Shown in pieces: positions 1 through 64,000 of a stretch of 64,000 nucleotides of DNA (position 1 is the first letter of the stretch; each line of letters begins with the position of its first letter). The notes beneath the pieces are model-generated. The model was not told where the DNA came from. It saw only the letters and a program-made list of their open reading frames with translations, and did no database searches. The position numbers and the translations under genes are program-made. Source of the stretch: Rhizobium sp. BK376 (lineage in GTDB: Bacteria; Pseudomonadota; Alphaproteobacteria; Rhizobiales; Rhizobiaceae); NCBI RefSeq assembly GCF_004341625.1, contig NZ_SLZG01000004.1:248001-312000 (forward strand). Direction: 5' to 3'.

Positions 1-1
1 C

Positions 2-427
2 GATCAATTCGGCGCACCGATGAGCGAGGCCGAGGACGTCGTCCAGGAAGTGCTGCTTGCCGTTCATCTGAAGCGCGGGACCTGGGATCCCGGACGCCCG
101 ATCGGACCATGGCTGTCGACGATCGTGCGCAACAAGCTCATCGACAGCCTGCGACGCCGCGGCCGGCATGTGAATGTGCCGATCGAGGATGTGGTGAATA
201 TATTGGAGGCGGAAGAGCAGACCGACAATCTGGATCGGCTCGATGCCGAAAACCTGTTGCAGAGACTGGGAGACCCGCAGCGCGATATCGTCCGCTCCAT
301 TTCCATCCAGGGAGCGGGCGTGCGCGAAACGGCCGAGAGGCTTAAGATGACGGAGGGTGCGGTTCGTGTCGCACTTCATCGCGCGTTGAAGTCGCTGGCC
401 ACCTTGTACCGGAGTGAAAACGAGTGA
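2..427 (+). CDS. ECF-type RNA polymerase sigma factor, 5' end outside window
   Basis: The reading frame is open to the left edge, so the N-terminal part of sigma region 2 is missing. The visible part contains the end of region 2 (EAEDVVQEVLLAVH, then WLSTIVRNKLIDSLRRRGR, the DNA-melting and -10 contact segment) and region 4 (about residues 85-130 from the ATG at 20), with the helix-turn-helix VRETAERLKMTEGAVRVALHRAL. The ATG at 20 lies inside region 2, so it is not the true start. The stop overlaps the start of the next gene (GTGA), which encodes a DUF1109/NrsF-like membrane protein. In Caulobacter the SigF-NrsF pair responds to heavy-metal or oxidative stress; the same role here is inference from the pairing. 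Identity as an ECF sigma is secure; the exact subgroup is not. Confidence 0.93.
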   Translation, partial: DQFGAPMSEAEDVVQEVLLAVHLKRGTWDPGRPIGPWLSTIVRNKLIDSLRRRGRHVNVPIEDVVNILEAEEQTDNLDRLDAENLLQRLGDPQRDIVRSISIQGAGVRETAERLKMTEGAVRVALHRALKSLATLYRSENE

Positions 428-1059
428 AGACCGATGATCTGATCAGCCTTTTGACGGAAGATGCGCCGGTGCGCATGCGGCTCGGCCGCGCGCTGAGCTA
501 TGCGCTGCTGATCGGTGTCGTCCTGTCGGTGGTCATCCTGCTCTCGACGATCGGCATCCGCCGCGACATGGGAAGCGCGATCGAGACGGTACGCGTTCTG
601 TTCAAGGTCAGCGAAACCTTCATCCTCGCCGTTGTCGCCGGACGCCTCGTCTTCCAGATCGGCCGGCCGGCCGCGCCGCTGAAGCTCAGAAGCTGGTCGC
701 TGCTGCTTCCCCTTGTTTTGCTGTTGGCCGCCGTCATCGCCGAAATCACCGTCATTCCGTCGGGAAGCTGGCAAACCCGCCTAGTAGGCAGATATGCCGC
801 CTTCTGCGTCATGTTTATCCCCATTCTCTCGATCGCACCTTTAGCCGGCTTTCTATTGGCCCTGAGAGAAGGAGCGCCCGAGAAGCCCGGCCTTGCGGGC
901 GCCGTCGCCGGCCTTGCGGCGGGCGGCATTGCGGCCGCGATTTACGCTTGGCACTGCCCGGATGACAGCCCGCTTTTCCTCGGTACCTGGTACACGCTGG
1001 CGATAACGATCGTCACGACAGTGGGCTATTTCCTCGGCCGCCGCCTTCTTCGCTGGTGA
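424..1059 (+). CDS. NrsF-like (DUF1109) membrane anti-sigma factor
   Basis: This 211-residue protein has a short cytoplasmic N-terminus (MKTDDLISLLTED, typical of DUF1109) and about six hydrophobic segments, near residues 25-43, 63-80, 92-110, 124-147, 157-175 and 187-206. Two cysteines (C128, C178) are present; in Caulobacter NrsF two conserved cysteines are needed to sense the inducing stress. The likely role is to hold the adjacent ECF sigma at the inner membrane and release it on stress. The GTG start overlaps the sigma stop by 4 bases, so the pair is probably translationally coupled and made in matched amounts. The family call is confident; the inducing signal is not visible in the sequence. 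Confidence 0.85.
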   Translation: MKTDDLISLLTEDAPVRMRLGRALSYALLIGVVLSVVILLSTIGIRRDMGSAIETVRVLFKVSETFILAVVAGRLVFQIGRPAAPLKLRSWSLLLPLVLLLAAVIAEITVIPSGSWQTRLVGRYAAFCVMFIPILSIAPLAGFLLALREGAPEKPGLAGAVAGLAAGGIAAAIYAWHCPDDSPLFLGTWYTLAITIVTTVGYFLGRRLLRW

Positions 1060-1167
1060 CGGCGGTGGAATAGCCGCCGGACCAAAGGATAATTTCAACA
1101 TCTCCATTTTCTTTGCCGGCGTCCCGGTCTAAACCCCTTGTCGGGTTGGGATAAGGGGCCTCGGCAT

Positions 1168-1971
1168 ATGAGCTTTTCGATAGCGACGTGGAATATCAAC
1201 TCGGTCCGGCTGAGAATGCCGATCGTCCAGCAGCTTGTCATGCAGCATCGGCCGGATATCCTCTGCCTGCAGGAAACCAAGGTTCCGAACGATCTGTTTC
1301 CGCTGTCGCCGCTTCGGGCCATGGGCTACGAACATATCATCATCCATGGCCAGAAAGGCTACCACGGCGTCGCGATCGCCTCGCGCATCCCGCTGACCGA
1401 GGATCACCGGCAGGACTACTGCGGCGTCGGCGATGCTCGGCATATCTCAGCAATCTTCGAGCGCGGCGGACGGCGCATCCGGCTGCACAATTTCTATGTG
1501 CCGGCAGGCGGTGACGAGCCGGATCGCGCGATCAATCCGAAATTCGGCCACAAGCTTGATTTCATCGAAGAGATGAAGCGGCTGCACGCCAATGCCGAGC
1601 CGAACACCTCAGCCATTCTCGTCGGCGATCTCAACATCGCGCCGTTGGAACACGATGTCTGGTCGCACAAGCAGCTTCTGAAGATCGTCAGCCACACGCC
1701 TGTTGAAACCGACGGACTGATCGACGTCATGAAGCGCGGTTCATGGCTGGACCTGATGCGCCAGCACGTTCCTGCGAGCGAAAAGCTCTATACCTGGTGG
1801 AGCTACCGCGCCAAGGATTGGGAAGCCGCCGACAAGGGCCGCCGCCTGGATCATATCTGGTCGTCATCCGATCTCGGGCCGCTCTTGCAGCGGATCGATA
1901 TCCTGAAGGCAGCGCGCGGCTGGAATCGCCCCTCCGACCACGTGCCCGTGATCGCGCACTTCAATCTCTGA
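1168..1971 (+). CDS. xthA: exodeoxyribonuclease III / AP endonuclease
   Basis: The protein belongs to the exonuclease III branch of the endonuclease/exonuclease/phosphatase fold and would cleave abasic sites and 3'-blocked ends in base-excision repair. All family motifs are present: the N-terminal WNINSVR, the metal-binding LQETK (Glu36), the active-site segment VGDLNIAP, RRLDHIW, and the C-terminal PSDHVPV with the catalytic Asp-His. Length (267 aa) is normal. The ATG was chosen because the fold begins directly at MSFSIATWNIN; an in-frame GTG 30 bases upstream (MSGWDKGPRH) would add a non-conserved extension. It is a single gene, convergent with the cNMP-binding gene downstream. Confidence 0.95.
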   Translation: MSFSIATWNINSVRLRMPIVQQLVMQHRPDILCLQETKVPNDLFPLSPLRAMGYEHIIIHGQKGYHGVAIASRIPLTEDHRQDYCGVGDARHISAIFERGGRRIRLHNFYVPAGGDEPDRAINPKFGHKLDFIEEMKRLHANAEPNTSAILVGDLNIAPLEHDVWSHKQLLKIVSHTPVETDGLIDVMKRGSWLDLMRQHVPASEKLYTWWSYRAKDWEAADKGRRLDHIWSSSDLGPLLQRIDILKAARGWNRPSDHVPVIAHFNL

Positions 1972-1980
1972 TATCCGGAC

Positions 1981-2436
1981 CTAAGAGAACCGATGCAGCA
2001 TGGCGGCCGCCTGGCGCGCCATGTTGGCGATATTTTCGCGAATGCGGTTCTCGATCAGCTGCGCCGCTTCGGGATACTCTTCGATCAGGCGATGAAACAG
2101 CGACCGGGTGATGCGGATGACATCCGAATCCTCCGCAGCCACCGCCGTGAACTTGCGCTCCACAAGCGTCACCAGGGCAAGTTCCGACAGCAGCGTGCCG
2201 GCACCGGCGACTGCCTCCACCTTGGACGTGCCGTCCTTTGCCACCGTCGAAAGCTCGAAACTGCCGCGCGTCACCACATAGGCGCATTCGGCCGGTGATT
2301 TCTCGCGAAACAGCGCATGCCCGGCCCCGATCTGCCGCCGGTCGGCGCCGAAGGCGATCAGCCGCAACGGCTCCTCGCCCATGCCTTGAAAGAGGGGCAC
2401 GCGCTCCAGCAGCCGGATGTCATCGATCAACGCCAT
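1981..2436 (-). CDS. cyclic nucleotide-binding domain protein without DNA-binding domain
   Basis: This 151-residue protein is essentially a single Crp-type cNMP-binding beta-roll (about residues 10-125: LFQGMGEEPLRLIAFG, CAYVVTRGSFEL, GTLLSELALV, then the C-helix). It lacks the helix-turn-helix of Crp/Fnr regulators, so it cannot act as a classical transcription factor by itself. The phosphate-binding cassette segment GTLLSELALV lacks the usual Arg-Thr-Ala run, so nucleotide binding is uncertain. It starts 15 bases after the stop of the response regulator gene on the same strand and is probably co-transcribed with it, suggesting a role as a partner or modulator of that pathway. The function is not known. 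Confidence 0.8.
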   Translation of the reverse strand: MALIDDIRLLERVPLFQGMGEEPLRLIAFGADRRQIGAGHALFREKSPAECAYVVTRGSFELSTVAKDGTSKVEAVAGAGTLLSELALVTLVERKFTAVAAEDSDVIRITRSLFHRLIEEYPEAAQLIENRIRENIANMARQAAAMLHRFS

Positions 2437-2451
2437 TGTAAATGCTTCTGC

Positions 2452-3135
2452 TTACGGAATGATCTTGTAGCCGCCATTCTCGGTGACGAGGATTTCGGCA
2501 TTGGACGGATCGCGCTCGATCTTCTGGCGCAGACGGTAAACATGGGTTTCCAGCGTGTGCGTGGTGACGCCGGAATTATAGCCCCAGACTTCCTCCAGAA
2601 GCACGTCGCGGGTAACCACCTTCTGATCGGCGCGATAGAGATAGCGGATGATCGCCGCTTCCTTCTCGGTGAGCCTGATCTTCTGGCCGTCATCCGTCGT
2701 CAGCAGCTTCTGGCTGGGCTTGAAGAGATAGGGACCGACGGTGAAGGTTGCGTCCTCGCTCTGCTCGTGCTGGCGCAGCTGCGCGCGAATACGAGCCAAA
2801 AGCACGGCGAAACGGAAGGGCTTGGTGACGTAATCGTTCGCTCCGGCCTCCAGACCGAGAATCGTATCGGAATCGGTGTCGTGGCCGGTCAGCATGATGA
2901 TGGGCGCCTTGAAACCGTTCTTGCGCAGCAGTTTCACTGCTTCGCGGCCATCCATATCGGGCAAGCCGACATCCATGATCAGCAGGTCGACGGGGGTCGC
3001 GCGTGCCGCCTGGACACCCTTGCCGGCGGTTGCTTCCTGCAGGACGGAGAACTCTTCATAAAGCGACAATTGCTCGACCAGCATCTCGCGCAGGTCGTTA
3101 TCATCATCCACCAGCAGAATGGTGCGTGCGGTCAT
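2452..3135 (-). CDS. cenR: OmpR/PhoB-family response regulator, CenR-like
   Basis: A full two-domain response regulator of 227 aa. The receiver domain (residues 5-118) has the acidic pocket D10/D11/D12, the phosphoacceptor D55 (LLIMDVGLPD), T83 and K105 (VTKPF). The C-terminal winged helix (about 128-225) has TEKEAAIIRYLYRA and VTTHTLETHVYRLRQKIE. The N-terminus MTARTILLVDDDNDLREMLVEQL resembles what I remember of alphaproteobacterial CenR, the cell-envelope regulator of the CenK-CenR system. That subgroup assignment is from memory, not alignment. No histidine kinase lies next to it, which fits cenK and cenR being unlinked. A cNMP-binding protein follows in the same operon. Confidence 0.75.
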   Translation of the reverse strand: MTARTILLVDDDNDLREMLVEQLSLYEEFSVLQEATAGKGVQAARATPVDLLIMDVGLPDMDGREAVKLLRKNGFKAPIIMLTGHDTDSDTILGLEAGANDYVTKPFRFAVLLARIRAQLRQHEQSEDATFTVGPYLFKPSQKLLTTDDGQKIRLTEKEAAIIRYLYRADQKVVTRDVLLEEVWGYNSGVTTHTLETHVYRLRQKIERDPSNAEILVTENGGYKIIP

Positions 3136-3284
3136 GCGGTTCTGATCCTCGTGGGTTCTATCTACTCAGTCCTACGCCAAATTGCGCTTTTGACAAGCCG
3201 GGCCAAGGTTGTGCCTTTGGCACGCGATTGAAACTGCTATGATTTCAAAACAAATCACAGGCAAAGCAAAAACATGTGAGAAAA

Positions 3285-3833
3285 ATGGAAAAAACAAGGC
3301 GGGGCTTAAAGATAGGGCCGCGGACGATCATGGTGCGCAAGGCACCCGGCCACGGCAACCGTGCAATCGTGCAATTCGGTGGCCTGACCGTGCCGGCAGC
3401 GATCGGCCGCTCGGGCCGGACGGTGATCAAGCGCGAGGGCGACGGAGCAACCCCGATTGCCGCAATGAAGCTGCTTTACGGCTTCACCCGCGGCGACCGG
3501 GTCCGCTTCCTTGAGACGCCGCTGCCAATGAAACGGACCGCCGAAAACATGCTCTGGTGCGATCAGCCCGATGACGCCAATTACAACAAGCCAGTCAAGG
3601 CGCCTTTCAAGCCCAGCCATGAGGAGATGATGCGCAGCGACGGCCTTTACGACATCTGCCTCGTTCTTGACTGGAACATCAGCTCGCGCCGCCGCAATCT
3701 CGGCTCAGCGATCTTCTTCCATCTCATCCGCCCCGGCTACGAGCCGACAGCGGGCTGCATCGCGGTCAGCCTCCCCGACATGAAGCGGCTGATCCGCCAC
3801 ATGCGCAAGGGAGATCTCGTCAGGATAATTTGA
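3285..3833 (+). CDS. L,D-transpeptidase catalytic (YkuD) domain protein
   Basis: The C-terminal part carries the YkuD signature: IFFHLIRPG with the conserved His, followed by YEPTAGCIAVSLPDMKRL with the catalytic Cys in a [S/T]-x-G-C-[I/V] setting. Earlier segments such as IGRSGRTVIKREGDGATPIA match the family's opening strands. Such enzymes form 3-3 cross-links in peptidoglycan or attach proteins to it. No signal peptide is apparent, and the protein is short (182 aa) without a peptidoglycan-binding domain, so export or a non-canonical role is uncertain. The start is ambiguous: GTG at 3276, ATG at 3285, or ATG at 3330, all in frame; the second is used here. Confidence 0.8.
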   Translation: MEKTRRGLKIGPRTIMVRKAPGHGNRAIVQFGGLTVPAAIGRSGRTVIKREGDGATPIAAMKLLYGFTRGDRVRFLETPLPMKRTAENMLWCDQPDDANYNKPVKAPFKPSHEEMMRSDGLYDICLVLDWNISSRRRNLGSAIFFHLIRPGYEPTAGCIAVSLPDMKRLIRHMRKGDLVRII

Positions 3834-3986
3834 GAATGGATCGCGCCTCTTGATCGACTAAGGTAATAAATCCGGTACGGCGCCTATATAACAAGGCGGG
3901 CAGCCCTCGCCCGCAGGCACATACCGGAGCCTCAAACCTTCGAACCGCCAGCATTTCATTGCATATCAGTCATTCGGAGAAATATT

Positions 3987-4817
3987 GTGACCGAGCAATC
4001 TTCCATCACGTTCCACGACGGCAACACGATCCCGCAGGTTGGCCTGGGTGTCTGGCAGACCCCGCAAGATATCGCCGCCCCCACCGTTAAAGCCGCGATT
4101 GCATCAGGCTATCGCCATATCGACACCGCCTCCGGCTACGACAACGAGCAGGGCGTGGGCGAAGGCGTGCGCGCATCCGGCATCGCTCGCGGCGATATCT
4201 TCATCACGACGAAGCTGCGCAATCCCGATCAGGGCTACGACAGCACGCTGCGCGCCTTCGACGGCAGCCTGAAGAAGCTCGGCATGGACTATGTCGACCT
4301 CTATCTCATCCACTGGCCGTCGCCGCATCGCGGTCTCTACCGCGAGACCTGGAAAGCCTTCGTGCGCATCAAGGAAGAAGGAAGGGCGAAGTCGATCGGC
4401 GTATCCAACTTCTATCCTGACCACCTCGACCACATCATCGGCGACACCGGCGTCGTACCCGTCATCAATCAGATCGAGCTTCACCCCGACTTCCAGCAGA
4501 AGGCAGCGCAGGAAGCACACAAGAAGCTCAAGATCGTCACGGAATCCTGGAGCCCCCTCGGCCAGGGCAAATTCATCTCGAACGCCGTTATCGGCGATAT
4601 CGCCAAGAAGCACGGCAAGACGCCGGCCCAGGTCATCATCCGCTGGCACATCGACACCGGCCTCGTCGTTATCCCGAAATCCGTGACCCCGTCGCGTATC
4701 GAAGAGAATTTCCAGGTCTTCGATTTCAAGCTCGACGCCGACGACATGGCTGCGATTGCCAAGCTAGATTCGGCCGGCGCTCGCATGGGGCCGGATCCGT
4801 ATACGGCAACTTTTTGA
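3987..4817 (+). CDS. aldo/keto reductase (2,5-diketo-D-gluconate reductase type)
   Basis: A 276-residue NADPH-dependent AKR with a complete catalytic tetrad: D46 and Y51 in HIDTASGYDNEQGVG, K76 in ITTKLRN, and H109 in LYLIHWPSP. The cofactor loop VIPKSVTPSRIEENFQVFDF is intact. Its overall pattern (GLGVWQT near the N-terminus) resembles bacterial DkgA/DkgB-like enzymes that reduce 2,5-diketogluconate or methylglyoxal-like carbonyls; the physiological substrate cannot be read from sequence. The start is GTG with a good ribosome binding site (CGGAGA, about 6 bases upstream). It is followed by a palindromic repeat element and then by leuC in the opposite orientation. Confidence 0.92.
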   Translation: MTEQSSITFHDGNTIPQVGLGVWQTPQDIAAPTVKAAIASGYRHIDTASGYDNEQGVGEGVRASGIARGDIFITTKLRNPDQGYDSTLRAFDGSLKKLGMDYVDLYLIHWPSPHRGLYRETWKAFVRIKEEGRAKSIGVSNFYPDHLDHIIGDTGVVPVINQIELHPDFQQKAAQEAHKKLKIVTESWSPLGQGKFISNAVIGDIAKKHGKTPAQVIIRWHIDTGLVVIPKSVTPSRIEENFQVFDFKLDADDMAAIAKLDSAGARMGPDPYTATF

Positions 4818-4837
4818 GGAGCGGAGCCACGCGTGTC

Positions 4838-4997
4838 TTCTCCCCTTGGGGAGAAGATGCCGGCAGGCAGATGAGGGGTTCCCAGAGCGCAAGCGGCGAA
4901 TGGCATTTTGGCCGCGCGAATTTAAACGCCGGATGCAGCGTTCGAGAACCCCTCATCCGGCCCTTCGGGCCACCTTCTCCCCAAGGGAAGAAGGGGA
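4838..4997. repeat. RIME-like mosaic palindromic intergenic repeat
   Basis: The convergent space between the aldo/keto reductase and leuC is filled by a nested palindrome. Outer arms are CTTCTCCCC-TT-GGGGAGAAG (4838-4857) and a related CCTTCTCCCC...GAAGAAGG segment (about 4973-4994). Inner arms are GATGAGGGGTTC (4871-4882) and its exact reverse complement GAACCCCTCATC (4946-4957). This is the style of the Rhizobium intergenic mosaic elements. It could fold as a large hairpin and serve as a two-way terminator. Similar elements occur inside ftsY and between ccmB and ccmA in this window. Confidence 0.8.
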
Positions 4998-5012
4998 CAC
5001 CGTTTCAATCAC

Positions 5013-6422
5013 TCACCTCCACTCACGAATGTCAACAAAGTGACCCGCAATCGCCGCCGCAGCAGCCATGGCCGGCGAGACCAGATGCGTGCGGCCCTTG
5101 AAGCCCTGACGGCCCTCGAAGTTGCGGTTCGAGGTGGACGCGCAGCGCTCGCCCGGCTTCAGGCGGTCGTCATTCATGGCAAGGCACATGGAACAGCCCG
5201 GCTCGCGCCAGTCGAAACCGGCTGCCTTGAAGATCTTGTCGAGGCCTTCGGCTTCCGCCTGTTCCTTCACGAGGCCGGAGCCCGGAACGATCATGGCGTC
5301 GACGGTCGAGGCAACGGTCTTGCCCTCGACGACCTTGGCGGCAGCCCGCAGGTCTTCGATACGACCGTTGGTGCAGGAGCCGATGAAGACGCGATCGACG
5401 GCGATGTCGGTGATCTTCGTGCCCGGCTTCAAGCCCATATAGTCGAGCGCACGCCACTTGGAGGTACGCTTGGTTTCGTCCTGGATCTCGTCCGGATTCG
5501 GAACGATGCCCTGAACCGAGATGACGTCTTCCGGCGAGGAGCCCCAGGATACGATCGGCGGCAGTTCGGCAGCGTTGAGCGTGACGACGCGATCATAATG
5601 AGCGCCTTCGTCGGTCTTCAGCGTCTTCCAGTAGGAAATCGCCTGCTCCAGCGCTTCGCCCTTGGGCGAACGCGGCTTGCCCTTGATATATTCGAAGGTC
5701 GTTTCATCAGGGGCGATCAGGCCGGCGCGGGCGCCGCCTTCGATCGACATGTTGCAGATCGTCATGCGGCCTTCCATCGAAAGCGAGCGAATGGCTTCGC
5801 CGGCATATTCGATGACGTAGCCGGTGCCGCCGGCCGTGCCGATTTCGCCGATGATGGCGAGTACGATGTCCTTGGCGGTGACGCCGGGCGGCAGCTGGCC
5901 GTCGACCTGCACCAGCATGTTCTTCGCCTTCTTCTGGATCAGCGTCTGGGTTGCCAGGACGTGCTCCACTTCAGACGTGCCGATGCCGTGTGCCAGCGAG
6001 CCGAAGGCGCCATGCGTCGAAGTGTGGCTGTCGCCGCAGACGATCGTCATGCCCGGCAGGGTAAAGCCCTGCTCCGGCCCGATGATGTGGACGATGCCCT
6101 GGCGCTTGTCGCTCTCCGAGTAATATTCGACGCCGAATTCGGCGGCATTGTGCGCCAGCGTCTCGACCTGGATCCGGCTTTCCTCGTTCTTGATGCCGAG
6201 ATGACGGTCGGCGGAAGTCGGAACGTTGTGGTCGACGACCGCAAGCGTCTTCTGCGGCGCATGGACCTTGCGGCCCGACATGCGCAAGCCTTCGAAGGCC
6301 TGCGGCGACGTCACTTCGTGAACGAGGTGACGGTCGATATAGAGAAGACAGGTGCCGTCATCCTGTTGATCGACCAGATGGTCGTCCCAGATCTTGTCAT
6401 AGAGAGTACGCGGTGCGCTCAT
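5013..6422 (-). CDS. leuC: 3-isopropylmalate dehydratase large subunit
   Basis: LeuC, with LeuD, converts 2-isopropylmalate to 3-isopropylmalate in leucine biosynthesis using a 4Fe-4S cluster. The 469-residue protein is full length for the family. It shows the N-terminal DKIWDDHLV, the active-site [13 protein letters not shown] segment, and cluster ligands in [13 protein letters not shown] and [11 protein letters not shown]. It begins [15 protein letters not shown] at an ATG. leuD is not adjacent, which fits the separated leuC and leuD of rhizobia. The protein ends ([10 protein letters not shown]) next to the repeat element, which may terminate the transcript. A long plus-strand reading frame lies fully antisense and is treated as a shadow. 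Confidence 0.97.
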
Positions 6423-6716
6423 GGCTAATCATCCATATTGGCTGTCTGAAAATGGGAAAAATGGCGGATAGGCCCGCCGGCCTCGGGAGTGATCAGCTAA
6501 GTCGGCTGTTGAGCGCGCCCGAAATCATCGCAAAGAAACGGGCCGGCAGGCGCTTATGGTCCTGCAGCACGAAAGTTCCCCCGCCGATGCATCTGAACTT
6601 CGATTCCATGATCGGTGCTCTTACCAATTTTTCGAAAGAACGGCAACAACGACCTTGTGCTCTGCTTGGCGTGCCGTAATCGCCAGTCTCTCCGAAATAA
6701 ATAGGAATCCTTCTAC
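6423..6716. other. upstream region of leuC
   Basis: No convincing gene. On the minus strand just before leuC there is a GC-rich inverted repeat (GGCCGGCGGGCC around 6472-6483) and a tiny frame, ATG GAT GAT TAG, ending just before the leuC ATG. A minus-strand frame ending at 6493 (38-79 residues, FRCIGGGTFVLQDHKRL) has no recognisable family or clear ribosome binding site. The region probably holds the leuC promoter and untranslated leader. Confidence 0.4.
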
Positions 6717-7073
6717 TCAATTCCACTGGCAATCGAGCTCACCGCGAAAGCATCTCCATCCGGCATCTTGAGAGAGGCAACCCTCGAGTACTCTGTAAGA
6801 GTTGCTGCTTGTGATCTGGCAACGAGCAAGAGCCGCATCGGTCGTAATCGACCAATGATCCGTCAGCCGCTTCTGCGCCTTTGCCTCATCTTGCAGGCAA
6901 CCGTTGGTCTCGATCCTCTTCTCGTCGGGATCAAGCATCTTCGACGTGAGGCGACGGCAGAAAGCGTCGGTATAGTTCGGCAAGGTCGCGCCATACCCTG
7001 CGTTGGAAACCGAAACCGAAAATACGGTGATCGCCACCGCAGAAGTCAGGATTCTCGCCAGCGGGGTCATCAT
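6717..7073 (-). CDS. small secreted Cys-rich protein, copy 2 of tandem pair
   Basis: I do not recognise a named family. From the ATG at 7073 the protein has a hydrophobic N-terminal segment (MMTPLARILTSAVAITVFSV, then a plausible signal-peptidase site near NAGYGA) and a mature part of about 90 residues with six cysteines. It is clearly related to the upstream gene: both share a C-[ER]-x-[ML] opening, a central C-x(1-2)-[DE]-x-x-[AN] segment, the block H-W-S-[IL]-[TV]-T-D, then C, G-C, and a C-terminal W/Q-R-C-[FY]-[RS]-G-E-[LV]-[DS]-C motif. Its ATG overlaps the upstream stop by 4 bases (ATGA), so the two are probably translationally coupled. An upstream in-frame start at 7139 would read through the neighbouring gene and is less likely. 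Probably periplasmic with disulphides; function unknown. Confidence 0.65.
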   Translation of the reverse strand: MMTPLARILTSAVAITVFSVSVSNAGYGATLPNYTDAFCRRLTSKMLDPDEKRIETNGCLQDEAKAQKRLTDHWSITTDAALARCQITSSNSYRVLEGCLSQDAGWRCFRGELDCQWN

Positions 7074-7435
7074 AGAGGTATTCCGCCGCAGCTCACTTCG
7101 CCGGAATAGCATCGCTGCCCGACCAATCTGGCTACGCAACCCATCAGATCAAGGTAAGAGCGAATTTCATTCTTCGTACCTTTATATTTCGAGCAGATCT
7201 TCATGTCGCTGTCCGTCACCAATGACCAGTGCCGCGCCAGTTGCGCTTTCGCGCGATTTTCTTGAGTCGTGCATTGGATGTAAGCGAGGAAGCCCTGAGC
7301 AGGATTTAGCGCTCGCTGCGACATCTCTTCGCAATAGCCCTGGAAAACGGGAAGCTCAGCCGGCCTGGCGGCAGCCGGCCATAAACTGATCAAAATACCC
7401 GCGGCAGCCAAAATTCGACCTGCGCCCGATCCCAT
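7070..7435 (-). CDS. small secreted Cys-rich protein, copy 1 of tandem pair
   Basis: An unrecognised 121-residue protein with a signal peptide-like start (GRILAAAGILISLWPAAARPAE, cleavage near ARPA) and a mature domain with cysteines in CEEMSQRAL, QCTTQENR, ICSKYKG, MGCVARL, RCYSGEVSC. Six of these align with those of the following gene, with the shared HWSLVTDSD block in the centre, showing a tandem duplication that has diverged. It ends with a TGA overlapping the next ATG. The even cysteine number and signal peptide suggest a disulphide-bonded periplasmic protein. Upstream of it lies a short AT-richer gap before the ABC permease, so the pair likely has its own promoter. Confidence 0.7.
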   Translation of the reverse strand: MGSGAGRILAAAGILISLWPAAARPAELPVFQGYCEEMSQRALNPAQGFLAYIQCTTQENRAKAQLARHWSLVTDSDMKICSKYKGTKNEIRSYLDLMGCVARLVGQRCYSGEVSCGGIPL

Positions 7436-7514
7436 TCCACAACTCCATGCGCATTTTATTCAACTTAAAAAGGCGCAGAGGCGGAAAGCAATAGGACATT
7501 TTCGCTTGATGTCT

Positions 7515-8333
7515 TCATTTTCGCGGCAGTTTCGTCCGCCGCTCAAACTGCCGCAACAGAAGCGACAGCCCGATCGTCAGGAGGAGATAGATGTAGGTGA
7601 CGATCGAATAGGTTTCAAAGAAGCGGAAGGAGCCCGAGGCATAGACCTTGCCCATCTGCGTGATATCGGCAACGCCGAGCACCGAGACCAGCGAGCTGTC
7701 CTTCACCATCGAGACGAAATCGTTGGAGAGCGGCGGGAAGATGACCCGGATCGCTTGCGGAAAGACGACGAGGCGAAAGCGGTGGAAGCGGGATAGGCCG
7801 AGTGCCTTGGAAGCCTCGATCTGCCCCTGGTCCACCGACTGGAAGCCGGCGCGGAAGATTTCGGCGATGAAGGATGCATAGCCGATCATCAGCGCAATGA
7901 TCGCCCGCCACATCAGGGACAGGTCCCGCACCAGCATGGGCTGCGTCCAGCCCTTCGCGGCAAGAGGCGCCGTCACCCAGTTGTATAGCGCCACGATCGC
8001 CGGTGCGCCGACGAAGGCGACGTAGAACAGCAGCACGAGCATCGGGATGCCGCGGATCACCTCGATATAGAAGCGCGCGATCTGCCGAAGCACAACGCTG
8101 TCCGAGAGACCGAGCAGCGCGATGCCGAGACCGAGCGCCGTTGCCAGCGCAAAAGCAACGAGCGTCACGAAGATCGTGATCCAAGCGCCCTGGACGACTG
8201 TCCTAAAGACCTGCGCGTAGAGATCGCTTGTCACGATGACGGCGGCAATGCCGAGCGCCGACAGAATAAGGGCGACCAGCCACCAGGGATAGTCGCCCTT
8301 GATATGGGGCCCGCCTTGCGATGGTTGCGCCAT
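7515..8333 (-). CDS. polar amino-acid ABC transporter permease (HisM/ArtQ family)
   Basis: A 272-residue inner-membrane permease of the histidine/glutamine/opine family. About five or six hydrophobic segments are visible, and the ABC-interacting EAA loop reads IEASKALGLSRFHRFRLVVFPQAIR with the conserved EAxxALG...I..P pattern. The entry segment TVVQGAWITIFVTLVAFALATALGL is typical of the family. It lies 34 bases downstream of a substrate-binding protein gene on the same strand. No ATP-binding subunit and no second permease are adjacent, so the complex must use an ATPase coded elsewhere, possibly shared, and the permease may work as a homodimer. The transported amino acid cannot be read from sequence. 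Confidence 0.9.
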   Translation of the reverse strand: MAQPSQGGPHIKGDYPWWLVALILSALGIAAVIVTSDLYAQVFRTVVQGAWITIFVTLVAFALATALGLGIALLGLSDSVVLRQIARFYIEVIRGIPMLVLLFYVAFVGAPAIVALYNWVTAPLAAKGWTQPMLVRDLSLMWRAIIALMIGYASFIAEIFRAGFQSVDQGQIEASKALGLSRFHRFRLVVFPQAIRVIFPPLSNDFVSMVKDSSLVSVLGVADITQMGKVYASGSFRFFETYSIVTYIYLLLTIGLSLLLRQFERRTKLPRK

Positions 8334-8367
8334 CAGAGCGGGCCTGCTTCATGCACCGACATCGATC

Positions 8368-9165
8368 TCACTGACCCATCTTGTAGTCGAGGAACCACTT
8401 CTTGTTCAGCGCGTCGAATGTGCCGTCGGCCTTCAGCGAGGCGATAGCCGCATTGACGGGCGCCACGAGATCCGAACCCTTCGGGAAGATGAAGCCGAAA
8501 TCCTCGGAGCCGAGCGGGCCGCCAATCAGCTTCAGGCCGCCGTTGGATGCGTCGACATAGCCTTTGCCGGCAGTGCCATCCGTCAGGACCACGTCGACGT
8601 CGCCGGTCTTCAACGCCTGCACGGTCGCGCCGAAAGTTTCGAAGAGCTTGATGCGCGGGTTCTGCTCGTTACCGTCAAGCACTTCGTAGACGGCGGTATA
8701 GAAAGGTGTCGTGCCCGGCTGCGCGCCGATGAGACCATCCTTGAAAGCGCTGAAGGTCTTGGCGTCGGCGAAACGCTTTTCGTCGCCGCGCACCAGCATG
8801 AACTGCTCGGAGCGCATGTAGGGATCGGAGAAATCGACCTTCTGCTTGCGGTCGTCCTTGATGGTGATGCCGGTCATGCCGATGTTGTACTGGCCGTCAG
8901 AAACCGCCTGGATCATCGCATCCCAGCTGGTGTTCTGGTACTGAACGCTGAAATTCAGCCGCTTGGCGATCTCGTTCATCGCATCATATTCCCAGCCGAT
9001 CTGCTTGCCGGACTTGGGGTCGATGAACTGCAGCGGCGGATAGGCATTCTCCGTGACGACGACGACGGTCTTGCCCTTGAGATTTGGCAGATCGGCGGCA
9101 AAGGTGGCGATTGGCGTAAGAGCAAGGGCTGCAAGCCCTGCGAGAACAAAGCGGCGGAACAGCAT
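8368..9165 (-). CDS. amino-acid ABC transporter periplasmic substrate-binding protein
   Basis: A 265-residue solute-binding protein of family 3 (SBP_bac_3). It starts with a signal peptide ([20 protein letters not shown], cleavage after ATFA). The mature protein shows the family hallmarks: [29 protein letters not shown], the ligand segment [22 protein letters not shown], and a C-terminal [18 protein letters not shown]...LNKKWF. It delivers a polar amino acid or similar small solute to the permease coded just downstream. A cysteine lipobox is absent, so it is likely soluble in the periplasm. Substrate identity is open. Confidence 0.92.
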
Positions 9166-9250
9166 GAAAATCTCCCCAAATGAGCGCGTCAGAAACCTGT
9201 CACAGTTGCGATTGCAATGGCAAGATCAATGCCACCGCGCAAGCGCCAAA

Positions 9251-9279
9251 AACAGAAAAGGCGGCCCATAGGCCGCCTT
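9251..9279 (-). terminator. intrinsic terminator after rplS
   Basis: Read on the minus strand, a perfect 9-bp stem (AAGGCGGCC / GGCCGCCTT) with a 4-base loop is followed by a T-rich run (TTCTGTTTTTGG). It sits 32 bases past the rplS stop and would end the ribosomal-protein transcript. Confidence 0.9.
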
Positions 9280-9310
9280 CCCAAGCAAAGATTTTTGCTG
9301 GCTTCGAAGC

Positions 9311-9874
9311 TTATTCAGCGGCCGGCTCGGCTGCTGCTGCAGCCTCTTCGGCAGCCTTGGCAGCGGCGGCTTCAGCTGCTGCCTTCGCTTCTGCGGCTTC
9401 GGCTGCTGCCTTCTCGGCTGCGAGCGCCTGGGCTGCTGCAACCTTCTCGGCTTCGATGCGTGCCTTTTCTTCGGCAACGGCGGCGCGCTCGGCGTCGTTG
9501 AGCTTGCGGGCGCGAACGCCGGTGTCTTCAACGATACGGGCAGACTTACCGCGACGGTCGCGCAGGTAGTACAGCTTGGCGCGACGGACCTTGCCGCGAC
9601 GAACGACTTCGACGCTTTCGATCATCGGCGAGTAAATCGGGAATACGCGCTCGACGCCTTCGCCGTAGGAGATCTTGCGCACGGTGAAGTTTTCCTGCAG
9701 GCCGCCGCCGGAGCGGGCGATGCAGACGCCTTCATAGGCCTGAACGCGGGTACGGGAACCTTCCGTAACCTTCACGTTGACGCGGACGGTGTCGCCCGGG
9801 GAGAATTCGGGAAGCGTGCGCTTGGCTTCGATCTTGGCGACCTGTTCGGCCTCAAGCTGCTGAATGATGTTCAT
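9311..9874 (-). CDS. rplS: 50S ribosomal protein L19 with Ala/Glu-rich tail
   Basis: L19 sits at the 30S-50S interface. The core (residues 1-125) has the expected [62 protein letters not shown] motifs. It is followed by a tail of about 55 residues of low-complexity A/E/K repeats, a feature of alphaproteobacterial L19. The start was placed at [11 protein letters not shown] because this is the conserved N-terminus; the longer frame from 9922 adds an unrelated segment. About 245 bases separate it from trmD, long enough to hold its own promoter, and I see no gene in that gap. A terminator follows. Confidence 0.96.
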
Positions 9875-10120
9875 CGGTCTAACCTTTTCAAGTTCTTCTG
9901 AAACAGCCAGAGCGCTCAACAATCATCCTTTGGTCCATGCCTCTGGATTTGGCCTTGCAGCCGGGAGCGAATTCGCCATTCTTTGTTTGCTGGCAGACGG
10001 GCTATTACCCATTCCGCGTGCGCTACTACACGAAAGCCCCGGGCTTGTCATCCCTTGCCTGACATTTTTGTGACGCGGCAGGCCGGATTCTTCGAGAAGA
10101 GACGCCGATCGGGTCCGGCT

Positions 10121-10831
10121 TCAATCCTTCGGGGACTTGGTAGGCGCCACCGGCTTGTCGAGCAGGTCCGGCCGGCGCTCCGCCGTCAGTTTCAATGCCT
10201 CCTCGCGCTGCCACTTGGCGATGGCGCCGTGATTGCCTGACGTCAGAATGGCCGGGATCTCGCGGCCTTCCCACTCCTGCGGCCTTGTATAGTGCGGATG
10301 CTCAAGCAGCCCGCCTTCGAAGCTTTCGTGCAGGCCGGAAAGATCATTGCCCATGACGCCGGGCAGGATGCGCACGATCGCGTCGAGCAGCGTCAGTGCC
10401 GCCGGCTCGCCGCCGGAGAGGATATAGTCCCCGATCGAAACCTCTTCGAGCCTGCGTGCATCGATGACGCGCTGGTCGACGCCCTCGAAGCGGCCGCAGA
10501 CGATAATGACGCCCTCGCCGTCAGCCAGTTCCCGCACCCGCTTCTGAGTCAGAGGCTTGCCACGCGGGCTCATCAGCAGCCGGGGACGGCTGTCACCCTC
10601 CGACGCATGGTCGATGGCGCGGGCAAGGACATCCGGCTTCAACACCATCCCGGCGCCGCCGCCTGCCGGCGTGTCATCGACGGTGCGATGCTTGTCGGTG
10701 GTAAAATCGCGGATCTGCAGCGTGTCGAGCGACCATTGCCCGCGCTCCATCGCGCGACCAGCGAGCGAAAAGCCGAGATGCCCCGGAAACATTTCCGGAT
10801 AAAGTGTCAGGATGGTTGCCCGGAAAGCCAT
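10121..10831 (-). CDS. trmD: tRNA (guanine37-N1)-methyltransferase
   Basis: TrmD methylates G37 next to the anticodon using S-adenosylmethionine and prevents +1 frameshifting. The 236-residue protein has the knotted SPOUT fold motifs: [19 protein letters not shown], the [24 protein letters not shown] loop, the knot region [16 protein letters not shown] with [20 protein letters not shown], and the C-terminal [22 protein letters not shown]. The ATG lies 3 bases after the rimM stop, so the two are co-transcribed as in many bacteria. Confidence 0.97.
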
Positions 10832-10834
10832 GGC

Positions 10835-11413
10835 CTACTTCTTCGACTTGCCCGGCTTCGGCGTCTTGGGCTTCATGCCGGCAATATCCTCGGGGGCGTC
10901 AACCAGGCCGGCGGCAAGCGGATCGATCAGAATCGTGCCGCCTTCGAGATCAATCTCCAGTACAGCCGCTTCGGAAAAAGGAATGAGCACCGGACGCTTG
11001 CCCGGCCCCTTGAGCTCCAGCAGGTCGCCGGCGCCGAAATCATAGACGCCGCTGATCGTCCCGTAGCTCGTGCCCTTCTCATCGACGGCCTCTAACCCTT
11101 CCAGATCGGCATAGAAGAACTCGTCGTCATCAAGCTCTTCGTCCGGCAGGTTGTCGCGGTCGACGTAAAGCTCCAGCCCGTTCAGCGCTTCGGCGGCATT
11201 GCGGTCGTTGATGCCGCGAAAACGGACGACCACCATGTTCTTGGCCTCACGGATTTCGAGAACTTCGAAGGTGCGACCGTCGAGCGTATGAAGATTGCCA
11301 TAGTCGCCGAGCGCCGTCGGATCGGATGTATAGGCGCGAGCGCGCACCTCGCCCCTCAAGCCCTGGGCTGCGCCGATGGTCGCCATCAATACCGGATTTT
11401 CAAGCTTCGTCAT
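10835..11413 (-). CDS. rimM: ribosome maturation factor RimM
   Basis: RimM binds S19 and helps mature the 30S head. From the ATG at 11413 the 192-residue protein starts [21 protein letters not shown], matching the family start (a short strand leading to the G-x-x-GL-R-GE motif), followed by the PRC-barrel half ([20 protein letters not shown]...GAGDLLEL...[23 protein letters not shown]). The C-terminus is a short basic Pro/Lys tail. The longer open frame to 11737 overlaps rpsP and its terminator and is rejected. The rpsP terminator lies upstream, so expression of rimM-trmD may depend on partial readthrough or on a promoter in the short gap. Confidence 0.95.
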
Positions 11414-11477
11414 GGTCTTGGCCGAGGACTGGTTGTCGTGAATGACGTCTGTCTCATAGACATGTGCCAATGGCAAA

Positions 11478-11511
11478 CAAAAAACGGGCGGCATGTCGCC
11501 ATGCCACCCGT
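11478..11511 (-). terminator. intrinsic terminator between rpsP and rimM
   Basis: On the minus strand, ACGGGTGGCATG pairs with CATGCCGCCCGT (12 bp with one G-T type mismatch) around a GCGA loop, followed directly by TTTTTTGTTTG. It lies 24 bases past the rpsP stop and before rimM, so it probably attenuates the operon and gives more S16 than RimM/TrmD. Confidence 0.9.
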
Positions 11512-11534
11512 CCCCTTGCCATTGCTGGCGTATA

Positions 11535-11900
11535 TTATTCGGCCGAAGCTGCAGCAGCTGCGTCGGCAGCCTTCTGTGCCTTTTCAGCAGCACGCTCCTG
11601 AGCGCGCTTGCCCGGCTTTGCCTTTTCCGGGTTGTTCTTGGCTTCGCGCTTTGCAAGGCCTGCCTCGTTGAGGAAGCGCAGAACGCGGTCGGTCGGCTGA
11701 GCACCCTGCTCGAGCCAGTGCTTGATGCGGTCGGCATTCAGCTGAACGCGGCCTTCGCTGTCCTTGGCGAGCATCGGGTTCCAGGAACCGAGGTTCTCCA
11801 GGAAACGGCCGTCGCGCGGGCTGCGCGCATCGGCGAGAACAACGTGGTAGTACGGACGCTTCTTGGAGCCACCGCGGGCGAGACGAATTTTCAGTGCCAT
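11535..11900 (-). CDS. rpsP: 30S ribosomal protein S16 with Ala-rich tail
   Basis: S16 is a small-subunit assembly protein. The first 80 residues carry the conserved [43 protein letters not shown] opening and [25 protein letters not shown] 40-residue Lys/Ala/Glu-rich tail ([20 protein letters not shown]) follows, as in other alphaproteobacteria. A ribosome binding site (AAGGAGTAAAG on the minus strand) precedes the ATG. It sits between the chorismate mutase gene and rimM, in the common ffh-rpsP-rimM-trmD-rplS order. Confidence 0.97.
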
Positions 11901-11949
11901 GTTCTTTACTCCTTAGGCTTTTCTTGACCGCTTCGTGAGGCGGTATGGT

Positions 11950-12258
11950 TCACTTTGCCGCGGCGTGGTCCGCTGCGATCTGTTCATGATGCCGGATGAC
12001 TTCCTTGATGATGAAGTTCAGGAACTTCTCGGCGAAATCCGGGTCCATATCGGCGTCCTTTGCCAAGCGGCGCAGGCGTTCGATCTGGTATTCCTCGCGC
12101 GCCGGATCGGCGGGCGGCAGGTCGTACTTGGCCTTGAGAACGCCGACCGCTTTGGTGCAGCGAAACCGTTCAGCCAGGATATGCAAGAGAGCAGCATCGA
12201 TATTGTCGATCGACTGGCGATAGTTCACCAGCTGCGCTTTTATGTCTGGATCAATCAT
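11950..12258 (-). CDS. chorismate mutase, AroQ type
   Basis: A 102-residue all-helical AroQ-class mutase that would convert chorismate to prephenate for Phe/Tyr synthesis. Visible elements match the family: YRQSIDNIDAALLHILAERFRCTKAVGVLKAKYDLPPADPAREEYQIERLRRLA, with R17-like, K-like (VGVLKAKY) and E/R-rich second-helix residues of the active site, and a final helix FLNFIIKEVIRHHEQ. There is no fused dehydratase or dehydrogenase domain, so it is monofunctional. The start is taken at MIDPDIKAQL; the longer start at 12279 would overlap the ffh stop. It lies 17 bases after ffh and is likely co-transcribed with ffh and rpsP. Confidence 0.9.
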   Translation of the reverse strand: MIDPDIKAQLVNYRQSIDNIDAALLHILAERFRCTKAVGVLKAKYDLPPADPAREEYQIERLRRLAKDADMDPDFAEKFLNFIIKEVIRHHEQIAADHAAAK

Positions 12259-12275
12259 GGGGCAGTAGATCCTCT

Positions 12276-13862
12276 TCACTTCTTCTTCGGCAAACCGGGA
12301 AGTCCCGGGAAACCACCACCGAGGCCCGGCAGCTTGGCGCCACCCAGACCCGGCAATCCACCCATGCCGCCGAGGCCGGGCAGGCCACCACCGGGCTTTC
12401 CAAGGCCCGCGGCTTCCGCCTGCTTCTGCAGCGCTTCGAGCTGCTTCGGGTCGAGGCTGGAGAGATCGGGCATGCCGCCCATTCCACCCATTCCGCCCAT
12501 GCCACCAAGACCCATCTTGCCGGCAAGGCCACCCATCATCTGCTTCATCAGGCCACCTTTGCCCTTGCCGCCCATCATCTTCATCATGTCCGCCATCTGG
12601 CGGTGCATCTTCAGAAGCTTGTTGATGGCGGCGGCGTCGGTACCGGAGCCGGCGGCGATGCGCTTCTTGCGGGAATGCTTGAGAATATCGGGATTGGCGC
12701 GCTCGGCCTTGGTCATCGACTGGATGATGGCGATCTGGCGTCCGAACAGTTTGTCGTCGAGACCGGCGGCAGCCATCTTGTCCTTCATGCCGGCCATGCC
12801 TGGCATCAGGCCCATGATGCCGCCCATGCCGCCCATCTTCTGCATCTGGCGCAGTTGGTCGGCAAGGTCGTTCAGATCGAACTTGCCCTTGGCCATCTTG
12901 GCGGCCATGGCGGCCGCCTTCTCGGCATCAATGTTTTCGGCAGCCCTCTCGACGAGCGAGACGATGTCGCCCATGCCGAGGATGCGGTCTGCGATACGGC
13001 GGGGATGGAATTCCTCCAGCTCGCCCATGCGCTCGCCGACGCCGATCAGCTTGATCGGCTTGCCGGTCACGGCGCGCATCGAAAGGGCTGCACCGCCGCG
13101 GCCGTCGCCGTCCATGCGGGTGAGCACCAAGCCAGTGATGCCGACGCGCTCGTCGAAATTGCGGGCGAGATTGACGGCGTCCTGACCGGTCAAGCTATCG
13201 GCGACCAGCAGGATTTCATGCGGGTTCGACTTCTTCTTGATGTCGGCCATTTCGACCATCAAGGGCTCGTCGATATGGGTACGGCCAGCGGTGTCGAGAA
13301 TGACGACGTCATGGCCACCGAGTCTGGCTGCCTGCACGGCGCGCGCCGCGATATCCGTCGGCGACTGACCGGCGATGACGGGAAGCGTATCGACATTCAC
13401 GTGGACGCCGAGTTGGCGAAGCTGCTCCTGCGCGGCCGGACGGCGCGTGTCGAGCGATGCCATCAGCACCTTTTTCTTCTCGCGGTCGGTGAGCCGCTTG
13501 GCAATCTTTGCCGAGGTCGTCGTCTTGCCCGAGCCCTGCAGGCCGACCATCATGATGACGACGGGGGCAACCGCATGCAGGTCGACGCCGACACCCTCGC
13601 CGCCGAGCATCTCGATCAGCTCGTCATGGACGATCTTGACGACCATCTGGCCGGGCTTGATCGATTTCAGGATTTCGGCGCCGACGGCCTTTTCGCGAAC
13701 CTTGTCCGTAAAGGAGCGCACGACATCGAGCGCCACGTCGGCTTCCAGCAACGCACGGCGAACCTCACGCAGCGCTGCGGAAACATCGGCTTCCGAAAGC
13801 GCGCCACGGCCTGTCAGTCCATTGAGAATGGATCCAAGACGGTCCTGGAGGTTTTCAAACAT
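12276..13862 (-). CDS. ffh: signal recognition particle protein Ffh
   Basis: Ffh binds the SRP RNA and signal sequences and, with FtsY, targets membrane proteins co-translationally. From MFENLQDRLGSILNGLTGRG the 528-residue protein has the N domain, the GTPase G domain with P-loop GLQGSGKTTTSAK, DTAGRTHIDE, LVLTRMDGDGRGGAALS, and the M domain with the long Met-rich segment. The C-terminus is an unusually Gly/Met/Pro-rich low-complexity tail (many GGMGG and PGLGG repeats). The ATG at 13862 is used because homology begins there and GAAGGAGCC-like Shine-Dalgarno sequence lies just upstream (minus strand); the longer frame to 14075 is not supported. FtsY is coded about 8 kb away. Confidence 0.97.
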   Translation of the reverse strand: MFENLQDRLGSILNGLTGRGALSEADVSAALREVRRALLEADVALDVVRSFTDKVREKAVGAEILKSIKPGQMVVKIVHDELIEMLGGEGVGVDLHAVAPVVIMMVGLQGSGKTTTSAKIAKRLTDREKKKVLMASLDTRRPAAQEQLRQLGVHVNVDTLPVIAGQSPTDIAARAVQAARLGGHDVVILDTAGRTHIDEPLMVEMADIKKKSNPHEILLVADSLTGQDAVNLARNFDERVGITGLVLTRMDGDGRGGAALSMRAVTGKPIKLIGVGERMGELEEFHPRRIADRILGMGDIVSLVERAAENIDAEKAAAMAAKMAKGKFDLNDLADQLRQMQKMGGMGGIMGLMPGMAGMKDKMAAAGLDDKLFGRQIAIIQSMTKAERANPDILKHSRKKRIAAGSGTDAAAINKLLKMHRQMADMMKMMGGKGKGGLMKQMMGGLAGKMGLGGMGGMGGMGGMPDLSSLDPKQLEALQKQAEAAGLGKPGGGLPGLGGMGGLPGLGGAKLPGLGGGFPGLPGLPKKK

Positions 13863-14175
13863 CGGCTCTTCCTTGATACGTTCGGGGAGGTTTTTGGAGT
13901 TCCCGAAACGTCGTGCTTTTCCTTGACGAAAACAAGACGCAAAGCCAAAAACCACCCGAGGGCGCATCGCGCTGTCGGATGTTGACCTCCGGGATCGCAG
14001 TCCCGGTCGGCGGCTCGGAGTCTTGAAGCTCGTCGCAGATTGGCGCGATAAACAGGAAAGCGACTGCAAAGTCAACCCAATGCGGCAAAAATGCCGGATT
14101 TGCCGCCTGCCGGGCTTTCAAAACGGTCGACCTCACCCCAGATCACATCGACTTGAACTGAAGAAACGGCAAGGC
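13863..14175. promoter_or_regulatory. divergent intergenic region, ffh / metallo-hydrolase
   Basis: A 313-base space between the ffh start and the divergent metallo-hydrolase start. It should contain both promoters. Frames that extend the two flanking genes into this space show no conservation-like features. I see no RNA gene or strong hairpin. Confidence 0.35.
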
Positions 14176-15195
14176 ATGACCGACAAATCCGCTCGCGGAC
14201 AAAAGCGCAATCCCTATTACCAGGGACCGATATCAGACCATTTCGACGGCACGCGTTTCTTCAATCCCGATGGCGTTGGACCGGGCACGACCCGGTCGCT
14301 GCTCAAATGGCAGTTCAGCGGCAACAGGTCACGCTGGCCGAAAAGCGTTGCCAGCCCCTTTTCGCCCGCAAGGCCCGAGCGCAAAATCGATGGCGACGGA
14401 CTGCGCATCACCATGATCGGCCATGCCTCGATGCTGATCCAGGTCGCGGGCCTTAACATATTGACGGATCCGGTCTGGTCCGAGCGCGTCAGCCCTCTCT
14501 CCTTCATCGGCCCGAGGCGCGTCGTACCACCGGGCATCCGTTTCGAGGACCTGCCGCCGATCGATCTCGTGCTGGTCTCCCACAATCATTACGACCATCT
14601 CGATCTGGCGACACTGAAGCGCCTGCAGAAAGTACACGAGCCCCATATCGTCACGCCGCTCGGCAACGACACGATCATTCGCCGCGCGGCACGGGATGCG
14701 CGTATCGACGTAATGGATTGGGGCGACCGCATCGCAATTTCTAACGATATCCTGATCGATGCCGAGCCTGCGCACCATTGGTCGGCGCGCGGTACCGGGG
14801 ATCGCCGCATGGCGCTCTGGGCGGCTTTCGTCATCTCCACGTCGGCGGGCAAGATCTATCATATCGGCGATACCGGCTTCCATGACGGTATCAACTATGG
14901 TGCGGCAAAGGAAAAGCATGGCGGCTTTCGCCTCGCGATCCTGCCTTTCGGCGCCTATGAGCCGCGCTGGTTCATGAAGGGACAACACCAGAATCCGGAA
15001 GAGGCTGTGACGGGCATGCAGCTCTGCGATGCGGCCTATGTGGCCGGGCATCACTTTGCAACCTTCCAGCTGACCGACGAAGCAATCGATGCGCCGGTCA
15101 CGGCCCTTGAGGCCGCGCTTCGTGAACAGGGAATCGCGCCGGAGCGCTTTCGGCCGCTGCGGGCGGGCGAAGTGTTCGACGTACCGAAGCCGTAA
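14176..15195 (+). CDS. MBL-fold metallo-hydrolase, NAPE-PLD-like
   Basis: A 339-residue zinc hydrolase of the metallo-beta-lactamase fold. The metal motif H-x-H-x-D-H is SHNHYDHLD; further ligand regions are PAHHWSARG, IYHIGDTGFHDG and the C-terminal AGHHFATFQL. The segments IGHASMLIQVAGLNILTDPVWSERVSPL and GPRRVVPPGIRFEDLPPIDLVLVSHNH are the pattern of bacterial relatives of N-acyl-phosphatidylethanolamine phospholipase D and of the UlaG-like group. The substrate is unknown; a phospholipid or phosphodiester is a reasonable guess from the family only. The start at ATG 14176 has an upstream AAGG and the conserved NPYYQGPISDHFDGTRFFNP follows closely; the frame continues upstream but without support. 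Confidence 0.88.
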   Translation: MTDKSARGQKRNPYYQGPISDHFDGTRFFNPDGVGPGTTRSLLKWQFSGNRSRWPKSVASPFSPARPERKIDGDGLRITMIGHASMLIQVAGLNILTDPVWSERVSPLSFIGPRRVVPPGIRFEDLPPIDLVLVSHNHYDHLDLATLKRLQKVHEPHIVTPLGNDTIIRRAARDARIDVMDWGDRIAISNDILIDAEPAHHWSARGTGDRRMALWAAFVISTSAGKIYHIGDTGFHDGINYGAAKEKHGGFRLAILPFGAYEPRWFMKGQHQNPEEAVTGMQLCDAAYVAGHHFATFQLTDEAIDAPVTALEAALREQGIAPERFRPLRAGEVFDVPKP

Positions 15196-15203
15196 CGCGT
15201 GGG

Positions 15204-17162
15204 TCAGCTCGGATGCGACCCCACGCCATGGGCGTTGATGATGGCTTCCGCCTCCTTGCCGTAGAGCTCCTCGAAATGATCAAAGGCCTTTGAGAAGTAA
15301 CCGATCCCTTGCGTTGCTGAGCGCAGCGCACGCGTCAATTCCTCGAGCGCGCCGGCCGGAACGAGCGCGCGGAAAATGTCCCATCCCTTTGCGCTCTCAT
15401 CGCGGTCGAAGCCGAGCACCTGCCCCCGCAGGGACGACACGATCGCCACCACGCCGCCGGAGAAGACCGACGGGATATGGATTTCCACCCGGGCGACAGG
15501 CTGCATCAAAACGGCGGACGCTTGTGACAAGGCCTGTTTGACGCCCATTTTCGCCGCTGCACGGAACGCGAATTCGGAGCTGTCGACCGCATGGTACTGG
15601 CCGTCGGTCAGGGTCACGTCGACATCGATCACCCGAAAGCCGAGCGGCCCTTTCTCCATGGCCTCGCGAGCACCGGCCTCGACAGCGGGGATGTAGTTTC
15701 GCGGAACCGTGCCGCCCTTCACTGTCTCGGCGAAGGTGAAGCCCTGGCCGCGTTCGTTGGGACGCACGCTGAGTTGCACGTCGGCGAATTGCCCCGCACC
15801 GCCGGTCTGCTTGCGATGGCGGTAGTGGATGTTCGAGGACTTCGATATCGTTTCCCGATAGACGGGGTTCGGCGACCGATCCGTCACCTCGACGCGAAAG
15901 ACCTCCGACAAGGTCTTGCGGAGATCGCGCAGATGCATCGGGCCCTGGGCACAGATCAGCGCCGCGCCCGTGCCTTCCTCCTGCATCACGCGCAAGCCGC
16001 GATCGGTTTCGGCAAGCTTTGCCAGCGTCGCCGAGAGTTTCGTCTCGTCGCGTTCGCTGCCCGGCATGAGAATGCGCTCAAGCATCGGCGTTGGCGGCTC
16101 GGTCCATTCGGGCGGAGCCTTGGCGGCAGTCGCCGTCAGCAGCGCGGGTGCGGGCAGATGATCCGATTTGATGGCGGCAAAGACATTGCCGGCCGGCATG
16201 CTTCCAGTGATCGAGCGGCCGGCTCCCGCTTCTTGTACGCCCCCCAGGCCCGCGCCTCCGAGGGCAGCACCCTGCTTCAGCCCATCGGCGAGTGCGCGGA
16301 CCAGAACCGTCTTGCCGATATTGGCGCGGTAATATGCATGGAAGCTGACGGCGGTCAGCGCGTTTTCTTCGACGCCGCCGGCCGCCGCGAGACGCCCGCG
16401 AAGTGCCGTCACCGGCGGTGCTTCGTGGCGCAGCGCCTTCATCAGGCGCTTGACGCCATTGGCATGCGATGCCGCACCGAACAGCACGGGAATGACCCGG
16501 TTTTCTCGTAAGACCCGCGAGGCGATCGAAAAGAGCGCATCGCTTGCCGGCTCCCGATCCTCGACGATTTCCTCCAGAAGCCAGTCGTCGAATTCAGACA
16601 ACTGTTCCAGCAGCTCCGACCGTGCTTCATGTTCGCGCTCGGCCTCGCTTTCCGGAAGCTGGATCAGCGCGGATGGCTGCCCCTCGCGGTAACGCCAGGC
16701 ACGCTCCGAGATCAGGTCGCAACTGCCGACGATTTTCTCTCCTTCGCGGATCGGCACTTGCCTGAGAACCAGCGAATGGCCCGAATAGGCCTGCAGCGAA
16801 GCGATGACGTCGCGAATGCGTCCTCGCGGCTCGTCGATACGATTGACGAACAGGATGCAGGGAATTCCCGAGGCCTCGACGACCCTGAGATAGGGAGCAG
16901 CCAGTACGGCCTCATCCGGCGCCGGCGATACGCAAAGGATACAGGCATCGCTTGCCAGGAGCGCATCCTGCGCCAGCGCCAGCGACTCGTTGGTGCCCGG
17001 AGTGTCCAGTGCGCACCACGTTTCACCTGCGAATTCAAATTCCGTTGTGCTCGATCCATATGGAGAGACGGATTTTCGGGGTGGGCCGTCAAGTGAGGCC
17101 AGCTTCGCAACAAGCGTTGATTTTCCGGTTTGCGAAGGTCCAAGTACCGTGAAGCATCGCAT
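15204..17162 (-). CDS. elongation factor G-like GTPase with altered G3 motif
   Basis: A 652-residue EF-G paralogue, not the main fusA. Domain order is as in EF-G: G domain (P-loop GPSQTGKS at 8-15; NRID in place of NKxD), domain II, then domains III-V (RDLRKTLSEVFRVEV, GGAGQFADVQLSVRPNERGQGFTF, GTVPRNYIPAVEAGAREAMEKGPL, and a C-terminal SVFSGGVVAIVSSLRGQVLGF). The G3 motif reads DTPGTNES, not DTPGHVD, so the catalytic His of translational GTPases is missing. This suggests slow or no classical GTP hydrolysis. The role of these alphaproteobacterial EF-G-like proteins is not established. The ATG at 17162 puts the P-loop at the normal distance from the N-terminus. The gene is convergent with the metallo-hydrolase, 8 bases apart. 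Confidence 0.88.
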   Translation of the reverse strand: MRCFTVLGPSQTGKSTLVAKLASLDGPPRKSVSPYGSSTTEFEFAGETWCALDTPGTNESLALAQDALLASDACILCVSPAPDEAVLAAPYLRVVEASGIPCILFVNRIDEPRGRIRDVIASLQAYSGHSLVLRQVPIREGEKIVGSCDLISERAWRYREGQPSALIQLPESEAEREHEARSELLEQLSEFDDWLLEEIVEDREPASDALFSIASRVLRENRVIPVLFGAASHANGVKRLMKALRHEAPPVTALRGRLAAAGGVEENALTAVSFHAYYRANIGKTVLVRALADGLKQGAALGGAGLGGVQEAGAGRSITGSMPAGNVFAAIKSDHLPAPALLTATAAKAPPEWTEPPTPMLERILMPGSERDETKLSATLAKLAETDRGLRVMQEEGTGAALICAQGPMHLRDLRKTLSEVFRVEVTDRSPNPVYRETISKSSNIHYRHRKQTGGAGQFADVQLSVRPNERGQGFTFAETVKGGTVPRNYIPAVEAGAREAMEKGPLGFRVIDVDVTLTDGQYHAVDSSEFAFRAAAKMGVKQALSQASAVLMQPVARVEIHIPSVFSGGVVAIVSSLRGQVLGFDRDESAKGWDIFRALVPAGALEELTRALRSATQGIGYFSKAFDHFEELYGKEAEAIINAHGVGSHPS

Positions 17163-17541
17163 CGGCAATCCTCCCATAGCCAAAAGCACGCATCCGAAAG
17201 CAAAGAATGCCTGCACCCGGCGAAAAACGCCAGATATTTGCATTATCTCTTAAATATGAAGGTGCATCCCGGTCGGCAAGAAGGGGTTTTATCAGCCACT
17301 ACCTTCCGCGGCGCCTCATCTGCAACCAGAACCAACTTATTCTTCGGCAATACATGCTGGCCTTGTCCGCCAACTGTATCTTCTGGGACTTGATGTTCAA
17401 AAAATTTCTGTTCCGAGCCGAAGCGATTGCAAAACACCATTTGCAAAAGAATCCGCTTATGATTCTACTTGCTTCATAAGATGATTCTGAAAAATGATTC
17501 GCGAATATCTGTGATGCTGAATGATTCGGCGGAGATTTCAA
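17163..17541. promoter_or_regulatory. AT-rich intergenic region with ATGATTC direct repeats
   Basis: This region is visibly lower in G+C than its neighbours. Near its right end the heptamer ATGATTC occurs four times in direct orientation at 17459, 17481, 17494 and 17521, just before a small gene. Some short frames cross it (for example one ending at 17479) but have no ribosome binding site or recognisable content. The repeats could be binding sites for a regulator of the small gene; this is a guess. Confidence 0.4.
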
Positions 17542-17751
17542 ATGTTACAAGCTGATGTGGAAACATGGGCACTAGCGCGGGCGCACCAGATAGTTCTCAA
17601 CGAAGGACTAAGCCTTGCAAAAGCCGCCCAGGACCTCGATCGAAAGAAATCGAGATCTTTGGTCTATGAACTGCGCAAAGTCATAACCGCGGCTATTCTT
17701 GAGGCCCATGCCGGTTCCTTCGATCCCGGCAATATTCAATCCGAAAACTGA
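17542..17751 (+). CDS. small hypothetical protein, mostly helical
   Basis: I do not recognise the family. From ATG 17542 it codes 69 residues: a helical, charged protein (ADVETWALARAHQIVLNEGL, SLAKAAQDLDRKKSRSLVYEL), with alternating hydrophobic and basic positions that could suit a small DNA- or protein-binding module, but no helix-turn-helix can be claimed. GGAG lies about 9 bases before this ATG, supporting it over the ATG at 17521. It follows an AT-rich region with four ATGATTC repeats and ends just before the ABC-F gene on the other strand. There are no membrane segments or signal peptide. Confidence 0.55.
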   Translation: MLQADVETWALARAHQIVLNEGLSLAKAAQDLDRKKSRSLVYELRKVITAAILEAHAGSFDPGNIQSEN

Positions 17752-17769
17752 TAGCGGGCTGGGAGTCCC

Positions 17770-19374
17770 TCAGGTTATGGGCGCGTCCGGCGGCGGAGGG
17801 CTCAGCTCCAACCGTCGCGATATGCCGATATTCCCGAGAAACGTCTCGTCGTGGCTGACGACGAGAAGCGCGCCGTCATAGGCCCGTAACCCCGCCTCGA
17901 CGGCAGCGATGGAATCTATATCCAGATGGTTCGTCGGTTCGTCGAGGATCAGCAGCGCAGGTGGTGTGGCCCCGAGGACGCAGGCGAGCCCGGCGCGCAG
18001 CAGCTGTCCTCCGCTGAGCGTCGAGACGGACTGAAGCGCGGCATCGGCCCTGAACATGAAGCGGGCAAGCGCTGCCCGGCAGGTATTCTCGTCCGAACTC
18101 GGATTGATGCTTCTGAAATTGTCTCTGATCGACAGCGACGGATCAAGAAGGCTGACCCTCTGGTCGAGCATCGACATCGTCGTCATGACGGAGACTTTGC
18201 CGGCCCATGGTTCGACGAGACCGGCGATCAACGCCAGAAGCGTCGTCTTGCCCGAACCGTTCGGCCCCGTCACAGCAATGCGTTCAGGGCCGATGATCGC
18301 AAAAGACAAATCCCTTATGACCGGCTTCATCTGCTGATAGCCGGCCACGACCGCGTCCATCTGTAGAACCGTCCTGTTTGCCGGAAGCCCCGTGGGCGGC
18401 AGCATGACCGAGAGCGATTGCAGGATTTCGATCCTGTCACGCGCAGCGGCAGCATCTGCCAGCGCCTGGACGTGTCGGCTTTCGGCAAGCCGGGCGTTCT
18501 CACCGCTGGTCATTTCGCTCCGTTGCTTCAATCCGCCGGCCACGATGCGCGGCATGTCTCCCTTGGCTGCTTTTTTCCTTCCCGCGTGATCCCGACGCGC
18601 CTTTCGCTCCACTGTCACCTGCGCGTTGCGGGCAACCTCGGCGACCCGCCGCTCCGCATCGGCAAGATCATGTTCGGCCGCGGCAAGCTCCAGCGCCTTG
18701 CGTTGGCGATAATGGCTCCAGTTGCCACCGTAGCTGACGGCGCCAAGCGTGGTCAGTTCGACGATCACATCCATGGTTTCGAGCAATTCCCGGTCATGGC
18801 TGACCACGATTGCCCCCGCCCGCCAATCCGCCAGAAAATCGATGACAGCCATGCGGCCGTCGCGATCGAGATTGTTGGTCGGCTCGTCCAGCAACAGGAA
18901 ATCTGGCTCGCGGAAAATCAGCGCCGCCAGCGCCGCGCGCGTCCGCTGCCCACCGGATAACGCGGCAAGACGCGTGTCTGGCAGCGCCTCGAGCCCTGCC
19001 CGGGCAAGAGCGGAGGCAATGCGGGCCTCAAGCGTCCAGTCCGCTGACGCAACTTCCTCCGCCGTCGCCTCGCCGGCCTCGGCATGGCGAAGTATTTCCA
19101 GCGCACCGGATGCGCCGAAGAGATCGGCGACCGTCTCCTCCGGCTGCACCTGGACGATCTGGCGAAGCATACCGACGCTGCCGTTGACGGAGACGGTGCC
19201 CGACGCAGCGGGCAAATCGCCGGCCACAAGTTTCAGCAGCGTCGACTTGCCGACACCGTTCCGGCCGACAAGGCCGGTGCGGTCAGACCCGAAACTCAGA
19301 TCGAGGTTTGAAAAAAGCGTCCGGCCGTCAGGCGTGGACCATGAAAGATTGGAGAGCGTAATGGATGCAGGCAT
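17770..19374 (-). CDS. ABC-F family ATPase
   Basis: A 534-residue soluble protein with two ABC nucleotide-binding domains and no membrane segments, the ABC-F layout. Domain 1: Walker A GRNGVGKST, signature LSGGQRTRAALA, Walker B FLLLDEPTNNLD, switch SHDRELLE. Domain 2: Walker A GPNGSGKTT, signature LSGGQLLRAGLA, Walker B LLILDEPTNHLD, switch SHDETFLG. The linker between them is charged (VERKARRDHAGRKKAAKGDMPRIV). ABC-F proteins act on the ribosome (translation factors or antibiotic-protection proteins); which type this is cannot be decided, and the short, basic linker resembles the Uup/YheS side as well as resistance types. The start MPASITLSNLSW is the natural domain start; 22 upstream residues are rejected. 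Confidence 0.92.
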   Translation of the reverse strand: MPASITLSNLSWSTPDGRTLFSNLDLSFGSDRTGLVGRNGVGKSTLLKLVAGDLPAASGTVSVNGSVGMLRQIVQVQPEETVADLFGASGALEILRHAEAGEATAEEVASADWTLEARIASALARAGLEALPDTRLAALSGGQRTRAALAALIFREPDFLLLDEPTNNLDRDGRMAVIDFLADWRAGAIVVSHDRELLETMDVIVELTTLGAVSYGGNWSHYRQRKALELAAAEHDLADAERRVAEVARNAQVTVERKARRDHAGRKKAAKGDMPRIVAGGLKQRSEMTSGENARLAESRHVQALADAAAARDRIEILQSLSVMLPPTGLPANRTVLQMDAVVAGYQQMKPVIRDLSFAIIGPERIAVTGPNGSGKTTLLALIAGLVEPWAGKVSVMTTMSMLDQRVSLLDPSLSIRDNFRSINPSSDENTCRAALARFMFRADAALQSVSTLSGGQLLRAGLACVLGATPPALLILDEPTNHLDIDSIAAVEAGLRAYDGALLVVSHDETFLGNIGISRRLELSPPPPDAPIT

Positions 19375-19660
19375 GGATACAGACTTTCCCGGTGACAAGG
19401 CTTTTCGGCGTTGCGATCGGGCGGAAATCCATTGCTGCACACATCCTGTTGAAATTGCGGATGGACGGTTATTTATGGGAAAACGGCAGATCCTTCAAGG
19501 CGAGGCCGTAGATCAATCGGCTTTGCAGGAATTGGCCGGCATCCTGCCTGCACCTTTTGAATTATAAATGCGCGGACTTCTTCCGCACGAAACCGGGCGC
19601 GCCACTGGTAATTCTCCCGCATTTCCGCCATATACAGCGCAAACGCAACGGAATGATGCC

Positions 19661-20566
19661 ATGAGCAATACGGTCGAATTCGCACGGATGAACGGGCTTG
19701 GAAACAAGATCCTGGTAGTCGACATGCGCGGCCGCAAGGATGTGGTGACGCCAGCAGCCGCGATTGCGCTCAATGCCGATCCCGATACGCAGTTCGACCA
19801 GATCATGGCGATCCATGACCCGAAGGCGAATGGCACGGACGCCTGGATCGACATCCTCAATTCCGACGGCTCGAAGGCGCAATCCTGCGGCAATGGCACG
19901 CGCTGCGTCGTCCAGGCGCTCGCCGCCGAGACCGGCAAGAAGGTCTTCACCTTCCAGACTGTCGCCGGTATCCTCAACGCCGTCGAGCATGAAGACGGCA
20001 CGATTTCGGTCGACATGGGCAAGCCGGTCTTCGAATGGAACAGGATTCCGCTCGCCGAGGAATTTTACGATACCAGCCGTATCGAGTTGCAGATCGGGCC
20101 GATCGACGATCCGATCCTGCATTCGCCGTCGGTCATGTCGATGGGCAATCCGCATGCGATCTTCTGGGTCGACAAGGAAGTGATGTCCTATGATCTCGGC
20201 CGCTTCGGCCCGCTGCTCGAAAACCATCCGATGTTTCCAGAACGCGCCAACATCACGCTGGCGCAGGTCACGTCTCCGACGTCTGTCACAACCCGGACCT
20301 GGGAGCGCGGCGCAGGCCTGACGCTCGCCTGCGGTTCGGCCGCCTGTGCCACTGCCGTCAGCGCCGCCCGCACCGGCCGCACCGGCCGTAAGGTCACGAT
20401 AACAGTGGCAAGCAGCCCCAACCGGGGATCGCTTTCCATCGAGTGGCGCGAACATGACGACCATGTCGTCATGACCGGCCCTGCCGAATGGGAATGGTCC
20501 GGCATGGTCGATCCCTTGACGGGCAAATGGACGCGCGACGCCGAGCAGGAGGCTCAGGCGCGGTGA
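19661..20566 (+). CDS. dapF: diaminopimelate epimerase
   Basis: DapF converts LL- to meso-diaminopimelate for lysine and peptidoglycan. The 301-residue protein shows the two-lobed fold with both catalytic cysteines: [17 protein letters not shown] and [12 protein letters not shown]. Other motifs are [18 protein letters not shown] and [12 protein letters not shown]. The start at [12 protein letters not shown] is the usual N-terminus. Its stop overlaps the GTG start of mtaB (GTGA), showing a tight operon dapF-mtaB-ftsY on the plus strand. The 286-base space upstream, facing the divergent ABC-F gene, should hold the operon promoter. Confidence 0.97.
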
Positions 20567-21837
20567 GCGGCGTCGAAGTCATCACCTTCGGCTGCCGGCT
20601 AAATACCTACGAATCCGAAGTGATGAGAGCCCAGGCGGAAAAGGCCGGGCTCAACAACGCCATCCTCGTCAACACCTGCGCCGTGACCGGCGAAGCCGTG
20701 CGCCAGGCGCGGCAGGCGATCCGTCGCGCGCGGCGCGAAAATCCGCATGCCCGCATCATCGTCACCGGCTGCGCCGCCCAGACCGAGAAGGCAACCTTTG
20801 CCGAGATGGCCGAGGTCGACGCCGTGCTCGGCAACGAAGAGAAGCTTTCGAGCCAGTCCTACCGCGCGCTTCCCGATTTCGGCGTGTCGGCCGAAGAGAA
20901 GCTGCGCGTCAATGACATCATGAGCGTCCGCGGCACCGCGCCGCAAATGATCAAGCACATTGACGGGCACGTGCGCGCCTTCATCCAGGTCCAGAACGGC
21001 TGCGACCATCGCTGCACCTTCTGCATCATCCCCTATGGCCGCGGCAATTCCCGCTCCGTGCCGATGGGCGCGGTGGTCGACCAGGCGCGACGGCTCACCG
21101 AGAGCGGCTACTCAGAGATCGTGCTGACAGGCGTCGATGCCACGAGCTATGGCGCCGACCTGCCTGGCGAACCGACGCTCGGTCTGCTCGCAAAAGCCCT
21201 GCTGAAGCAGGTGCCCGATATCCGCCGGCTGCGGCTCTCCTCGATCGACAGCATCGAAGCGGACCGGCATCTGATGGACCTGATCGCCGACGAGCCACGT
21301 TTTATGCCGCATCTGCATCTGTCGCTGCAGCATGGCGACGACATGATCCTGAAGCGGATGAAGCGGCGGCATTCGCGCGCCGATGCGCTACGCTTCGTCA
21401 AGGATGTGCGCCGCTTGCGGCCGCAGACGAGCTTCGGCGCCGACATGATCGCCGGCTTTCCAACGGAAACCGAGGAGATGTTTGCAAACGCCGTTGGGCT
21501 CGCCGAAAAGGCTGGCATCGCACATCTCCACGTCTTCCCCTATAGCCCGCGTCCGGGCACGTCGGCAGCCCGGATGCCGCAGCTTGACCGCGCGCTGGTC
21601 AAGGAGCGTGCCGCCCGCCTGCGCGCCACTGGACAGACGCTGCATCTGGCCCATCTTGACGGCATGGTCGGAACACGGCAGTGGCTGCTGGTCGAAAACA
21701 ACGGCCTGGCGCATACGGAAAACTTTACCCTCGTCGCCACGCCCGGTTTGCGGCCCCGCGACCTTGTGCCGGTGACGATCACCGGCCACAATGGCAAACA
21801 TCTAGAAATGCAACTTGCGGCCGCCGACGCGGCCTGA
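20563..21837 (+). CDS. mtaB: tRNA threonylcarbamoyladenosine (t6A37) C2-methylthiotransferase
   Basis: MtaB converts t6A to ms2t6A at position 37 of tRNAs reading ANN codons. The 424-residue protein has the methylthiotransferase order: N-terminal UPF0004 domain with its cluster cysteines (TFGCRLN, VNTCAVT, VTGCAAQ), the radical-SAM core with [19 protein letters not shown] (CxxxCxxC), and a C-terminal TRAM-like part. The GTG start at 20563 overlaps the dapF stop by 4 bases; the GCRLN motif is then 10 residues in, as expected, while the ORF extension upstream lies within dapF. ftsY follows 13 bases later. Confidence 0.95.
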
Positions 21838-21850
21838 TCCCGGAATTTTC

Positions 21851-23428
21851 ATGGCCCTCGGTTTCATCAAAAAAGTCTTCACCTTCGGCAGGGACAAGCC
21901 GGCGGAAGAGCCGGCGCCTGAAATCGCCGACGAAGCGCTGAAGACGAAAGTGCCTGAAGCCGTCGAGGCCGAGCTTGAGCCGAAATCGCGCGATGAGGAT
22001 CTGCCGGTTGCGACGGCCGATCCTGTCCTCGCCGAGGAGATCGACACGGCTGGCGGGCCGGCTGCGGATATTGGCGAGGACGATGCCGAGGTTGTTGCCC
22101 CGACCGAGGAAGAGGAACCACCGCTTCTGCCTCTTGTCGACCAGATCGGTGACATGGGGGTCGTGCCGCTGTCGCTGCTGGAGGCAGAAGCTGAAGCGGA
22201 CATCCCAGAAACTGCGGAAATACCCCCCTCTGTCCCTTCGGGATATCTCCCCCACAAGGGGGGAGATCATCTGGAGGATGACGCCACCCTCACCGAGGCG
22301 GCTGAAGCAGCACTGAATCCACCCGAAACCGACGATGGGGGCCAAGGGGCCAACCCCGAGCCGATCTCCCCCCTTGTGGGGGAGATGTCCGGCAGGACAG
22401 AGGGGGGTGACAGCCCCACCGAGGTGCCCGCCACCCCCACCCTTCCCAAGGGCTTCGCGACAGGCCCCGCCGCCCCGGAGCCGGTAGAAGTCATTGCCCA
22501 ACCCAAGCGCACCTGGTTCCAGCGCCTGCGCGCCGGCCTGGCCCGTACCTCGTCGCAGCTCACCGGCCAGATCGCCGCTCTCTTCACCAAGCGCAAGCTC
22601 GACGACCAGACGCTGCAGGATCTCGAAGACCTCCTGATCCAGGCCGATCTTGGCGTCGAGACCGCCATGCGCGTCACCGATACGCTCGCCTCCGAGCGCT
22701 ATGGCAAGGATGTGTCGGGCGAAGACGTCAGCCGCATCATGGCGACTGAAATCGCCAAGGTGCTGAAGCCGGTCGCAAAGCCGCTGCAGCTCGATCTCAG
22801 CCACAAGCCGCATGTCATCCTGGTCGTCGGCGTCAACGGCACCGGCAAGACGACGACGATCGGCAAGCTGGCCGCAAAGCTCTCCGGCGCCGGCCTGAAG
22901 GTCATGGTCGCGGCCGGCGACACCTTCCGTGCCGCCGCAATCGAGCAGCTGAAGATCTGGGCCGACCGCACGAAATCCGAATTCATCGGCACCAAGCTTG
23001 GCGCTGACGCCGCCGGCCTTGCCTTCGATGCCTTCCAGCAGGCCAAGGCGAAGAAGAGCGATGTGCTGATCATCGACACCGCCGGCCGGCTGCAGAACAA
23101 GGCCGAGCTGATGGCGGAACTCGAAAAGATCGTCCGCGTTCTCGGCAAGCTGGACCCGGATGCCCCGCACACGGTCCTGCAGACCCTTGATGCGACCACA
23201 GGGCAGAATGCGCTCAGCCAGGTGGAAATCTTCCGCAATGTCGCCGGCGTTAACGGTCTCATCATGACGAAGCTTGACGGCACGGCCCGCGGCGGCATTC
23301 TTGTCGCCATATCAGCCAAGCACAAACTGCCGGTCTATTTCATCGGCGTCGGCGAAGGCGTGGATGACCTGGAACCGTTCGAGGCGGAGGAATTTGCCCA
23401 GGCGATTGCAGGAATTACACCGTCATAA
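21851..23428 (+). CDS. ftsY: signal recognition particle receptor FtsY, with repeat insertion
   Basis: FtsY is the membrane-associated SRP receptor. The 525-residue protein starts MALGFIKKVFTFGRD (the amphipathic lipid-binding segment), then a long acidic A domain (to about 215), then the NG GTPase: N domain from TWFQRLRAGLARTSSQL, P-loop VNGTGKTTTIGK, AGDTFRAAAIEQL, DTAGRLQNKAELM, TKLDGTARGG, and the terminal GVDDLEPFEAEEFA. Residues about 124-186 are unlike an FtsY A domain: they are coded by a palindromic repeat (peptides IPPSVPSGYLPHKGG and ISPLVGEMSGRTEGG) inserted in frame. Because the A domain is tolerant, the gene is probably functional. It is coupled to mtaB upstream. Confidence 0.96.
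   Translation: MALGFIKKVFTFGRDKPAEEPAPEIADEALKTKVPEAVEAELEPKSRDEDLPVATADPVLAEEIDTAGGPAADIGEDDAEVVAPTEEEEPPLLPLVDQIGDMGVVPLSLLEAEAEADIPETAEIPPSVPSGYLPHKGGDHLEDDATLTEAAEAALNPPETDDGGQGANPEPISPLVGEMSGRTEGGDSPTEVPATPTLPKGFATGPAAPEPVEVIAQPKRTWFQRLRAGLARTSSQLTGQIAALFTKRKLDDQTLQDLEDLLIQADLGVETAMRVTDTLASERYGKDVSGEDVSRIMATEIAKVLKPVAKPLQLDLSHKPHVILVVGVNGTGKTTTIGKLAAKLSGAGLKVMVAAGDTFRAAAIEQLKIWADRTKSEFIGTKLGADAAGLAFDAFQQAKAKKSDVLIIDTAGRLQNKAELMAELEKIVRVLGKLDPDAPHTVLQTLDATTGQNALSQVEIFRNVAGVNGLIMTKLDGTARGGILVAISAKHKLPVYFIGVGEGVDDLEPFEAEEFAQAIAGITPS
22222..22408. repeat. RIME-like palindromic element inside the ftsY coding region
   Basis: Two arms, 22245-22268 and 22363-22386, are exact 24-base reverse complements; outer arms ACCCCCCTCTGTCC (22222-22235) and GGACAGAGGGGGGT (22395-22408) are exact 14-base complements. 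The sequence between arms (about 95 bases) keeps the FtsY frame open. Style and G/C tract composition match the mosaic repeat between the aldo/keto reductase gene and leuC. Confidence 0.88.
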
Positions 23429-23506
23429 GCAAGAAAAGCCTTATATAAGCCATCGAAGCCCATCATGGGCGACATGTACAAGAGTTCTCGAAGGTCAGGA
23501 CGAAAG

Positions 23507-24154
23507 ATGACGACGAGCGAAAGCGATATCACCCCGAGTGCTGCGGACCGGCATCATCCGATGCTGAAGATGGCGCTCGAACTCGGGCCGCTCCTGGTCT
23601 TCTTCTTCGGCAATCTGCGCGGGGCCTGGCTGGTCGCGCATTTTCCAGCACTTGCAACGCTGGGCGGCCCGCTCTTTGTCGCAACCGCGCTGTTCATGGC
23701 GGCAACCGTCGCCTCTCTCGTCGCCTCGAAGATGATTCTCGGCCACCTGCCTGTCATGCCCTTCATCTCGGGCATCGTCGTCGTCATCTTCGGCTCGCTG
23801 TCGATCTGGCTGCAGGACGAGACTTTCATCAAGATGAAGCCGACCATTATCAACACCATGTTCGGCGTTGCCCTGCTCGGCGGATTGCTGTTCGGCAAGT
23901 CGCTGCTCGGCTATGTCTTCAACGCCGCCTTTCAGCTGGACGAAGAAGGCTGGCGCAAGCTGACCGTCCGCTGGGGCGTCTTCTTCCTCTTCCTCGCCGT
24001 CATCAACGAAGTGGTCTGGCGCAATTTTTCCGATGACTTCTGGGTCGCCTTCAAGGTCTGGGGCACCATGCCCATCACCATTCTCTTCACGCTGTCGCAG
24101 ATGCCGCTGATCATGAAGCACACGGTAACGCCGAAGACGGAAGGCGAGAATTGA
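23507..24154 (+). CDS. septation protein A / YciB-IspZ family membrane protein
   Basis: A 215-residue inner-membrane protein of the YciB (septation protein A) family, with about five or six hydrophobic segments. Family motifs include [48 protein letters not shown], and [35 protein letters not shown]. Members influence cell division and envelope synthesis; the biochemical activity is unknown. The start at [11 protein letters not shown] is chosen because the family begins close by; an upstream ATG at 23465 adds 14 residues. The stop overlaps the TTG start of the next gene. Confidence 0.92.
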
Positions 24155-24738
24155 CGGCGGGTGAAGCCGCCAAGGATACGCGTAGCCAGAGCTTCTGGCT
24201 GATCGCCTGCGCCGCCGTTCTGATCGTGCAGATCGTGGGCGAATATATGATGGGCCGGGTGCCGATCTGCACCTGTGGCTATGTCAAGCTCTGGGAAGGC
24301 GCGGTCAATTCCAGCGGCAATTCGCAGCATATCGCCGATTGGTACACGCCTTCGCACATCATCCACGGCTTCCTGTTCTTCGGGCTCACCCATCTGATCA
24401 TGCGCCGCAAGCCGCTCTCCATGCGGCTCTTCGTGGCCATGCTGATCGAGTCCGGCTGGGAGCTCCTTGAAAATTCCCCCATCATCATCAATCGCTACCG
24501 CGCAGCGACCATCTCGCTCGACTATGTCGGCGACAGCATCCTGAATTCGGCGATGGACGCCGTCTTCATGGTGGTCGGCTTCCTCTTCGCCTGGCGAGCG
24601 CCCGTGGCGCTGACGATCGTTATCGCCATCTTCTTCGAGATCTTCACCGGCTGGATGATCCGGGACAATCTGACGCTGAATGTGCTGATGCTGATCTGGC
24701 CGGTGGACGCGATCAAGCAGTGGCAGGGTGCGCTTTAG
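24151..24738 (+). CDS. DUF2585 (UPF0314) membrane protein
   Basis: A 195-residue protein of a rhizobial family of unknown function. Hydrophobic segments lie near residues 14-34, 70-85, 90-105 and 130-175. Conserved features visible are [18 protein letters not shown] (paired Cys), [20 protein letters not shown] and [33 protein letters not shown]. The only usable start is TTG at 24151, overlapping the yciB stop (TTGA), with AAGGCGAG as ribosome binding site; no later ATG precedes the first membrane segment. Coupling to yciB suggests a shared envelope role. It ends with a 4-base convergent overlap with ccmG. Confidence 0.88.
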
Positions 24739-25343
24739 GACCCCGCCTTCCCCAAAGCCTTCTCGATCGCCGGATCGAGCTCGCCCTTGATGCTTGCCGC
24801 ATCGAAAGGACCAACGCGCTTGTAGAGGATCGTGCCGTCGGGGCCCACGAGATAGGATTCCGGGATGCCGTAGACGCCCCAGTCGATGGCGGCAGAACCC
24901 TTGGGATCGACGCCGATTGCCTTGTAGGGATTGCCGAGTTCGCCAAGGAAGCGCAGGGCGTTTTCCGGCTGATCCTTGTAGTTGATGGCGACAATGTTCA
25001 GCCGATTGTCCTTGGCAAGCTCCCTGAGAACAGGATGCTCCTCCCGGCAGGGAAGGCACCAGGAGGCAAAGACGTTCACCAGTGTCAGCTTGCCCTTGAC
25101 GGCGGCATCGGTCAGCGCCGGAAGATTGGCGCCATCGAGAGGCGCCAGCGTGAGCGAAGGCGCCTTGGTGCCGATCAGCGCGGAGGGTATGGCCGAGATG
25201 TCCTTGCCGTGATCCTGCTCGTAGAGCATTTTCGCGGCGGTCGCGGCTATACCGGCAAAAACGATAAGCGGCAGCAGCGCCAGCACATAGCGGCCGTACC
25301 CGCGCGACTTGGGCTGCCCCTTCGGTGAGGTATCGGTGCTCAT
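24735..25343 (-). CDS. ccmG: thiol:disulfide interchange protein CcmG/DsbE
   Basis: A membrane-anchored periplasmic thioredoxin-like protein (202 aa) that helps reduce the cysteines of apocytochrome c before haem attachment. It has one N-terminal membrane anchor ([19 protein letters not shown], about 18-36) and a thioredoxin domain with the active site [12 protein letters not shown] and cis-Pro region [15 protein letters not shown]. The ATG at 25343 overlaps the ccmD stop by 4 bases (ATGA). It is the last gene of the ccmABCDG cluster here; ccmE, ccmF and ccmH are not in the window. Confidence 0.95.
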
Positions 25344-25513
25344 TTCGCCTCGCCTTCCGGCTTGCGCTGCGAACGGCGGCGGATGCCCGATGCCTCGAGC
25401 GCCGCCAGCTCCTTCTGCCGCAGCCGGCCGTCGATCCACGTCCAGGCGATGACCCCTGATGTCAGCAGGCCGGCGAAACCGTAGGACGTATAGACGTAGA
25501 AGGCATGCGACAT
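25340..25513 (-). CDS. ccmD: haem exporter protein CcmD
   Basis: A short gene of 57 residues ([20 protein letters not shown]...). It has the CcmD pattern: an N-terminal H-x-x-Y-V/x-x-S-Y segment ([14 protein letters not shown]), one membrane helix (about 12-27), then a basic tail with the R-L-R-x-x-E pattern ([19 protein letters not shown]). CcmD stabilises the CcmABC-haem complex with CcmE. It begins 3 bases after the ccmC stop and overlaps ccmG by 4 bases. Position in the operon is exactly as expected, so confidence is high despite its size. Confidence 0.93.
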
Positions 25514-25516
25514 CAC

Positions 25517-26278
25517 CTATTCCTCCCGGCTTGCCATGCGGGCGGCGAGACGGCGCTGGGCGGCGATACGCCGCCGCCAGATCTCATTGCGGATCGCCAT
25601 CAGATGCAGCGTGAAGAACAGCAGCGTGAAAGCGAGCGCCATGGTGAAGAGCGGCCAGAGGAATTCGGGATCGATGGTCGGACCATCGAGACGCAGGATG
25701 CTTTCCTGCTGATGCAGCGTGTTCCACCAGTCGACCGAGAACTTGATGATCGGAATATTGACGAAGCCGACGAGGATCAGCACCGCCGTTACCCTCGCCG
25801 CCTTGGATGGATCGTCCATGGCGCGGCCGAGCGCGATCAGGCCGAGATACATCAGGAAGAGAATGAAGACGGAAGTGAGCCGCGCATCCCAGACCCAATA
25901 GGTGCCCCACATCGGCTTGCCCCAGAGCGAGCCGGTAACGAGCGCAAGAAGGGTAAAGGCTGCACCCAGCGGTGCAGCAGACTTGGCGGCGACATCGGCC
26001 AGCGGGTGACGCCAGACCAGCGTGCCGATCGCCGAGATGCTCATGATCGTATAGCACATCATCGACAGCCAGGCCGCTGGCACATGGATATACATGATGC
26101 GCACGGTCTCGCCCTGCTGGTAGTCGCCCTCGGTCGAGAAGCTCAGATAGAGCCCGACAGCAAAGAGAATGGCCGTGATGCCGGCAAGCCAAGGGATCAG
26201 ACGCGCCGCGAAGGCCAGAAACCGTGTCGGATTGGCAAGGTCTGAAAATCGGGTGATCGCCGGGCTGATGTCGCTCAT
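25517..26278 (-). CDS. ccmC: haem exporter protein CcmC
   Basis: A 253-residue inner-membrane protein with six hydrophobic segments that presents haem to CcmE. The tryptophan-rich (WWD) motif appears as GKPMWGTYWVWDARLTS, flanked by the conserved His-bearing loops (RIMYIHVPAAWLSM near the start of the second helix and VDWWNTLHQQES after the fifth). All are features of the haem-handling protein family. The gene lies between ccmB and ccmD on the minus strand; ccmC to ccmD spacing is 3 bases. Confidence 0.96.
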   Translation of the reverse strand: MSDISPAITRFSDLANPTRFLAFAARLIPWLAGITAILFAVGLYLSFSTEGDYQQGETVRIMYIHVPAAWLSMMCYTIMSISAIGTLVWRHPLADVAAKSAAPLGAAFTLLALVTGSLWGKPMWGTYWVWDARLTSVFILFLMYLGLIALGRAMDDPSKAARVTAVLILVGFVNIPIIKFSVDWWNTLHQQESILRLDGPTIDPEFLWPLFTMALAFTLLFFTLHLMAIRNEIWRRRIAAQRRLAARMASREE

Positions 26279-26354
26279 GCCGCTTGTTTAACCCGATATT
26301 GCAACAGCCGCAATTCGCAGGTCACGGTCATATGATCAATCCCCCGTCATCCGG

Positions 26355-27014
26355 TCAATCCGTTGTGTTGCGCAGCGCCAGTGCTGCAGCTGCCGGGCCG
26401 AGCACGGCGAAGAACAGCGTGAGCGCGATCAGGATCAGGAATGGCGGCAGGAAGGGCTGCGGCCCCTCGACGGCGGCATAGGTGGCGCTGACGCCGAAGA
26501 TGAGCACCGGGATCGTCAAGGGCAGAACGAGAATGGAGACGAGCAACCCGCCGCGCGGCAGGGCAACGGCAACGGCGGCCCCGACCGCGCCGATAAACGT
26601 GATCGCCGGAGAGCCGATAAGCAGCGTCAGCGCAGTCGTCCCGATCGCCGTCTCGTTCATGTTCATGAAAAGCCCGAGCAACGGCGAAGCGATCACCAGC
26701 GGCAGGCCCGTCGCAACCCAATGGGCGGCGCATTTGACGAGTACCGTCACGACGAGCGGCGTTTCCTGCATGACGAGAAGGTCGAGCGATCCGTCATCCC
26801 GCTCCGCTTGAAAAAGGCGATCGAGACCGAGAAGCGCTGAAAGGAGAGCGCCGATCCAGACGATGGCCGGCCCGATGCGCGACAGCAGCTTCAGGTCCGG
26901 GCCGACACCGAAGGGAATGATGGCGACCACCGTCAGGAAGAAGAGGATGCCGATCAGCGCGCCGCCGCCGGCGCGTACCGAGAGCTTGAGGTCCCGGAGG
27001 AAGAGGGCGGTCAT
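26355..27014 (-). CDS. ccmB: haem exporter protein CcmB
   Basis: The membrane subunit of the CcmABCD complex, 219 residues with six hydrophobic segments. Family motifs include the N-terminal ALFLRDLKLSVRAGG and the FxQxExxDGSLDLL stretch (LFQAERDDGSLDLLVMQETPL). The ATG at 27014 gives the usual N-terminus; the longer frame to 27098 runs into the repeat element and is rejected. Between ccmA and this gene lies a 218-base insertion of repeat sequence, which is unusual because ccmA and ccmB normally abut. Confidence 0.95.
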   Translation of the reverse strand: MTALFLRDLKLSVRAGGGALIGILFFLTVVAIIPFGVGPDLKLLSRIGPAIVWIGALLSALLGLDRLFQAERDDGSLDLLVMQETPLVVTVLVKCAAHWVATGLPLVIASPLLGLFMNMNETAIGTTALTLLIGSPAITFIGAVGAAVAVALPRGGLLVSILVLPLTIPVLIFGVSATYAAVEGPQPFLPPFLILIALTLFFAVLGPAAAALALRNTTD

Positions 27015-27041
27015 GCGATGAGCTCTTCCGATTCGGAGGGA

Positions 27042-27213
27042 TAAAGCCCCTCTCCAACTTTGCGAGTGGAATAAGTCCCCTCCCCAACACCTCCCCACGA
27101 GGTGGAGGGGCTAACCCGGCCGCTTGCCACCTCATTCTCGATTGAGGGGGAAACGAGACGCCGAGAGGAGCCCCTCCTTCTTGTGGGAAGGGGTTGGAAA
27201 GGGGTTTCTTTGT
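27042..27213. repeat. RIME-like palindromic repeat between ccmA and ccmB
   Basis: Between the ccmA stop and ccmB start there is a mosaic of palindromic G/C-tract sequence. Outer arms AAGCCCCTCTCCAACTT (27043 onward) and a near-complement GTTGGAAAGGGGTTT (near 27193-27207) flank internal arms such as CACCTCCCC...GGTGGAGGGG (27089-27110). It resembles the other repeats in this window. Its position within an operon makes it a candidate for mRNA processing or partial termination. Confidence 0.75.
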
Positions 27214-27231
27214 AGATCGACAACACCACCA

Positions 27232-27879
27232 TCACCCCCACACCCCCTGATCCACTCCGGCAAATCCCGTCATCCGCAATTCCTGCGCCCGCTCCAGACC
27301 GAGCGGCTGGTGCGTCGCCGCAAGCACGATCCCGCCGCTCTTCTGATGATCGCCGATCAGCTTCGCAAAGAGCTGGTCGGCCGCCGAATCAAGTGCGGCA
27401 GTCGGTTCGTCCAGAATCCAGATCGGCCGGTAGGCAACGAGCAGCTTGGCGAAGGCCAGCCGCCGCTGCTGGCCGGCGGAGAGATAGCCGAAGGGCAGAT
27501 GCGTGATGCCGGCCATACCGACGGCGTCGGCCGCGTCCTCGATCGAAACACCGGCACCGCCATCCGCATCGCCCAGAAAATCCCGCCAGAAAGAAAGATT
27601 TTCTACAACCGTAAGTTCATTCTTCATTGCATTACGATGCCCGAGATAGTGGCTTGCTTCACATGCCGGACGCTCGGTTTTGCCGCGCGAATCGGTGAAT
27701 ATGACATGCCCTTTTTCCGGTCTTAAGAGACCCGCCACAACCCTTAGAAGCGTCGATTTTCCAGACCCGTTTCGCCCGGTCAAAATAAGGGCGTCGCCAC
27801 CTGCCAAGTTAAAGGAAATGTTAACGAAAATCAGATCTTCGCCGCGTCGCGCGGCAAGGTTTTCAGCGCCCAAATGCAT
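27232..27879 (-). CDS. ccmA: haem exporter ATP-binding protein CcmA
   Basis: The ABC ATPase of the CcmABCD complex (215 aa) that releases haem-loaded CcmE. Motifs: Walker A GRNGSGKST, Q-loop region HYLGHRNAMKNELTV (the CcmA-specific G-H-R/x-x-x-K segment), signature YLSAGQQRRLAFAKLL, Walker B WILDEPTAALD and switch ATHQPL. It is the first gene of the ccmABCDG group and is divergent from acnA across a 263-base space, with a candidate iron-responsive operator. Confidence 0.95.
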   Translation of the reverse strand: MHLGAENLAARRGEDLIFVNISFNLAGGDALILTGRNGSGKSTLLRVVAGLLRPEKGHVIFTDSRGKTERPACEASHYLGHRNAMKNELTVVENLSFWRDFLGDADGGAGVSIEDAADAVGMAGITHLPFGYLSAGQQRRLAFAKLLVAYRPIWILDEPTAALDSAADQLFAKLIGDHQKSGGIVLAATHQPLGLERAQELRMTGFAGVDQGVWG

Positions 27880-27959
27880 GTATTGCCGACACTCCCATTC
27901 CCCATTGCCGCAGGCATAAAAAAATGTCCAATTTTGAGCTTTGTTGCTCTGGCCACCCG

Positions 27960-27976
27960 TTTAGAAATTATCTATA
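27960..27976. promoter_or_regulatory. possible Irr iron-control element (ICE)
   Basis: The sequence TTTAGAA-ATT-ATCTATA matches the ICE palindrome TTTAGAA-N3-TTCTAAA as I remember it in 12 of 14 defined positions. It is 80 bases from the ccmA start and 166 from the acnA start. Irr regulates haem and Fe-S genes in Rhizobiales, so an Irr site between a haem-export operon and aconitase is plausible. Based on motif memory only. Confidence 0.45.
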
Positions 27977-28142
27977 AGACCTGCAACCACGCCAGCGGTC
28001 GGCGTGAATATCATCCTTGCGCCGAACATAAGGTTTTCTGCCTTACGTGCGGACAGCGGAAATGGCCGTACCCGCATCCTGATGTGCATAAAGTGCATAG
28101 GCGTTCGCACGACTGTGTTGGCTATCAGAAACGGGGTCTCTC

Positions 28143-30833
28143 GTGTCTAAATCTCTTGACAGTTTCAATTGTCGTTCCACGCTCAGTGTGAATGGTAAGG
28201 ACTATGTCTATTACAGCCTGCCCAAGGCTGAGGCAAACGGCCTTGCCGGTGTTTCCAAGCTCCCCTACTCGATGAAGGTGCTGCTGGAAAACCTGCTGCG
28301 CTTCGAAGACGGCCAGTCGGTGACCAAGGAACATATCCAGGGCATCGCTGAGTGGCTCGTGAACAAGGGCACCGTCGAAAACGAAATCGCCTATCGCCCG
28401 GCCCGCGTCCTGATGCAGGACTTCACCGGCGTTCCTGCTGTCGTTGACCTCGCCGCCATGCGTGACGCCATGGTCTCCCTCGGCGGCGATCCTGAGAAGA
28501 TCAACCCGCTGGTTCCCGTCGACCTCGTCATCGACCACTCCGTCATCGTCGACGAATTCGGCACGCCGACGGCTTTCGCCAAGAACGTCGAGCTGGAATA
28601 TCAGCGCAACGGCGAGCGTTACCGCTTCCTGAAGTGGGGCCAGCAGGCCTTCCAGAACTTCCGCGTTGTTCCTCCCGGCACCGGCATCTGTCACCAGGTC
28701 AACCTCGAATATCTCGGCCAGACCGTCTGGACGAAGGAAGAGGACGGCGAAACCATCGCTTATCCCGACACCTGCGTCGGCACGGATAGCCACACGACGA
28801 TGATCAACGGCCTCGGCGTTCTCGGCTGGGGTGTGGGCGGTATCGAAGCCGAAGCTGCCATGCTCGGCCAGCCGGTTTCCATGCTTCTACCTGAAGTCAT
28901 CGGCTTCAAGCTGACCGGCAAGCTCAAGGAAGGCGTAACCGCGACCGACCTCGTACTGACCGTTGTGCAGATGCTGCGCAAGAAGGGCGTCGTTTCGAAG
29001 TTCGTCGAATTCTTCGGCCCCGGCCTCGACAACATGCCGCTCGCAGACCGTGCGACCATCGGCAACATGGGCCCGGAATACGGCGCGACCTGCGGCTTCT
29101 TCCCGGTCGACAGCGAAACGCTGAACTACCTGAACACCTCGGGCCGTACCAAGGACCGCATCGCACTGGTCGAAGCCTATTCGAAGGCTCAGGGCATGTG
29201 GCGCGAGGGTGACGGCTCCGATATCGTCTTCACCGACACGCTGGAACTCGACCTCGGCGACGTCGTGCCGTCGATGGCCGGCCCGAAGCGCCCGGAAGGC
29301 CGCATCCCGCTGGAAAACATCGCATCCGGCTTCGCCGGCTCGCTGGAATCAGAATACAAGAAGCCCGGCCAGCTTTCGAACCGTTATGCGGTTGAAGGCA
29401 CCGACTTCGATCTCGGCCACGGCGACGTTGCCATTGCCGCCATCACGTCGTGCACCAACACGTCCAACCCGTCGGTGCTGATCGCTGCCGGCCTTCTCGC
29501 CCGCAACGCCGTTGCCAAGGGCCTGAAGACCAAGCCGTGGGTCAAGACCTCGCTCGCACCGGGATCCCAGGTCGTCGGCGAATATCTCGCCAAGTCGGGC
29601 CTGCAGAAAGACCTCGACGCGCTCGGCTTTAACCTCGTCGGCTTCGGCTGCACGACCTGTATCGGCAACTCCGGCCCGCTGCCGGCGCCGATCTCGAAGA
29701 CGATCAACGACAAGGGCCTGATCGTATCGGGCGTTCTGTCCGGCAACCGTAACTTCGAAGGCCGTATCTCGCCGGACGTCCAGGCGAACTACCTCGCCTC
29801 GCCGCCGCTCGTCGTCGCCTACGCCCTTGCCGGCACGGTCCAGAAGGACCTGACGTCAGAGCCGATCGGTGAAGACAAGGATGGCAAGCCGGTCTTCCTC
29901 AAGGACATCTGGCCGACCTCGCACGAAGTGCAGGAATTCATCCAGAAATACGTCACCCGCGAACTCTACGAATCCAAGTACGCCGACGTCTTCAAGGGCG
30001 ACGCCAACTGGCAGGCCGTTCAGGTTCCTCCGGGCCAGACCTATACCTGGGATGACAACTCGACCTACGTCCAGAACCCGCCCTACTTCGTCGGCATGGG
30101 CAAGACGGGATCTGGCACGTCGGACATCAAGAACGCCCGCGTTCTCGGTCTCTTCGGCGACAAGATCACCACCGACCACATTTCCCCGGCCGGTTCGATC
30201 AAGGCTGCTTCCCCGGCAGGTGCTTACCTCACTGGCCATGGCGTCGGCGTTGCCGACTTCAACCAGTACGGTACGCGCCGTGGTAACCACGAGGTCATGA
30301 TGCGCGGCACCTTTGCCAACATCCGCCTTCGCAACCACATGCTCGGCCCGAACGGCAAGGAAGGTGGCTTCACCATCCACTATCCGTCGAAGGAAGAGGA
30401 ATCGATCTACGACGCGGCCATGCAGTACAAGGCCGAGGGCGTTCCGCTCGTCATCTTCGCCGGTGTTGAATACGGTAACGGCTCCTCGCGCGACTGGGCT
30501 GCCAAGGGCACCAACCTCCTCGGTGTCAAGGCCGTCGTCGCCCAGTCCTTCGAGCGCATCCATCGCTCGAACCTGGTCGGCATGGGTGTCATCCCCTTCG
30601 TCTTCGAAGATGGTACGACCTGGGCAAGCCTGAACCTCAAGGGCGATGAACTCGTCACCATCGAGGGCCTGGAAAACATCAAGCCGCGCGAGAAGAAGAT
30701 CGCCAAGATCACCTACGGCGACGGCACGGTGAAGGAAGTTCCGCTTCTGTCGCGCGTCGATACGCTCGACGAAGTGACCTACCTCAACAACGGCGGCATC
30801 CTGCAGACGGTTCTGCGCGACCTCGCTGCCTGA
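28143..30833 (+). CDS. acnA: aconitate hydratase A
   Basis: The TCA-cycle aconitase (896 aa), interconverting citrate and isocitrate with a 4Fe-4S cluster. Cluster ligands are in [14 protein letters not shown] and [13 protein letters not shown]; substrate-binding motifs include [36 protein letters not shown] and the C-terminal swivel [13 protein letters not shown]. Length is normal for AcnA/IRP-type. It begins with GTG ([14 protein letters not shown]), the family's usual N-terminus in rhizobia. A strong terminator follows. A possible Irr site lies upstream. A plus-side iron link would fit, since aconitase is Fe-dependent. Confidence 0.97.
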
Positions 30834-30854
30834 TCTGACAGACTGATCGTTTTG

Positions 30855-30893
30855 GACGCCGCCGGGAAAGCTTCCCGGCGGCGTCTTGTTTTT
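30855..30893 (+). terminator. intrinsic terminator after acnA
   Basis: A perfect 14-bp stem (GACGCCGCCGGGAA with TTCCCGGCGGCGTC) and 3-base loop, followed by TTGTTTTT. It lies 22 bases past the acnA stop. Confidence 0.94.
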
Positions 30894-31052
30894 CACGCTG
30901 AAGTGTATGCGGGTGATCGGCACCGACAGGGGTCTCACCCCTTCGTGACTTCCAGGGACCGCCGCGAACCATTATCTCTTGTTTCAGATTTGTCAGGCTT
31001 GATAGGCGCCAGGGAATCTGGCTATCAAGACCTGGGTAAGAGGTATTGTCGC

Positions 31053-31796
31053 ATGTCACTCCGGTTCGTCATTCCACTTCTGGCAGGTGTCGCCCTCGCG
31101 GTGTCGGCGCATGCGCAAGAGCTGAAAAAGCTCAAGGGTGTAGTCGAACTCTTCACATCCCAGGGCTGCTCTTCCTGCCCGCCTGCCGACGCAGCACTGC
31201 AGAAACTGATTGCCCAGGGCGATGTCGTGGCACTCGCCTACCATGTGGACTACTGGAACTACATGGGCTGGGACGACACGATGAGCTCCAAGGACAATAC
31301 CGCGCGGCAATACGCCTATGCGCGTACGCTTGGCCGCAGCAACGTCTATACGCCGCAGGCGATCGTCAACGGGCGCGACCATCTGAACGGCGCCGATCTC
31401 AACGCCATCAACGTCAAGCTTGACCAGTTCGACCACAACGGCAAGGGCCTGACCGTGCCAGTCAGCGCCGCCCTGAATGGCGACGAGCTGGAAATCAAGA
31501 TCGGCGCGGGCAATGGCAAGGCCAATGTGGTCGTCGCCTATTTCGACAGGGAACAGGTCGTCTCGGTCGACAAGGGCGAGAACACCGGCCACAAGATCGC
31601 CTACATGCACAGCGTCTCCGACGTCGAGACAGTCGGCATGTGGGATGGCAAGCCGATGAGCGTCGTTCTGCCATCGAGCGTGATGGACAAGGCGGGGCGC
31701 AAGGGCCTGGCGGTCCTGCTGCAATCGGCCACGCCTGCCGGTGATCCCGCGGCAATCGTCGGAGCGGCCGTCATGACTGTCGGCAGCGGCGACTGA
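31053..31796 (+). CDS. DUF1223 secreted thioredoxin-fold protein
   Basis: A 247-residue exported protein of the DUF1223 family. It starts with a signal peptide (MSLRFVIPLLAGVALAVSAHA, cleavage after AHA). The thioredoxin-like part holds ELFTSQGCSSCPPADAALQKL, where CSSC takes the place of the redox CxxC, then the conserved HVDYWNYMGWDDTMSSKDNTARQ and YTPQAIVNGRDHLNG (cis-Pro). A C-terminal beta-rich half follows. Probably periplasmic; redox activity is likely from the CxxC but no substrate is known. The upstream frame to 30852 crosses the acnA terminator and is rejected. Confidence 0.9.
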   Translation: MSLRFVIPLLAGVALAVSAHAQELKKLKGVVELFTSQGCSSCPPADAALQKLIAQGDVVALAYHVDYWNYMGWDDTMSSKDNTARQYAYARTLGRSNVYTPQAIVNGRDHLNGADLNAINVKLDQFDHNGKGLTVPVSAALNGDELEIKIGAGNGKANVVVAYFDREQVVSVDKGENTGHKIAYMHSVSDVETVGMWDGKPMSVVLPSSVMDKAGRKGLAVLLQSATPAGDPAAIVGAAVMTVGSGD

Positions 31797-32081
31797 ATAT
31801 CGAACCTATTTGCTTGCGGAACGTTTCAAGAAGGCGGCCCGGCTAGGCGCATTCGGGGCTGGGGTTAGGTCGATGCACTTCGCCGGGCCCTTTGGCGTGC
31901 TGACGCCAAACTTCACTTCTATATTGGTCGCCTTTAAATGAGGCGCTGTTTTGACTGAAATACGGCACTGCAGAGAATGCATATGTCCTCGGGCAAATCG
32001 GAATAGCGGCTGGTCTTGCAATTTGGCGTGGCTAAGGCAAACTGTCACCCTGCTGTCATGAGCGGAGGCCTTGGGAGTTTA

Positions 32082-32480
32082 ATGACTGATCAGCCGGATT
32101 TGCGGCACGGCGAAAGCCGTTCTGCCGAAAACACCCCTAGTGTCGTTGATCTCAGGGAATACAAGCAAAGCAAGGATCCGCTGCCGGTCACCTTCCACCG
32201 CAGGGAGCTTGATGCGATTCTGTGGATTTACGGACGCATGGTCGGCGAAGGCGAATGGCGGGACTACGCCATCGACCACCTGAAGGACAAGGCGGTCTTC
32301 TCTGTGTTCAAGCGCTCGGGCGAAATGCCGCTCTTCCGGATCGAGAAAAACCCCAAGCTCGCCGCCAAGCAGGGCGCGTTCTCTGTGATCAACGTGAATG
32401 GCATGATCCTGAAGCGTGGCCACGAGATCAGCCAGGTCCTGAAGGTCTTCGACAAGACGCTGAAGCTCGTTGAGAAATAA
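32082..32480 (+). CDS. DUF2794 domain protein
   Basis: A 132-residue protein of an alphaproteobacterial family of unknown function. The conserved region is VTFHRRELDAILWIYGRMVGEGEWRDYAIDHLKDKAVFSVFKRSGEMPLFRIEKNPKLAAKQGAFSVIN, ending in a helical HEISQVLKVFDKTLKLV. No membrane segment, signal peptide or catalytic motif is evident. The start at MTDQPDLRHG is preceded by GGGAG about 6 bases upstream, favouring it over the ATG at 32058. The roughly 285 bases before it hold no supported gene; a minus-strand frame at 31806-32048 is rejected. Confidence 0.85.
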   Translation: MTDQPDLRHGESRSAENTPSVVDLREYKQSKDPLPVTFHRRELDAILWIYGRMVGEGEWRDYAIDHLKDKAVFSVFKRSGEMPLFRIEKNPKLAAKQGAFSVINVNGMILKRGHEISQVLKVFDKTLKLVEK

Positions 32481-32491
32481 GCGTCCCGGGC

Positions 32492-33049
32492 CTATCCCCT
32501 GAAAAGCGTGCCGGGATAGACGGCTAGATCCGGGGCGGTTTCGGCTCCCTCCCCCAACACCTTTTGCATCAGCATCGTGTCCAGCCAGCGGCCATGCTTG
32601 TAGCCGGTGCCTTTCAGCAATCCCGTTTCCGAAAATCCAGCTGCCCGATGCAAGGCGATCGAGGCCGGATGCGCGCCGCCGATGACGGCAATCATCTGCC
32701 GGAAGCCAAGGCTCTCGCATCGCCACAGCAGTTCACCCAGGAGCAGCTTGCCGACGCCACGCCCGCGCGCGTCAGGCGCCAGGTAAATCGAATCCTCGAC
32801 CATCCAGCGGTAGGCTGGCCGGGTGCGGAAGGCGGAAGCATAGGCATACCCGAGAAAGACACCATTCTCGTCTTCGGCCACGATATAGGGATAGCCCTTT
32901 TCCGTGATACCGAGGAAACGGCTGGCCATCTCGGCCTCGTCAGGCGGGACGATCTCGTAGCTCGCCGTGCCGTTCAGCACGGAATCGCGATAAATTTCAG
33001 TAATGAGCGGCATATCCGCCGGTGTGGCGTCGCGAAGACGGATGGACAT
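32492..33049 (-). CDS. GNAT acetyltransferase, phosphinothricin acetyltransferase-like
   Basis: A 185-residue GNAT-fold N-acetyltransferase. Family elements: IRDATPADMPLITEIYRDSVL... with the substrate loop NGTASYEIVPPDEAEM, the acetyl-CoA pyrophosphate loop DARGRGVGKLLLGELL (R/Q-x-x-G-x-G/A), and the final IGGAHPASIALHRAAGFSETGLLKGTGYKHGRWLDTMLMQK. This is the Pat/MnaT subgroup that acetylates phosphinothricin-like amino acids or methionine sulfone/sulfoximine. The natural substrate is not certain. It is convergent with DUF2794 (11-base gap), and downstream of the BI-1 gene on the same strand but separated by a terminator. Confidence 0.9.
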   Translation of the reverse strand: MSIRLRDATPADMPLITEIYRDSVLNGTASYEIVPPDEAEMASRFLGITEKGYPYIVAEDENGVFLGYAYASAFRTRPAYRWMVEDSIYLAPDARGRGVGKLLLGELLWRCESLGFRQMIAVIGGAHPASIALHRAAGFSETGLLKGTGYKHGRWLDTMLMQKVLGEGAETAPDLAVYPGTLFRG

Positions 33050-33109
33050 GGATGACCGCCAAGCTGAAAAGAGATCGCGATATCAAACATCAGCCGACGC
33101 GGAAGACAA

Positions 33110-33134
33110 TAAAAAAGGCGGCCGAAGCCGCCTT
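33110..33134 (-). terminator. intrinsic terminator after the BI-1 gene
   Basis: On the minus strand, AAGGCGGC / GCCGCCTT (8-bp perfect stem, TTCG loop) is followed by a TTTTTTATTG run. It lies 26 bases past the BI-1 family stop codon. Confidence 0.92.
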
Positions 33135-33159
33135 TCCCAAAGATATCCTGTCATTCCTG

Positions 33160-33900
33160 TTACTTGCGGTCGCCCATGAACTGCAGGAGGAACATGAACA
33201 GGTTGATGAAGTCGAGGTAGAGCGTCAGGGCGCCCATGATTGCCTTGCGGCCAGCCATCACGGCATCGTCGGCAGCATAGTACATTTCCTTGATCCGCTG
33301 CGTGTCGTAGGCGGTCAGGCCGGCAAAGGCGAGGACGCCGATGACGGAGATCGCAAACTGCAGGGCAGAGGACTGCAGGAAGATGTTGACCACTGACGCG
33401 ATGATCAGGCCGAAAACGCCCATGATCAGGAACGAGCCGAAGCCCGAAAGGTCACGACGCGTGGTGTAGCCATAGAGCGACAGGGCACCAAAAGCGGCTG
33501 CCGTCACGAAGAAGGTCTGCACGATGCTGGTCTGCGTGTACACCAGGAACAGCGAAGACAGCGACAGACCCACCAGCGCGGCATAGATCCAGAAGGTCAG
33601 CTGCGCAGCACCCACGCTCATTCGGTTGATGCGGAAGCTCAGGAAGAAGACAGCCGCGACCGGAGCGAAGATAACGACCCAGCGCAGAGGCGTCTGGAAC
33701 AGAGCTACGCCGAACTGCGTCAGATGACCGTCCTGGACGGCGAGATTGAAACCGAGATAGGCGGCCACACCCGTGATCGCCAGACCCAGCGCCATCAGGT
33801 TGTAAACCTTCAGCATATACGAGCGAAGGCCCTCATCTATCATCGCACCGGACTGTGCGCCTGCGCCCGTCCGGTTTTGGTAGTTGCGAAAGTCAGCCAT
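33160..33900 (-). CDS. Bax inhibitor-1 / YccA family membrane protein
   Basis: A 246-residue protein with seven hydrophobic segments (about 31-50, 71-89, 98-120, 124-142, 155-175, 180-200, 222-242). The BI-1 family signatures are YMLKVYNLMALGLAITGVAAYLGF and the C-terminal FAGLTAYDTQRIKEMYYAADD, with the conserved Asp residues linked to pH-dependent calcium leak in the family. The family is an envelope protein; YccA in E. coli interacts with FtsH. The N-terminus is Gln/Asn-Gly rich. A terminator follows. Confidence 0.92.
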   Translation of the reverse strand: MADFRNYQNRTGAGAQSGAMIDEGLRSYMLKVYNLMALGLAITGVAAYLGFNLAVQDGHLTQFGVALFQTPLRWVVIFAPVAAVFFLSFRINRMSVGAAQLTFWIYAALVGLSLSSLFLVYTQTSIVQTFFVTAAAFGALSLYGYTTRRDLSGFGSFLIMGVFGLIIASVVNIFLQSSALQFAISVIGVLAFAGLTAYDTQRIKEMYYAADDAVMAGRKAIMGALTLYLDFINLFMFLLQFMGDRK

Positions 33901-34093
33901 GTTTTCCTCTTTTAAGCTCCGATGTGATTACGGTGTCGGGCGCGTTCGTCCCGGGCGCCGCTGCGGAGCTCCAGCATGCCTGACAAGAATATGAGGCTTT
34001 CGCCCGTTGCAAACAAGAGCCTTGCGATCCCCGATTGGGTTAAATCGGCGTAATATGGAGTGATTTCACCGGCTTCGGTTAACGGAGGAGACC

Positions 34094-36634
34094 TCAGAGC
34101 TCCCGCAGGACGGGTGCTGCCTTCTGGCCGAGCACCCGCCAGGTGCCGATAAGACCGATGCCAACAGTCAGCACCAGCGCTATCGCCAGCGTCGAGAACG
34201 CAACATCCGGCAAGAAAGCCGATGGCAGGTGCATGATCCGGCTGACAATATACCAGGCGGCGACCGAACCTGCGAGAAGGGCGAAGATCGCGGTTGCCGC
34301 CCCGAGAATCAGATATTCGTAGCTGAAAGCGCGGATCAGCATGGCGCGCGTGGCGCCGAGCGTCTTGAGGACGACCGCATCATGCGTTCTCGCGCGGTTT
34401 CCGGCCGCAAGCGCGCCTGATAGCACCAGTACCGAGGCAATCAGCGCCACCGAGGCTGCAGCCCTGATCGCCGTTGCAAGCTGACCGACCAGCGTGTTGA
34501 TGACGTCGAGCGCATCCTTCACCCGCACGCTGGTAATCGTCGGATAGGCATTGGTGACGGTCTTCAGGATAGCCGCCTCCTGCTGGGGAGACGCTGAAGC
34601 ATCGGTCAGCGTCGCGAGCCAGGCATGCGGTGCGCCCTTGAACGTATTGGGCGAAAAGACCATGACGAAATTGATCGACAGGGATTGCCAGTCGATTTTC
34701 CGGAAATTGGCGATCTTCGCCGTCACGTTGCGCCCGAGCACGTTGACCGTGACCTTGTCGCCGATCTTGAGGCCAAGCGCCTTGCCCTCGTCGTTCGAGA
34801 AGGAGACCAATGGCTCTCCGGAATAATCCTTGTCCCACCACTTGCCGTCGGTCATCGACGCGTTTTCCGGCAGCGTTTCCGAATAGGTGATGCCACGGTC
34901 GCCGCGCAGCACCCATTGCCCGGCAGCCGGCACCTTCATCTTGGTCACGTCCTGTCCGTTGAAGGCGACGATTCGGCCGCGCATCATCGGCACTTCGATC
35001 AGCTTGCCAGCGGGCGCTTGACCCTCAACCAGTTTGCGAAAACCATCGAGCTCCGAACCCTGGATATCGACGAAGAAGAAGTTCGGCGCCTGCTCGGTCA
35101 TGCGGCCGGTCAATTCGCGGCGCATATTGCCGTCGATCAGCGTCAGCGTCACCAGAAGCGCAAGACCGAGCCCGAGCGACAGGACGACCGACGCGGTCAG
35201 CGCCCCCGGCCGGTGAATATTCCCGATCGCCAGCCTCAGCGCTGGCGAATTGACATGCGGGCTGCGCCGCGCCAGCCACGCGACACCCGAGGCCACCGCG
35301 CGCAGCACGATGAAGGAGACGACGATTGCAACGACGAAGACGACAGCGATGAAGCGATCATAGGCGGTGACGATGGCGAGTGCGGCAAGAGCCGCAATCA
35401 GGATCGCGGCCGCAAGCAGATAGGGCCAGGACGGCAGGCGTCGCGCCTCGAACCCCTGCTCGCGGAAAAGTGCTGTCGCAGGCACTTCGCGGGCATGGCC
35501 AAGCGGCAGGATGGCAAAGCCGAGCGTGGTCAGGAGACCGAAGAGGGTCGCAAGCAACAACGCGCCCGGATAGAGCGTCGGCGCCGTCGAAATCGGCAGG
35601 AACTGCGCCATGAATTGCGCGGCAAAGAGCGGCGCCACGGCGCCGATGACGAGCCCGATCGCAATGCCGATGAGCGCCAGGATCGCGATCTGGATCAGAT
35701 AGATCATGACAACGACGAAGGCGGGGGCACCTAGGCACTTGAAGGTCGCAATCGTCGTGCGCTTGGAATCCAGAAACGCACGAACGGCGTTGGCAACGCC
35801 GACGCCGCCGACGATCAGCGCCGTCAGCCCGACCAGCGTCAGAAATTGCGAGAAGCGGGTGATGTTGTCGGCAAGCGAGGGTGCGGCCCTGTCGCTTGTG
35901 CGGATGGACCAGCCGGCTTGCGGGAAAGCCTTGTTGGAACGATCGGCGATGTTCTTCAGCCCGACCGTCGGATTGTCCATGCGGATCTTGTAGACATTGG
36001 CAACGAGGCTGCCGGTCGTAATCAGCCCGGAAGCGATAAGGCCGTCACGGCTCGTCAAAAGGCGGGGCGCGAACCCGAACCCTTCCGAGACGGCATCCGG
36101 CTCCGTCTTGATCGTGCCGGTAATCCGGAGCTTCGCGTTGCCGAGCAACAGCTCGCTACCGACATGTAGATTGAGCCGATCGAGAAGTAGCGGCGCAACG
36201 ACAGCGCCATAGCTTCCATCCTTCTGCTCCAGAAGCGTGCTCAGCGGTTGATCGGGATCGGCTTCGAAAGTGCCGTAGAGCGGATAGGCACCGTCGACGG
36301 CCTTGACCTCGACCAGCGACTGATCGGAGCCATCTGGCAGGCGCGCCATCGAGCGCAAATCAGTCGCAGCGGACACCTTGCCGAGACCGCTCAGATAGGC
36401 AAGCTCCTCGGGCGTCGCCTGGCGATTGGTCAGCTCGAAACGAACGTCGCCGGCAAGCAGCGACTGTCCCTGTGTGGAGATCGCGTCGGTGATCGAGCGG
36501 GAGACTGAATTGACGGCGGCTATCGCACCCGTGCCGAGCGCAATGCAGGCGAGAAAAATATAAAAACCCCTGAGACCGCCACGCAGCTCGCGAAGGGCCA
36601 GGCGAAAGGCGAGAGACAGACGCGCCGCCATCAT
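34094..36634 (-). CDS. ABC transporter permease, YbbP/FtsX-like
   Basis: An 846-residue permease of the MacB/FtsX superfamily in the large YbbP form. It has an N-terminal helix (FYIFLACIALGTGAIAAVNSVSRSI), a periplasmic domain (about 50-250), a first block of membrane helices (about 265-450 including LTLVGLTALIVGGVGVANAVRAF), a second periplasmic domain (about 500-700) and a final three-helix block (730-840, LVLSGALAAGNRARTHDAVVLKTLGATRAM, the FtsX signature). It overlaps the ATPase gene by 4 bases. With tesA divergent next to it, this is the tesA-ybbA-ybbP arrangement known from E. coli, thought to concern lipoprotein or lipid handling. The substrate is unknown. Confidence 0.93.
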   Translation of the reverse strand: MMAARLSLAFRLALRELRGGLRGFYIFLACIALGTGAIAAVNSVSRSITDAISTQGQSLLAGDVRFELTNRQATPEELAYLSGLGKVSAATDLRSMARLPDGSDQSLVEVKAVDGAYPLYGTFEADPDQPLSTLLEQKDGSYGAVVAPLLLDRLNLHVGSELLLGNAKLRITGTIKTEPDAVSEGFGFAPRLLTSRDGLIASGLITTGSLVANVYKIRMDNPTVGLKNIADRSNKAFPQAGWSIRTSDRAAPSLADNITRFSQFLTLVGLTALIVGGVGVANAVRAFLDSKRTTIATFKCLGAPAFVVVMIYLIQIAILALIGIAIGLVIGAVAPLFAAQFMAQFLPISTAPTLYPGALLLATLFGLLTTLGFAILPLGHAREVPATALFREQGFEARRLPSWPYLLAAAILIAALAALAIVTAYDRFIAVVFVVAIVVSFIVLRAVASGVAWLARRSPHVNSPALRLAIGNIHRPGALTASVVLSLGLGLALLVTLTLIDGNMRRELTGRMTEQAPNFFFVDIQGSELDGFRKLVEGQAPAGKLIEVPMMRGRIVAFNGQDVTKMKVPAAGQWVLRGDRGITYSETLPENASMTDGKWWDKDYSGEPLVSFSNDEGKALGLKIGDKVTVNVLGRNVTAKIANFRKIDWQSLSINFVMVFSPNTFKGAPHAWLATLTDASASPQQEAAILKTVTNAYPTITSVRVKDALDVINTLVGQLATAIRAAASVALIASVLVLSGALAAGNRARTHDAVVLKTLGATRAMLIRAFSYEYLILGAATAIFALLAGSVAAWYIVSRIMHLPSAFLPDVAFSTLAIALVLTVGIGLIGTWRVLGQKAAPVLREL

Positions 36635-37341
36635 GCGATGGCCGCCCGGCTCTGCCGCTCATGCGCGCTGTCGCCCTCGATCTGGCCGGAACGGACGCGG
36701 ATCTGGCGCGAGCAGCGGGCGGCGAGCGCCGGATCGTGGGTGACCAGCAGCAGCGTCGTGCCGCGCTCGACCTGCTGCGCGAAAAGAAGATCGGCGATCT
36801 GGCGGCCGGTATCCGTATCGAGGTTGCCGGTCGGCTCGTCGGCGATGAGCAGCGCCGGCGAGGGCGCCAGGGCCCGGGCAATGGCCACGCGCTGCTGCTC
36901 GCCGCCGGATAGCTGGCCGGGATAATGGTTGAGGCGCTCGCCGAGGCCGACAGCCTCAAGCTCGCGGCGGGCAATCGCAAAGGCGTCCTTCACATTGGCC
37001 AATTCCAGCGGCACCGCGACATTTTCGAGCGCCGTCATGTTGGCGATGAGATGGAAGGACTGGAAGACGATACCGATGTTTCGGCCACGGAAATCGGCGA
37101 TCCGATCCTCGCTGAGGCGATGAAGCGGCGTGTCCTTGATGATGATCTCACCGCTGTCGAGCGTTTCCAGACCGGCCAGAACCATCAGCAGCGTCGACTT
37201 GCCGGAGCCGGACGGCCCCACGATGCCGACCGATTCGCCTTCCTCGATCTCAAGGTCGATACCCTTGAGTACGTGGACGGAAGCGGCGGCGTTTCCCAGC
37301 GTCAAATCCGCCTTCTTCAATTCGATGATGGTTTTTGCCAA
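36631..37341 (-). CDS. ABC transporter ATP-binding protein, YbbA-like
   Basis: A 236-residue ABC ATPase of the LolD/MacB class. Motifs: Walker A GPSGSGKST, Q-loop FQSFHLIANMTALENVAVPLEL, signature YPGQLSGGEQQRVAIARAL, Walker B LLIADEPTGNLD, switch VTHDP. The stop overlaps the permease ATG (ATGA), so the pair is coupled as one transporter. It is divergent from tesA, 73 bases apart, so they share a regulatory region as in many proteobacteria. Confidence 0.93.
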   Translation of the reverse strand: MAKTIIELKKADLTLGNAAASVHVLKGIDLEIEEGESVGIVGPSGSGKSTLLMVLAGLETLDSGEIIIKDTPLHRLSEDRIADFRGRNIGIVFQSFHLIANMTALENVAVPLELANVKDAFAIARRELEAVGLGERLNHYPGQLSGGEQQRVAIARALAPSPALLIADEPTGNLDTDTGRQIADLLFAQQVERGTTLLLVTHDPALAARCSRQIRVRSGQIEGDSAHERQSRAAIA

Positions 37342-37414
37342 TGGGAAACCGCCTATATAAGTTCATGAAAGTCATTGGCGTGGACAGCCTTTGAGGCAAT
37401 TTAGGGAATGGAAC

Positions 37415-38068
37415 ATGAGATTTAAAGTTGCCGCGCTTCAATTCGCTGTCATCGCCGGCGGCCTGATTTTCGGCCTCATGGCCGGTCCGGCAAACGCAAG
37501 AACGATCCAGCTGGTGGGCCTCGGCGACAGCCTGATGGCCGGATACCAGCTTCCGCCCGGCGACGGATTTCCTGCAAAACTCGAAGCGGCGCTGAAGGCA
37601 AAGGGGCTGGATGTCGTCGTCACCGATGCCGGCGTTTCCGGCGATACGAGTTCGGGCGGGCTTTCCCGGGTCGATTGGTCGGTGCCTGATGGAACCGATG
37701 GCGTGATCCTCGAACTCGGAGCCAATGATGCACTGCGCGGCATTCCGCCCGAGGATACCGAGAAAAATCTCGACGCGATAATTAGCCGGCTTAAAGATCG
37801 TGGAATTGCCGTATTGCTCGCCGGCATGCTGGCGCCGCCGAACATGGGCGGCGATTATGCCGCCCGTTTCAATCCGATCTACAAGCGTCTTGCCGACAAA
37901 TATCAGGTAAAACTCTATCCTTTTTTTCTCGATGGGGTGGCAGCTCAGGCGAATCTGCAACTTCAGGATGGAATGCATCCCAATCCAGAGGGCGTGAATA
38001 TCATGGTGCAGCGTTTTGAGCCGGCTGCTCAGGATTTCATCGGCACGATTTCTTCAAAGCTAAAATAG
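37415..38068 (+). CDS. tesA: arylesterase / lysophospholipase TesA, SGNH fold
   Basis: A 217-residue secreted SGNH hydrolase. It has a signal peptide (residues 1-29, ending GPANA). Catalytic blocks are present: block I VGLGDSLMAGY (Ser), block II DAGVSGDTSSGGL (Gly), block III ILELGANDALRG (Asn), and block V DGMHPNPEG (Asp/His). In E. coli TesA acts as periplasmic thioesterase I/protease I/lysophospholipase. The start at ATG 37415 gives the signal peptide; the upstream ATG at 37391 adds 8 residues. It is divergent from the ybbAP-type genes. Confidence 0.93.
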   Translation: MRFKVAALQFAVIAGGLIFGLMAGPANARTIQLVGLGDSLMAGYQLPPGDGFPAKLEAALKAKGLDVVVTDAGVSGDTSSGGLSRVDWSVPDGTDGVILELGANDALRGIPPEDTEKNLDAIISRLKDRGIAVLLAGMLAPPNMGGDYAARFNPIYKRLADKYQVKLYPFFLDGVAAQANLQLQDGMHPNPEGVNIMVQRFEPAAQDFIGTISSKLK

Positions 38069-38135
38069 GGGCTTGCGCCGAGGTCAATTGCGTGATTCGC
38101 TGTTAGCATCTGCAAAAGATTCGGGGAGAGCTCGT

Positions 38136-38729
38136 ATGCCGAGACTGTTTACCGCCCTCGAAATTCCGCGCAATGCGGCAATGAGCCTGTCATTGTTGCG
38201 CGGTGGTCTTCCCGGAGCCCGGTGGATCGACGTAGAGAATTACCACATCACACTGCGCTTCATCGGCGACGTCGATAACAGGACGGCCGACGAAGTGGTT
38301 GATCGGTTGGACCGGATCGATCGCCCCGAGTTTCAGATACGGCTGGACAGCATCGGCTCCTTCGGATCGAAGAAGCCGCATTCGGTCTGGGCAGGCGTGA
38401 CCCCGACACCCGATATGTTCGCCCTCCAGGGAGAGATCGAGCGCATCTGCCAGCGCATCGGCCTTCCGCCGGATCCGCGGAAATTTACCCCGCATGTAAC
38501 GCTTGCCCGCCTCAAGGCGTCCCGCGTCGACGACGTGGTCCACTACCTCTCAGGCCGCGGCAATTTCCAGACGTCGCCGTTCACCGTCTCGCGCTTCGTG
38601 CTTTTGTCGTCGCGTGAGTCCGTCGGCGGCGGTCCCTACCTAACGGAAGAGATCTTCCCGCTTCACGAGGTCCACACGGCCCCCGCCTTTTCCGGCAGCA
38701 TGCTGCAGCCTGAAAAGAGCATGGTGTAA
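38136..38729 (+). CDS. thpR: RNA 2',3'-cyclic phosphodiesterase (LigT/ThpR)
   Basis: A 197-residue 2H phosphoesterase with both catalytic HxTx motifs, YHITLRFIG and PHVTLARLK, at the usual spacing. The N-terminus MPRLFTALEIPRN and the segment SVWAGVTPTPDMFALQGEIERIC follow the family. Members open 2',3'-cyclic phosphates on RNA ends; the physiological role is unclear. The ATG at 38136 has GGGGAGAG upstream. The 3' end overlaps the convergent tyrosine-phosphatase gene by 67 bases, an unusually long overlap. Confidence 0.92.
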   Translation: MPRLFTALEIPRNAAMSLSLLRGGLPGARWIDVENYHITLRFIGDVDNRTADEVVDRLDRIDRPEFQIRLDSIGSFGSKKPHSVWAGVTPTPDMFALQGEIERICQRIGLPPDPRKFTPHVTLARLKASRVDDVVHYLSGRGNFQTSPFTVSRFVLLSSRESVGGGPYLTEEIFPLHEVHTAPAFSGSMLQPEKSMV

Positions 38730-39142
38730 ACCGCCTCGAAATCTTCGCGCCGGCCATAATAGGGATCAGGCACGTCCTCCGTCGTCCCGAGCGTAAAGCT
38801 CGCAAACAGATGGATTTTGTCCGAAGCGGCCGCCGGCGCGAACTTCCGAAGGTTTTTCAAATTGTCGTGATCCATTGCGAGGATGAGATCGAAGCGATCG
38901 AAATCCTCCGCCGAGATGCGCCGGGCACGCTGGCGCGAAATATCGATCCCGTTTGCGGCTGCGACCGCGATGGAGCGACGGTCCGGCGCATCTCCCTGGT
39001 GCCATCCGCCGGTTCCAGCCGAATCGATTTCGAACCGATCGGCTCGTCCGGCGTTCTCCACGAGATGTCTGAAAATGCCTTCGGCAAGGGGCGAGCGGCA
39101 GATATTGCCCGCACAAACGAAGAGAATGCTGAAGCGGTCCAT
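38663..39142 (-). CDS. low-molecular-weight protein tyrosine phosphatase
   Basis: A 159-residue LMW-PTP. The P-loop is [15 protein letters not shown] (nucleophile Cys10, Arg16), followed by the usual [17 protein letters not shown] and the general-acid loop [16 protein letters not shown]. Bacterial members often reverse tyrosine-kinase control of exopolysaccharide synthesis, but there is no tyrosine kinase next to it. It is divergent from the pterin dehydratase gene (35 bases) and its 3' end overlaps thpR on the other strand by 67 bases. Confidence 0.94.
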
Positions 39143-39177
39143 GCTATGTCTTGCCTGTTGAGAGGAGTGACCATCGC

Positions 39178-39483
39178 ATGAAATACGAGAAGCTGGAAAG
39201 AGCCGCCATCGATGAAAATCTCGCCGGATTGCCCGGTTGGCATTTGAACGACAATGGCATCTCCATATCGAAGACTTTCAAGTTCGGAAATTTCGTCGAG
39301 GCCTTCGGTTTCATGGCGGAAAGCGCGCTGGCGGCCGAAAAGCTCGATCACCATCCGGAATGGTTCAACGTCTATTCCCGCGTCGATGTGACACTGACGA
39401 CCCATGATGCCGGGGGGCTAACGGACCATGACATCCGTCTTGCCAAGGCAATGGAAAAGGCCGCGGCAAGAAGGACCGGTTGA
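39178..39483 (+). CDS. phhB: pterin-4a-carbinolamine dehydratase
   Basis: A 101-residue PCD/DCoH protein that recycles the 4a-hydroxypterin formed by aromatic amino acid hydroxylases. The signature is [57 protein letters not shown], with the catalytic His-His-Pro-[DE]-[WY]-x-N motif (HHPEWFN) intact. GGAG lies about 11 bases before the ATG. No hydroxylase gene is adjacent. It is separated from the DUF1232 gene by about 90 bases and may be co-transcribed. Confidence 0.93.
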
Positions 39484-39571
39484 ACAAAGCGGCCGATTGA
39501 ATCGGAAATCGCGATCACCATATGTTGATGCGCTCGGCGGTCGTGCCGAGCGGCGAAAGGAACCGCCCGGC

Positions 39572-39961
39572 ATGGAAGACATCAAGTTCGGCGAGATATT
39601 GCTGCCCGGTGACGAAGACACCCAGAGCAGGCGAGAGAAATCCGTTCGCAAGAAATTTTGGCCCACTTTTCGTAAAGCCGTGCGCTATATCCCGTTTTCA
39701 CGCGATGTCGTCGCCGCCTTTTACTGCGCGCTCGACCCGCAGACCCCGATGCGGGTCCGCGGCATATTGCTCGCGGCCCTCGCCTATTTCGTGATGCCTA
39801 TCGATATCATCCCCGATTTCTTCGCAGTCATCGGCTTTACGGATGACGTCGCGGTGCTTGCCGCCGCCTTCACCCTTATCAACGGCCATATCCGGGTCCA
39901 GCACTACGAAGCGGCGGACAGAGCCCTCGCCGACGAACCGGACGGGATGAAGACGATCTGA
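39572..39961 (+). CDS. DUF1232 (YkvA family) membrane protein
   Basis: A 129-residue protein with the DUF1232 core: YIPFSRDVVAAFYCALDPQTPMRVRGILLAALAYFVMPIDIIPDFFAVIGFTDDVAVLAAAF. The motif A-L-x-Y-x-V-x-P-x-D-x-x-P-D is complete. One or two hydrophobic segments suggest membrane association. The function is unknown. The ATG at 39572 (MEDIKFGEILLPGDED) is preferred; the open frame begins 144 bases earlier inside phhB. It is convergent with the ECF sigma gene (16-base gap). Confidence 0.9.
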   Translation: MEDIKFGEILLPGDEDTQSRREKSVRKKFWPTFRKAVRYIPFSRDVVAAFYCALDPQTPMRVRGILLAALAYFVMPIDIIPDFFAVIGFTDDVAVLAAAFTLINGHIRVQHYEAADRALADEPDGMKTI

Positions 39962-39977
39962 CGGATCGTGAGACCGG

Positions 39978-40538
39978 CTACCGTCTCTCGGATTCCAGGG
40001 ATTTCCTCAGCCTGCCGAATGCAAGCCTGATCCGGGATTTGACCGTCCCGAGCGGCAAGCCGGTCTCCGCTGCAATTTCGGAATGAGACTGGCCAAGGAA
40101 GAATGAAAACCTAAGCAGCGCCTGCTGGTCTGCCGGTAACGCTGCCAGCGCGGCTCGCACCAAGGCATCGCGATTCTCGCTTTCGACGATGATGTCTGCA
40201 CCCTTCTCCGCCTCCGGCTGCAGGGTTGGATCGGTATCGTCGAAAATCCGGGTCGTGAGGCGCCGCCGTGCATCAATCCGGCGATTGCGCGCGATGCGAA
40301 AGATCCAGGTCGACAGTGACGAGCGGGCAGGATCATAAAGGTCGGCCTTGTGCCAGAGGATGATCATGACCTCCTGCACCAGCTCCTCGGCCTCGCTACT
40401 CGGCATTCTTTGCCGCACAAGCCATGATTTCAGCCGCGGTGCGAAATAGTCGTAGAGTTCTGAAAAAGCCGAATGGTCGCGACGCTCGGCGACGGCTTTT
40501 GCAAGGGCAGCGAAGTGCTGCCTTTCCTCAGCATCCAT
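39978..40538 (-). CDS. ECF-type sigma factor without an adjacent anti-sigma gene
   Basis: A complete 186-residue ECF sigma factor. Region 2 is FSELYDYFAPRLKSWLVRQRMPSSEAEELVQEVMIILWHKADLYDP...STWIFRIARNRRIDARR; region 4 is LPADQQALLRFSFFLGQSHSEIAAETGLPLGTVKSRIRLAFGRLRKSL. The sequence style is like the RpoE/ChrR (ECF11-like) group, but neither a ChrR-type zinc anti-sigma nor any membrane anti-sigma is next to it: the downstream side meets a convergent DUF1232 gene and the upstream side a non-coding gap. Its control must be unlinked or of another kind. Function is unknown. Confidence 0.92.
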   Translation of the reverse strand: MDAEERQHFAALAKAVAERRDHSAFSELYDYFAPRLKSWLVRQRMPSSEAEELVQEVMIILWHKADLYDPARSSLSTWIFRIARNRRIDARRRLTTRIFDDTDPTLQPEAEKGADIIVESENRDALVRAALAALPADQQALLRFSFFLGQSHSEIAAETGLPLGTVKSRIRLAFGRLRKSLESERR

Positions 40539-40887
40539 TTGCGCGCCTGAGGCCTCCCGCCATCGCCAATTCCGCCGTTAATTCCTATACCTTACTGAGG
40601 TACAGCGGATTCGCGATAGGTCAAACTCTTGCCCGAATCTTTATGTCTTAACTTTCTTTGACCGAGTGGCCTCTTTGCCATTCCGGCTCTTCAGTTTGTC
40701 CGAGGTACCTTTCGCTCCCGAATGACCGTTCTTGCCTTGAAATGGTGCAACCGGGAGCGCAAGTATCGCCACGTTGACGGTTTGGTAACCGGAATTAAGT
40801 CAAAATAAAGCAACTCGTGAACACGCAAGACCCGAGGTAGTTCGTGATCGCATCGGGTTTTCGATCGCAAGAAACCGGCAGGAAATC
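40539..40887. promoter_or_regulatory. divergent intergenic region, ECF sigma / IalB
   Basis: 349 bases between the ECF sigma start (minus) and the IalB-family start (plus), AT-richer than coding DNA. It should hold both promoters. A GGAATTAA sequence occurs on both sides, but no firm ECF -35/-10 pair can be claimed. AGGAAATC precedes the IalB start. Confidence 0.35.
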
Positions 40888-41460
40888 ATGTTTGTTAAAA
40901 GTTTCGCAATCGCTCTGACCGTCATTCTGGCCAGCGCCGGCATTGCATCCGCCCAGTCGCAGGCTAAAACCAAGCCGACGGCAGCAAAGGGCCAGGCGGC
41001 GGCTGCGGCACCGGCTGCTCCGAAGCCGGAACTGATCAAGCAGTTCGGTGATTGGGGTGCGTATTCCTACCAGGCAGCGGGTGGTAAGGTCTGCTACGTC
41101 CTGTCTGTCGCAAAGACCAAGGCGCCGCCGACCGGCATCGACCATGGCGACAATTTCTTCATCGTCACCCAGCGCCCGGGACAGAATATCTCCTATGAGC
41201 CGCAGGCGATGATGGGCTATCCGCTCAAGGAAAATTCGAAGGTCAACGTCACGATCGACAACAAGACCTTCGTCATGTTCACCAAGGACAAGGCCGCCTG
41301 GGTCGAGAACGCCGCGCAGGAGCCGGCACTGGTCGCTGCCATGAAGACCGGTCATTCGCTGGGCATCGCTGCGACCTCCAAGCGCGGCACCGGCACGTCC
41401 TATACATATTCGCTCGCAGGCATTTCTGCCGCACTGAAGCAGATCGAAAGCTGCAAGTAA
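40888..41460 (+). CDS. invasion-associated locus B (IalB) family protein
   Basis: A 190-residue exported protein with a signal peptide (MFVKSFAIALTVILASAGIASA, cleavage after ASA), an Ala/Pro/Lys-rich linker (TAAKGQAAAAAPAAPKP) and an IalB domain (FGDWGAYSYQAAGGKVCYVLSVAKTKAP... TKDKAAWVENAAQEPALVAAMKTG... TYSLAGISAALKQIESCK). The pair of cysteines (KVCYV near 70 and the terminal SCK) fits the family's disulphide. IalB of Bartonella is linked to erythrocyte invasion; in rhizobia these periplasmic proteins have no set role. Followed by two hairpins, one a clear terminator. Confidence 0.9.
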   Translation: MFVKSFAIALTVILASAGIASAQSQAKTKPTAAKGQAAAAAPAAPKPELIKQFGDWGAYSYQAAGGKVCYVLSVAKTKAPPTGIDHGDNFFIVTQRPGQNISYEPQAMMGYPLKENSKVNVTIDNKTFVMFTKDKAAWVENAAQEPALVAAMKTGHSLGIAATSKRGTGTSYTYSLAGISAALKQIESCK

Positions 41461-41465
41461 GCCAT

Positions 41466-41486
41466 CACGCAGATTTGATCTGCGTG
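41466..41486 (+). other. perfect 9-bp hairpin after the IalB gene
   Basis: CACGCAGAT-TTG-ATCTGCGTG lies 5 bases past the stop codon and 19 bases before the second hairpin. It lacks a T-run and is probably an mRNA 3' end stabiliser or part of a two-hairpin terminator. Confidence 0.6.
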
Positions 41487-41505
41487 GCGAACTGCAATTA
41501 TATCG

Positions 41506-41539
41506 AAAGGCCGGCGGCGACGCCGGCCTTTGGCTTTTC
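41506..41539 (+). terminator. intrinsic terminator after the IalB gene
   Basis: An 11-bp perfect stem (AAAGGCCGGCG with CGCCGGCCTTT), GCGA loop, followed by GGCTTTTC. It comes right after the first hairpin. Confidence 0.9.
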
Positions 41540-41685
41540 AAAGAGGGATGACGCGCGGCAAAATTAATGCTAAAGGCCGCGCAGATTGCGGATGAGCCCT
41601 GCGAACCTTCGTCTCTCCGCGTGCCAATTCTCCGCTTACGCGCCTGCCTCGCCCGCTCGTCGTCCGGACTTCGGGAGAAGTGGGC

Positions 41686-42942
41686 ATGAACCGTTTGGAT
41701 GAGCTGATGTCCACGATCGATGCCATGACCATTGCCAAGCCGAAGCCGGGGCCCGTCCCTTCTGCGATCGAGCTATCCCCCAAGCCCTCGCTGATCGGGC
41801 TGACGCGCGAGGAAATGGCGGCTGCGCTGAAGGAAAAGGGCGTTCCGGAAAAGCAGCTCAAGATGCGTGTGAGCCAGCTGTGGAACTGGCTTTATGTCCG
41901 CGGCGTCTCCGATTTCGACTTCATGGTCAATGTCTCGAAGGACATGCGCGAAATGCTGAAGCAGCATTTCACCATTGCCCGTCCCGAGATCGTCGAGGAA
42001 CAGGTGTCCAATGACGGCACGCGCAAGTGGCTGCTGCGCTTTCCGCCCCGGGGCGCCGGCCGGCCGGTCGAAGTCGAGACCGTCTATATCCCCGAAGAAG
42101 GCCGCGGCACGCTCTGCATCTCGAGCCAGGTCGGCTGTTCGCTCACCTGTTCCTTCTGCCACACCGGCACGCAGCGCCTCGTACGCAACCTAACGGCCGA
42201 GGAAATCCTCTCGCAGCTGCTGCTGGCGCGCGACCGGCTGGGTGATTTCCCGGATCGCGAGGCACCGCAGGGGACCATCATGCCGGCGGAAGGCCGCAAG
42301 GTTAGCAACATCGTCATGATGGGCATGGGCGAGCCGCTCTACAATTTTGACAGCGTTAAGCAGGCGCTGCTGATCGCAACCGACGGCGACGGCCTGTCGC
42401 TGTCGAAGCGTCGTGTCACGCTCTCGACCTCGGGCGTAGTCCCGGAAATCTATCGAACTGGCGACGAGATCGGCGTCATGCTGGCAATCTCGCTGCATGC
42501 CGTCCGCGACGATCTGCGCGACATGCTGGTTCCGATCAACAAGAAATATCCGCTGAAGGAACTGATGGACGCCTGCCGCGCCTATCCCGGCCTCTCCAAC
42601 GCACGCCGCATCACCTTCGAATATGTGATGCTGAAGGGCGTCAACGACAGCCTGGAAGATGCCAAGGGCCTGATCCAGCTGCTGAAGGGCGTTCCCGCCA
42701 AGATCAACCTCATTCCGTTCAATCCCTGGCCGGGCACAAATTATCAGTGTTCCGACTGGGAGCAGATCGAGAAGTTTGCGGACTTCATCAACGCGGCCGG
42801 TTATGCCTCACCGATCCGCACCCCGCGCGGCCGCGATATCCTGGCTGCCTGCGGCCAGCTGAAGTCGGAATCCGAGCGCATGCGCAAGACCGAACGCCTC
42901 GCCTTCGAGGCCATGATGATCGCCAATCACGGCGAGGATTGA
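41686..42942 (+). CDS. rlmN: 23S rRNA A2503 / tRNA A37 C2-methyltransferase
   Basis: A radical-SAM methylase of 418 residues that methylates C2 of A2503 in 23S rRNA and of A37 in some tRNAs. The cluster motif is [13 protein letters not shown] (CxxxCxxC). Other motifs: the N-terminal [86 protein letters not shown], and the late Cys in [10 protein letters not shown] that forms the thioradical/methyl intermediate. The start is taken as ATG 41686; a GTG 6 bases earlier is in frame. The GGAGAAG sequence serves as ribosome binding site. Confidence 0.96.
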
Positions 42943-42944
42943 TC

Positions 42945-43373
42945 ATGCTTCTGCGCTTGCGCAGACCGCTGCGGATCGTCACCGCCTATGTCGGCGCCTG
43001 CCTGGTGTCGGGATTGATGCTGGCAGCGCTGATCGTCACAAAGCTGCCGGATCCAAGCGCCCGAGAGGTCGTGCCCAACCTCTTCGGCGCCACGATCGCC
43101 ATGGCGAGGATTTCAGGCATCATCGGCCTCATCCCCTCGGCTATCATGATCGCCATTCTGGAATGGCGCGCCGAGCGCCGCTGGCCGATCTATGCCACCT
43201 TCGGAGCCATCCTTGCGATTGCCGCATCGCTTATCATCTCGGATGCGCTGGTCGCCCCCCAGGTGACAAACCTGTTCGTCACGATCTTCGGCTCGGTATT
43301 GCTCGGCCTCGTAAGCGCGACCGCCTATTGGTGGATCGCCGGACGTCTGGCGGGCGCAGATCGATCCGACTAG
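42945..43373 (+). CDS. small membrane protein, unknown function
   Basis: A 142-residue protein starting 2 bases after the rlmN stop and probably co-transcribed with it. It has four hydrophobic segments: about 12-31, 46-66, 77-96 and 106-127. I do not recognise a named domain. The first residues are basic (LLRLRRPLRIV), so the N-terminus is likely cytoplasmic. Not essential to rlmN function as far as the sequence shows. Confidence 0.8.
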   Translation: MLLRLRRPLRIVTAYVGACLVSGLMLAALIVTKLPDPSAREVVPNLFGATIAMARISGIIGLIPSAIMIAILEWRAERRWPIYATFGAILAIAASLIISDALVAPQVTNLFVTIFGSVLLGLVSATAYWWIAGRLAGADRSD

Positions 43374-43380
43374 GCGAGCG

Positions 43381-44022
43381 TCAGCGGCTCTGCGTCAGGA
43401 AAATCTTGACCGCGAAGACCGAGAAGACGCCGGCAAAGGTGTAGTCGAGGCCGCGCATGACGTTACGGTTCTTCTGCAGCCAGGATGCCAGCCAATCCGA
43501 GGCGAGAACCACGAGCGCATTCACCGGCATGCCGATCAGGATGAAGAAGAAGCCGAGAAACAGCAGCTTGTGCGTGACGGCGGGATCCCCGGCGGAGACG
43601 AACTGCGGCAGGAACGTCATGAAGAAAATGATGACCTTCGGGTTCAGGAGATTGACCCAGAAACCGGTCGAGATATTGGCGAGCGGCGTGCCCTTTACGT
43701 CATCGACACGCTTGACCGACAGGCTCGAGCCGAAACGGATCGCCTGGACGGCAAGCCAGAGCAGATAGGCCGCACCACCGGTTTTCAGGATCGTGAAGGC
43801 AAACGGCGAGGCGGTGATCAGCGCCGATATGCCGAAGGCGACCAGCATCGTATGAACCACGATGCCGACGCTCGTGCCGAGGACGACATAGAGCGCCGGA
43901 CCCTTGCCCTGCGCCAGCGCGCGGCTGATCGAAAGTGTCATGTCCGGCCCCGGCGTCATCGCAAGAAGCAGGCTCGCCGCACTGAAGGCAAGAAGGGTCG
44001 GAAGGCTGGGAAGAAAATCCAT
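43381..44022 (-). CDS. LysE/RhtB family amino-acid exporter
   Basis: A 213-residue LysE-type translocator with six hydrophobic segments. The N-terminal signature is ASLLLAMTPGPDMTLSISRALAQGKGPAL, including the conserved TPGP-D, followed by GTSVGIVVHTMLVAFGISAL and GFWVNLLNPKVIIFFMTFLPQFV with the N-P-K motif. RhtB-type proteins export homoserine, threonine or related metabolites. Substrate unclear. It is convergent with the rlmN-linked membrane gene (7-base gap) and lies downstream of the short-chain dehydrogenase gene with a 59-base space. Confidence 0.92.
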   Translation of the reverse strand: MDFLPSLPTLLAFSAASLLLAMTPGPDMTLSISRALAQGKGPALYVVLGTSVGIVVHTMLVAFGISALITASPFAFTILKTGGAAYLLWLAVQAIRFGSSLSVKRVDDVKGTPLANISTGFWVNLLNPKVIIFFMTFLPQFVSAGDPAVTHKLLFLGFFFILIGMPVNALVVLASDWLASWLQKNRNVMRGLDYTFAGVFSVFAVKIFLTQSR

Positions 44023-44081
44023 GGCACACTCTGAAAGCCGGAGGAAAAAAGCTTTCTATCCGGCTTTCGAGGAAATGCCAA

Positions 44082-44945
44082 TCAGTCCTTCTTTTCCAGA
44101 AACGCCTTGAACTTGTCGGCATAGTCAGGATGCCAGCGCGACAGCGGCGGACGATTTTCGACGATGTCGCCGATGGACCAGAGCATGCGGCGTTCATCGG
44201 TTGGCCGGGCGACATCATTGTCCGGGCAGAGGATGTAGAAGTCGTCGCGTTCCAGGCTCTCGATCATGAAATCGATCGTCTGTTCCGCGGTCCAGGCGGC
44301 GGCCGGCTTTTCGCGGCGGTCGCCCTTGGTCAGACCGGTGAAGACGAATCCCGGGATCAGCAGGTGGGCGGAGATCCCATTGCCGACAGTATTGCGCAGC
44401 TCGTGTTGAAGCGCCTCGGTAAACACCTTCACGCCGGCTTTCGAGACGTTGTAGGCCGGATTACCGGGCGGGGTGGTAATGCCTTGCTTCGAGCCGGTAT
44501 TGATGATCAGGCCGGGCTCGCCGTGAGCGACCATCTGCGGCCCGAAGGTCTGGGTGCCGTTGATCACGCCCAGAAGGTTCACGCCGAGAATGTTGTCCCA
44601 ACTCGACTGAGGGCCGAAGATCGAGGTCTCCGGTCCGATACCGGCATTGTTCATCAGCACGTGGACGCGGCCGAAACGCTGGATCACGGTGCGCTCCAGA
44701 GCCTCCAGCTCTTCCTTCTTGCTGACGTCGGTTTCGACTGCAAGCACATGTTCCTCGCCGGAAATCTCTTCCAGTGCGGCACGGGCGGCAGCCAGCTTCT
44801 CGCCGCCGAGATCGGCGATGACGACGTTCATGCCTGCCTTGGCAAAATGTTTCGCGGCGGCCAGCCCGATGCCGGAGGCGCCCCCGGTGATGACGGCAAC
44901 ATTGGATGTCTTGAAAATATCTTGAATAGCGGCCACGGAATTCAC
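44082..44945 (-). CDS. short-chain dehydrogenase/reductase
   Basis: A 287-residue classical SDR. The cofactor motif is TGGASGIGLAAA; ADL after beta-2 suggests NAD(H); the NNAG motif is VHVLMNNAGIG, the active-site Tyr-x-x-x-Lys is YNVSK, and the proton-relay Asn sits in WDNILGVNLLG. The long C-terminal part (after TKGDRREKPAAAWTAEQT) carries ILCPDNDVARPTDERRMLWSIGDIVENRPPLSRWHPDYADKF, seen in a proteobacterial subgroup. The substrate is unknown. Confidence 0.9.
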   Translation of the reverse strand: MNSVAAIQDIFKTSNVAVITGGASGIGLAAAKHFAKAGMNVVIADLGGEKLAAARAALEEISGEEHVLAVETDVSKKEELEALERTVIQRFGRVHVLMNNAGIGPETSIFGPQSSWDNILGVNLLGVINGTQTFGPQMVAHGEPGLIINTGSKQGITTPPGNPAYNVSKAGVKVFTEALQHELRNTVGNGISAHLLIPGFVFTGLTKGDRREKPAAAWTAEQTIDFMIESLERDDFYILCPDNDVARPTDERRMLWSIGDIVENRPPLSRWHPDYADKFKAFLEKKD

Positions 44946-45072
44946 TCCTGCTGCGGCGTTGCTCGAACATGGTCGAATATGGGAAAATCGACTCTCAAGT
45001 CAAATTGAGAGAAGGCGACTCAAGGCATCGCAGATGCGCGCGCCGAGTGAGCCCGGCATCGGCTCGACTACG

Positions 45073-46419
45073 CTAGCTCGACAGACGCAGATTGGTATTG
45101 GCCGCCTTGATGAAGAGCGCCTTCAGCGCACTTTGCAAATCACCCGAAGGCGACACTTCGAAATAGAGATTGTCGGATGCGCATTGCTTGAGCTGCGTGC
45201 CGATCTGAGGCGCGAAGGGCTTGATATAAGTGTCCCAGAGATGGTCGCCGGTCAGCGGCACATAGGTCGTATAGAGAATTGCGATCTTGATGTTGCGGGC
45301 CTTCAGCGCGCTGCATTGCGCAAGGTTGATCGGCTCGATGCAACGGTTTGAATCGGCCCAGCCTCCGCCGCAGGCCGTCGTTTGCAGGGCGTCGCTGACG
45401 CCGTCGGTCACGAAAAACAGAACCTGTTGTCGGCTGCCGGCGCTAGTGCCGGTTCCCCCGGTCAACGGCATATCCTTGCCTACATCGGTCATGGCAGTAT
45501 CGAAGCTCGTCAGCGCATCGTCATTATAGCTGTGATGCGGCGTGACCATCAGCTGGATCTGACCGGCGGCGGAACTGGCAGCTCCAAGGTCCGATGTCAG
45601 CCCAACGACTTTCTGCACGGAATAACCAGACTCCGAGGCCATGCTGCCCAGTGTATAGGCCGCCACCCGGAACTGCCCGGGCGAGCTCGATGTACTGAGC
45701 GTGCTTAGCAGCGTATTTACCGCGTTCGTGACCTCGTCGATACGCAGCGTAACATTGTTGGCGCGCGCAATCAGATAGTCGCTGTTCGCGTCCTCCTGGA
45801 ATTTGCCGTTATTGTCGATGCTGCCCATGTGGCAGGCGAAGGCGCAGTTCCTTCCGGCTGCATCGCCGGAATTGGCGGTGGCAGCCTTCAATATATTGAT
45901 ATCCTGCTGCGTCGCGCCGATCCCCATCGAAGGCGAATTATCGAGCAGCATATAGAAGTCGCTATAGCTTTCGCTCTTGTAGACCGCCGTCGCCGTGCCC
46001 GACACCGGTACGGAGTTGTTGCCCAGAATTTGCATGAACGCCGTCGGGACCTGCGCCGAGAAGGTAACTGACGACGCGATGCTGCCACCTGTCTTGGTGA
46101 CCTTCACCGACACATTCAGCGGCAATTGCTTGAGTTCGAAATTGCGCTGGGAAAGGAAGAGAGCGAGTCCGTCCTGATTGCCGACCGTGATCTCGCCGTC
46201 CTGCGTCATCTGCTGTGCCTGCGCCAATGCAGGAGACGAGTCTGAGATCGCACCAAGGGCAGCCGCATCGGCGGCGTCCATCAATTGCGTTTTGACCTCA
46301 TAGGCATTGGTGAAATCGACAGCCAATCCCGCACAAACGGCAATCGGCACTATAAGCAAAGCCGTTATCACACCGAAGTTGCCACCGCGGCTTTTTAGCA
46401 ATCTCTTTAGGACAAACAT
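45073..46419 (-). CDS. TadG-like pilus assembly protein with von Willebrand A domain
   Basis: A 448-residue protein with a TadE/TadG-type N-terminus: one membrane helix (GNFGVITALLIVPIAVCAGLAVDF, about 12-35) followed by YEVKTQLMDAADAAALGA. A vWA domain follows with the MIDAS-type motif DNSPSMGIG (D-x-S-x-S) near residue 157 and a later TDGVSD segment (near 345). Cysteines at NCAFACHMG and TTACGGGWADSNRCIEPINLAQC suggest disulphides. TadG proteins help assemble Flp pili, but no other tad gene is nearby, so this may be an isolated paralogue with a secreted adhesive or envelope role. Confidence 0.85.
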   Translation of the reverse strand: MFVLKRLLKSRGGNFGVITALLIVPIAVCAGLAVDFTNAYEVKTQLMDAADAAALGAISDSSPALAQAQQMTQDGEITVGNQDGLALFLSQRNFELKQLPLNVSVKVTKTGGSIASSVTFSAQVPTAFMQILGNNSVPVSGTATAVYKSESYSDFYMLLDNSPSMGIGATQQDINILKAATANSGDAAGRNCAFACHMGSIDNNGKFQEDANSDYLIARANNVTLRIDEVTNAVNTLLSTLSTSSSPGQFRVAAYTLGSMASESGYSVQKVVGLTSDLGAASSAAGQIQLMVTPHHSYNDDALTSFDTAMTDVGKDMPLTGGTGTSAGSRQQVLFFVTDGVSDALQTTACGGGWADSNRCIEPINLAQCSALKARNIKIAILYTTYVPLTGDHLWDTYIKPFAPQIGTQLKQCASDNLYFEVSPSGDLQSALKALFIKAANTNLRLSS

Positions 46420-46590
46420 ACTATTTCCAAGGGCTATAATATAAATTTCCCAGACAATCGCCGACGGGAATTAATTTTGCGTAGTAAAATCTGCCGAAGT
46501 TTTTCGGAAGTTCTGACATTTCCGTGAAAAAGCTTGGAGGGTGCAGCCTGAAGTTTATTTCCAGCGCAAATCATTCCCGTATTTGGAAGA

Positions 46591-46902
46591 TTACTGTATC
46601 ATACGGGCAATTCGCGATGTCTTCTTGAGGCCGCATTCATTTTCGGGATTCAACCGCCACCGATCTTCTCGACATTCGTAGGCGGAGCCTACTTTGCAGT
46701 CCCTGCAGTAAGGAGCCGTCGTCATGATGCAAAGTACCGATCCTTCGGCATGCGTGTTCAATTTATAAGATCCCGCTTCTATGCTTCCCCTTACGTGAAG
46801 ATGGAACGGGTCGATACAGTCCGCACGGGCCGGATAATCAAGAAATGTAACAAGAAGAAATATAATAATATTCACGTTACGGCAGCTTATTTTCAAATTC
46901 AT
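46591..46902 (-). CDS. small AT-rich orphan, secreted Cys-rich protein
   Basis: I do not recognise this 103-residue protein. It starts with a signal peptide-like segment (VNIIIFLLVTFLDYPARA, cleavage after RAD or ARA) and has a Cys-rich mature part (ADCIDPF, SVLCIM, APYCRDCKVGSAYECRED, NECGLKK) with seven cysteines. The gene sits alone in a visibly AT-rich stretch (46420-47450) between TadG and the glycoamylase-like gene. Base use differs from its neighbours, which suggests recent arrival or relaxed selection. No ribosome binding site is strong. It may be a periplasmic or secreted peptide, or it may not be expressed. Confidence 0.5.
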   Translation of the reverse strand: MNLKISCRNVNIIIFLLVTFLDYPARADCIDPFHLHVRGSIEAGSYKLNTHAEGSVLCIMTTAPYCRDCKVGSAYECREDRWRLNPENECGLKKTSRIARMIQ

Positions 46903-47448
46903 CGCAAAATTCCTAGAATAACGACAGAAAAACCTCGCGCCGAAAACTGATATACTTTGGGAACAATCGAAACAATAACCCGTCCCCGTTAGAAACGCCC
47001 CGAATACAGGATCAAGTGCGATCCGGCGTAAGCCCTACGGGCTAATTGACGTAACGGAATGCTGCTGTACCGTTCATGGTGCGCGGCTGGGGCTGTGCAA
47101 GACGCCGGGCTCGGTTTGTTAAGCGTACGAGCTGCGGCGTCCCTTTTCCCATCTCACTTTCTCACCAAGACGCGATCGGTGAGCACAAGCTTGCCAGCCG
47201 ATATTGAATCGCGCCGTCGCAAGACAAAATGCGCGAGCCGGGCCATGAGATGACACCTAACTCGTTGATATTGCGGGATATCATCGGGTTAATTTGAAAG
47301 CGGCTTCGTGCGCGAAAGTATAAATTGCCTGAGAATTCGGCGCGTGCCGTTATATTAAGCAATCATCCATCAAAACATGTCAGCATAAATCGTGTTCGAT
47401 TTGCTGTTGACGCAGTGGCATGTTGAAGCAAAAACAAGGGGACGCCGC
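46903..47448. other. gene-free AT-rich gap before the glycoamylase-like gene
   Basis: About 545 bases without a supported gene. A short hairpin AGCCC-TAC-GGGCT lies near 47030-47045, and GATAT...ATATC near 47266-47284. Short frames (for example minus 47162-47362, plus 47059-47253) have no ribosome binding site or recognisable content. The lower G+C and lack of genes could mean a decayed region, a small RNA, or a long promoter region for the downstream gene. Confidence 0.4.
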
Positions 47449-48789
47449 ATGGATGGATTCGCAATGCTTCAACGCGCTCAGGAAACGGAAACGGATACTG
47501 TGCTGATCGACCGCCTGCAGAAGGCGGCGTTCGAATATTTTCTCCGTCACACCAATCCCGAAAACGGTCTGGTCGCCGATACGTCGATCAAGACCAGCCA
47601 CTGCAGCATTGCCGCCGTCGGCTTTGCGCTGTCGAGCTATCCTGTCGCCGTCGAGCGCGGCTGGATCGAGCGATCAGAGGCAGCCGAGCGTGTGGCCACG
47701 TCGCTGCGTTTCTTTGCGGAGAGCCGACAGGGTGAAGAACGCCGCGCCACCGGCTATCGCGGTTTCTATTATCACTTCCTCGACATGAAGACCGGGCATC
47801 GCGCCTGGAACAGCGAGCTTTCGACGATCGACAGCGGCCTGTTCATCATCGGCGCCCTCGGCGCGGCCGCCTATTTCACCGGCGAGAGCGAAACCGAAAC
47901 GGAAATTCGCGACCTGACGAAATTGCTCTACGAGCGCTGCGACTGGCGCTGGGCGATGAACAAGGGCCTGACGATGAGCATGGGCTGGAAGCCCTCCAGC
48001 GGTTTCCTGCGCTGGCGCTATCAGGGCTATGACGAGGCCGTCTTCCTCTATCTGCTGGCGATCGCCTCGCCGACACATCCGGCACCGGCGGAAAGCTTCG
48101 ACGCCTTCGCGTCGACTTATACTTGGATGATGGCCAAGGACGACCCCTATCTCTATGCCGGCCCGCTCTTCATCCATCTCTTCTCGCATGCCTGGATCGA
48201 CTTCCGCGGTATTAACGACAAGCATATGGCCGAGAAGGGCACGGATTATTTCCGCAATACGCAGGTCGCAATCGACGTTCAGCGCGATTATGCCGATCGC
48301 AACCCCGGGCATTTCGTCGGCTACGGCCGCAATGTATGGGGCCTGACGGCTTGCGACGGCCCTATCCCGACCGTCCATCGTCGCCACAGCAGCAACAGCC
48401 GGCCGAAGGTCCTGGGTTACGCTGCCCGTGGCGCCCCGCTGGGTCCGGATGACGGCACGATTGCGCCCTGGGCGCCGCTCGCCTGCCTGCCCTTCGACAA
48501 GCAGGCCGCAATCGAAGGCACCCGCGCCATTCTCGACGCCTATCCGAACCTGCTGCTGGACGGCCGTTTCCCGGGCGGCTTCAACCCGACCATCGCAGGC
48601 AACGGACCCGAAGGCTGGGTCGACGATCGCTCGGTCGCGATCGACCAGGGCCTGCTCGTGATGATGATCGAAAACGAGCGTACCGGCCTCCTGTGGAACC
48701 TCATGCGCAAATCGCCGATCCTTCGCACCGGCCTTAAAAAGGCCGGCTTCACCGGCGGCTGGCTCGACGACGAGCCGGCAATCGCGTGA
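47449..48789 (+). CDS. glycoamylase-like hydrolase (COG5368, GH144-type)
   Basis: A 446-residue protein of the glycoamylase-like family (alpha/alpha barrel). Conserved segments are FEYFLRHTNPENGLVADTS, SIAAVGFALSSYPVAVERGW, GFYYHFLDMKTG, NSELSTIDSGLFIIGAL, FLRWRYQGYDEAVFLYLLAIASP, the acid-rich HLFSHAWIDFRGI, and GRFPGGFNPT. This fold is shared with GH144 beta-1,2-glucanases and with a domain of rhizobial cyclic beta-1,2-glucan synthases; activity here is therefore possibly on beta-1,2-glucan, by inference. There is no signal peptide, so it may work in the cytoplasm. AAGGGGAC precedes the ATG at 47449; an upstream start at 47392 is not supported. A terminator shared with the next gene follows. 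Confidence 0.82.
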   Translation: MDGFAMLQRAQETETDTVLIDRLQKAAFEYFLRHTNPENGLVADTSIKTSHCSIAAVGFALSSYPVAVERGWIERSEAAERVATSLRFFAESRQGEERRATGYRGFYYHFLDMKTGHRAWNSELSTIDSGLFIIGALGAAAYFTGESETETEIRDLTKLLYERCDWRWAMNKGLTMSMGWKPSSGFLRWRYQGYDEAVFLYLLAIASPTHPAPAESFDAFASTYTWMMAKDDPYLYAGPLFIHLFSHAWIDFRGINDKHMAEKGTDYFRNTQVAIDVQRDYADRNPGHFVGYGRNVWGLTACDGPIPTVHRRHSSNSRPKVLGYAARGAPLGPDDGTIAPWAPLACLPFDKQAAIEGTRAILDAYPNLLLDGRFPGGFNPTIAGNGPEGWVDDRSVAIDQGLLVMMIENERTGLLWNLMRKSPILRTGLKKAGFTGGWLDDEPAIA

Positions 48790-48830
48790 TCCGGATCGCC
48801 CGGCGAAAACAGAGCTTGAAGCAGATATGA

Positions 48831-48865
48831 AAAGGGGTGAGAGCGTTTTACGCCCTCACCCCTTT
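48831..48865. terminator. bidirectional terminator, glycoamylase-like gene / amaB
   Basis: AAAGGGGTGAG (48831-48841) pairs with CTCACCCCTTT (48855-48865), with A-rich sequence on the left and T/pyrimidine-rich sequence on the right. It lies between two convergent genes and can serve both strands. Confidence 0.88.
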
Positions 48866-48879
48866 CTGCAATCCAGCAA

Positions 48880-50424
48880 TCATTCGACGTCGAACTTGAC
48901 ACCCTGGGCAAGCGGCAAGGTCTTGCCGTAGTTCACGGTGTTGGTCGCCCGGCGCATATAGGCCTTCCAGGCATCCGAGCCGGATTCACGGCCGCCGCCG
49001 GTCTCCTTCTCGCCGCCGAAGGCGCCGCCGATTTCGGCACCGGACGGGCCGATATTGACGTTGGCAATGCCGCAATCCGAGCCACGCGAGGAAACGAAGG
49101 TTTCCGCTTCGCGCATGTCGTTGGTGAAGATCGACGACGACAGGCCTTGCGGCACGGCATTGTGCAGTTCGAGAACCTTGTCGAAATCGCTGTACTTGAT
49201 CACGTAGAGGATCGGCGCAAAGGTCTCGTCGACAACAGGGCCGGTCTGGGAAGGCATTTCGACCAGCGCCGGGCGCACATAATAGGCACCGGCCGCATTT
49301 CCAACCTCGACGCGATCGCCACCCGTCACGCTTCCGCCCTCGGATTTTGCTGCGGAAAGCGCATGCTGCATCTTGTCGAAAGCGGGCTTGTCGATCAGCG
49401 GGCCGACGAGCGTGCCGTTCTCCAGCGGGTTGCCGATGGTCACGGAGCCATAGGCCTTCTGCAGCCGCGGCACGAGCTTGTCATAGACGCTTTCATGGAC
49501 GAAGAGACGACGTAGCGTCGTGCAGCGCTGGCCGGCCGTGCCCATGGCGGAGAAGGCGACGCCGCGCAGCGTCAGGTCCAGGTCGGCCGTCGGGCAGACG
49601 ATCGCCGCATTGTTGCCGCCGAGCTCCAGGACGGCGCGGGCAAAGCGATTGGCAAGCCGCGGACCGACGGCGCGGCCCATGGCCGTCGAGCCTGTGGCGG
49701 ACACAAGCGGAATTCTGGGATGATCGACCAGCACTTCGCCGACATCGCGGCCACCGATCAGAAGCGTAGAAAGATTGGCCGGTGCCGAGCCGCCTTCCGC
49801 GACATAGCGCTTGAGGGCTTTCTCGAACAGCGCCTGCACGGCAAGCGCCGTCAGCGGCGTCTTCTCCGACGGCTTCCAGACCGTGGAATTGCCGCAGACG
49901 AGGGCGAGAGCCGCATTCCATGACCAGACGGCAACGGGGAAGTTGAAAGCAGAAATAATGCCGATGGCGCCGAGCGGATGCCAGCTTTCCATCATGCGAT
50001 GCTCGGAACGCTCGGTCGCGATCGTCAAACCATAAAGCTGGCGAGAAAGACCGACGGCGAAATCGCAGATATCGATCATCTCCTGCACTTCACCGAGGCC
50101 TTCCGACGTGATCTTGCCAACCTCGATCGACACGAGCCGGCCGAGTGCAGACTTTGCAGCGCGCAGTTCTTCGCCAAGCAAGCGGACCAACTCGCCGCGC
50201 TTCGGTGCCGGAACGGCTCGCCACGCCAGGAACGCCTCATGCGCCTTGTCGATCGCAGCCTTCGCGTCGGCAGCGCTGTGTTCCTTCAGCCGGCCGATCT
50301 CGGCGCCCGTGATCGGCGACGTGACCGAAAGCGTACCGCCGATATAGCGGTCGGAAGCTACGCCGAGTTCGGCGAGGACGGATTTGGTTTCCTGAGCGAG
50401 ATCGAGGGCCATGTCTTTATCCAT
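48880..50424 (-). CDS. amaB: aldehyde dehydrogenase, aminoadipate-semialdehyde type (ALDH7)
   Basis: A 514-residue ALDH family 7 enzyme. Motifs: PLGAIGIISAFNFPVAVWSWNAALALVCGNSTVWKPSEKTPLT, SATGSTAMGR, the catalytic Glu in LELGGNNA, the nucleophile Cys in TAGQRCTTLRRL, and the C-terminal GGAFGGEKETGGGRESGSDAWKAYMRRATNTVNYGKTLPLAQGV. In pseudomonads the corresponding AmaB oxidises alpha-aminoadipate semialdehyde to 2-aminoadipate in lysine and pipecolate catabolism. It follows the FAD oxidoreductase gene (AmaA-like) with 30 bases between, so the two enzymes form a short route. The start may be 50424 or the second Met, 50412. Confidence 0.9.
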   Translation of the reverse strand: MDKDMALDLAQETKSVLAELGVASDRYIGGTLSVTSPITGAEIGRLKEHSAADAKAAIDKAHEAFLAWRAVPAPKRGELVRLLGEELRAAKSALGRLVSIEVGKITSEGLGEVQEMIDICDFAVGLSRQLYGLTIATERSEHRMMESWHPLGAIGIISAFNFPVAVWSWNAALALVCGNSTVWKPSEKTPLTALAVQALFEKALKRYVAEGGSAPANLSTLLIGGRDVGEVLVDHPRIPLVSATGSTAMGRAVGPRLANRFARAVLELGGNNAAIVCPTADLDLTLRGVAFSAMGTAGQRCTTLRRLFVHESVYDKLVPRLQKAYGSVTIGNPLENGTLVGPLIDKPAFDKMQHALSAAKSEGGSVTGGDRVEVGNAAGAYYVRPALVEMPSQTGPVVDETFAPILYVIKYSDFDKVLELHNAVPQGLSSSIFTNDMREAETFVSSRGSDCGIANVNIGPSGAEIGGAFGGEKETGGGRESGSDAWKAYMRRATNTVNYGKTLPLAQGVKFDVE

Positions 50425-50454
50425 TTCTTGTTTTGATCGATCGTATCGCCGCTC

Positions 50455-51738
50455 TCAAAAGCGGGCATCTGCAAAGTGCGCCACCTGGGCGCCGGCTTCG
50501 TACCACATTTCCTTGACGGCACGGAAGCTGGGCTCGCGTGGGTCGGTCAACGGCAGCGGTAGATCCGCTTCGGCAAGCTCCCCCAGAATAAGGCTGGCGA
50601 GCGTCTTGCCGAAGACCGTGCCAGGCGCGATCCCGCGGCCATTATAGCCGGAAAACCCGACGACATTCGGCGCAAACTTGTGAAAGCGCGGCAGCGCATC
50701 CTCGGTCATGCCGATCTTGCCGTACCATTCGCATTCGAACTCGATATCGCCTATTTGCGGAAACAGCTTCTTCAGCGAGCGCTTCGCCCAGCTCTTGTGA
50801 ACCGAAAGCCCGGTATTGCGTAGGGCGCCGACGCTGCCGAAGACGAGGCGACCCGCCTGGTCCATGCGGAAGGAGGACAGGATCTCCTTCGTATCCCAAA
50901 CACCCTCCCGGTTGGGCAGGATGGATATACGCAAATTGCCGCCGAGCGGCACGGTGGCAAAATTGAAATAGGGCAGATGCACCTGCTCGGAGCGAACCTG
51001 CTCCCAGGGCCCAGTGCTATAGGCATCCGTCGAAACGATGATCCAGTCCGCCGTAACGCTGCCCGTCGCGGTCTTCACCATCCAACGGTCGCCATTGCGC
51101 TCGGTCGCGGTAACACGGCTGCCCGTATGGATCGTGATGCCGGCCTTGACGGCCGCATCGGCAAGTCCGCGCGCATAGGCAAGCGGCTGCAGCGTACCAG
51201 CCCGCATATCGAGCAAGGCGCCCGCATAGACTGAACTGCCGACCCGGCGTGCAGTTTCCGCAGCGTCCAGAATGTTGACAGGTGCGCCGCGGCGCCCCCA
51301 TTGTTCCGCCCGCGCCTCGATTTCCTTCAGCCCGTCACGGCCGACGGCACAATGCAGCGTGCCGTTCTTCTCCAGCTCGCAGGCAATCCCGTGCTTTTCG
51401 ATCAGCGTCTTCACGAGAACAGGCGCATTGCCGAGCATATCGAGCAATCGCTCGCCGTAGACGGGGCCTAGCACGCCCGGCAGATCATCCGGCATCACCC
51501 ACATGCCGGCATTGATCAGCCCGACATTTCGCCCGGCCCCGCCAAAACCGATCTCGTTGGCCTCGAGCAGAACCACCTTGGTCCCGGCTTCCGCTAGATG
51601 CAGCGCCGAGGACAGCCCTGTATAGCCGCCGCCGACGATCACCACGTCGGCAGTAACGGCGCCTGCGAGCGGGCCGGTCTTCGGCGGTGGCGGAGCAGTC
51701 TTTTCCCATAGGCCGTGGGAACGCGGATCATTGAGCAT
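50455..51738 (-). CDS. amaA: FAD-dependent amino-acid oxidoreductase, AmaA (pipecolate oxidase)-like
   Basis: A 427-residue DAO-type flavoprotein. The dinucleotide-binding motif DVVIVGGGYTGLSSALHLAEAGTKVVLLEANEIGFGGAGRNVGLI is near residue 30, and a C-terminal FAD motif is VVGFSGYNGRGIAPGTVFGKTLA. The pairing with an ALDH7 gene supports L-pipecolate oxidase (AmaA) over other DAO family members; this is inference from synteny. The start at MLNDPRSHGLWEKTA is used because the region before it has no clear ribosome binding site. It is divergent from a stand-alone Lrp/AsnC-type ligand-binding protein. Confidence 0.82.
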   Translation of the reverse strand: MLNDPRSHGLWEKTAPPPPKTGPLAGAVTADVVIVGGGYTGLSSALHLAEAGTKVVLLEANEIGFGGAGRNVGLINAGMWVMPDDLPGVLGPVYGERLLDMLGNAPVLVKTLIEKHGIACELEKNGTLHCAVGRDGLKEIEARAEQWGRRGAPVNILDAAETARRVGSSVYAGALLDMRAGTLQPLAYARGLADAAVKAGITIHTGSRVTATERNGDRWMVKTATGSVTADWIIVSTDAYSTGPWEQVRSEQVHLPYFNFATVPLGGNLRISILPNREGVWDTKEILSSFRMDQAGRLVFGSVGALRNTGLSVHKSWAKRSLKKLFPQIGDIEFECEWYGKIGMTEDALPRFHKFAPNVVGFSGYNGRGIAPGTVFGKTLASLILGELAEADLPLPLTDPREPSFRAVKEMWYEAGAQVAHFADARF

Positions 51739-51922
51739 GGATCGGTCCAGTTGGTCTGATAATCGGGCTACATTAGCGCTCCCGATGCCGTCACGAAAGC
51801 GGCAATACCGACACGCCACAGGCTTGACGCGTCAACGGAATAACTTGCATGGAAGGGCCGCTTTCGACCATTATGCACCCAAACCAACGGCCCGAACGCC
51901 GGCAACAATCCAGGACAACTCC

Positions 51923-52159
51923 ATGAAGCCCATTTTCGTCCAGCTCCAATGCGCCCCCGGCAAAACCTACGATGTCGCCGACGCCATCTACCAGACGGAA
52001 CTGGTCTCGGAGCTCTATTCGACGAGCGGCGAGTACGACCTGCTGCTCAAGGTCTACATCAAGGAAGAACAGGATATCGGTAAGTTCATCAACGACCATA
52101 TCGCCAATATTCCGGGTATTATCCGCTCGCTGACGACACTGACCTTCCGCGCATTCTAA
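51923..52159 (+). CDS. stand-alone Lrp/AsnC ligand-binding (RAM) domain protein
   Basis: A 78-residue protein covering only the RAM/AsnC effector domain (MKPIFVQLQCAPGKTYDVADAIYQTELVSELYSTSGEYDLLLKVYIKE...IPGIIRSLTTLTFRAF), without the DNA-binding helix-turn-helix. Such stand-alone domains bind amino acids and can modify full-length Lrp-type regulators or form multimers. It is divergent from amaA, so a role in sensing an amino acid for that operon is a fair guess. About 185 bases lie between the two starts, with room for the operator. Confidence 0.88.
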   Translation: MKPIFVQLQCAPGKTYDVADAIYQTELVSELYSTSGEYDLLLKVYIKEEQDIGKFINDHIANIPGIIRSLTTLTFRAF

Positions 52160-52365
52160 ACGGGCCCCGACCAAGACTAAAATGACGGTCTGCTCTGATA
52201 CTGAGCACCTGCGTTAACCTTCCTGCATTAAGGATGGTCCCAGAAACGGTCATTTTTAGACTTTCTTAACCGACGCGATGATTTCCTCCTGCAACGCTGG
52301 CATGATGGGCAGCGATTTTGGCTGCCCGCCTTTATTTCACGTGAATCCGGCGTTGCGAGGGTTCG

Positions 52366-53577
52366 ATGGCTTTGGCTGAGATGCACACATCCGACGTGAC
52401 GATCGAGGATCACGCTCATCCGCTGATCGTCCATGTCGTCCGGCAATTCCTGCCAAACAAGGGCGGCCTGGAAGACGTCGTTGCCAATCTTTGCCGCCAA
52501 TTGCTGACCCGCGGCTATCGCGTGCGCGTGGTGACCTGCAACTCGCTCTTTTCCAATCCGGAACTGGAGCTTCCCGCCAGCGAAACCATCGACGGCATCG
52601 AGGTCGTTCGGATTCCCTGGTCCGGCAGCAGCCGCTATCCCCTTGCGCCGCAGGTCTTCAAGCATCTGGCCGACGCGGACCTCGTCCATGTCCATGCCGT
52701 CGATTTCTTCTTCGATGCGCTCGCCTGGGGCAAGCTGCTCCACGGCCGGCCGATGGTCGCGACCACCCACGGCGGCTTCTTCCACACGCCGAAATACGCG
52801 TCAATCAAGAAGGTGTGGTTCAGGACGCTGACGAGAATATCCGCCTCAGCCTACGAGCGGCTGATCTGCTGCAGCCAATCCGACGAACGATTGTTTTCCG
52901 GCATTGCCGTAAGCCGCACGCGGCTGATCGAGAACGGCGCGGATGTGTCCAAATTCGCCAACTGCGCAGCACTCGAAGCCCGCCGGCGCATCGTCACGAT
53001 CGGCCGTTTCTCGGTAAACAAGCGGCTTGAACGCCTGCTCGACGTCATGCGAGTGCTGGCCGACCGCCATCCGGACTGGCATCTCGACATAATAGGCGCT
53101 GTCTCCGATCTGGATCAGCCGACGCTGGAACGGGAGATCGCCGAACGCAATCTCGGCCGCCATGTCTCGCTGCACGTCGCGATCGACAATTGTGCCATCC
53201 GCAACACGATCGCCCGCGCCTCGCTCTTCGCCTCCGCTTCGGACTATGAAGGCTTCGGCCTCGTGGCCATCGAGGCAATGAGCGCCGGCCTGCTGCCGGT
53301 CCTCAATCCGAACGAAGCCTTCAAGGCGCTCTCCGAGCGGCATCCGCACCTCATGCTGGCGGATTTTTCAGAGCCTCAGACGGCGGCTCAGGCATTGGAG
53401 ATCGCTTTCGAGCGCCTGCAGATAGATGGTCTCGCGGTTCGCGAACAACTCACCAGAGGCGCTGCGGAATATGCCTGGGACCGTGTCGCGCAGCGCTATA
53501 TCGACCTCTATGAGGAAGCGCTCAGCTCCACCAAGGCGAAGCCTCAGCCCTTGCGCCACCGCGGCCAGGTCGCATAG
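52366..53577 (+). CDS. glycosyltransferase, GT4 (GT-B) family
   Basis: A 403-residue GT-B enzyme. The N-terminal domain starts IVHVVRQFLPNKGGLEDVVANLCRQLLTRGYRVRVVT (the glycine-rich G-G-L-E/x motif), and the C-terminal nucleotide-sugar domain has IVTIGRFSVNKRLERLLD and SDYEGFGLVAIEAMSAGLLPV, the E-x7-E donor motif. It is the first plus-strand gene of the glycan region. The acceptor and donor sugars are unknown. The 3' end overlaps the convergent GT2 gene by 34 bases. The upstream 206 bases contain no supported gene. Confidence 0.93.
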   Translation: MALAEMHTSDVTIEDHAHPLIVHVVRQFLPNKGGLEDVVANLCRQLLTRGYRVRVVTCNSLFSNPELELPASETIDGIEVVRIPWSGSSRYPLAPQVFKHLADADLVHVHAVDFFFDALAWGKLLHGRPMVATTHGGFFHTPKYASIKKVWFRTLTRISASAYERLICCSQSDERLFSGIAVSRTRLIENGADVSKFANCAALEARRRIVTIGRFSVNKRLERLLDVMRVLADRHPDWHLDIIGAVSDLDQPTLEREIAERNLGRHVSLHVAIDNCAIRNTIARASLFASASDYEGFGLVAIEAMSAGLLPVLNPNEAFKALSERHPHLMLADFSEPQTAAQALEIAFERLQIDGLAVREQLTRGAAEYAWDRVAQRYIDLYEEALSSTKAKPQPLRHRGQVA

Positions 53578-54500
53578 CCTTCTATGATGCCGGTCAGCCA
53601 GGCACGCTTGTACTGCGCGGCCGCCTTGTCGCTGCGGAGCGCCGCGATCAGCCAACTGCCGAAGGGCCGCGCCAGCCGATAGAGGAAATAGGGGAAGGGA
53701 AAGCGCTGCTTGCGCATCAGTGCCCCGAAGCCCCGGCCATACTTGCGGGCTCGCTCGATCTGCTTCGGTCCCATCTCGCTCGTCACCTGATCGTGGTGGA
53801 CGATGAGACTGGGAAAATACATCAGCGACAATCCGCCGGCGATGGCTCTCAGCAGAAAGTCGGCCTCCTCACCGCTCTGAAACGGCGATGACGCGCCGAC
53901 GCCCAGATCCTCGTCGAAACCGCCGATCACGCCGAGCGCCGCATGGCGCACGAAGATGCTGTTGGAATTGCCGCACTTCAGATAGTTCCGGCGGGTGATC
54001 GCGAGCTTCTCGTCACCGGTGGGGCTGACAGAGGACCGACCTGCTGCATCGAGCGTCCGGCCGGTGATGATAGACAACGCGGAATTTGCCGCAAAAAGCC
54101 GGTTCGCGACTTCGAGCGTATCGGGCTCGTACCAGCAATCGTCGTCGGGAAAGCAGATATAGGTGCCGGTCGCAATCGCCATCCCGTTGTTGCGCGCGCG
54201 CGAAATACCCCGCTCGGACCGGATATGGCGAATGGTGAAGAAGGGCGAATGGCCCTCCACCAGACCGACGAGACGGTCGTCCAGGTTCTGGTCGACAAGG
54301 ATCACTTCGAAATCGGCGTATCGCTGGACCTTCAGCGACGCGAACAGCCTCTCGAGCTGATCAGACCGATCAACCGTACAAACGATCAGGCTGAACAACG
54401 GATACTCTCCGCGGCAAAGGTTCCGGCAGATAATGTCAGGCGAAACATGGGGCTCTGGGGCAGTAAAACAACAATTCGCTAAAGAGTAGGAGGTAAACAT
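53544..54500 (-). CDS. glycosyltransferase, GT2 (GT-A) family
   Basis: A 318-residue GT-A enzyme. After a variable N-terminus it has FSLIVCTVDRSDQLERLFASLKVQRYADFEVILVDQN (nucleotide-binding start), RGISRARNNGMAIATGTYICFPDDDCWYEP with the D-x-D motif (DDD), and a later GGFDEDLGVGASSPFQSGEEADFLLRAI (the ED-type acceptor loop). The start is uncertain: ATG at 54500 or 54533; the conserved core begins well inside either. It is divergent from the flippase gene and convergent with the GT4 gene. Confidence 0.9.
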   Translation of the reverse strand: MFTSYSLANCCFTAPEPHVSPDIICRNLCRGEYPLFSLIVCTVDRSDQLERLFASLKVQRYADFEVILVDQNLDDRLVGLVEGHSPFFTIRHIRSERGISRARNNGMAIATGTYICFPDDDCWYEPDTLEVANRLFAANSALSIITGRTLDAAGRSSVSPTGDEKLAITRRNYLKCGNSNSIFVRHAALGVIGGFDEDLGVGASSPFQSGEEADFLLRAIAGGLSLMYFPSLIVHHDQVTSEMGPKQIERARKYGRGFGALMRKQRFPFPYFLYRLARPFGSWLIAALRSDKAAAQYKRAWLTGIIEGYATWPRWRKG

Positions 54501-54582
54501 TAAGGTATCTGAAATAGCGGCCGCGCTATTCAAAGATCATCTCGTTTAAAAACGATTGAAGAGTGCGGAGACGATCGCCTTC
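54501..54582. promoter_or_regulatory. short divergent region with two inverted repeats
   Basis: Between the GT2 and flippase starts: AATAGCG-GCCG-CGCTATT (54513-54530, perfect 7-bp arms) and TCGTTT-AA-AAACGA (54542-54555). These may be operator sites or part of overlapping promoters. If GT2 starts at 54533 the first repeat lies in its coding part. Confidence 0.45.
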
Positions 54583-56097
54583 ATGACGAAGAGCATCATG
54601 GCAAATTCGGCATTGAACGCGGCGGCGGGCCTGACCCTGCTTGCCACCGGCTTTGCCTGCTCGATCATCGCGGCCCGCCTGCTTGGCCCGCAGGCCAACG
54701 GCGTCATCGCTTTCTCCCTTTGGCTGGTGACGACAGGCTCGCTGGTTGCGGAACTCGGTACCGGCATCACACTGCTGAGGCTGCTGCCGCAGCTGAAGGT
54801 GCAGGGATATTCGGCCGAAGAACGGCGCGGCTTTGCCGCCTACCTCATGCAGCCGACGATCGTTTCGACCCTGATCCTGCTGGTCGGCTATACGCTTTTC
54901 CAACTGGCTGCCGAAAATCAGCATTGGGCAACCGACGAACCGTCCGTCATCGTCGTGACCGGTGTGCTGTTCCTGACGCAGTCGCTCGGCGCCTATACCA
55001 AGAACTACCTGATCGGCGAGCAGCAGCTCACCGGCTTCTTCCGCCTGACGATATGGAGCTCGGTGCTGCAGCTGGCAACTGTCCTGATCGGCGCGATATT
55101 CTTCGGCATCGGCGGTGCTCTGGCGGGCTATGTGGCGGGCGCGCTTCCGATGTTCTTCTACACGCTGAGGGTCGCCGCCGCCCGCAAGAATGCCTGCGGC
55201 ATCGGCCTTGGCTATCTCGTAAATTCCTCGCTGATCCTGTCCGTCGAGTTCATCAACAGCTCGGTCTTCCTCAACCGCATCGAACTGGTCTTTCTCCAGA
55301 AATACTGGGGCATCGAGGCCGTCGGCTTCTATGCGGTCGGCCTGTCGGTTGCCAATCTGGCGCTGCAGCTTCCCGTGCAGCTCAGCGGCAGCCTGCTGCC
55401 CTACTATTCGGAGAAGATCCATTCGCAGGGATCGGCCAAGCTCCCGATCAGCGTTTTCGACGGCGTGGTGCGCAGCATCTCCTATATCACCCTGCCGATG
55501 AGCTTCGGCCTTGCCGCCATCGCGCCGGCCCTGGTCGTCGCCGTCTTCGGCAAGCCGTTCGAGCCGAGCGGCAACATGGTCGCCCTGCTGGCGCTGACCG
55601 CGACGCCTTACGTCTTCATGCAGATCTGCACGCAATATTTCTATTCCATGGATCGCATGAGGGAGCGCACGATCATCGGCATCGTCGCCAGCGTCGTCAT
55701 GGTGCTCGGCTGCTTGGCTGCCGTTCCCTCGTGGGGCGGGGAGGGCGCTGCACTGGTGCGTCTCGTCGCCTTCACCGTCATGTGCGTGCTCATGGTTCGC
55801 CGCATGGAATTCGAAGGGTCCATGCAGGCGATGTTCATGACGATCGTCAAGGTAACTGCTGCCTCTGTTCTATGCGCCGTGGTCGCCTACGGCTTCATCC
55901 ATGCGATGCCGACCATGCCCGGTCTGGTCATCGCTATCGCTGCAGGCGCTCTGATCTACTTCCTGGTACTTCGGCTGCTGAACGCCGTTCCCCAGGACGA
56001 TATCGAGATCCTGCAGCAAATCGCCGCGCGTCTGCCCCGTCGCGCACATCCCTTTGCCAATCATGCGCTGGCGCTTCTTGCGCCGAGGAGAGCTTGA
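54583..56097 (+). CDS. polysaccharide flippase, Wzx/MATE-like (MVF/PST family)
   Basis: A 504-residue membrane protein with about 12-14 hydrophobic segments. The N-terminal segment AAGLTLLATGFACSIIAARLLGPQANGVIAFSLWLVTTGSLVAELGTG is typical of the PST family of O-antigen/exopolysaccharide flippases. A further segment GIEAVGFYAVGLSVANLALQLP is another family feature. It would flip lipid-linked sugar units across the inner membrane. ATG 54583 is used; ATG 54598 is a close alternative. The next gene starts 10 bases later, so the two form an operon. Confidence 0.9.
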   Translation: MTKSIMANSALNAAAGLTLLATGFACSIIAARLLGPQANGVIAFSLWLVTTGSLVAELGTGITLLRLLPQLKVQGYSAEERRGFAAYLMQPTIVSTLILLVGYTLFQLAAENQHWATDEPSVIVVTGVLFLTQSLGAYTKNYLIGEQQLTGFFRLTIWSSVLQLATVLIGAIFFGIGGALAGYVAGALPMFFYTLRVAAARKNACGIGLGYLVNSSLILSVEFINSSVFLNRIELVFLQKYWGIEAVGFYAVGLSVANLALQLPVQLSGSLLPYYSEKIHSQGSAKLPISVFDGVVRSISYITLPMSFGLAAIAPALVVAVFGKPFEPSGNMVALLALTATPYVFMQICTQYFYSMDRMRERTIIGIVASVVMVLGCLAAVPSWGGEGAALVRLVAFTVMCVLMVRRMEFEGSMQAMFMTIVKVTAASVLCAVVAYGFIHAMPTMPGLVIAIAAGALIYFLVLRLLNAVPQDDIEILQQIAARLPRRAHPFANHALALLAPRRA

Positions 56098-56107
56098 GGA
56101 GAAAGTC

Positions 56108-58000
56108 ATGGCTGCTCGGGAAGCCATCAAGAATCACTACGAAACCGTGGAGGAAGGCCCTGTGGAAACACTCTCTTTCTCCGGCGCAGCTATGCCGGTC
56201 ACCTTTTCCGGCACTGTCGGCCTGTTCACGCCGGCCGTAAAACCGACCGCCCCCGTGGCTGTCCTCTTCCTCAGCCCATGGGGCTTTGAAGAAATGTGCA
56301 TGCGCAAATTCTGGCGCATCCTGGCAGAGGACCTATCAGCGGCGGGAATTGCAAGCCTTCGCTTCGACTATGCCGGAACCGGCGATGCGCTGGATGTTTC
56401 CGAGGACAAAGGCCTCTCCATATGGAGTGAAACGGCCCTGGCTGCGGCAGCAACGCTGAAGTCCCTCGCCGGCTGCGAACGTGTGATCCTTGTCAGTCAA
56501 GGCCTCGGCAGCGCCATCGCGCTTGACATTGCCGAGCGCCTCCATGCGGTCGAAGGCATCGCTTTTCTTGCACCGACCATCTCCGGCCGTTTCTATCTGC
56601 GCGAACTCTCCGTCTGGTCGAAGATGATCGACGAGAGCATGGGCCTCAGCGAAGGCCAGAGGGAGCAGAGCGACGGCATATGGGTTGCCGGCCTGAAGAT
56701 GCCGGAGCAGATCGCTGCCGATATCCGCAAGCTCAACCTGGCAAGCCTATCAAAATTTCCGGCACCAGCGGGTCTGGTTCTGACCCGCCCCGGCCGCCCC
56801 AACGATGCGGAATTTGCCACTCGCCTGAAAGACCTTGGCGGCCGCATCGAACAGGGGGTCTACGACGGCTACGACGAACTCGTTTCCAATCCGACCATCG
56901 CCACCATGCCGCTCGACGCCGGTCAGCGAGTAGCGAATTGGGTGCGTTTGGTAGCCGCGGCCCTCCCGGCAAAGACGTCCCGGAAGGCGACCCGCCCTGC
57001 CCGCGCGGAGCCATTGGTCGGCGACGATTTCCGCGAGACGCCGCTTCGCCTCGGCGATGGCGACCGCATGTTCGGCATTCTTTGCGAACCGACGGGCGTG
57101 CGCACCGGCGCGACCGCGATCCTGCTCACGACAGCCTATGACCGTCACGCCGGCTGGGGCCGGACGACGGTTGCCATGGCGCGCAACCTTGCCCGCAGCG
57201 GCATTCCCTCGCTGCGCTTCGATACGGCAAACGTGGCAGACAGCCCGCCGCAGCCGGGCGCGCCGGAGCAGGTTCTCTACTCCGAGGCACAATATCGCGA
57301 TGTGGCGGATGCCTTTAACCTCATCGAAGCGCGCAAGCTCTTGCCCGCCTTCGTGGTGGGGCGATGCAGCGGCGGCTATCTGGGCTTCCAGGCGGCGGTC
57401 CGTGACCAGCGCTGCAGTGGTCTCATTACCGTCAACCCCTACGCCTTCCATTGGGATCAGAACAACTCGGTGGATGAAGCGCTGCGCTTCGTGCCGCGAT
57501 CACTCGAAACCTATGGCCAGAAGTTCCTGCAGGTCGAGACGCTGAAGCGCCTCCTCAATGGCTCGGTCGATACCGGCAGCGCTGTGCGCAATATCCTGAC
57601 ATCGCTATTGCGCCGTGTTGCGCAGCTGCGGCAGCCCTTGCTCGACAAGTTTTCCTTCCTGTCGCGCGAGCACGCCACCGTCCTGAAGGGCTTCAATGTC
57701 CTGAAAAATCGGGGTGTCGAGGTATCGCTGATCTATAGCGCTCAGGATATCGGGCTCGAGCATTTCAGCCTGCATTTCGGCCGCACCGGCCAGGGGCTTC
57801 AGAAATACGGCAATGCCCGGCTGACGGTCATTCCGGACGCGGATCACAATCTGACGCCTGCTCCGGCACGCGCCATTTATGTCAGGGAAATCCAGACGAT
57901 GGCGCTACGGCTCGGCGCACGTCGGGGATCCGCGCAGGCGGCAACCGGCACGGCGGCTCAGGTCAAATCTCAAAAATACGTCGGCTACCAAGCGCCCTGA
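56108..58000 (+). CDS. two-domain alpha/beta-hydrolase with non-standard nucleophile elbows
   Basis: A 630-residue protein built from two alpha/beta-hydrolase-fold domains: residues about 45-290 (LFLSPWGFEEMCMRKFWRILAEDL, LRFDYAGTGDAL) and about 310-625 (ILLTTAYDRHAGWGRTTVAMARNLA, SLRFDTANVADSPPQ). The first elbow reads VSQGLGSA, so Ser is replaced by Gly132. The second reads VGRCSGGY, with Cys420 where Ser normally sits, and a late DADHNLTP supplies a His. The first domain is probably inactive and the second a Cys- or otherwise unusual hydrolase/transferase. It is the second gene of an operon with the flippase. Function is unknown; a role in acyl or glycan modification is inferred from context. 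The 3' end overlaps the GH2 gene by 38 bases on the other strand. Confidence 0.8.
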   Translation: MAAREAIKNHYETVEEGPVETLSFSGAAMPVTFSGTVGLFTPAVKPTAPVAVLFLSPWGFEEMCMRKFWRILAEDLSAAGIASLRFDYAGTGDALDVSEDKGLSIWSETALAAAATLKSLAGCERVILVSQGLGSAIALDIAERLHAVEGIAFLAPTISGRFYLRELSVWSKMIDESMGLSEGQREQSDGIWVAGLKMPEQIAADIRKLNLASLSKFPAPAGLVLTRPGRPNDAEFATRLKDLGGRIEQGVYDGYDELVSNPTIATMPLDAGQRVANWVRLVAAALPAKTSRKATRPARAEPLVGDDFRETPLRLGDGDRMFGILCEPTGVRTGATAILLTTAYDRHAGWGRTTVAMARNLARSGIPSLRFDTANVADSPPQPGAPEQVLYSEAQYRDVADAFNLIEARKLLPAFVVGRCSGGYLGFQAAVRDQRCSGLITVNPYAFHWDQNNSVDEALRFVPRSLETYGQKFLQVETLKRLLNGSVDTGSAVRNILTSLLRRVAQLRQPLLDKFSFLSREHATVLKGFNVLKNRGVEVSLIYSAQDIGLEHFSLHFGRTGQGLQKYGNARLTVIPDADHNLTPAPARAIYVREIQTMALRLGARRGSAQAATGTAAQVKSQKYVGYQAP

Positions 58001-60437
58001 CCTGACCAGTCGGCGCCGCATCGAGCGGCGTGTCTATCCTGGCAAAGAGCCTCACCCGGCGAAGAGCGCCGGGTGCAAGATGAAACCAGTCGTCCTCGGC
58101 GCGATAGCCCGGCAGGTCCATATGCACCGCTTGGGCAAACCGGTCGGTCTGCAGATCCAGAAACCAGTCGCTCTCGACCTGAACGGCCTTTGCCGCAATC
58201 TCGGCAACATGGAATGCCTTCGCCCTGCCGAGCGGAAAGTGAAACGCCTCGGCGACGAGGGCGCCGGTCGCGCGAGAATGCAGCCTTGCGACCGTGACGT
58301 CATGCGAGGGCGGACCGAAGCGGAAGGCATAGGTCGTGTCGAAGAAGGCGCCGAAAAGATCGGTGCAGGCGATATTCTCCTTGGCTCTGGCGCCGATCGA
58401 CAATTCTCGGCGTCCGCTGACCACGGTTTGCTGTCCGTCGCGCAGGCAGGCAACACTCAGATCGAGATCCAGCGCGCTGCCCAATTCGTTGATGACGTGA
58501 ATGTCGAGGCCATTCGTGCCCTCATCCGTCAACAGCACCTGCACCGGCCGGAAGGCACGTCGTAGACCGTACCAGACGGGCTTGGGCTCGCCGGTTGAAT
58601 CAATCACGCCCCAGCCGGGACCCGGCAGCAGATCCTGCAGCGTCCAGACGAGTGCGCCATTGCAGCCCGAGCCGGCCCGCCGCCATTCCGCATAGGTCGC
58701 CTCGGCAACTTCACCAGTAACGGCGCGTGAGAGGTCGAGATAAAGCTCAGGGTCCTCCCGGCGAAGTATGCCGGGCTCAAATCCGTAAAGCGCATTCAGA
58801 TAGTGATCGCGAACGTCCTCGAAATCCCAGGACGCGCTTCGATCCCGGGGAACGCGGGATTTCCATTGCGGGCTATGCACTGCGGGAACAGCGAGATAGC
58901 GCTCCAGCACACGCGTCTGCGGCACATGCGCGAAGGCGAGGCTCTCGGCGGCAAAGCGGACATCGGCGCGGCGGGCGTCGTCGAGCGGCCGCATATAGGC
59001 GCCGACCCCATAATAGTGCGTCACGCCGGCGTCAGGCGAAAAGGGCATCGCCCCCCCGGACGGGGAATTCACCAAATAGGGCACATCTGGACGCACCTCG
59101 GCGACGACGGCGGGAATGACCTCCTCGGTGATCGGGCTTGCCCAGTAGCGCTCGGGCAATCCGAACATGGCGGCCTGCTGGTACATTTCGCTGCCGCCGC
59201 ATAGAACCGCCAGCGAGGGCGACAGGCGCGTGTCGAGAAGCAGCTGCCTGACTTCGGCCTCGACATGCCCGAGGAGCGTCTTGTCGTTCTTCGGATAGTC
59301 GAAATTGGCAAGCATGCAGTCCTGCCAGACCAGAATGCCGAGCTCATCGCAAAGGCGGAAAAAGTCCGGCGTCTCATAGGCCATGGTTCCGCCGATGCGG
59401 ATCATGTTCATGTCGGCCGCCGCCGCCGAAGCGATCCAGGGCGCGTAGATTTCGCGGCTTCCGCCGAGCCGGACAATGTCCTCCGTCGTCCAGACGGCGC
59501 CGCGGCAGAAAATCCTGATACCGTTGACGATCAATGCAAAATCGCTGCCGTCGGTCCCACGATCCACTTCGATGCGGCGGAAGCCGGTTCTACCGAGATC
59601 GTGGCTCACGCCATCGATCGCGATGGACACCTCATGGAGGCGCGGCGTGCCATGCGTATGCGGCCACCACGCCTCGACATCGGCAATCCTCAGCGTCGCA
59701 ACATAGTGCCCGCCGCCGTTCTGGACAAAAGTCTGCTCGAAATCGCCGCAGCGAAGCACAGCTTCCGCAATTTCACCCTCGACGAACATCGAGGCATAGA
59801 GCCGCCCTTCGCCATCGCCCGAGAGATCCGGCCTGAGTGAAAGATCGCGGATAACGACCGGTCCCGGGCGCAGGATCGAGATCGGTCGCCAGGGGCCGGC
59901 AGGCTGAATTTCCGGACACCAGCCGGGCATGTGGCCGAGCAATGTCGTGCGGACGTTCCGCAGGCCCTGCGGCGTGATCATTTGCGGTCGCCAGCGCGCC
60001 CGTGGTCCGGGCTCCGCCAATCGCGGCTCCAGCGCGCGGAAGCAGAGCGCCAGCTCGTCGCCACCCTGCAGGGTCACAGGGACATCATAGGTCTCGAACA
60101 TGCTCTCCGACGAAAGGATCATGTCGCCGTTGAGAAAGACGTCGCAGAGCGTTGCCAATCCCTTGAACCGCAGCACGACATCTCCCGGCTGTTCGTCGAA
60201 CAGCCGACACAGATACCAGGCATCCCTGGTATTCAGCGGATAGGGATGTTCCCGGTCGAACCGACCGGCCACTTCCAGCGCCTGGGCGACGGTTCCGGGA
60301 ACGGGTGCGGGGATGAACTGCGAAGACATCGGCACGTCGGAGGGCAGCGCGCAAACGCCTTCCTCCGTCAGCACCAGATTCCACCCCTCGCTGAGCGGCC
60401 TTTCGTCAGCGCCAATCCCAGCCAAACGCCCCTGCAT
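57963..60437 (-). CDS. glycoside hydrolase family 2, beta-mannosidase-like
   Basis: An 824-residue GH2 enzyme. The N-terminal sugar-binding sandwich contains NTRDAWYLCRLF and FKGLATLCDVFLNGDMI. The (beta/alpha)8 catalytic part has MNMIRIGGTMAYETPDFFRLCDELGILVWQDCMLANFDYP, the likely acid/base Glu417 in VLCGGSEMYQQ (most mannosidases have CGNNE) and a likely nucleophile Glu498 in RFAAESLAFAHVP. It would cleave beta-mannosides or a related glycoside. No signal peptide, so cytoplasmic. It starts 15 bases after the DUF1839 stop and ends overlapping the hydrolase gene. It is the last gene of the carrier-protein operon, which is unusual for a GH2. Confidence 0.88.
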   Translation of the reverse strand: MQGRLAGIGADERPLSEGWNLVLTEEGVCALPSDVPMSSQFIPAPVPGTVAQALEVAGRFDREHPYPLNTRDAWYLCRLFDEQPGDVVLRFKGLATLCDVFLNGDMILSSESMFETYDVPVTLQGGDELALCFRALEPRLAEPGPRARWRPQMITPQGLRNVRTTLLGHMPGWCPEIQPAGPWRPISILRPGPVVIRDLSLRPDLSGDGEGRLYASMFVEGEIAEAVLRCGDFEQTFVQNGGGHYVATLRIADVEAWWPHTHGTPRLHEVSIAIDGVSHDLGRTGFRRIEVDRGTDGSDFALIVNGIRIFCRGAVWTTEDIVRLGGSREIYAPWIASAAAADMNMIRIGGTMAYETPDFFRLCDELGILVWQDCMLANFDYPKNDKTLLGHVEAEVRQLLLDTRLSPSLAVLCGGSEMYQQAAMFGLPERYWASPITEEVIPAVVAEVRPDVPYLVNSPSGGAMPFSPDAGVTHYYGVGAYMRPLDDARRADVRFAAESLAFAHVPQTRVLERYLAVPAVHSPQWKSRVPRDRSASWDFEDVRDHYLNALYGFEPGILRREDPELYLDLSRAVTGEVAEATYAEWRRAGSGCNGALVWTLQDLLPGPGWGVIDSTGEPKPVWYGLRRAFRPVQVLLTDEGTNGLDIHVINELGSALDLDLSVACLRDGQQTVVSGRRELSIGARAKENIACTDLFGAFFDTTYAFRFGPPSHDVTVARLHSRATGALVAEAFHFPLGRAKAFHVAEIAAKAVQVESDWFLDLQTDRFAQAVHMDLPGYRAEDDWFHLAPGALRRVRLFARIDTPLDAAPTGQVRALGSRRIFEI

Positions 60438-60452
60438 CTCGATGTCCCCGGC

Positions 60453-61412
60453 TCAGACTCGCTTTTCGAGTAACCCCATCATCGCATCCCACGCATCGGC
60501 CGCCGGATCAAGAGCCGTCTGCAGCGGATCGAACTTCTTGCGGGTCACGGCGCGCGCCAGCTGGAATTGGACGGATTTCGCCACTTCGGAAATCCGCCGT
60601 GCCTGCTCCGCCGCATCGCCGAACTCGCGCGACAGCCAGTCGAGATGGGTGCCGGCAAGCTCGAAATTGGCGCCGAGCTGGCGAAGCGTGTTGAAGGCAT
60701 ATTTATGGAAGAAGCCGAAGGGCCGTTCCGCAACTGCCTCGACCTGGCCCGGAAAGACGGCAGCGAAGGCGCGGATCGGATTGGCGGCAGGACGGCGAGC
60801 AAAATGGAAGGCGAGCAGCCGGCGCGCGGTCTCGCGGATATCGTCTTCGCTTGGGCTTGCATCCGGAAACTTCGCAAATTCCGTATAGGGCAGGAACGGC
60901 AGATCTTCCGCGGTCAGATGCAGCTGGAACAGGCCGTCGAAATCCTCGCCCGAGAGATGGAAGAAACCGCCATTGTGGAAATAGTCGAGCTCGCGCTTTT
61001 CCATGTCCAGCCGGTTGATGGCGACCGTCGTCTTGCCGTGCTCGCGGCGATAGCCGACGCCCTGCGTATCGGGCATGAAATAGGAATCCATCTCGACGAG
61101 GCAGAGCCGGCCGCGACCGATCTGTTCGGCGACATGCCGCTCGATGCGATCGTAAATGGCAAGCTCGGTGCAGCGGATACCGTAAAGCGCTTCGAGATCT
61201 TCCAGGGACACCTTGAAGAAGGTGAACTGATCGCCTTCGAAATCCTGCCCCATCGTGAAGCCGAGCATGGCTTCCGGCGGCAGCTTCAGGCTGTTCAGCA
61301 CCTCGATCCAAAGATCGATATAGCAATTGGTTTCCGGCCACATGCGCTCGCTGTCGTGCAGCGCATGTGGCGAATAGGCGTCGGGCGCAAGCCCTGCAAA
61401 GACGGAAGCCAT
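60453..61412 (-). CDS. DUF1839 family protein
   Basis: A 319-residue protein of DUF1839, unknown function. I note a pattern like BtrH-type (butirosin) acyl transferases: Cys30 in PETNCYIDLWIEVLNSL at the start of a helix, LCLVEMDSYFMPDTQGVGY (D109-S-Y-F-M-P), His125 (RREHGKTTVAI) and ELDYFHNGGF (D143). This is a motif-level resemblance from memory, not an alignment. In the biochemistry of BtrH an amino-acyl chain moves from a carrier protein to an amino sugar. In this operon it follows the amino acid:[carrier protein] ligase by 7 bases, so transfer from the carrier protein is a reasonable hypothesis. Confidence 0.85.
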   Translation of the reverse strand: MASVFAGLAPDAYSPHALHDSERMWPETNCYIDLWIEVLNSLKLPPEAMLGFTMGQDFEGDQFTFFKVSLEDLEALYGIRCTELAIYDRIERHVAEQIGRGRLCLVEMDSYFMPDTQGVGYRREHGKTTVAINRLDMEKRELDYFHNGGFFHLSGEDFDGLFQLHLTAEDLPFLPYTEFAKFPDASPSEDDIRETARRLLAFHFARRPAANPIRAFAAVFPGQVEAVAERPFGFFHKYAFNTLRQLGANFELAGTHLDWLSREFGDAAEQARRISEVAKSVQFQLARAVTRKKFDPLQTALDPAADAWDAMMGLLEKRV

Positions 61413-61419
61413 CGGCAGA

Positions 61420-62328
61420 TCAGCCCCAGAGCGCCTTGCGGACGCTCTTCGGCCATGCCTTCACGTCGAGGCCGTGATGATGGAACAGCGCCAAGGCAAT
61501 GCGCTCGAGGCCGAAGCCGACGCAGGCCGTATGGGCGACGCTGCCGTCTTCGAGGTTCAGGCCCCACTTCAGGCCGAAACTGTCCTGATGGTAGTTGAAG
61601 CTCATGCAGGCGGTCGGCTTGGCGGTCGAGGTGATCGGGATCAGGAGCTCGAACTTCAGGTTCTGGTCGCGCTGGTTGTTGACCAACATTTTGCCGGCGC
61701 GACCGAAGAACGGGTCGTTCGCGACATCGATTTCGACTTCAAGGCCGACCGACTTCATCATCTCGACGCCGCGATCCATCCAGCTTTGGCGGAATTCGGT
61801 GACATGCTGCTCGGTGCCCATGCAGACATATTCGCGCATGCGGAACAGCTGCTGGCGAGCCGGATCCTTGGACGGCTCATGGCGGAAGCAATAGGACTGC
61901 AGGTCGTAGAGACCACCGCCCGCCGGCAGCTTGCCGCGCTTGGCAACTGTCGGATAGAGCGGATAGCAGGCGGCCGGCGTCAGCACGATTTCGGTCGCTT
62001 CCTGGCCCTTCGTCCAGTCGTCGCCGACTTCCATGCATTTCAGCAGGCTCATATGATCCATTTCACTGCCGCAGAAGCTGTGCACCGTGCCGGCGAGCTG
62101 CGGAAAGCTCTTCATGTAGCCGCTCTTCTCGAAGATCTCGCGGTTCATACCCGGGGGAAAGCGAATGGCTTCCGCGCCGTCGGCGCCGCCGAACTTGTCG
62201 ATCAGCCGCTCGAAGGCAACGATGACATCTTCGAACTGGCCGCTGCGGCCATAGAGACCGTCAACACCCGTGTCGATGAGAAGACCGGATTCGAAGAGGC
62301 GGTCGAGAAACGAATTCTGCATATCCAT
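61420..62328 (-). CDS. amino acid--[acyl-carrier-protein] ligase, class II synthetase-like
   Basis: A 302-residue homologue of the catalytic core of seryl-tRNA synthetases without a tRNA-binding arm. Motif 2 is [27 protein letters not shown] and motif 3 is [22 protein letters not shown]121, E166 and C269 are spaced as expected for the Cys-Glu-Cys zinc site of the Bradyrhizobium/Agrobacterium amino acid:[carrier protein] ligases and of the unusual archaeal SerRS. These enzymes adenylate a small amino acid (glycine or alanine) and move it to the phosphopantetheine of a carrier protein, not to tRNA. The carrier protein is coded two genes upstream in the same operon. Confidence 0.93.
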
Positions 62329-62333
62329 GGCGA

Positions 62334-63533
62334 TTATCCCAGAAGGCTAGTGTCTTGCTTATGGACGAGCAGCATGGTCGACGTGTTGCCGAGAATGCGG
62401 TCGTTCGAGATCATCAGTTGAGCGGAATGTGCGTCGCGCAGGTGGCGACCGAGGCTGTAGGGTGTACCGTTCTTGTAGCCCATAATGCCGCAGATCAGCA
62501 TGGCGTGGTTGATGATCGGCAGGATCATCTCCGACGATGCGATCTTGACGTTGTTCATGGCGACGGCAAAGGCCATCGAAGACAGCCGGTCGGCATCCGC
62601 CTTGGCTTCCTCATAGACCTTCAGGCCGGCCACGACATTCGACTTGACCATCTGCAGCAGGCTGGAGACCTCAGCCAGGCGCAACGCACCGGGCGGCTGC
62701 TGGCCGGGCGACTTGCGGGCCGCGGCCCGAACGAAAGCCTGGGCGCGGGCAACGGCGTCGGCCGCGATCCCGTACCATACGCCGCTCCAAAGCAGGTGCG
62801 AGCTGGCCAGCATCGACTGTGCCGCGATCTCGGCAAAGGGTTTTGGTAGGATCTGTTCGGCCGGCGCTTCGCCTTTGAACAGGAAGCCGTCGGAACAGGT
62901 GCCGCGCATGCCGAGCGTGTTCCACTCGACGGTGCGATCGATCGTGTACTGGTCCTTCAGGAAAACGGTCAGAACCTGGTCGGACGATGCCGCGTCAGCA
63001 TGGGCGCGCGAAGTGATCAGGATGGCATCGGCGTGTGCGCCGTAGGAGATGACGGTCGCGTCCTTTTCCAGGAAGCAGCGGCCGTCCTCGACGCGGATGG
63101 CGCAGATGCTGTTGCGCAGATTGCCGCCGATGCCGCCTTCCGTCGTGGAGGAGGCAAGCAGCAGCTGGTCGCGGGCAACGCGGCGCATGAATTCGCGATG
63201 CCAGTCGCTCGCCGCGCCATGTTCGACAAGGCTCGTCAGCTTGATGTGATGCATGGCAAAGACCATGGCGCTTGCTGCGCAGGCCTGGCCGAGGATCGAG
63301 CAGAGCTCGGCGATCTCGGTGATCGAGGTTCCCTCGCCGCCCAATTCCGATGCGATCTGGATCGACAGGAGCCTTTCCGCGCGCATGGCGTCGACCGCCT
63401 CGCGCGGAAACCGACCGTCGGCATCGACGGCGTCAGCATGTTTGGCCGCGATCGCTGCGACGCGCGCGGCACGGGTCGACAAGTCGTCCCTGGACGACCC
63501 GTTGTCCTCGGCCATCGTCATCGCGACGCTCAT
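62334..63533 (-). CDS. acyl-CoA dehydrogenase-fold flavoprotein
   Basis: A 399-residue flavoprotein of the acyl-CoA dehydrogenase superfamily. Family segments: [48 protein letters not shown] (the T-E-x-x-x-G-G/S substrate/FAD loop), [19 protein letters not shown], and the C-terminal [24 protein letters not shown]. In many family members a catalytic Glu lies in an I-Y-E-G-T motif near the end; here the matching stretch reads ILGNT, with no Glu. It might oxidise an aminoacyl-S-carrier protein, as prolyl-carrier dehydrogenases do, or act as a monooxygenase of the fold. ATG overlaps the carrier protein stop (TGATG). Confidence 0.88.
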
Positions 63534-63784
63534 CAGGCGACCTTTCTGGAATTCAGGATCAGGTCCACCGTTTTTTCGATGGCAGCGATGCTGGCAAAGG
63601 ATTTGCGGTTCAGCAGATTGTCCGGAAACTCGATGTCGAAGGCTTCCTCGATGCCGAGCATCAGCTGGACGGACGCAAAGGAGGAAAGTCCGGTTGCATA
63701 AAGATCCGCATCGTCAGCGATCTGGTCGACCGCGACAGGCAGGCCGCCAAACTTTACCAACAGTTCGCGAATGGTCTCATTCAT
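63533..63784 (-). CDS. acyl/aminoacyl carrier protein
   Basis: An 83-residue carrier protein (MNETIRELLVKFGGLPVAVD...). The phosphopantetheine site is YATGLSSFASVQLMLGIEEAFDIEFPD: the usual D-S-L is S-S-F, with Ser35 as the likely attachment residue. Helix III follows in LLNRKSFASIAAIEKTVDLIL. This matches the dedicated carrier proteins of the amino acid:[carrier protein] ligase system more than fatty-acid ACP. The start at 63784 (MNETIRELL) has a GGATGACGGG-type sequence upstream; a longer start at 63844 is less likely. It is the first gene of the five-gene operon; it ends in a 1-base overlap with the flavoprotein gene. Confidence 0.93.
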   Translation of the reverse strand: MNETIRELLVKFGGLPVAVDQIADDADLYATGLSSFASVQLMLGIEEAFDIEFPDNLLNRKSFASIAAIEKTVDLILNSRKVA

Positions 63785-64000
63785 CCCGTCATCCTCCGAC
63801 AATCCAAGGCAGGAAATCTCACAAAGGGCGTAACAGCCCGCCATATTCTGAGTTGTCTTTTAGCGACGAAAACAGAAAATTCCGCTAAATGTCTTAGTTA
63901 AATATGGATAAGAGATTCAGGGCTAATTTTAGCAATGCGTACCATGAGGAAGCATTAGAACTTTCAATAATATACTGAAAGAGCTTTGTTTTTAGAATAT
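63785..64000. promoter_or_regulatory. AT-rich upstream region of the carrier-protein operon
   Basis: This region is much more AT-rich than the operon. It contains an inverted repeat TTTAGCG (63859-63865) / CGCTAAA (63883-63889), and CTTTCA (63961-63966) / TGAAAG (63976-63981) near the window edge. These could be operator or promoter elements. No gene is supported. Confidence 0.4.

Follow-up and report, generated by a model that had tools for sequence, protein, structure and literature searches.

The closest published prediction for a locus of this kind is a note added in proof of 2010 on the Agrobacterium Atu2574 neighbourhood, which proposes an amide linkage between an amino acid and the amino group of a sugar on the cell surface and includes a monooxygenation (PMC2922099). 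A mechanistic template for this type of joining is known from lincosamide biosynthesis, in which CcbD, using a Cys-His-Glu triad, takes a carrier-bound amino acid onto its catalytic Cys and then acylates an amino sugar on its amine (PMC12945683). DUF1839 proteins were called papain-like in 2023 and their triad was read as Cys-(Thr/Ser)-His (PMC10318531).

Here, we analysed a window of 64,000 nucleotides, i.e. the whole stretch of DNA under study, from Rhizobium sp. BK376. Our computations show six genes travelling as one unit. We favour, giving it somewhat better than an even chance, a model according to which the six proteins form a cytoplasmic pathway for amide formation. In it a carrier-bound amino acid, probably in oxidised form, would be coupled to an amine whose most likely bearer is an amino sugar or a glycan precursor destined for later export. 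The original prediction knew of no described product, which may hold; the idea of an aminoacyl-sugar is not new, however, because it was already published for the Atu2574 neighbourhood, as the available 2010 passage documents (PMC2922099).

A conserved unit of six genes

The five minus-strand ORFs of the original prediction, encoding in this order a carrier protein, a flavoprotein, a ligase, a DUF1839 protein and a GH2 glycosidase, are all present at the positions given there and all start with ATG in the window sequence. They are separated by gaps of -1, 5, 7 and 15 bases, in agreement with the claimed maximum of 15 bases, while the several overlaps also claimed reduce to a single 1-base overlap within the operon. 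Scanning the operon for promoters and terminators yielded no signal above chance. Looking for the same five-gene order, as the original prediction had proposed, we found it in 78 of 80 named loci, among which three have a broken GH2 gene, and in all 42 other loci; conservation to this extent is far beyond chance. The counts were taken from tblastn because a simple ORF-calling rule, based on length and codon-position GC, misplaced some genes; at L152 and L260 the five-gene order is kept and the best tblastn match to DUF1839 is a second copy.

A sixth gene belongs to this set. It encodes a double alpha/beta-hydrolase (56,108 to 58,000, plus strand), is convergent to the GH2 gene and overlaps it by 38 bases. 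DUF1839 occurs in 49 of 297 genomes, which are not independent of one another; the hydrolase is found in 49/49 of the genomes with DUF1839 versus 0/248 of the others (two weak partial matches in G253, of 85 and 48 bits, being scored as absent), and a close GH2 (>390 bits) in 48/49 versus 0/248. The ligase is present in all 49 and in 15 further genomes. All six additional DUF1839 genomes, four of them from outside the class, contain the hydrolase as well, and within one genus (g2) a single genome out of seven has DUF1839, GH2 and hydrolase together, the other six having none of the three. The six genes share a strand and an identical order in Azospirillum brasilense Sp 7 and Mycetohabitans endofungorum, where the hydrolase is gene six. 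The postulated single operon is thereby borne out, though not as a set of five, because six genes go together.

Genes for EF-P, EpmA and EpmB lie just upstream of the operon, past the end of the window. As candidate partners they were rejected: their clusters are found in 62 to 65 of 136 loci but in 3 to 4 of 55 unnamed regions.

Predicted loading, modification and transfer of the amino acid

The carrier protein (63,533 to 63,784, minus strand; 83 aa) is a close relative of Agrobacterium Atu2571 (PDB 2jq4, 4h2w chain C), scores 117.6 bits in a profile search against NF005480 (cut-off 72) and belongs to a family in which the pantetheine-site Ser (GLSSF) is found in 104 of 104 aligned sequences. 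The seryl-tRNA-synthetase-like amino acid:[carrier protein] ligase (61,420 to 62,328, minus strand) reaches 518 bits against NF005479, the curated cut-off being 357, and has 4h2w and 3mey as nearest PDB entries; the entries with the solved ligase also contain a close relative of the window carrier protein. These data support the predicted aminoacyl pathway on a carrier protein, in which the ligase would adenylate a small amino acid and load it onto the phosphopantetheine of the carrier protein, as reported for relatives. As a guide to the substrate, the loading of glycine or alanine in relatives is weaker than the original prediction stated, because the crystallised ligase belongs to an operon of another type (type B), being 61-93 percent identical to 12 type B ligases and 48-56 percent to 105 ligases of the type A present here. 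Our ligase tree is midpoint-rooted and omits many type A ligases because identical copies were present under other locus names; four further ligase-like loci (L173-L176), which fall short of the family cut-off and share 30-32 percent identity with the solved ligase, were excluded. The carrier-bound amino acid might instead prime a nonribosomal peptide, a link first suggested for these ligases and reportedly made in the title of a PNAS paper of 2010. We consider this extremely improbable for the present operon, as peptide synthetases were not recognised among the annotated type A flanking clusters (most flanking genes being unannotated) and the 2010 note added in proof, in its available passage, argues against it (PMC2922099).

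The flavoprotein (62,334 to 63,533, minus strand) matches acyl-CoA dehydrogenases in fold and family (PF02771, PF00441). Acyl-CoA dehydrogenases carry a catalytic Glu base at either the canonical or the isovaleryl-type position. In the flavoprotein family, with both equivalences matched by eye, the canonical position is Ile in 131/131 and the isovaleryl-type position Ser or Ala in 128/131 sequences. That the flavoprotein is a true dehydrogenase, turning the carrier-bound aminoacyl thioester into a dehydro or imino form, appears rather unlikely to us in view of the base missing from both positions, and because oxygenating relatives match the flavoprotein with similar scores: its near structures include an FAD oxidoreductase (3m9v), DnmZ, a nitrososynthase and DszC next to dehydrogenases. 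The fold, the closest solved structure (7p98, called a dehydrogenase) and several NCBIfam matches speak for dehydrogenation nonetheless. We regard oxygenation of the carrier-bound aminoacyl group as the more likely of the two modifications.

The DUF1839 protein (60,453 to 61,412, minus strand) scores 448 bits against PF08893 (gathering score 22.5). A sequence search against solved structures returned zero matches at E up to 10, and its structure model (pLDDT 85) aligns with CcbD over 282 of 319 residues (Z 18.6, rmsd 3.8, identity 10-12 percent; Foldseek probability 1.00), followed by AziU2/U3 (Z 17.4) and CtaG (Z 17.1), the next unrelated match having a Z of 7.5. In the alignment C30 is conserved in 125 and both H125 and H146 in all 127 sequences. 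C30 opens a helix (30-41) of the model and is likened to C19 of CcbD from the overall fold rather than from a residue-level superposition; on this same overall basis the invariant H125 and H146 stand beside a published Cys-(Thr/Ser)-His reading that differs from the Cys-His-Glu of CcbD. Three loci (L151, L152, L260) have lost C30, D115 and T116 from the operon DUF1839, each genome containing an intact second copy. The position of intact second copies in three genomes speaks for a link to glycans: at L152 and L260 the copy is found on the side of the hydrolase, and at L255 it adjoins ManC- and Wzc-like genes and the hydrolase. We predict DUF1839 to be a cysteine amide synthase of the CcbD/CtaG fold, the tie to the carrier protein being one of genetic linkage only. 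By analogy to CcbD, Cys30 would accept the acyl group and pass it on to the acceptor amine, as suggested by the fold and the conserved residues. Transfer to a sugar-type amine, which had been proposed from the gene neighbourhood, is now supported by the fold match between DUF1839 and CcbD.

The glycosidase, the hydrolase and a proposed link to glycans

The GH2 enzyme (57,963 to 60,437, minus strand) is beta-mannosidase-like and matches its family via the N-terminal domain only (PF22666, 46.6 bits, cut-off 27). Its acid/base and nucleophile, E417 and E498, are present in 112/112 sequences and align with those of solved beta-mannosidases; the alignment leaves out identical sequences, matches below set scores and those with query coverage <60 percent. 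In the GH2 family an Asn usually precedes the acid/base Glu, as it does in the solved 2vjx, and here this residue is Ser in 111/112 sequences. The gene is broken or missing in four of 80 named loci (L063, L064, L066, L068). A degradative operon, in which glycoconjugates would be salvaged, with GH2 taking off a sugar while amide or ester bonds are split by DUF1839 and the hydrolase, would agree with the intact catalytic Glu pair and with the peptidase-like fold of DUF1839. We nevertheless judge it very unlikely: DUF1839 is accompanied by an ATP-using loading enzyme in 49/49 genomes, the carrier-protein-dependent synthase CcbD is among its nearest folds, and neither a signal peptide nor a hydrophobic export signal was seen in GH2. 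In the favoured amide-forming pathway a cytoplasmic GH2 may trim or transfer a sugar on an intermediate, and GH2 having no obvious role in a purely synthetic scheme counts against this model, as do the GH2 defects, the unusual papain-like triad of DUF1839, the loss of C30 in three loci, 7p98 being a dehydrogenase, the type B origin of the crystallised ligase and the glycan-free flanks described below.

In the window, the operon and the hydrolase gene are followed by a polysaccharide flippase (Polysacc_synt_3; 54,556 to 56,097, plus strand), a GT2 glycosyltransferase (53,544 to 54,533, minus strand) and a GT4 glycosyltransferase (52,366 to 53,577, plus strand). These are variable neighbours rather than the conserved partners they had been taken for, 45 of 80 named loci having no glycan-assembly homologue in the flank examined. 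A glycosyltransferase was likewise rejected as obligate seventh member, since the GT4 (E up to 1e-30) is found in 10 of 199 genomes, eight with and two without DUF1839. The original prediction had named the loss of both GH2 and glycan genes around a retained core as evidence against itself; we find half of this, GH2 being kept and the glycan genes often being absent. In operon regions of families other than Rhizobiaceae glycan-assembly genes are present in 8/30, and five of the nine families lack them at every locus. For these labels we used queries from Rhizobiaceae only and tested the other families, because queries drawn from the same neighbourhoods would be circular; the numbers are lower than those obtained with neighbourhood-derived queries.

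The link to glycans survives mainly via the hydrolase. In other rhizobia hydrolase and flippase share one reading frame (28 loci), and hydrolase copies away from the operon are surrounded by glycan-assembly homologues in 12/19 regions versus 0/20 control regions, or in 8/14 if five regions within ~22 kb of the operon are left out. Among the 19 regions L208, L211 and L212 come from one genus and L202, L217, L218 and L219 are second copies; L204 from Rhizobiaceae, which does show glycan-assembly genes, was excluded from the set. The C-terminal half of the hydrolase contains C419, D546 and H579 (numbered from 56,111) in 79/79 sequences, and the best 50 matches listed in a PDB fold search with its model are general alpha/beta-hydrolases only. 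With its probable nucleophilic Cys the enzyme might perform a further acyl transfer or a hydrolysis close to export.

These observations also bear on the possibility that the pathway yields a diffusible small molecule, in which a modified amino acid is amide-linked to an amino sugar or simple amine as in lincosamides, the nearby glycan genes being incidental. CcbD and CtaG act in small-molecule pathways, the 45 flanks just mentioned are free of glycan genes, and few glycan genes adjoin the operons of Azospirillum and Mycetohabitans. On the other hand, the reading frame shared with the flippase and the glycan-assembly genes around off-operon hydrolases speak against a diffusible product, and among the annotated flanking clusters, a minority of the clusters, a conserved metabolite exporter was not recognised. 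We therefore consider the metabolite doubtful, while taking it seriously as a competitor of the glycan-directed amide pathway. The latter can be taken further to a scheme that we rate as unlikely, in which a tRNA-synthetase-derived ligase and a CcbD-like synthase would constitute a new route by which oxidised amino acids are attached to an exported polysaccharide, the hydrolase acting through its conserved Cys as the final transferase beside the flippase and the unexplained hydrolases 1 and 2 of exosortase clusters, likewise neighbours of a carrier protein and an AMP-forming ligase, doing the same job. The six co-travelling genes, a solved mechanistic template and the flippase fusion make the glycan-directed amide pathway experimentally testable. 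If it is right, it would reveal a chemical decoration of surface glycans in rhizobia and related bacteria that matters for symbiosis with plants and for biofilms, and would point to what a class of hydrolases does in other polysaccharide clusters.

Comparison with described systems

The Atu2574 neighbourhood shares with the operon the carrier protein, a redox enzyme, a seryl-tRNA-synthetase paralog, a conserved protein (Atu2574) and a glycosidase, whereas the available 2010 passage names neither a hydrolase as sixth gene nor a fold for Atu2574 (PMC2922099). The hydrolase as a member and the tie of the Atu2574-type protein to CcbD are what our analysis adds; relative to that prediction, both the additional gene and the probable way of joining appear to be new.

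The lincosamide system, with CcbD and the carrier protein CcbZ, resembles the operon in the CcbD fold of the DUF1839 model (282/319 residues). It differs in loading by an adenylation domain in place of a tRNA-synthetase-like ligase and in a catalytic triad that seems unlike that of DUF1839, and we know of no counterpart of GH2 or the double hydrolase in it. The type B operon of Bll0957, which from the gene name we take to be from Bradyrhizobium, is the source of the ligase in 4h2w and 3mey and has carrier protein, flavoprotein and ligase in common with type A; its carrier gene is divergent in 13/15 type B loci, and DUF1839, close GH2 and double hydrolase are all absent from those 15 genomes.

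In the exosortase-A-associated module a carrier protein, an AMP-forming ligase and hydrolases 2 and 1 adjoin each other (L248 and L249, hydrolase 2 of L249 being below its family cut-off), and hydrolase 1 has Cys at the nucleophile place in 6/7 regions, the motif of L251 not being read (wrong ORF) and L253 lying just below the family cut-off. The window hydrolase differs in scoring under both curated cut-offs for exosortase-A-associated hydrolases 1 and 2 (69 versus 168.45 and 63.6 versus 202.75). Searching the genome that contains the window gave no match to an exosortase, which is present in one of four genomes tested. In the dlt system of D-alanylation an amino acid is loaded onto a carrier protein and passed to a surface polymer, its ligase belonging to a superfamily different from that of the seryl-tRNA-synthetase-like ligase.

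Operon layout and conservation

Five head-to-tail genes occupy the minus strand of the window from 63784 to 57963, encoding in this order a carrier protein, an acyl-CoA-dehydrogenase-fold flavoprotein, an amino acid:[carrier protein] ligase, a DUF1839 protein and a GH2 glycosidase, with gaps of -1, 5, 7 and 15 bases. ORF and family checks bear out the coordinates and gene names of the original prediction, which had described a probable five-gene aminoacyl-carrier-protein operon and suggested a link to glycan export. The GH2 gene is convergent with, and overlaps by 38 bases, a plus-strand gene (56108-58000) for a protein with two alpha/beta-hydrolase domains in one chain, referred to here as the hydrolase (residues counted from 56111).

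The five-gene operon is conserved. Of 80 named loci, which come almost entirely from Rhizobiaceae, tblastn shows 78 with all five genes present and order and strand kept, the exceptions being L066, in which GH2 is absent, and L089, a contig of 6.5 kb. Three loci inside the 78 (L063, L064, L068) show GH2 matches split into several separate pieces, their GH2 genes probably being broken; these copies and that of L066 belong to some Rhizobium strains. The order was also found in all 42 further loci, comprising 36 regions picked from 54 non-own DUF1839 genomes and six plasmid records; 40 come from the main tblastn count and two, L152 and L260 (Cupriavidus metallidurans), from a later re-check. Genes for EF-P, EpmA and EpmB lie directly upstream of the carrier gene in L123 (the window's own genome, past the window end) and in many of the loci L031-L110, making two different protein-modifying tRNA-synthetase paralogs neighbours.

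A proposed sixth member and two operon types

Across 297 genomes of the order we detected DUF1839 in 49, the ligase above cut-off in 64, a close GH2 in 48 and the full-length double hydrolase in 49. The genomes with the hydrolase and those with DUF1839 are identical sets, and all 49 contain the ligase; G296, with DUF1839 near a contig end, is the sole DUF1839 genome without a close GH2. The hydrolase is also present in six of six additional DUF1839 genomes (four from beyond the class, family f109), and it is the sixth operon gene, with a four-base overlap with GH2, in both Azospirillum brasilense Sp 7 and Mycetohabitans endofungorum. It lies away from the operon in a number of genomes, yet it is present in 55 of 55 DUF1839 genomes tested. 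At 28 loci it forms the C-terminal part of a single reading frame of 1101-1123 residues with an N-terminal flippase (Pfam run on one).

Fifteen of the 297 genomes have the ligase, with DUF1839, close GH2 and hydrolase all absent. Simple gene calling finds the flavoprotein in 14 of these 15 and a carrier gene in divergent orientation in 13. The ligases of operons with DUF1839 (type A, as in the window) and of loci without it (type B) split apart in a midpoint-rooted tree of 28 sequences (13 A, 15 B). The solved ligase, Bll0957 in 3mey, shares 92-93 percent identity with four type B ligases versus 48-56 percent with 105 type A ligases, and knowledge of it should be transferred to type A cautiously. 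A recurring protein of ~291 residues with no Pfam match (cluster 40) is found in type B loci L161-L163, L168, L171, L172, L177 and L178, and genes of AMP-ligase, SDR, TPP enzyme and aminotransferase type turn up repeatedly in some type B loci.

Predicted chemistry and cellular location

The top Foldseek matches of the predicted DUF1839 model (mean pLDDT 85) are AziU2/U3, CtaG and CcbD, with VIA-align Z scores of 18.6 for CcbD, 17.4 for AziU2/U3 and 17.1 for CtaG, the next falling to 7.5. Excerpts of the literature describe a CcbD cysteine taking carrier-bound proline and handing it to a thiooctose amino group (review PMC12945683), CtaG as a peptidyl transferase (PMC6772006) and, in a 2023 survey, a Cys-(Thr/Ser)-His triad for DUF1839 together with a guess of cell wall glycan processing (PMC10318531). 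C30 is conserved in 125 of 127 DUF1839 sequences, H125 and H146 in all 127. C30 is missing from two sequences, both of them operon copies, in genomes G521 (locus L151) and G588 (L152), and the operon copy of L260 is alike; in all three D115 and T116 are lost as well, H125 and H146 being retained. An intact second copy is present in each genome: at a distance of a few kilobases on the hydrolase side in G588 and L260 (copies at 7449 and 12271 in L152, 16807 and 12001 in L260), and on another contig adjoining ManC, Wzc and hydrolase in G521 (L151 at 9477, L255 at 124). As AziU2/U3 is a two-protein complex, going by its PDB title, intact and C30-less copies perhaps form an active/inactive pair, a lead drawn by analogy.

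The flavoprotein's nearest solved relatives are dehydrogenases, followed closely by an FAD-dependent oxidoreductase (3m9v and 4kcf, which we take to be KijD3), DnmZ, a nitrososynthase and DszC. With positions equated by eye, and presuming the two base positions of acyl-CoA dehydrogenases, the usual glutamate position holds Ile in all 131 sequences, and the alternative one holds Ser or Ala in 128 of them. Base positions without glutamate and the close oxygenating relatives favour, with modest confidence, oxygenation rather than dehydrogenation.

Both GH2 catalytic glutamates align with those of solved beta-mannosidases and are invariant in 112 sequences; in 111 of these the acid/base is preceded by Ser instead of Asn. 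A crude hydropathy test detected no N-terminal hydrophobic segment in these 112 sequences or in the aligned DUF1839, flavoprotein and hydrolase sets, so that the pathway looks cytoplasmic.

Possible glycan link and relation to known systems

Glycan-assembly queries, drawn from Rhizobiaceae loci only, matched at 8 of 30 operon regions of other families, with none at the operon in five of nine families, at 12 of 19 hydrolase regions (8 of 14 once five lying no more than about 22 kb from the operon are removed) and at 0 of 20 random regions of the same genomes. No glycan-assembly homologue was present in the examined flank of 45 of the 80 named loci. The GT4 adjoining the window operon was rejected as a fixed partner, a genome search showing it not consistently present with the operon. 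Given flanks often without glycan genes and a variable GT4, the glycan link is supported mainly through the hydrolase. The stretch at 48880-52159, adjoining the window's glycan genes, holds an AsnC-type regulator gene and ORFs judged by eye to be of aldehyde-dehydrogenase and FAD-oxidoreductase type; related genes occur at some other loci.

The original interpretation was partly right and partly already in print: a 2010 note added in proof describes this same gene neighbourhood around Atu2574 and, in the portion available, predicts amide coupling of an amino acid to a cell-surface sugar amino group, with monooxygenation (PMC2922099). Searches in a literature leaving most subscription journals outside its scope revealed no apparent experimental follow-up on DUF1839, Atu2571, Atu2573, Atu2574, Atu2575 or the aminoacyl carrier protein. 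One transcriptome paper (PMC11941606) reportedly names Atu2573. We infer the chemistry, acceptor and product of the pathway. As far as literature searches reach, the sixth operon member, the division into two operon types, CcbD as a possible template for DUF1839 and the relation of the operon to exosortase-type modules are new here.

Among exosortase-A systems, the closest counterpart of the N-terminal half of the hydrolase is hydrolase 2 and that of the C-terminal half is hydrolase 1. Both matches score under the curated cut-offs and the genome of the window yielded no exosortase, so the hydrolase is a relative and not a member. L253, outside the order, encodes at 8405-10246 a single 613-residue protein with hydrolase-1-like sequence and a longer N-terminal part, scoring just below the hydrolase 1 cut-off. 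GINT1_N (PF24793) proteins occur in the vicinity of the hydrolase as well as of type B ligases (L208 4799-6328, L209 15471-17006, L169 14311-15888), L163 and L166 having members of the same protein cluster. Cys419, Asp546 and His579 of the C-terminal half of the hydrolase are present in 79 of 79 aligned sequences, in which the N-terminal elbow residue is variable. Exosortase-A hydrolase 1 proteins have a Cys at the position matching Cys419 in six of seven regions examined, and in two regions of this kind, L248 and L249, an exosortase-type ligase, a carrier protein and hydrolases 2 and 1 adjoin one another.
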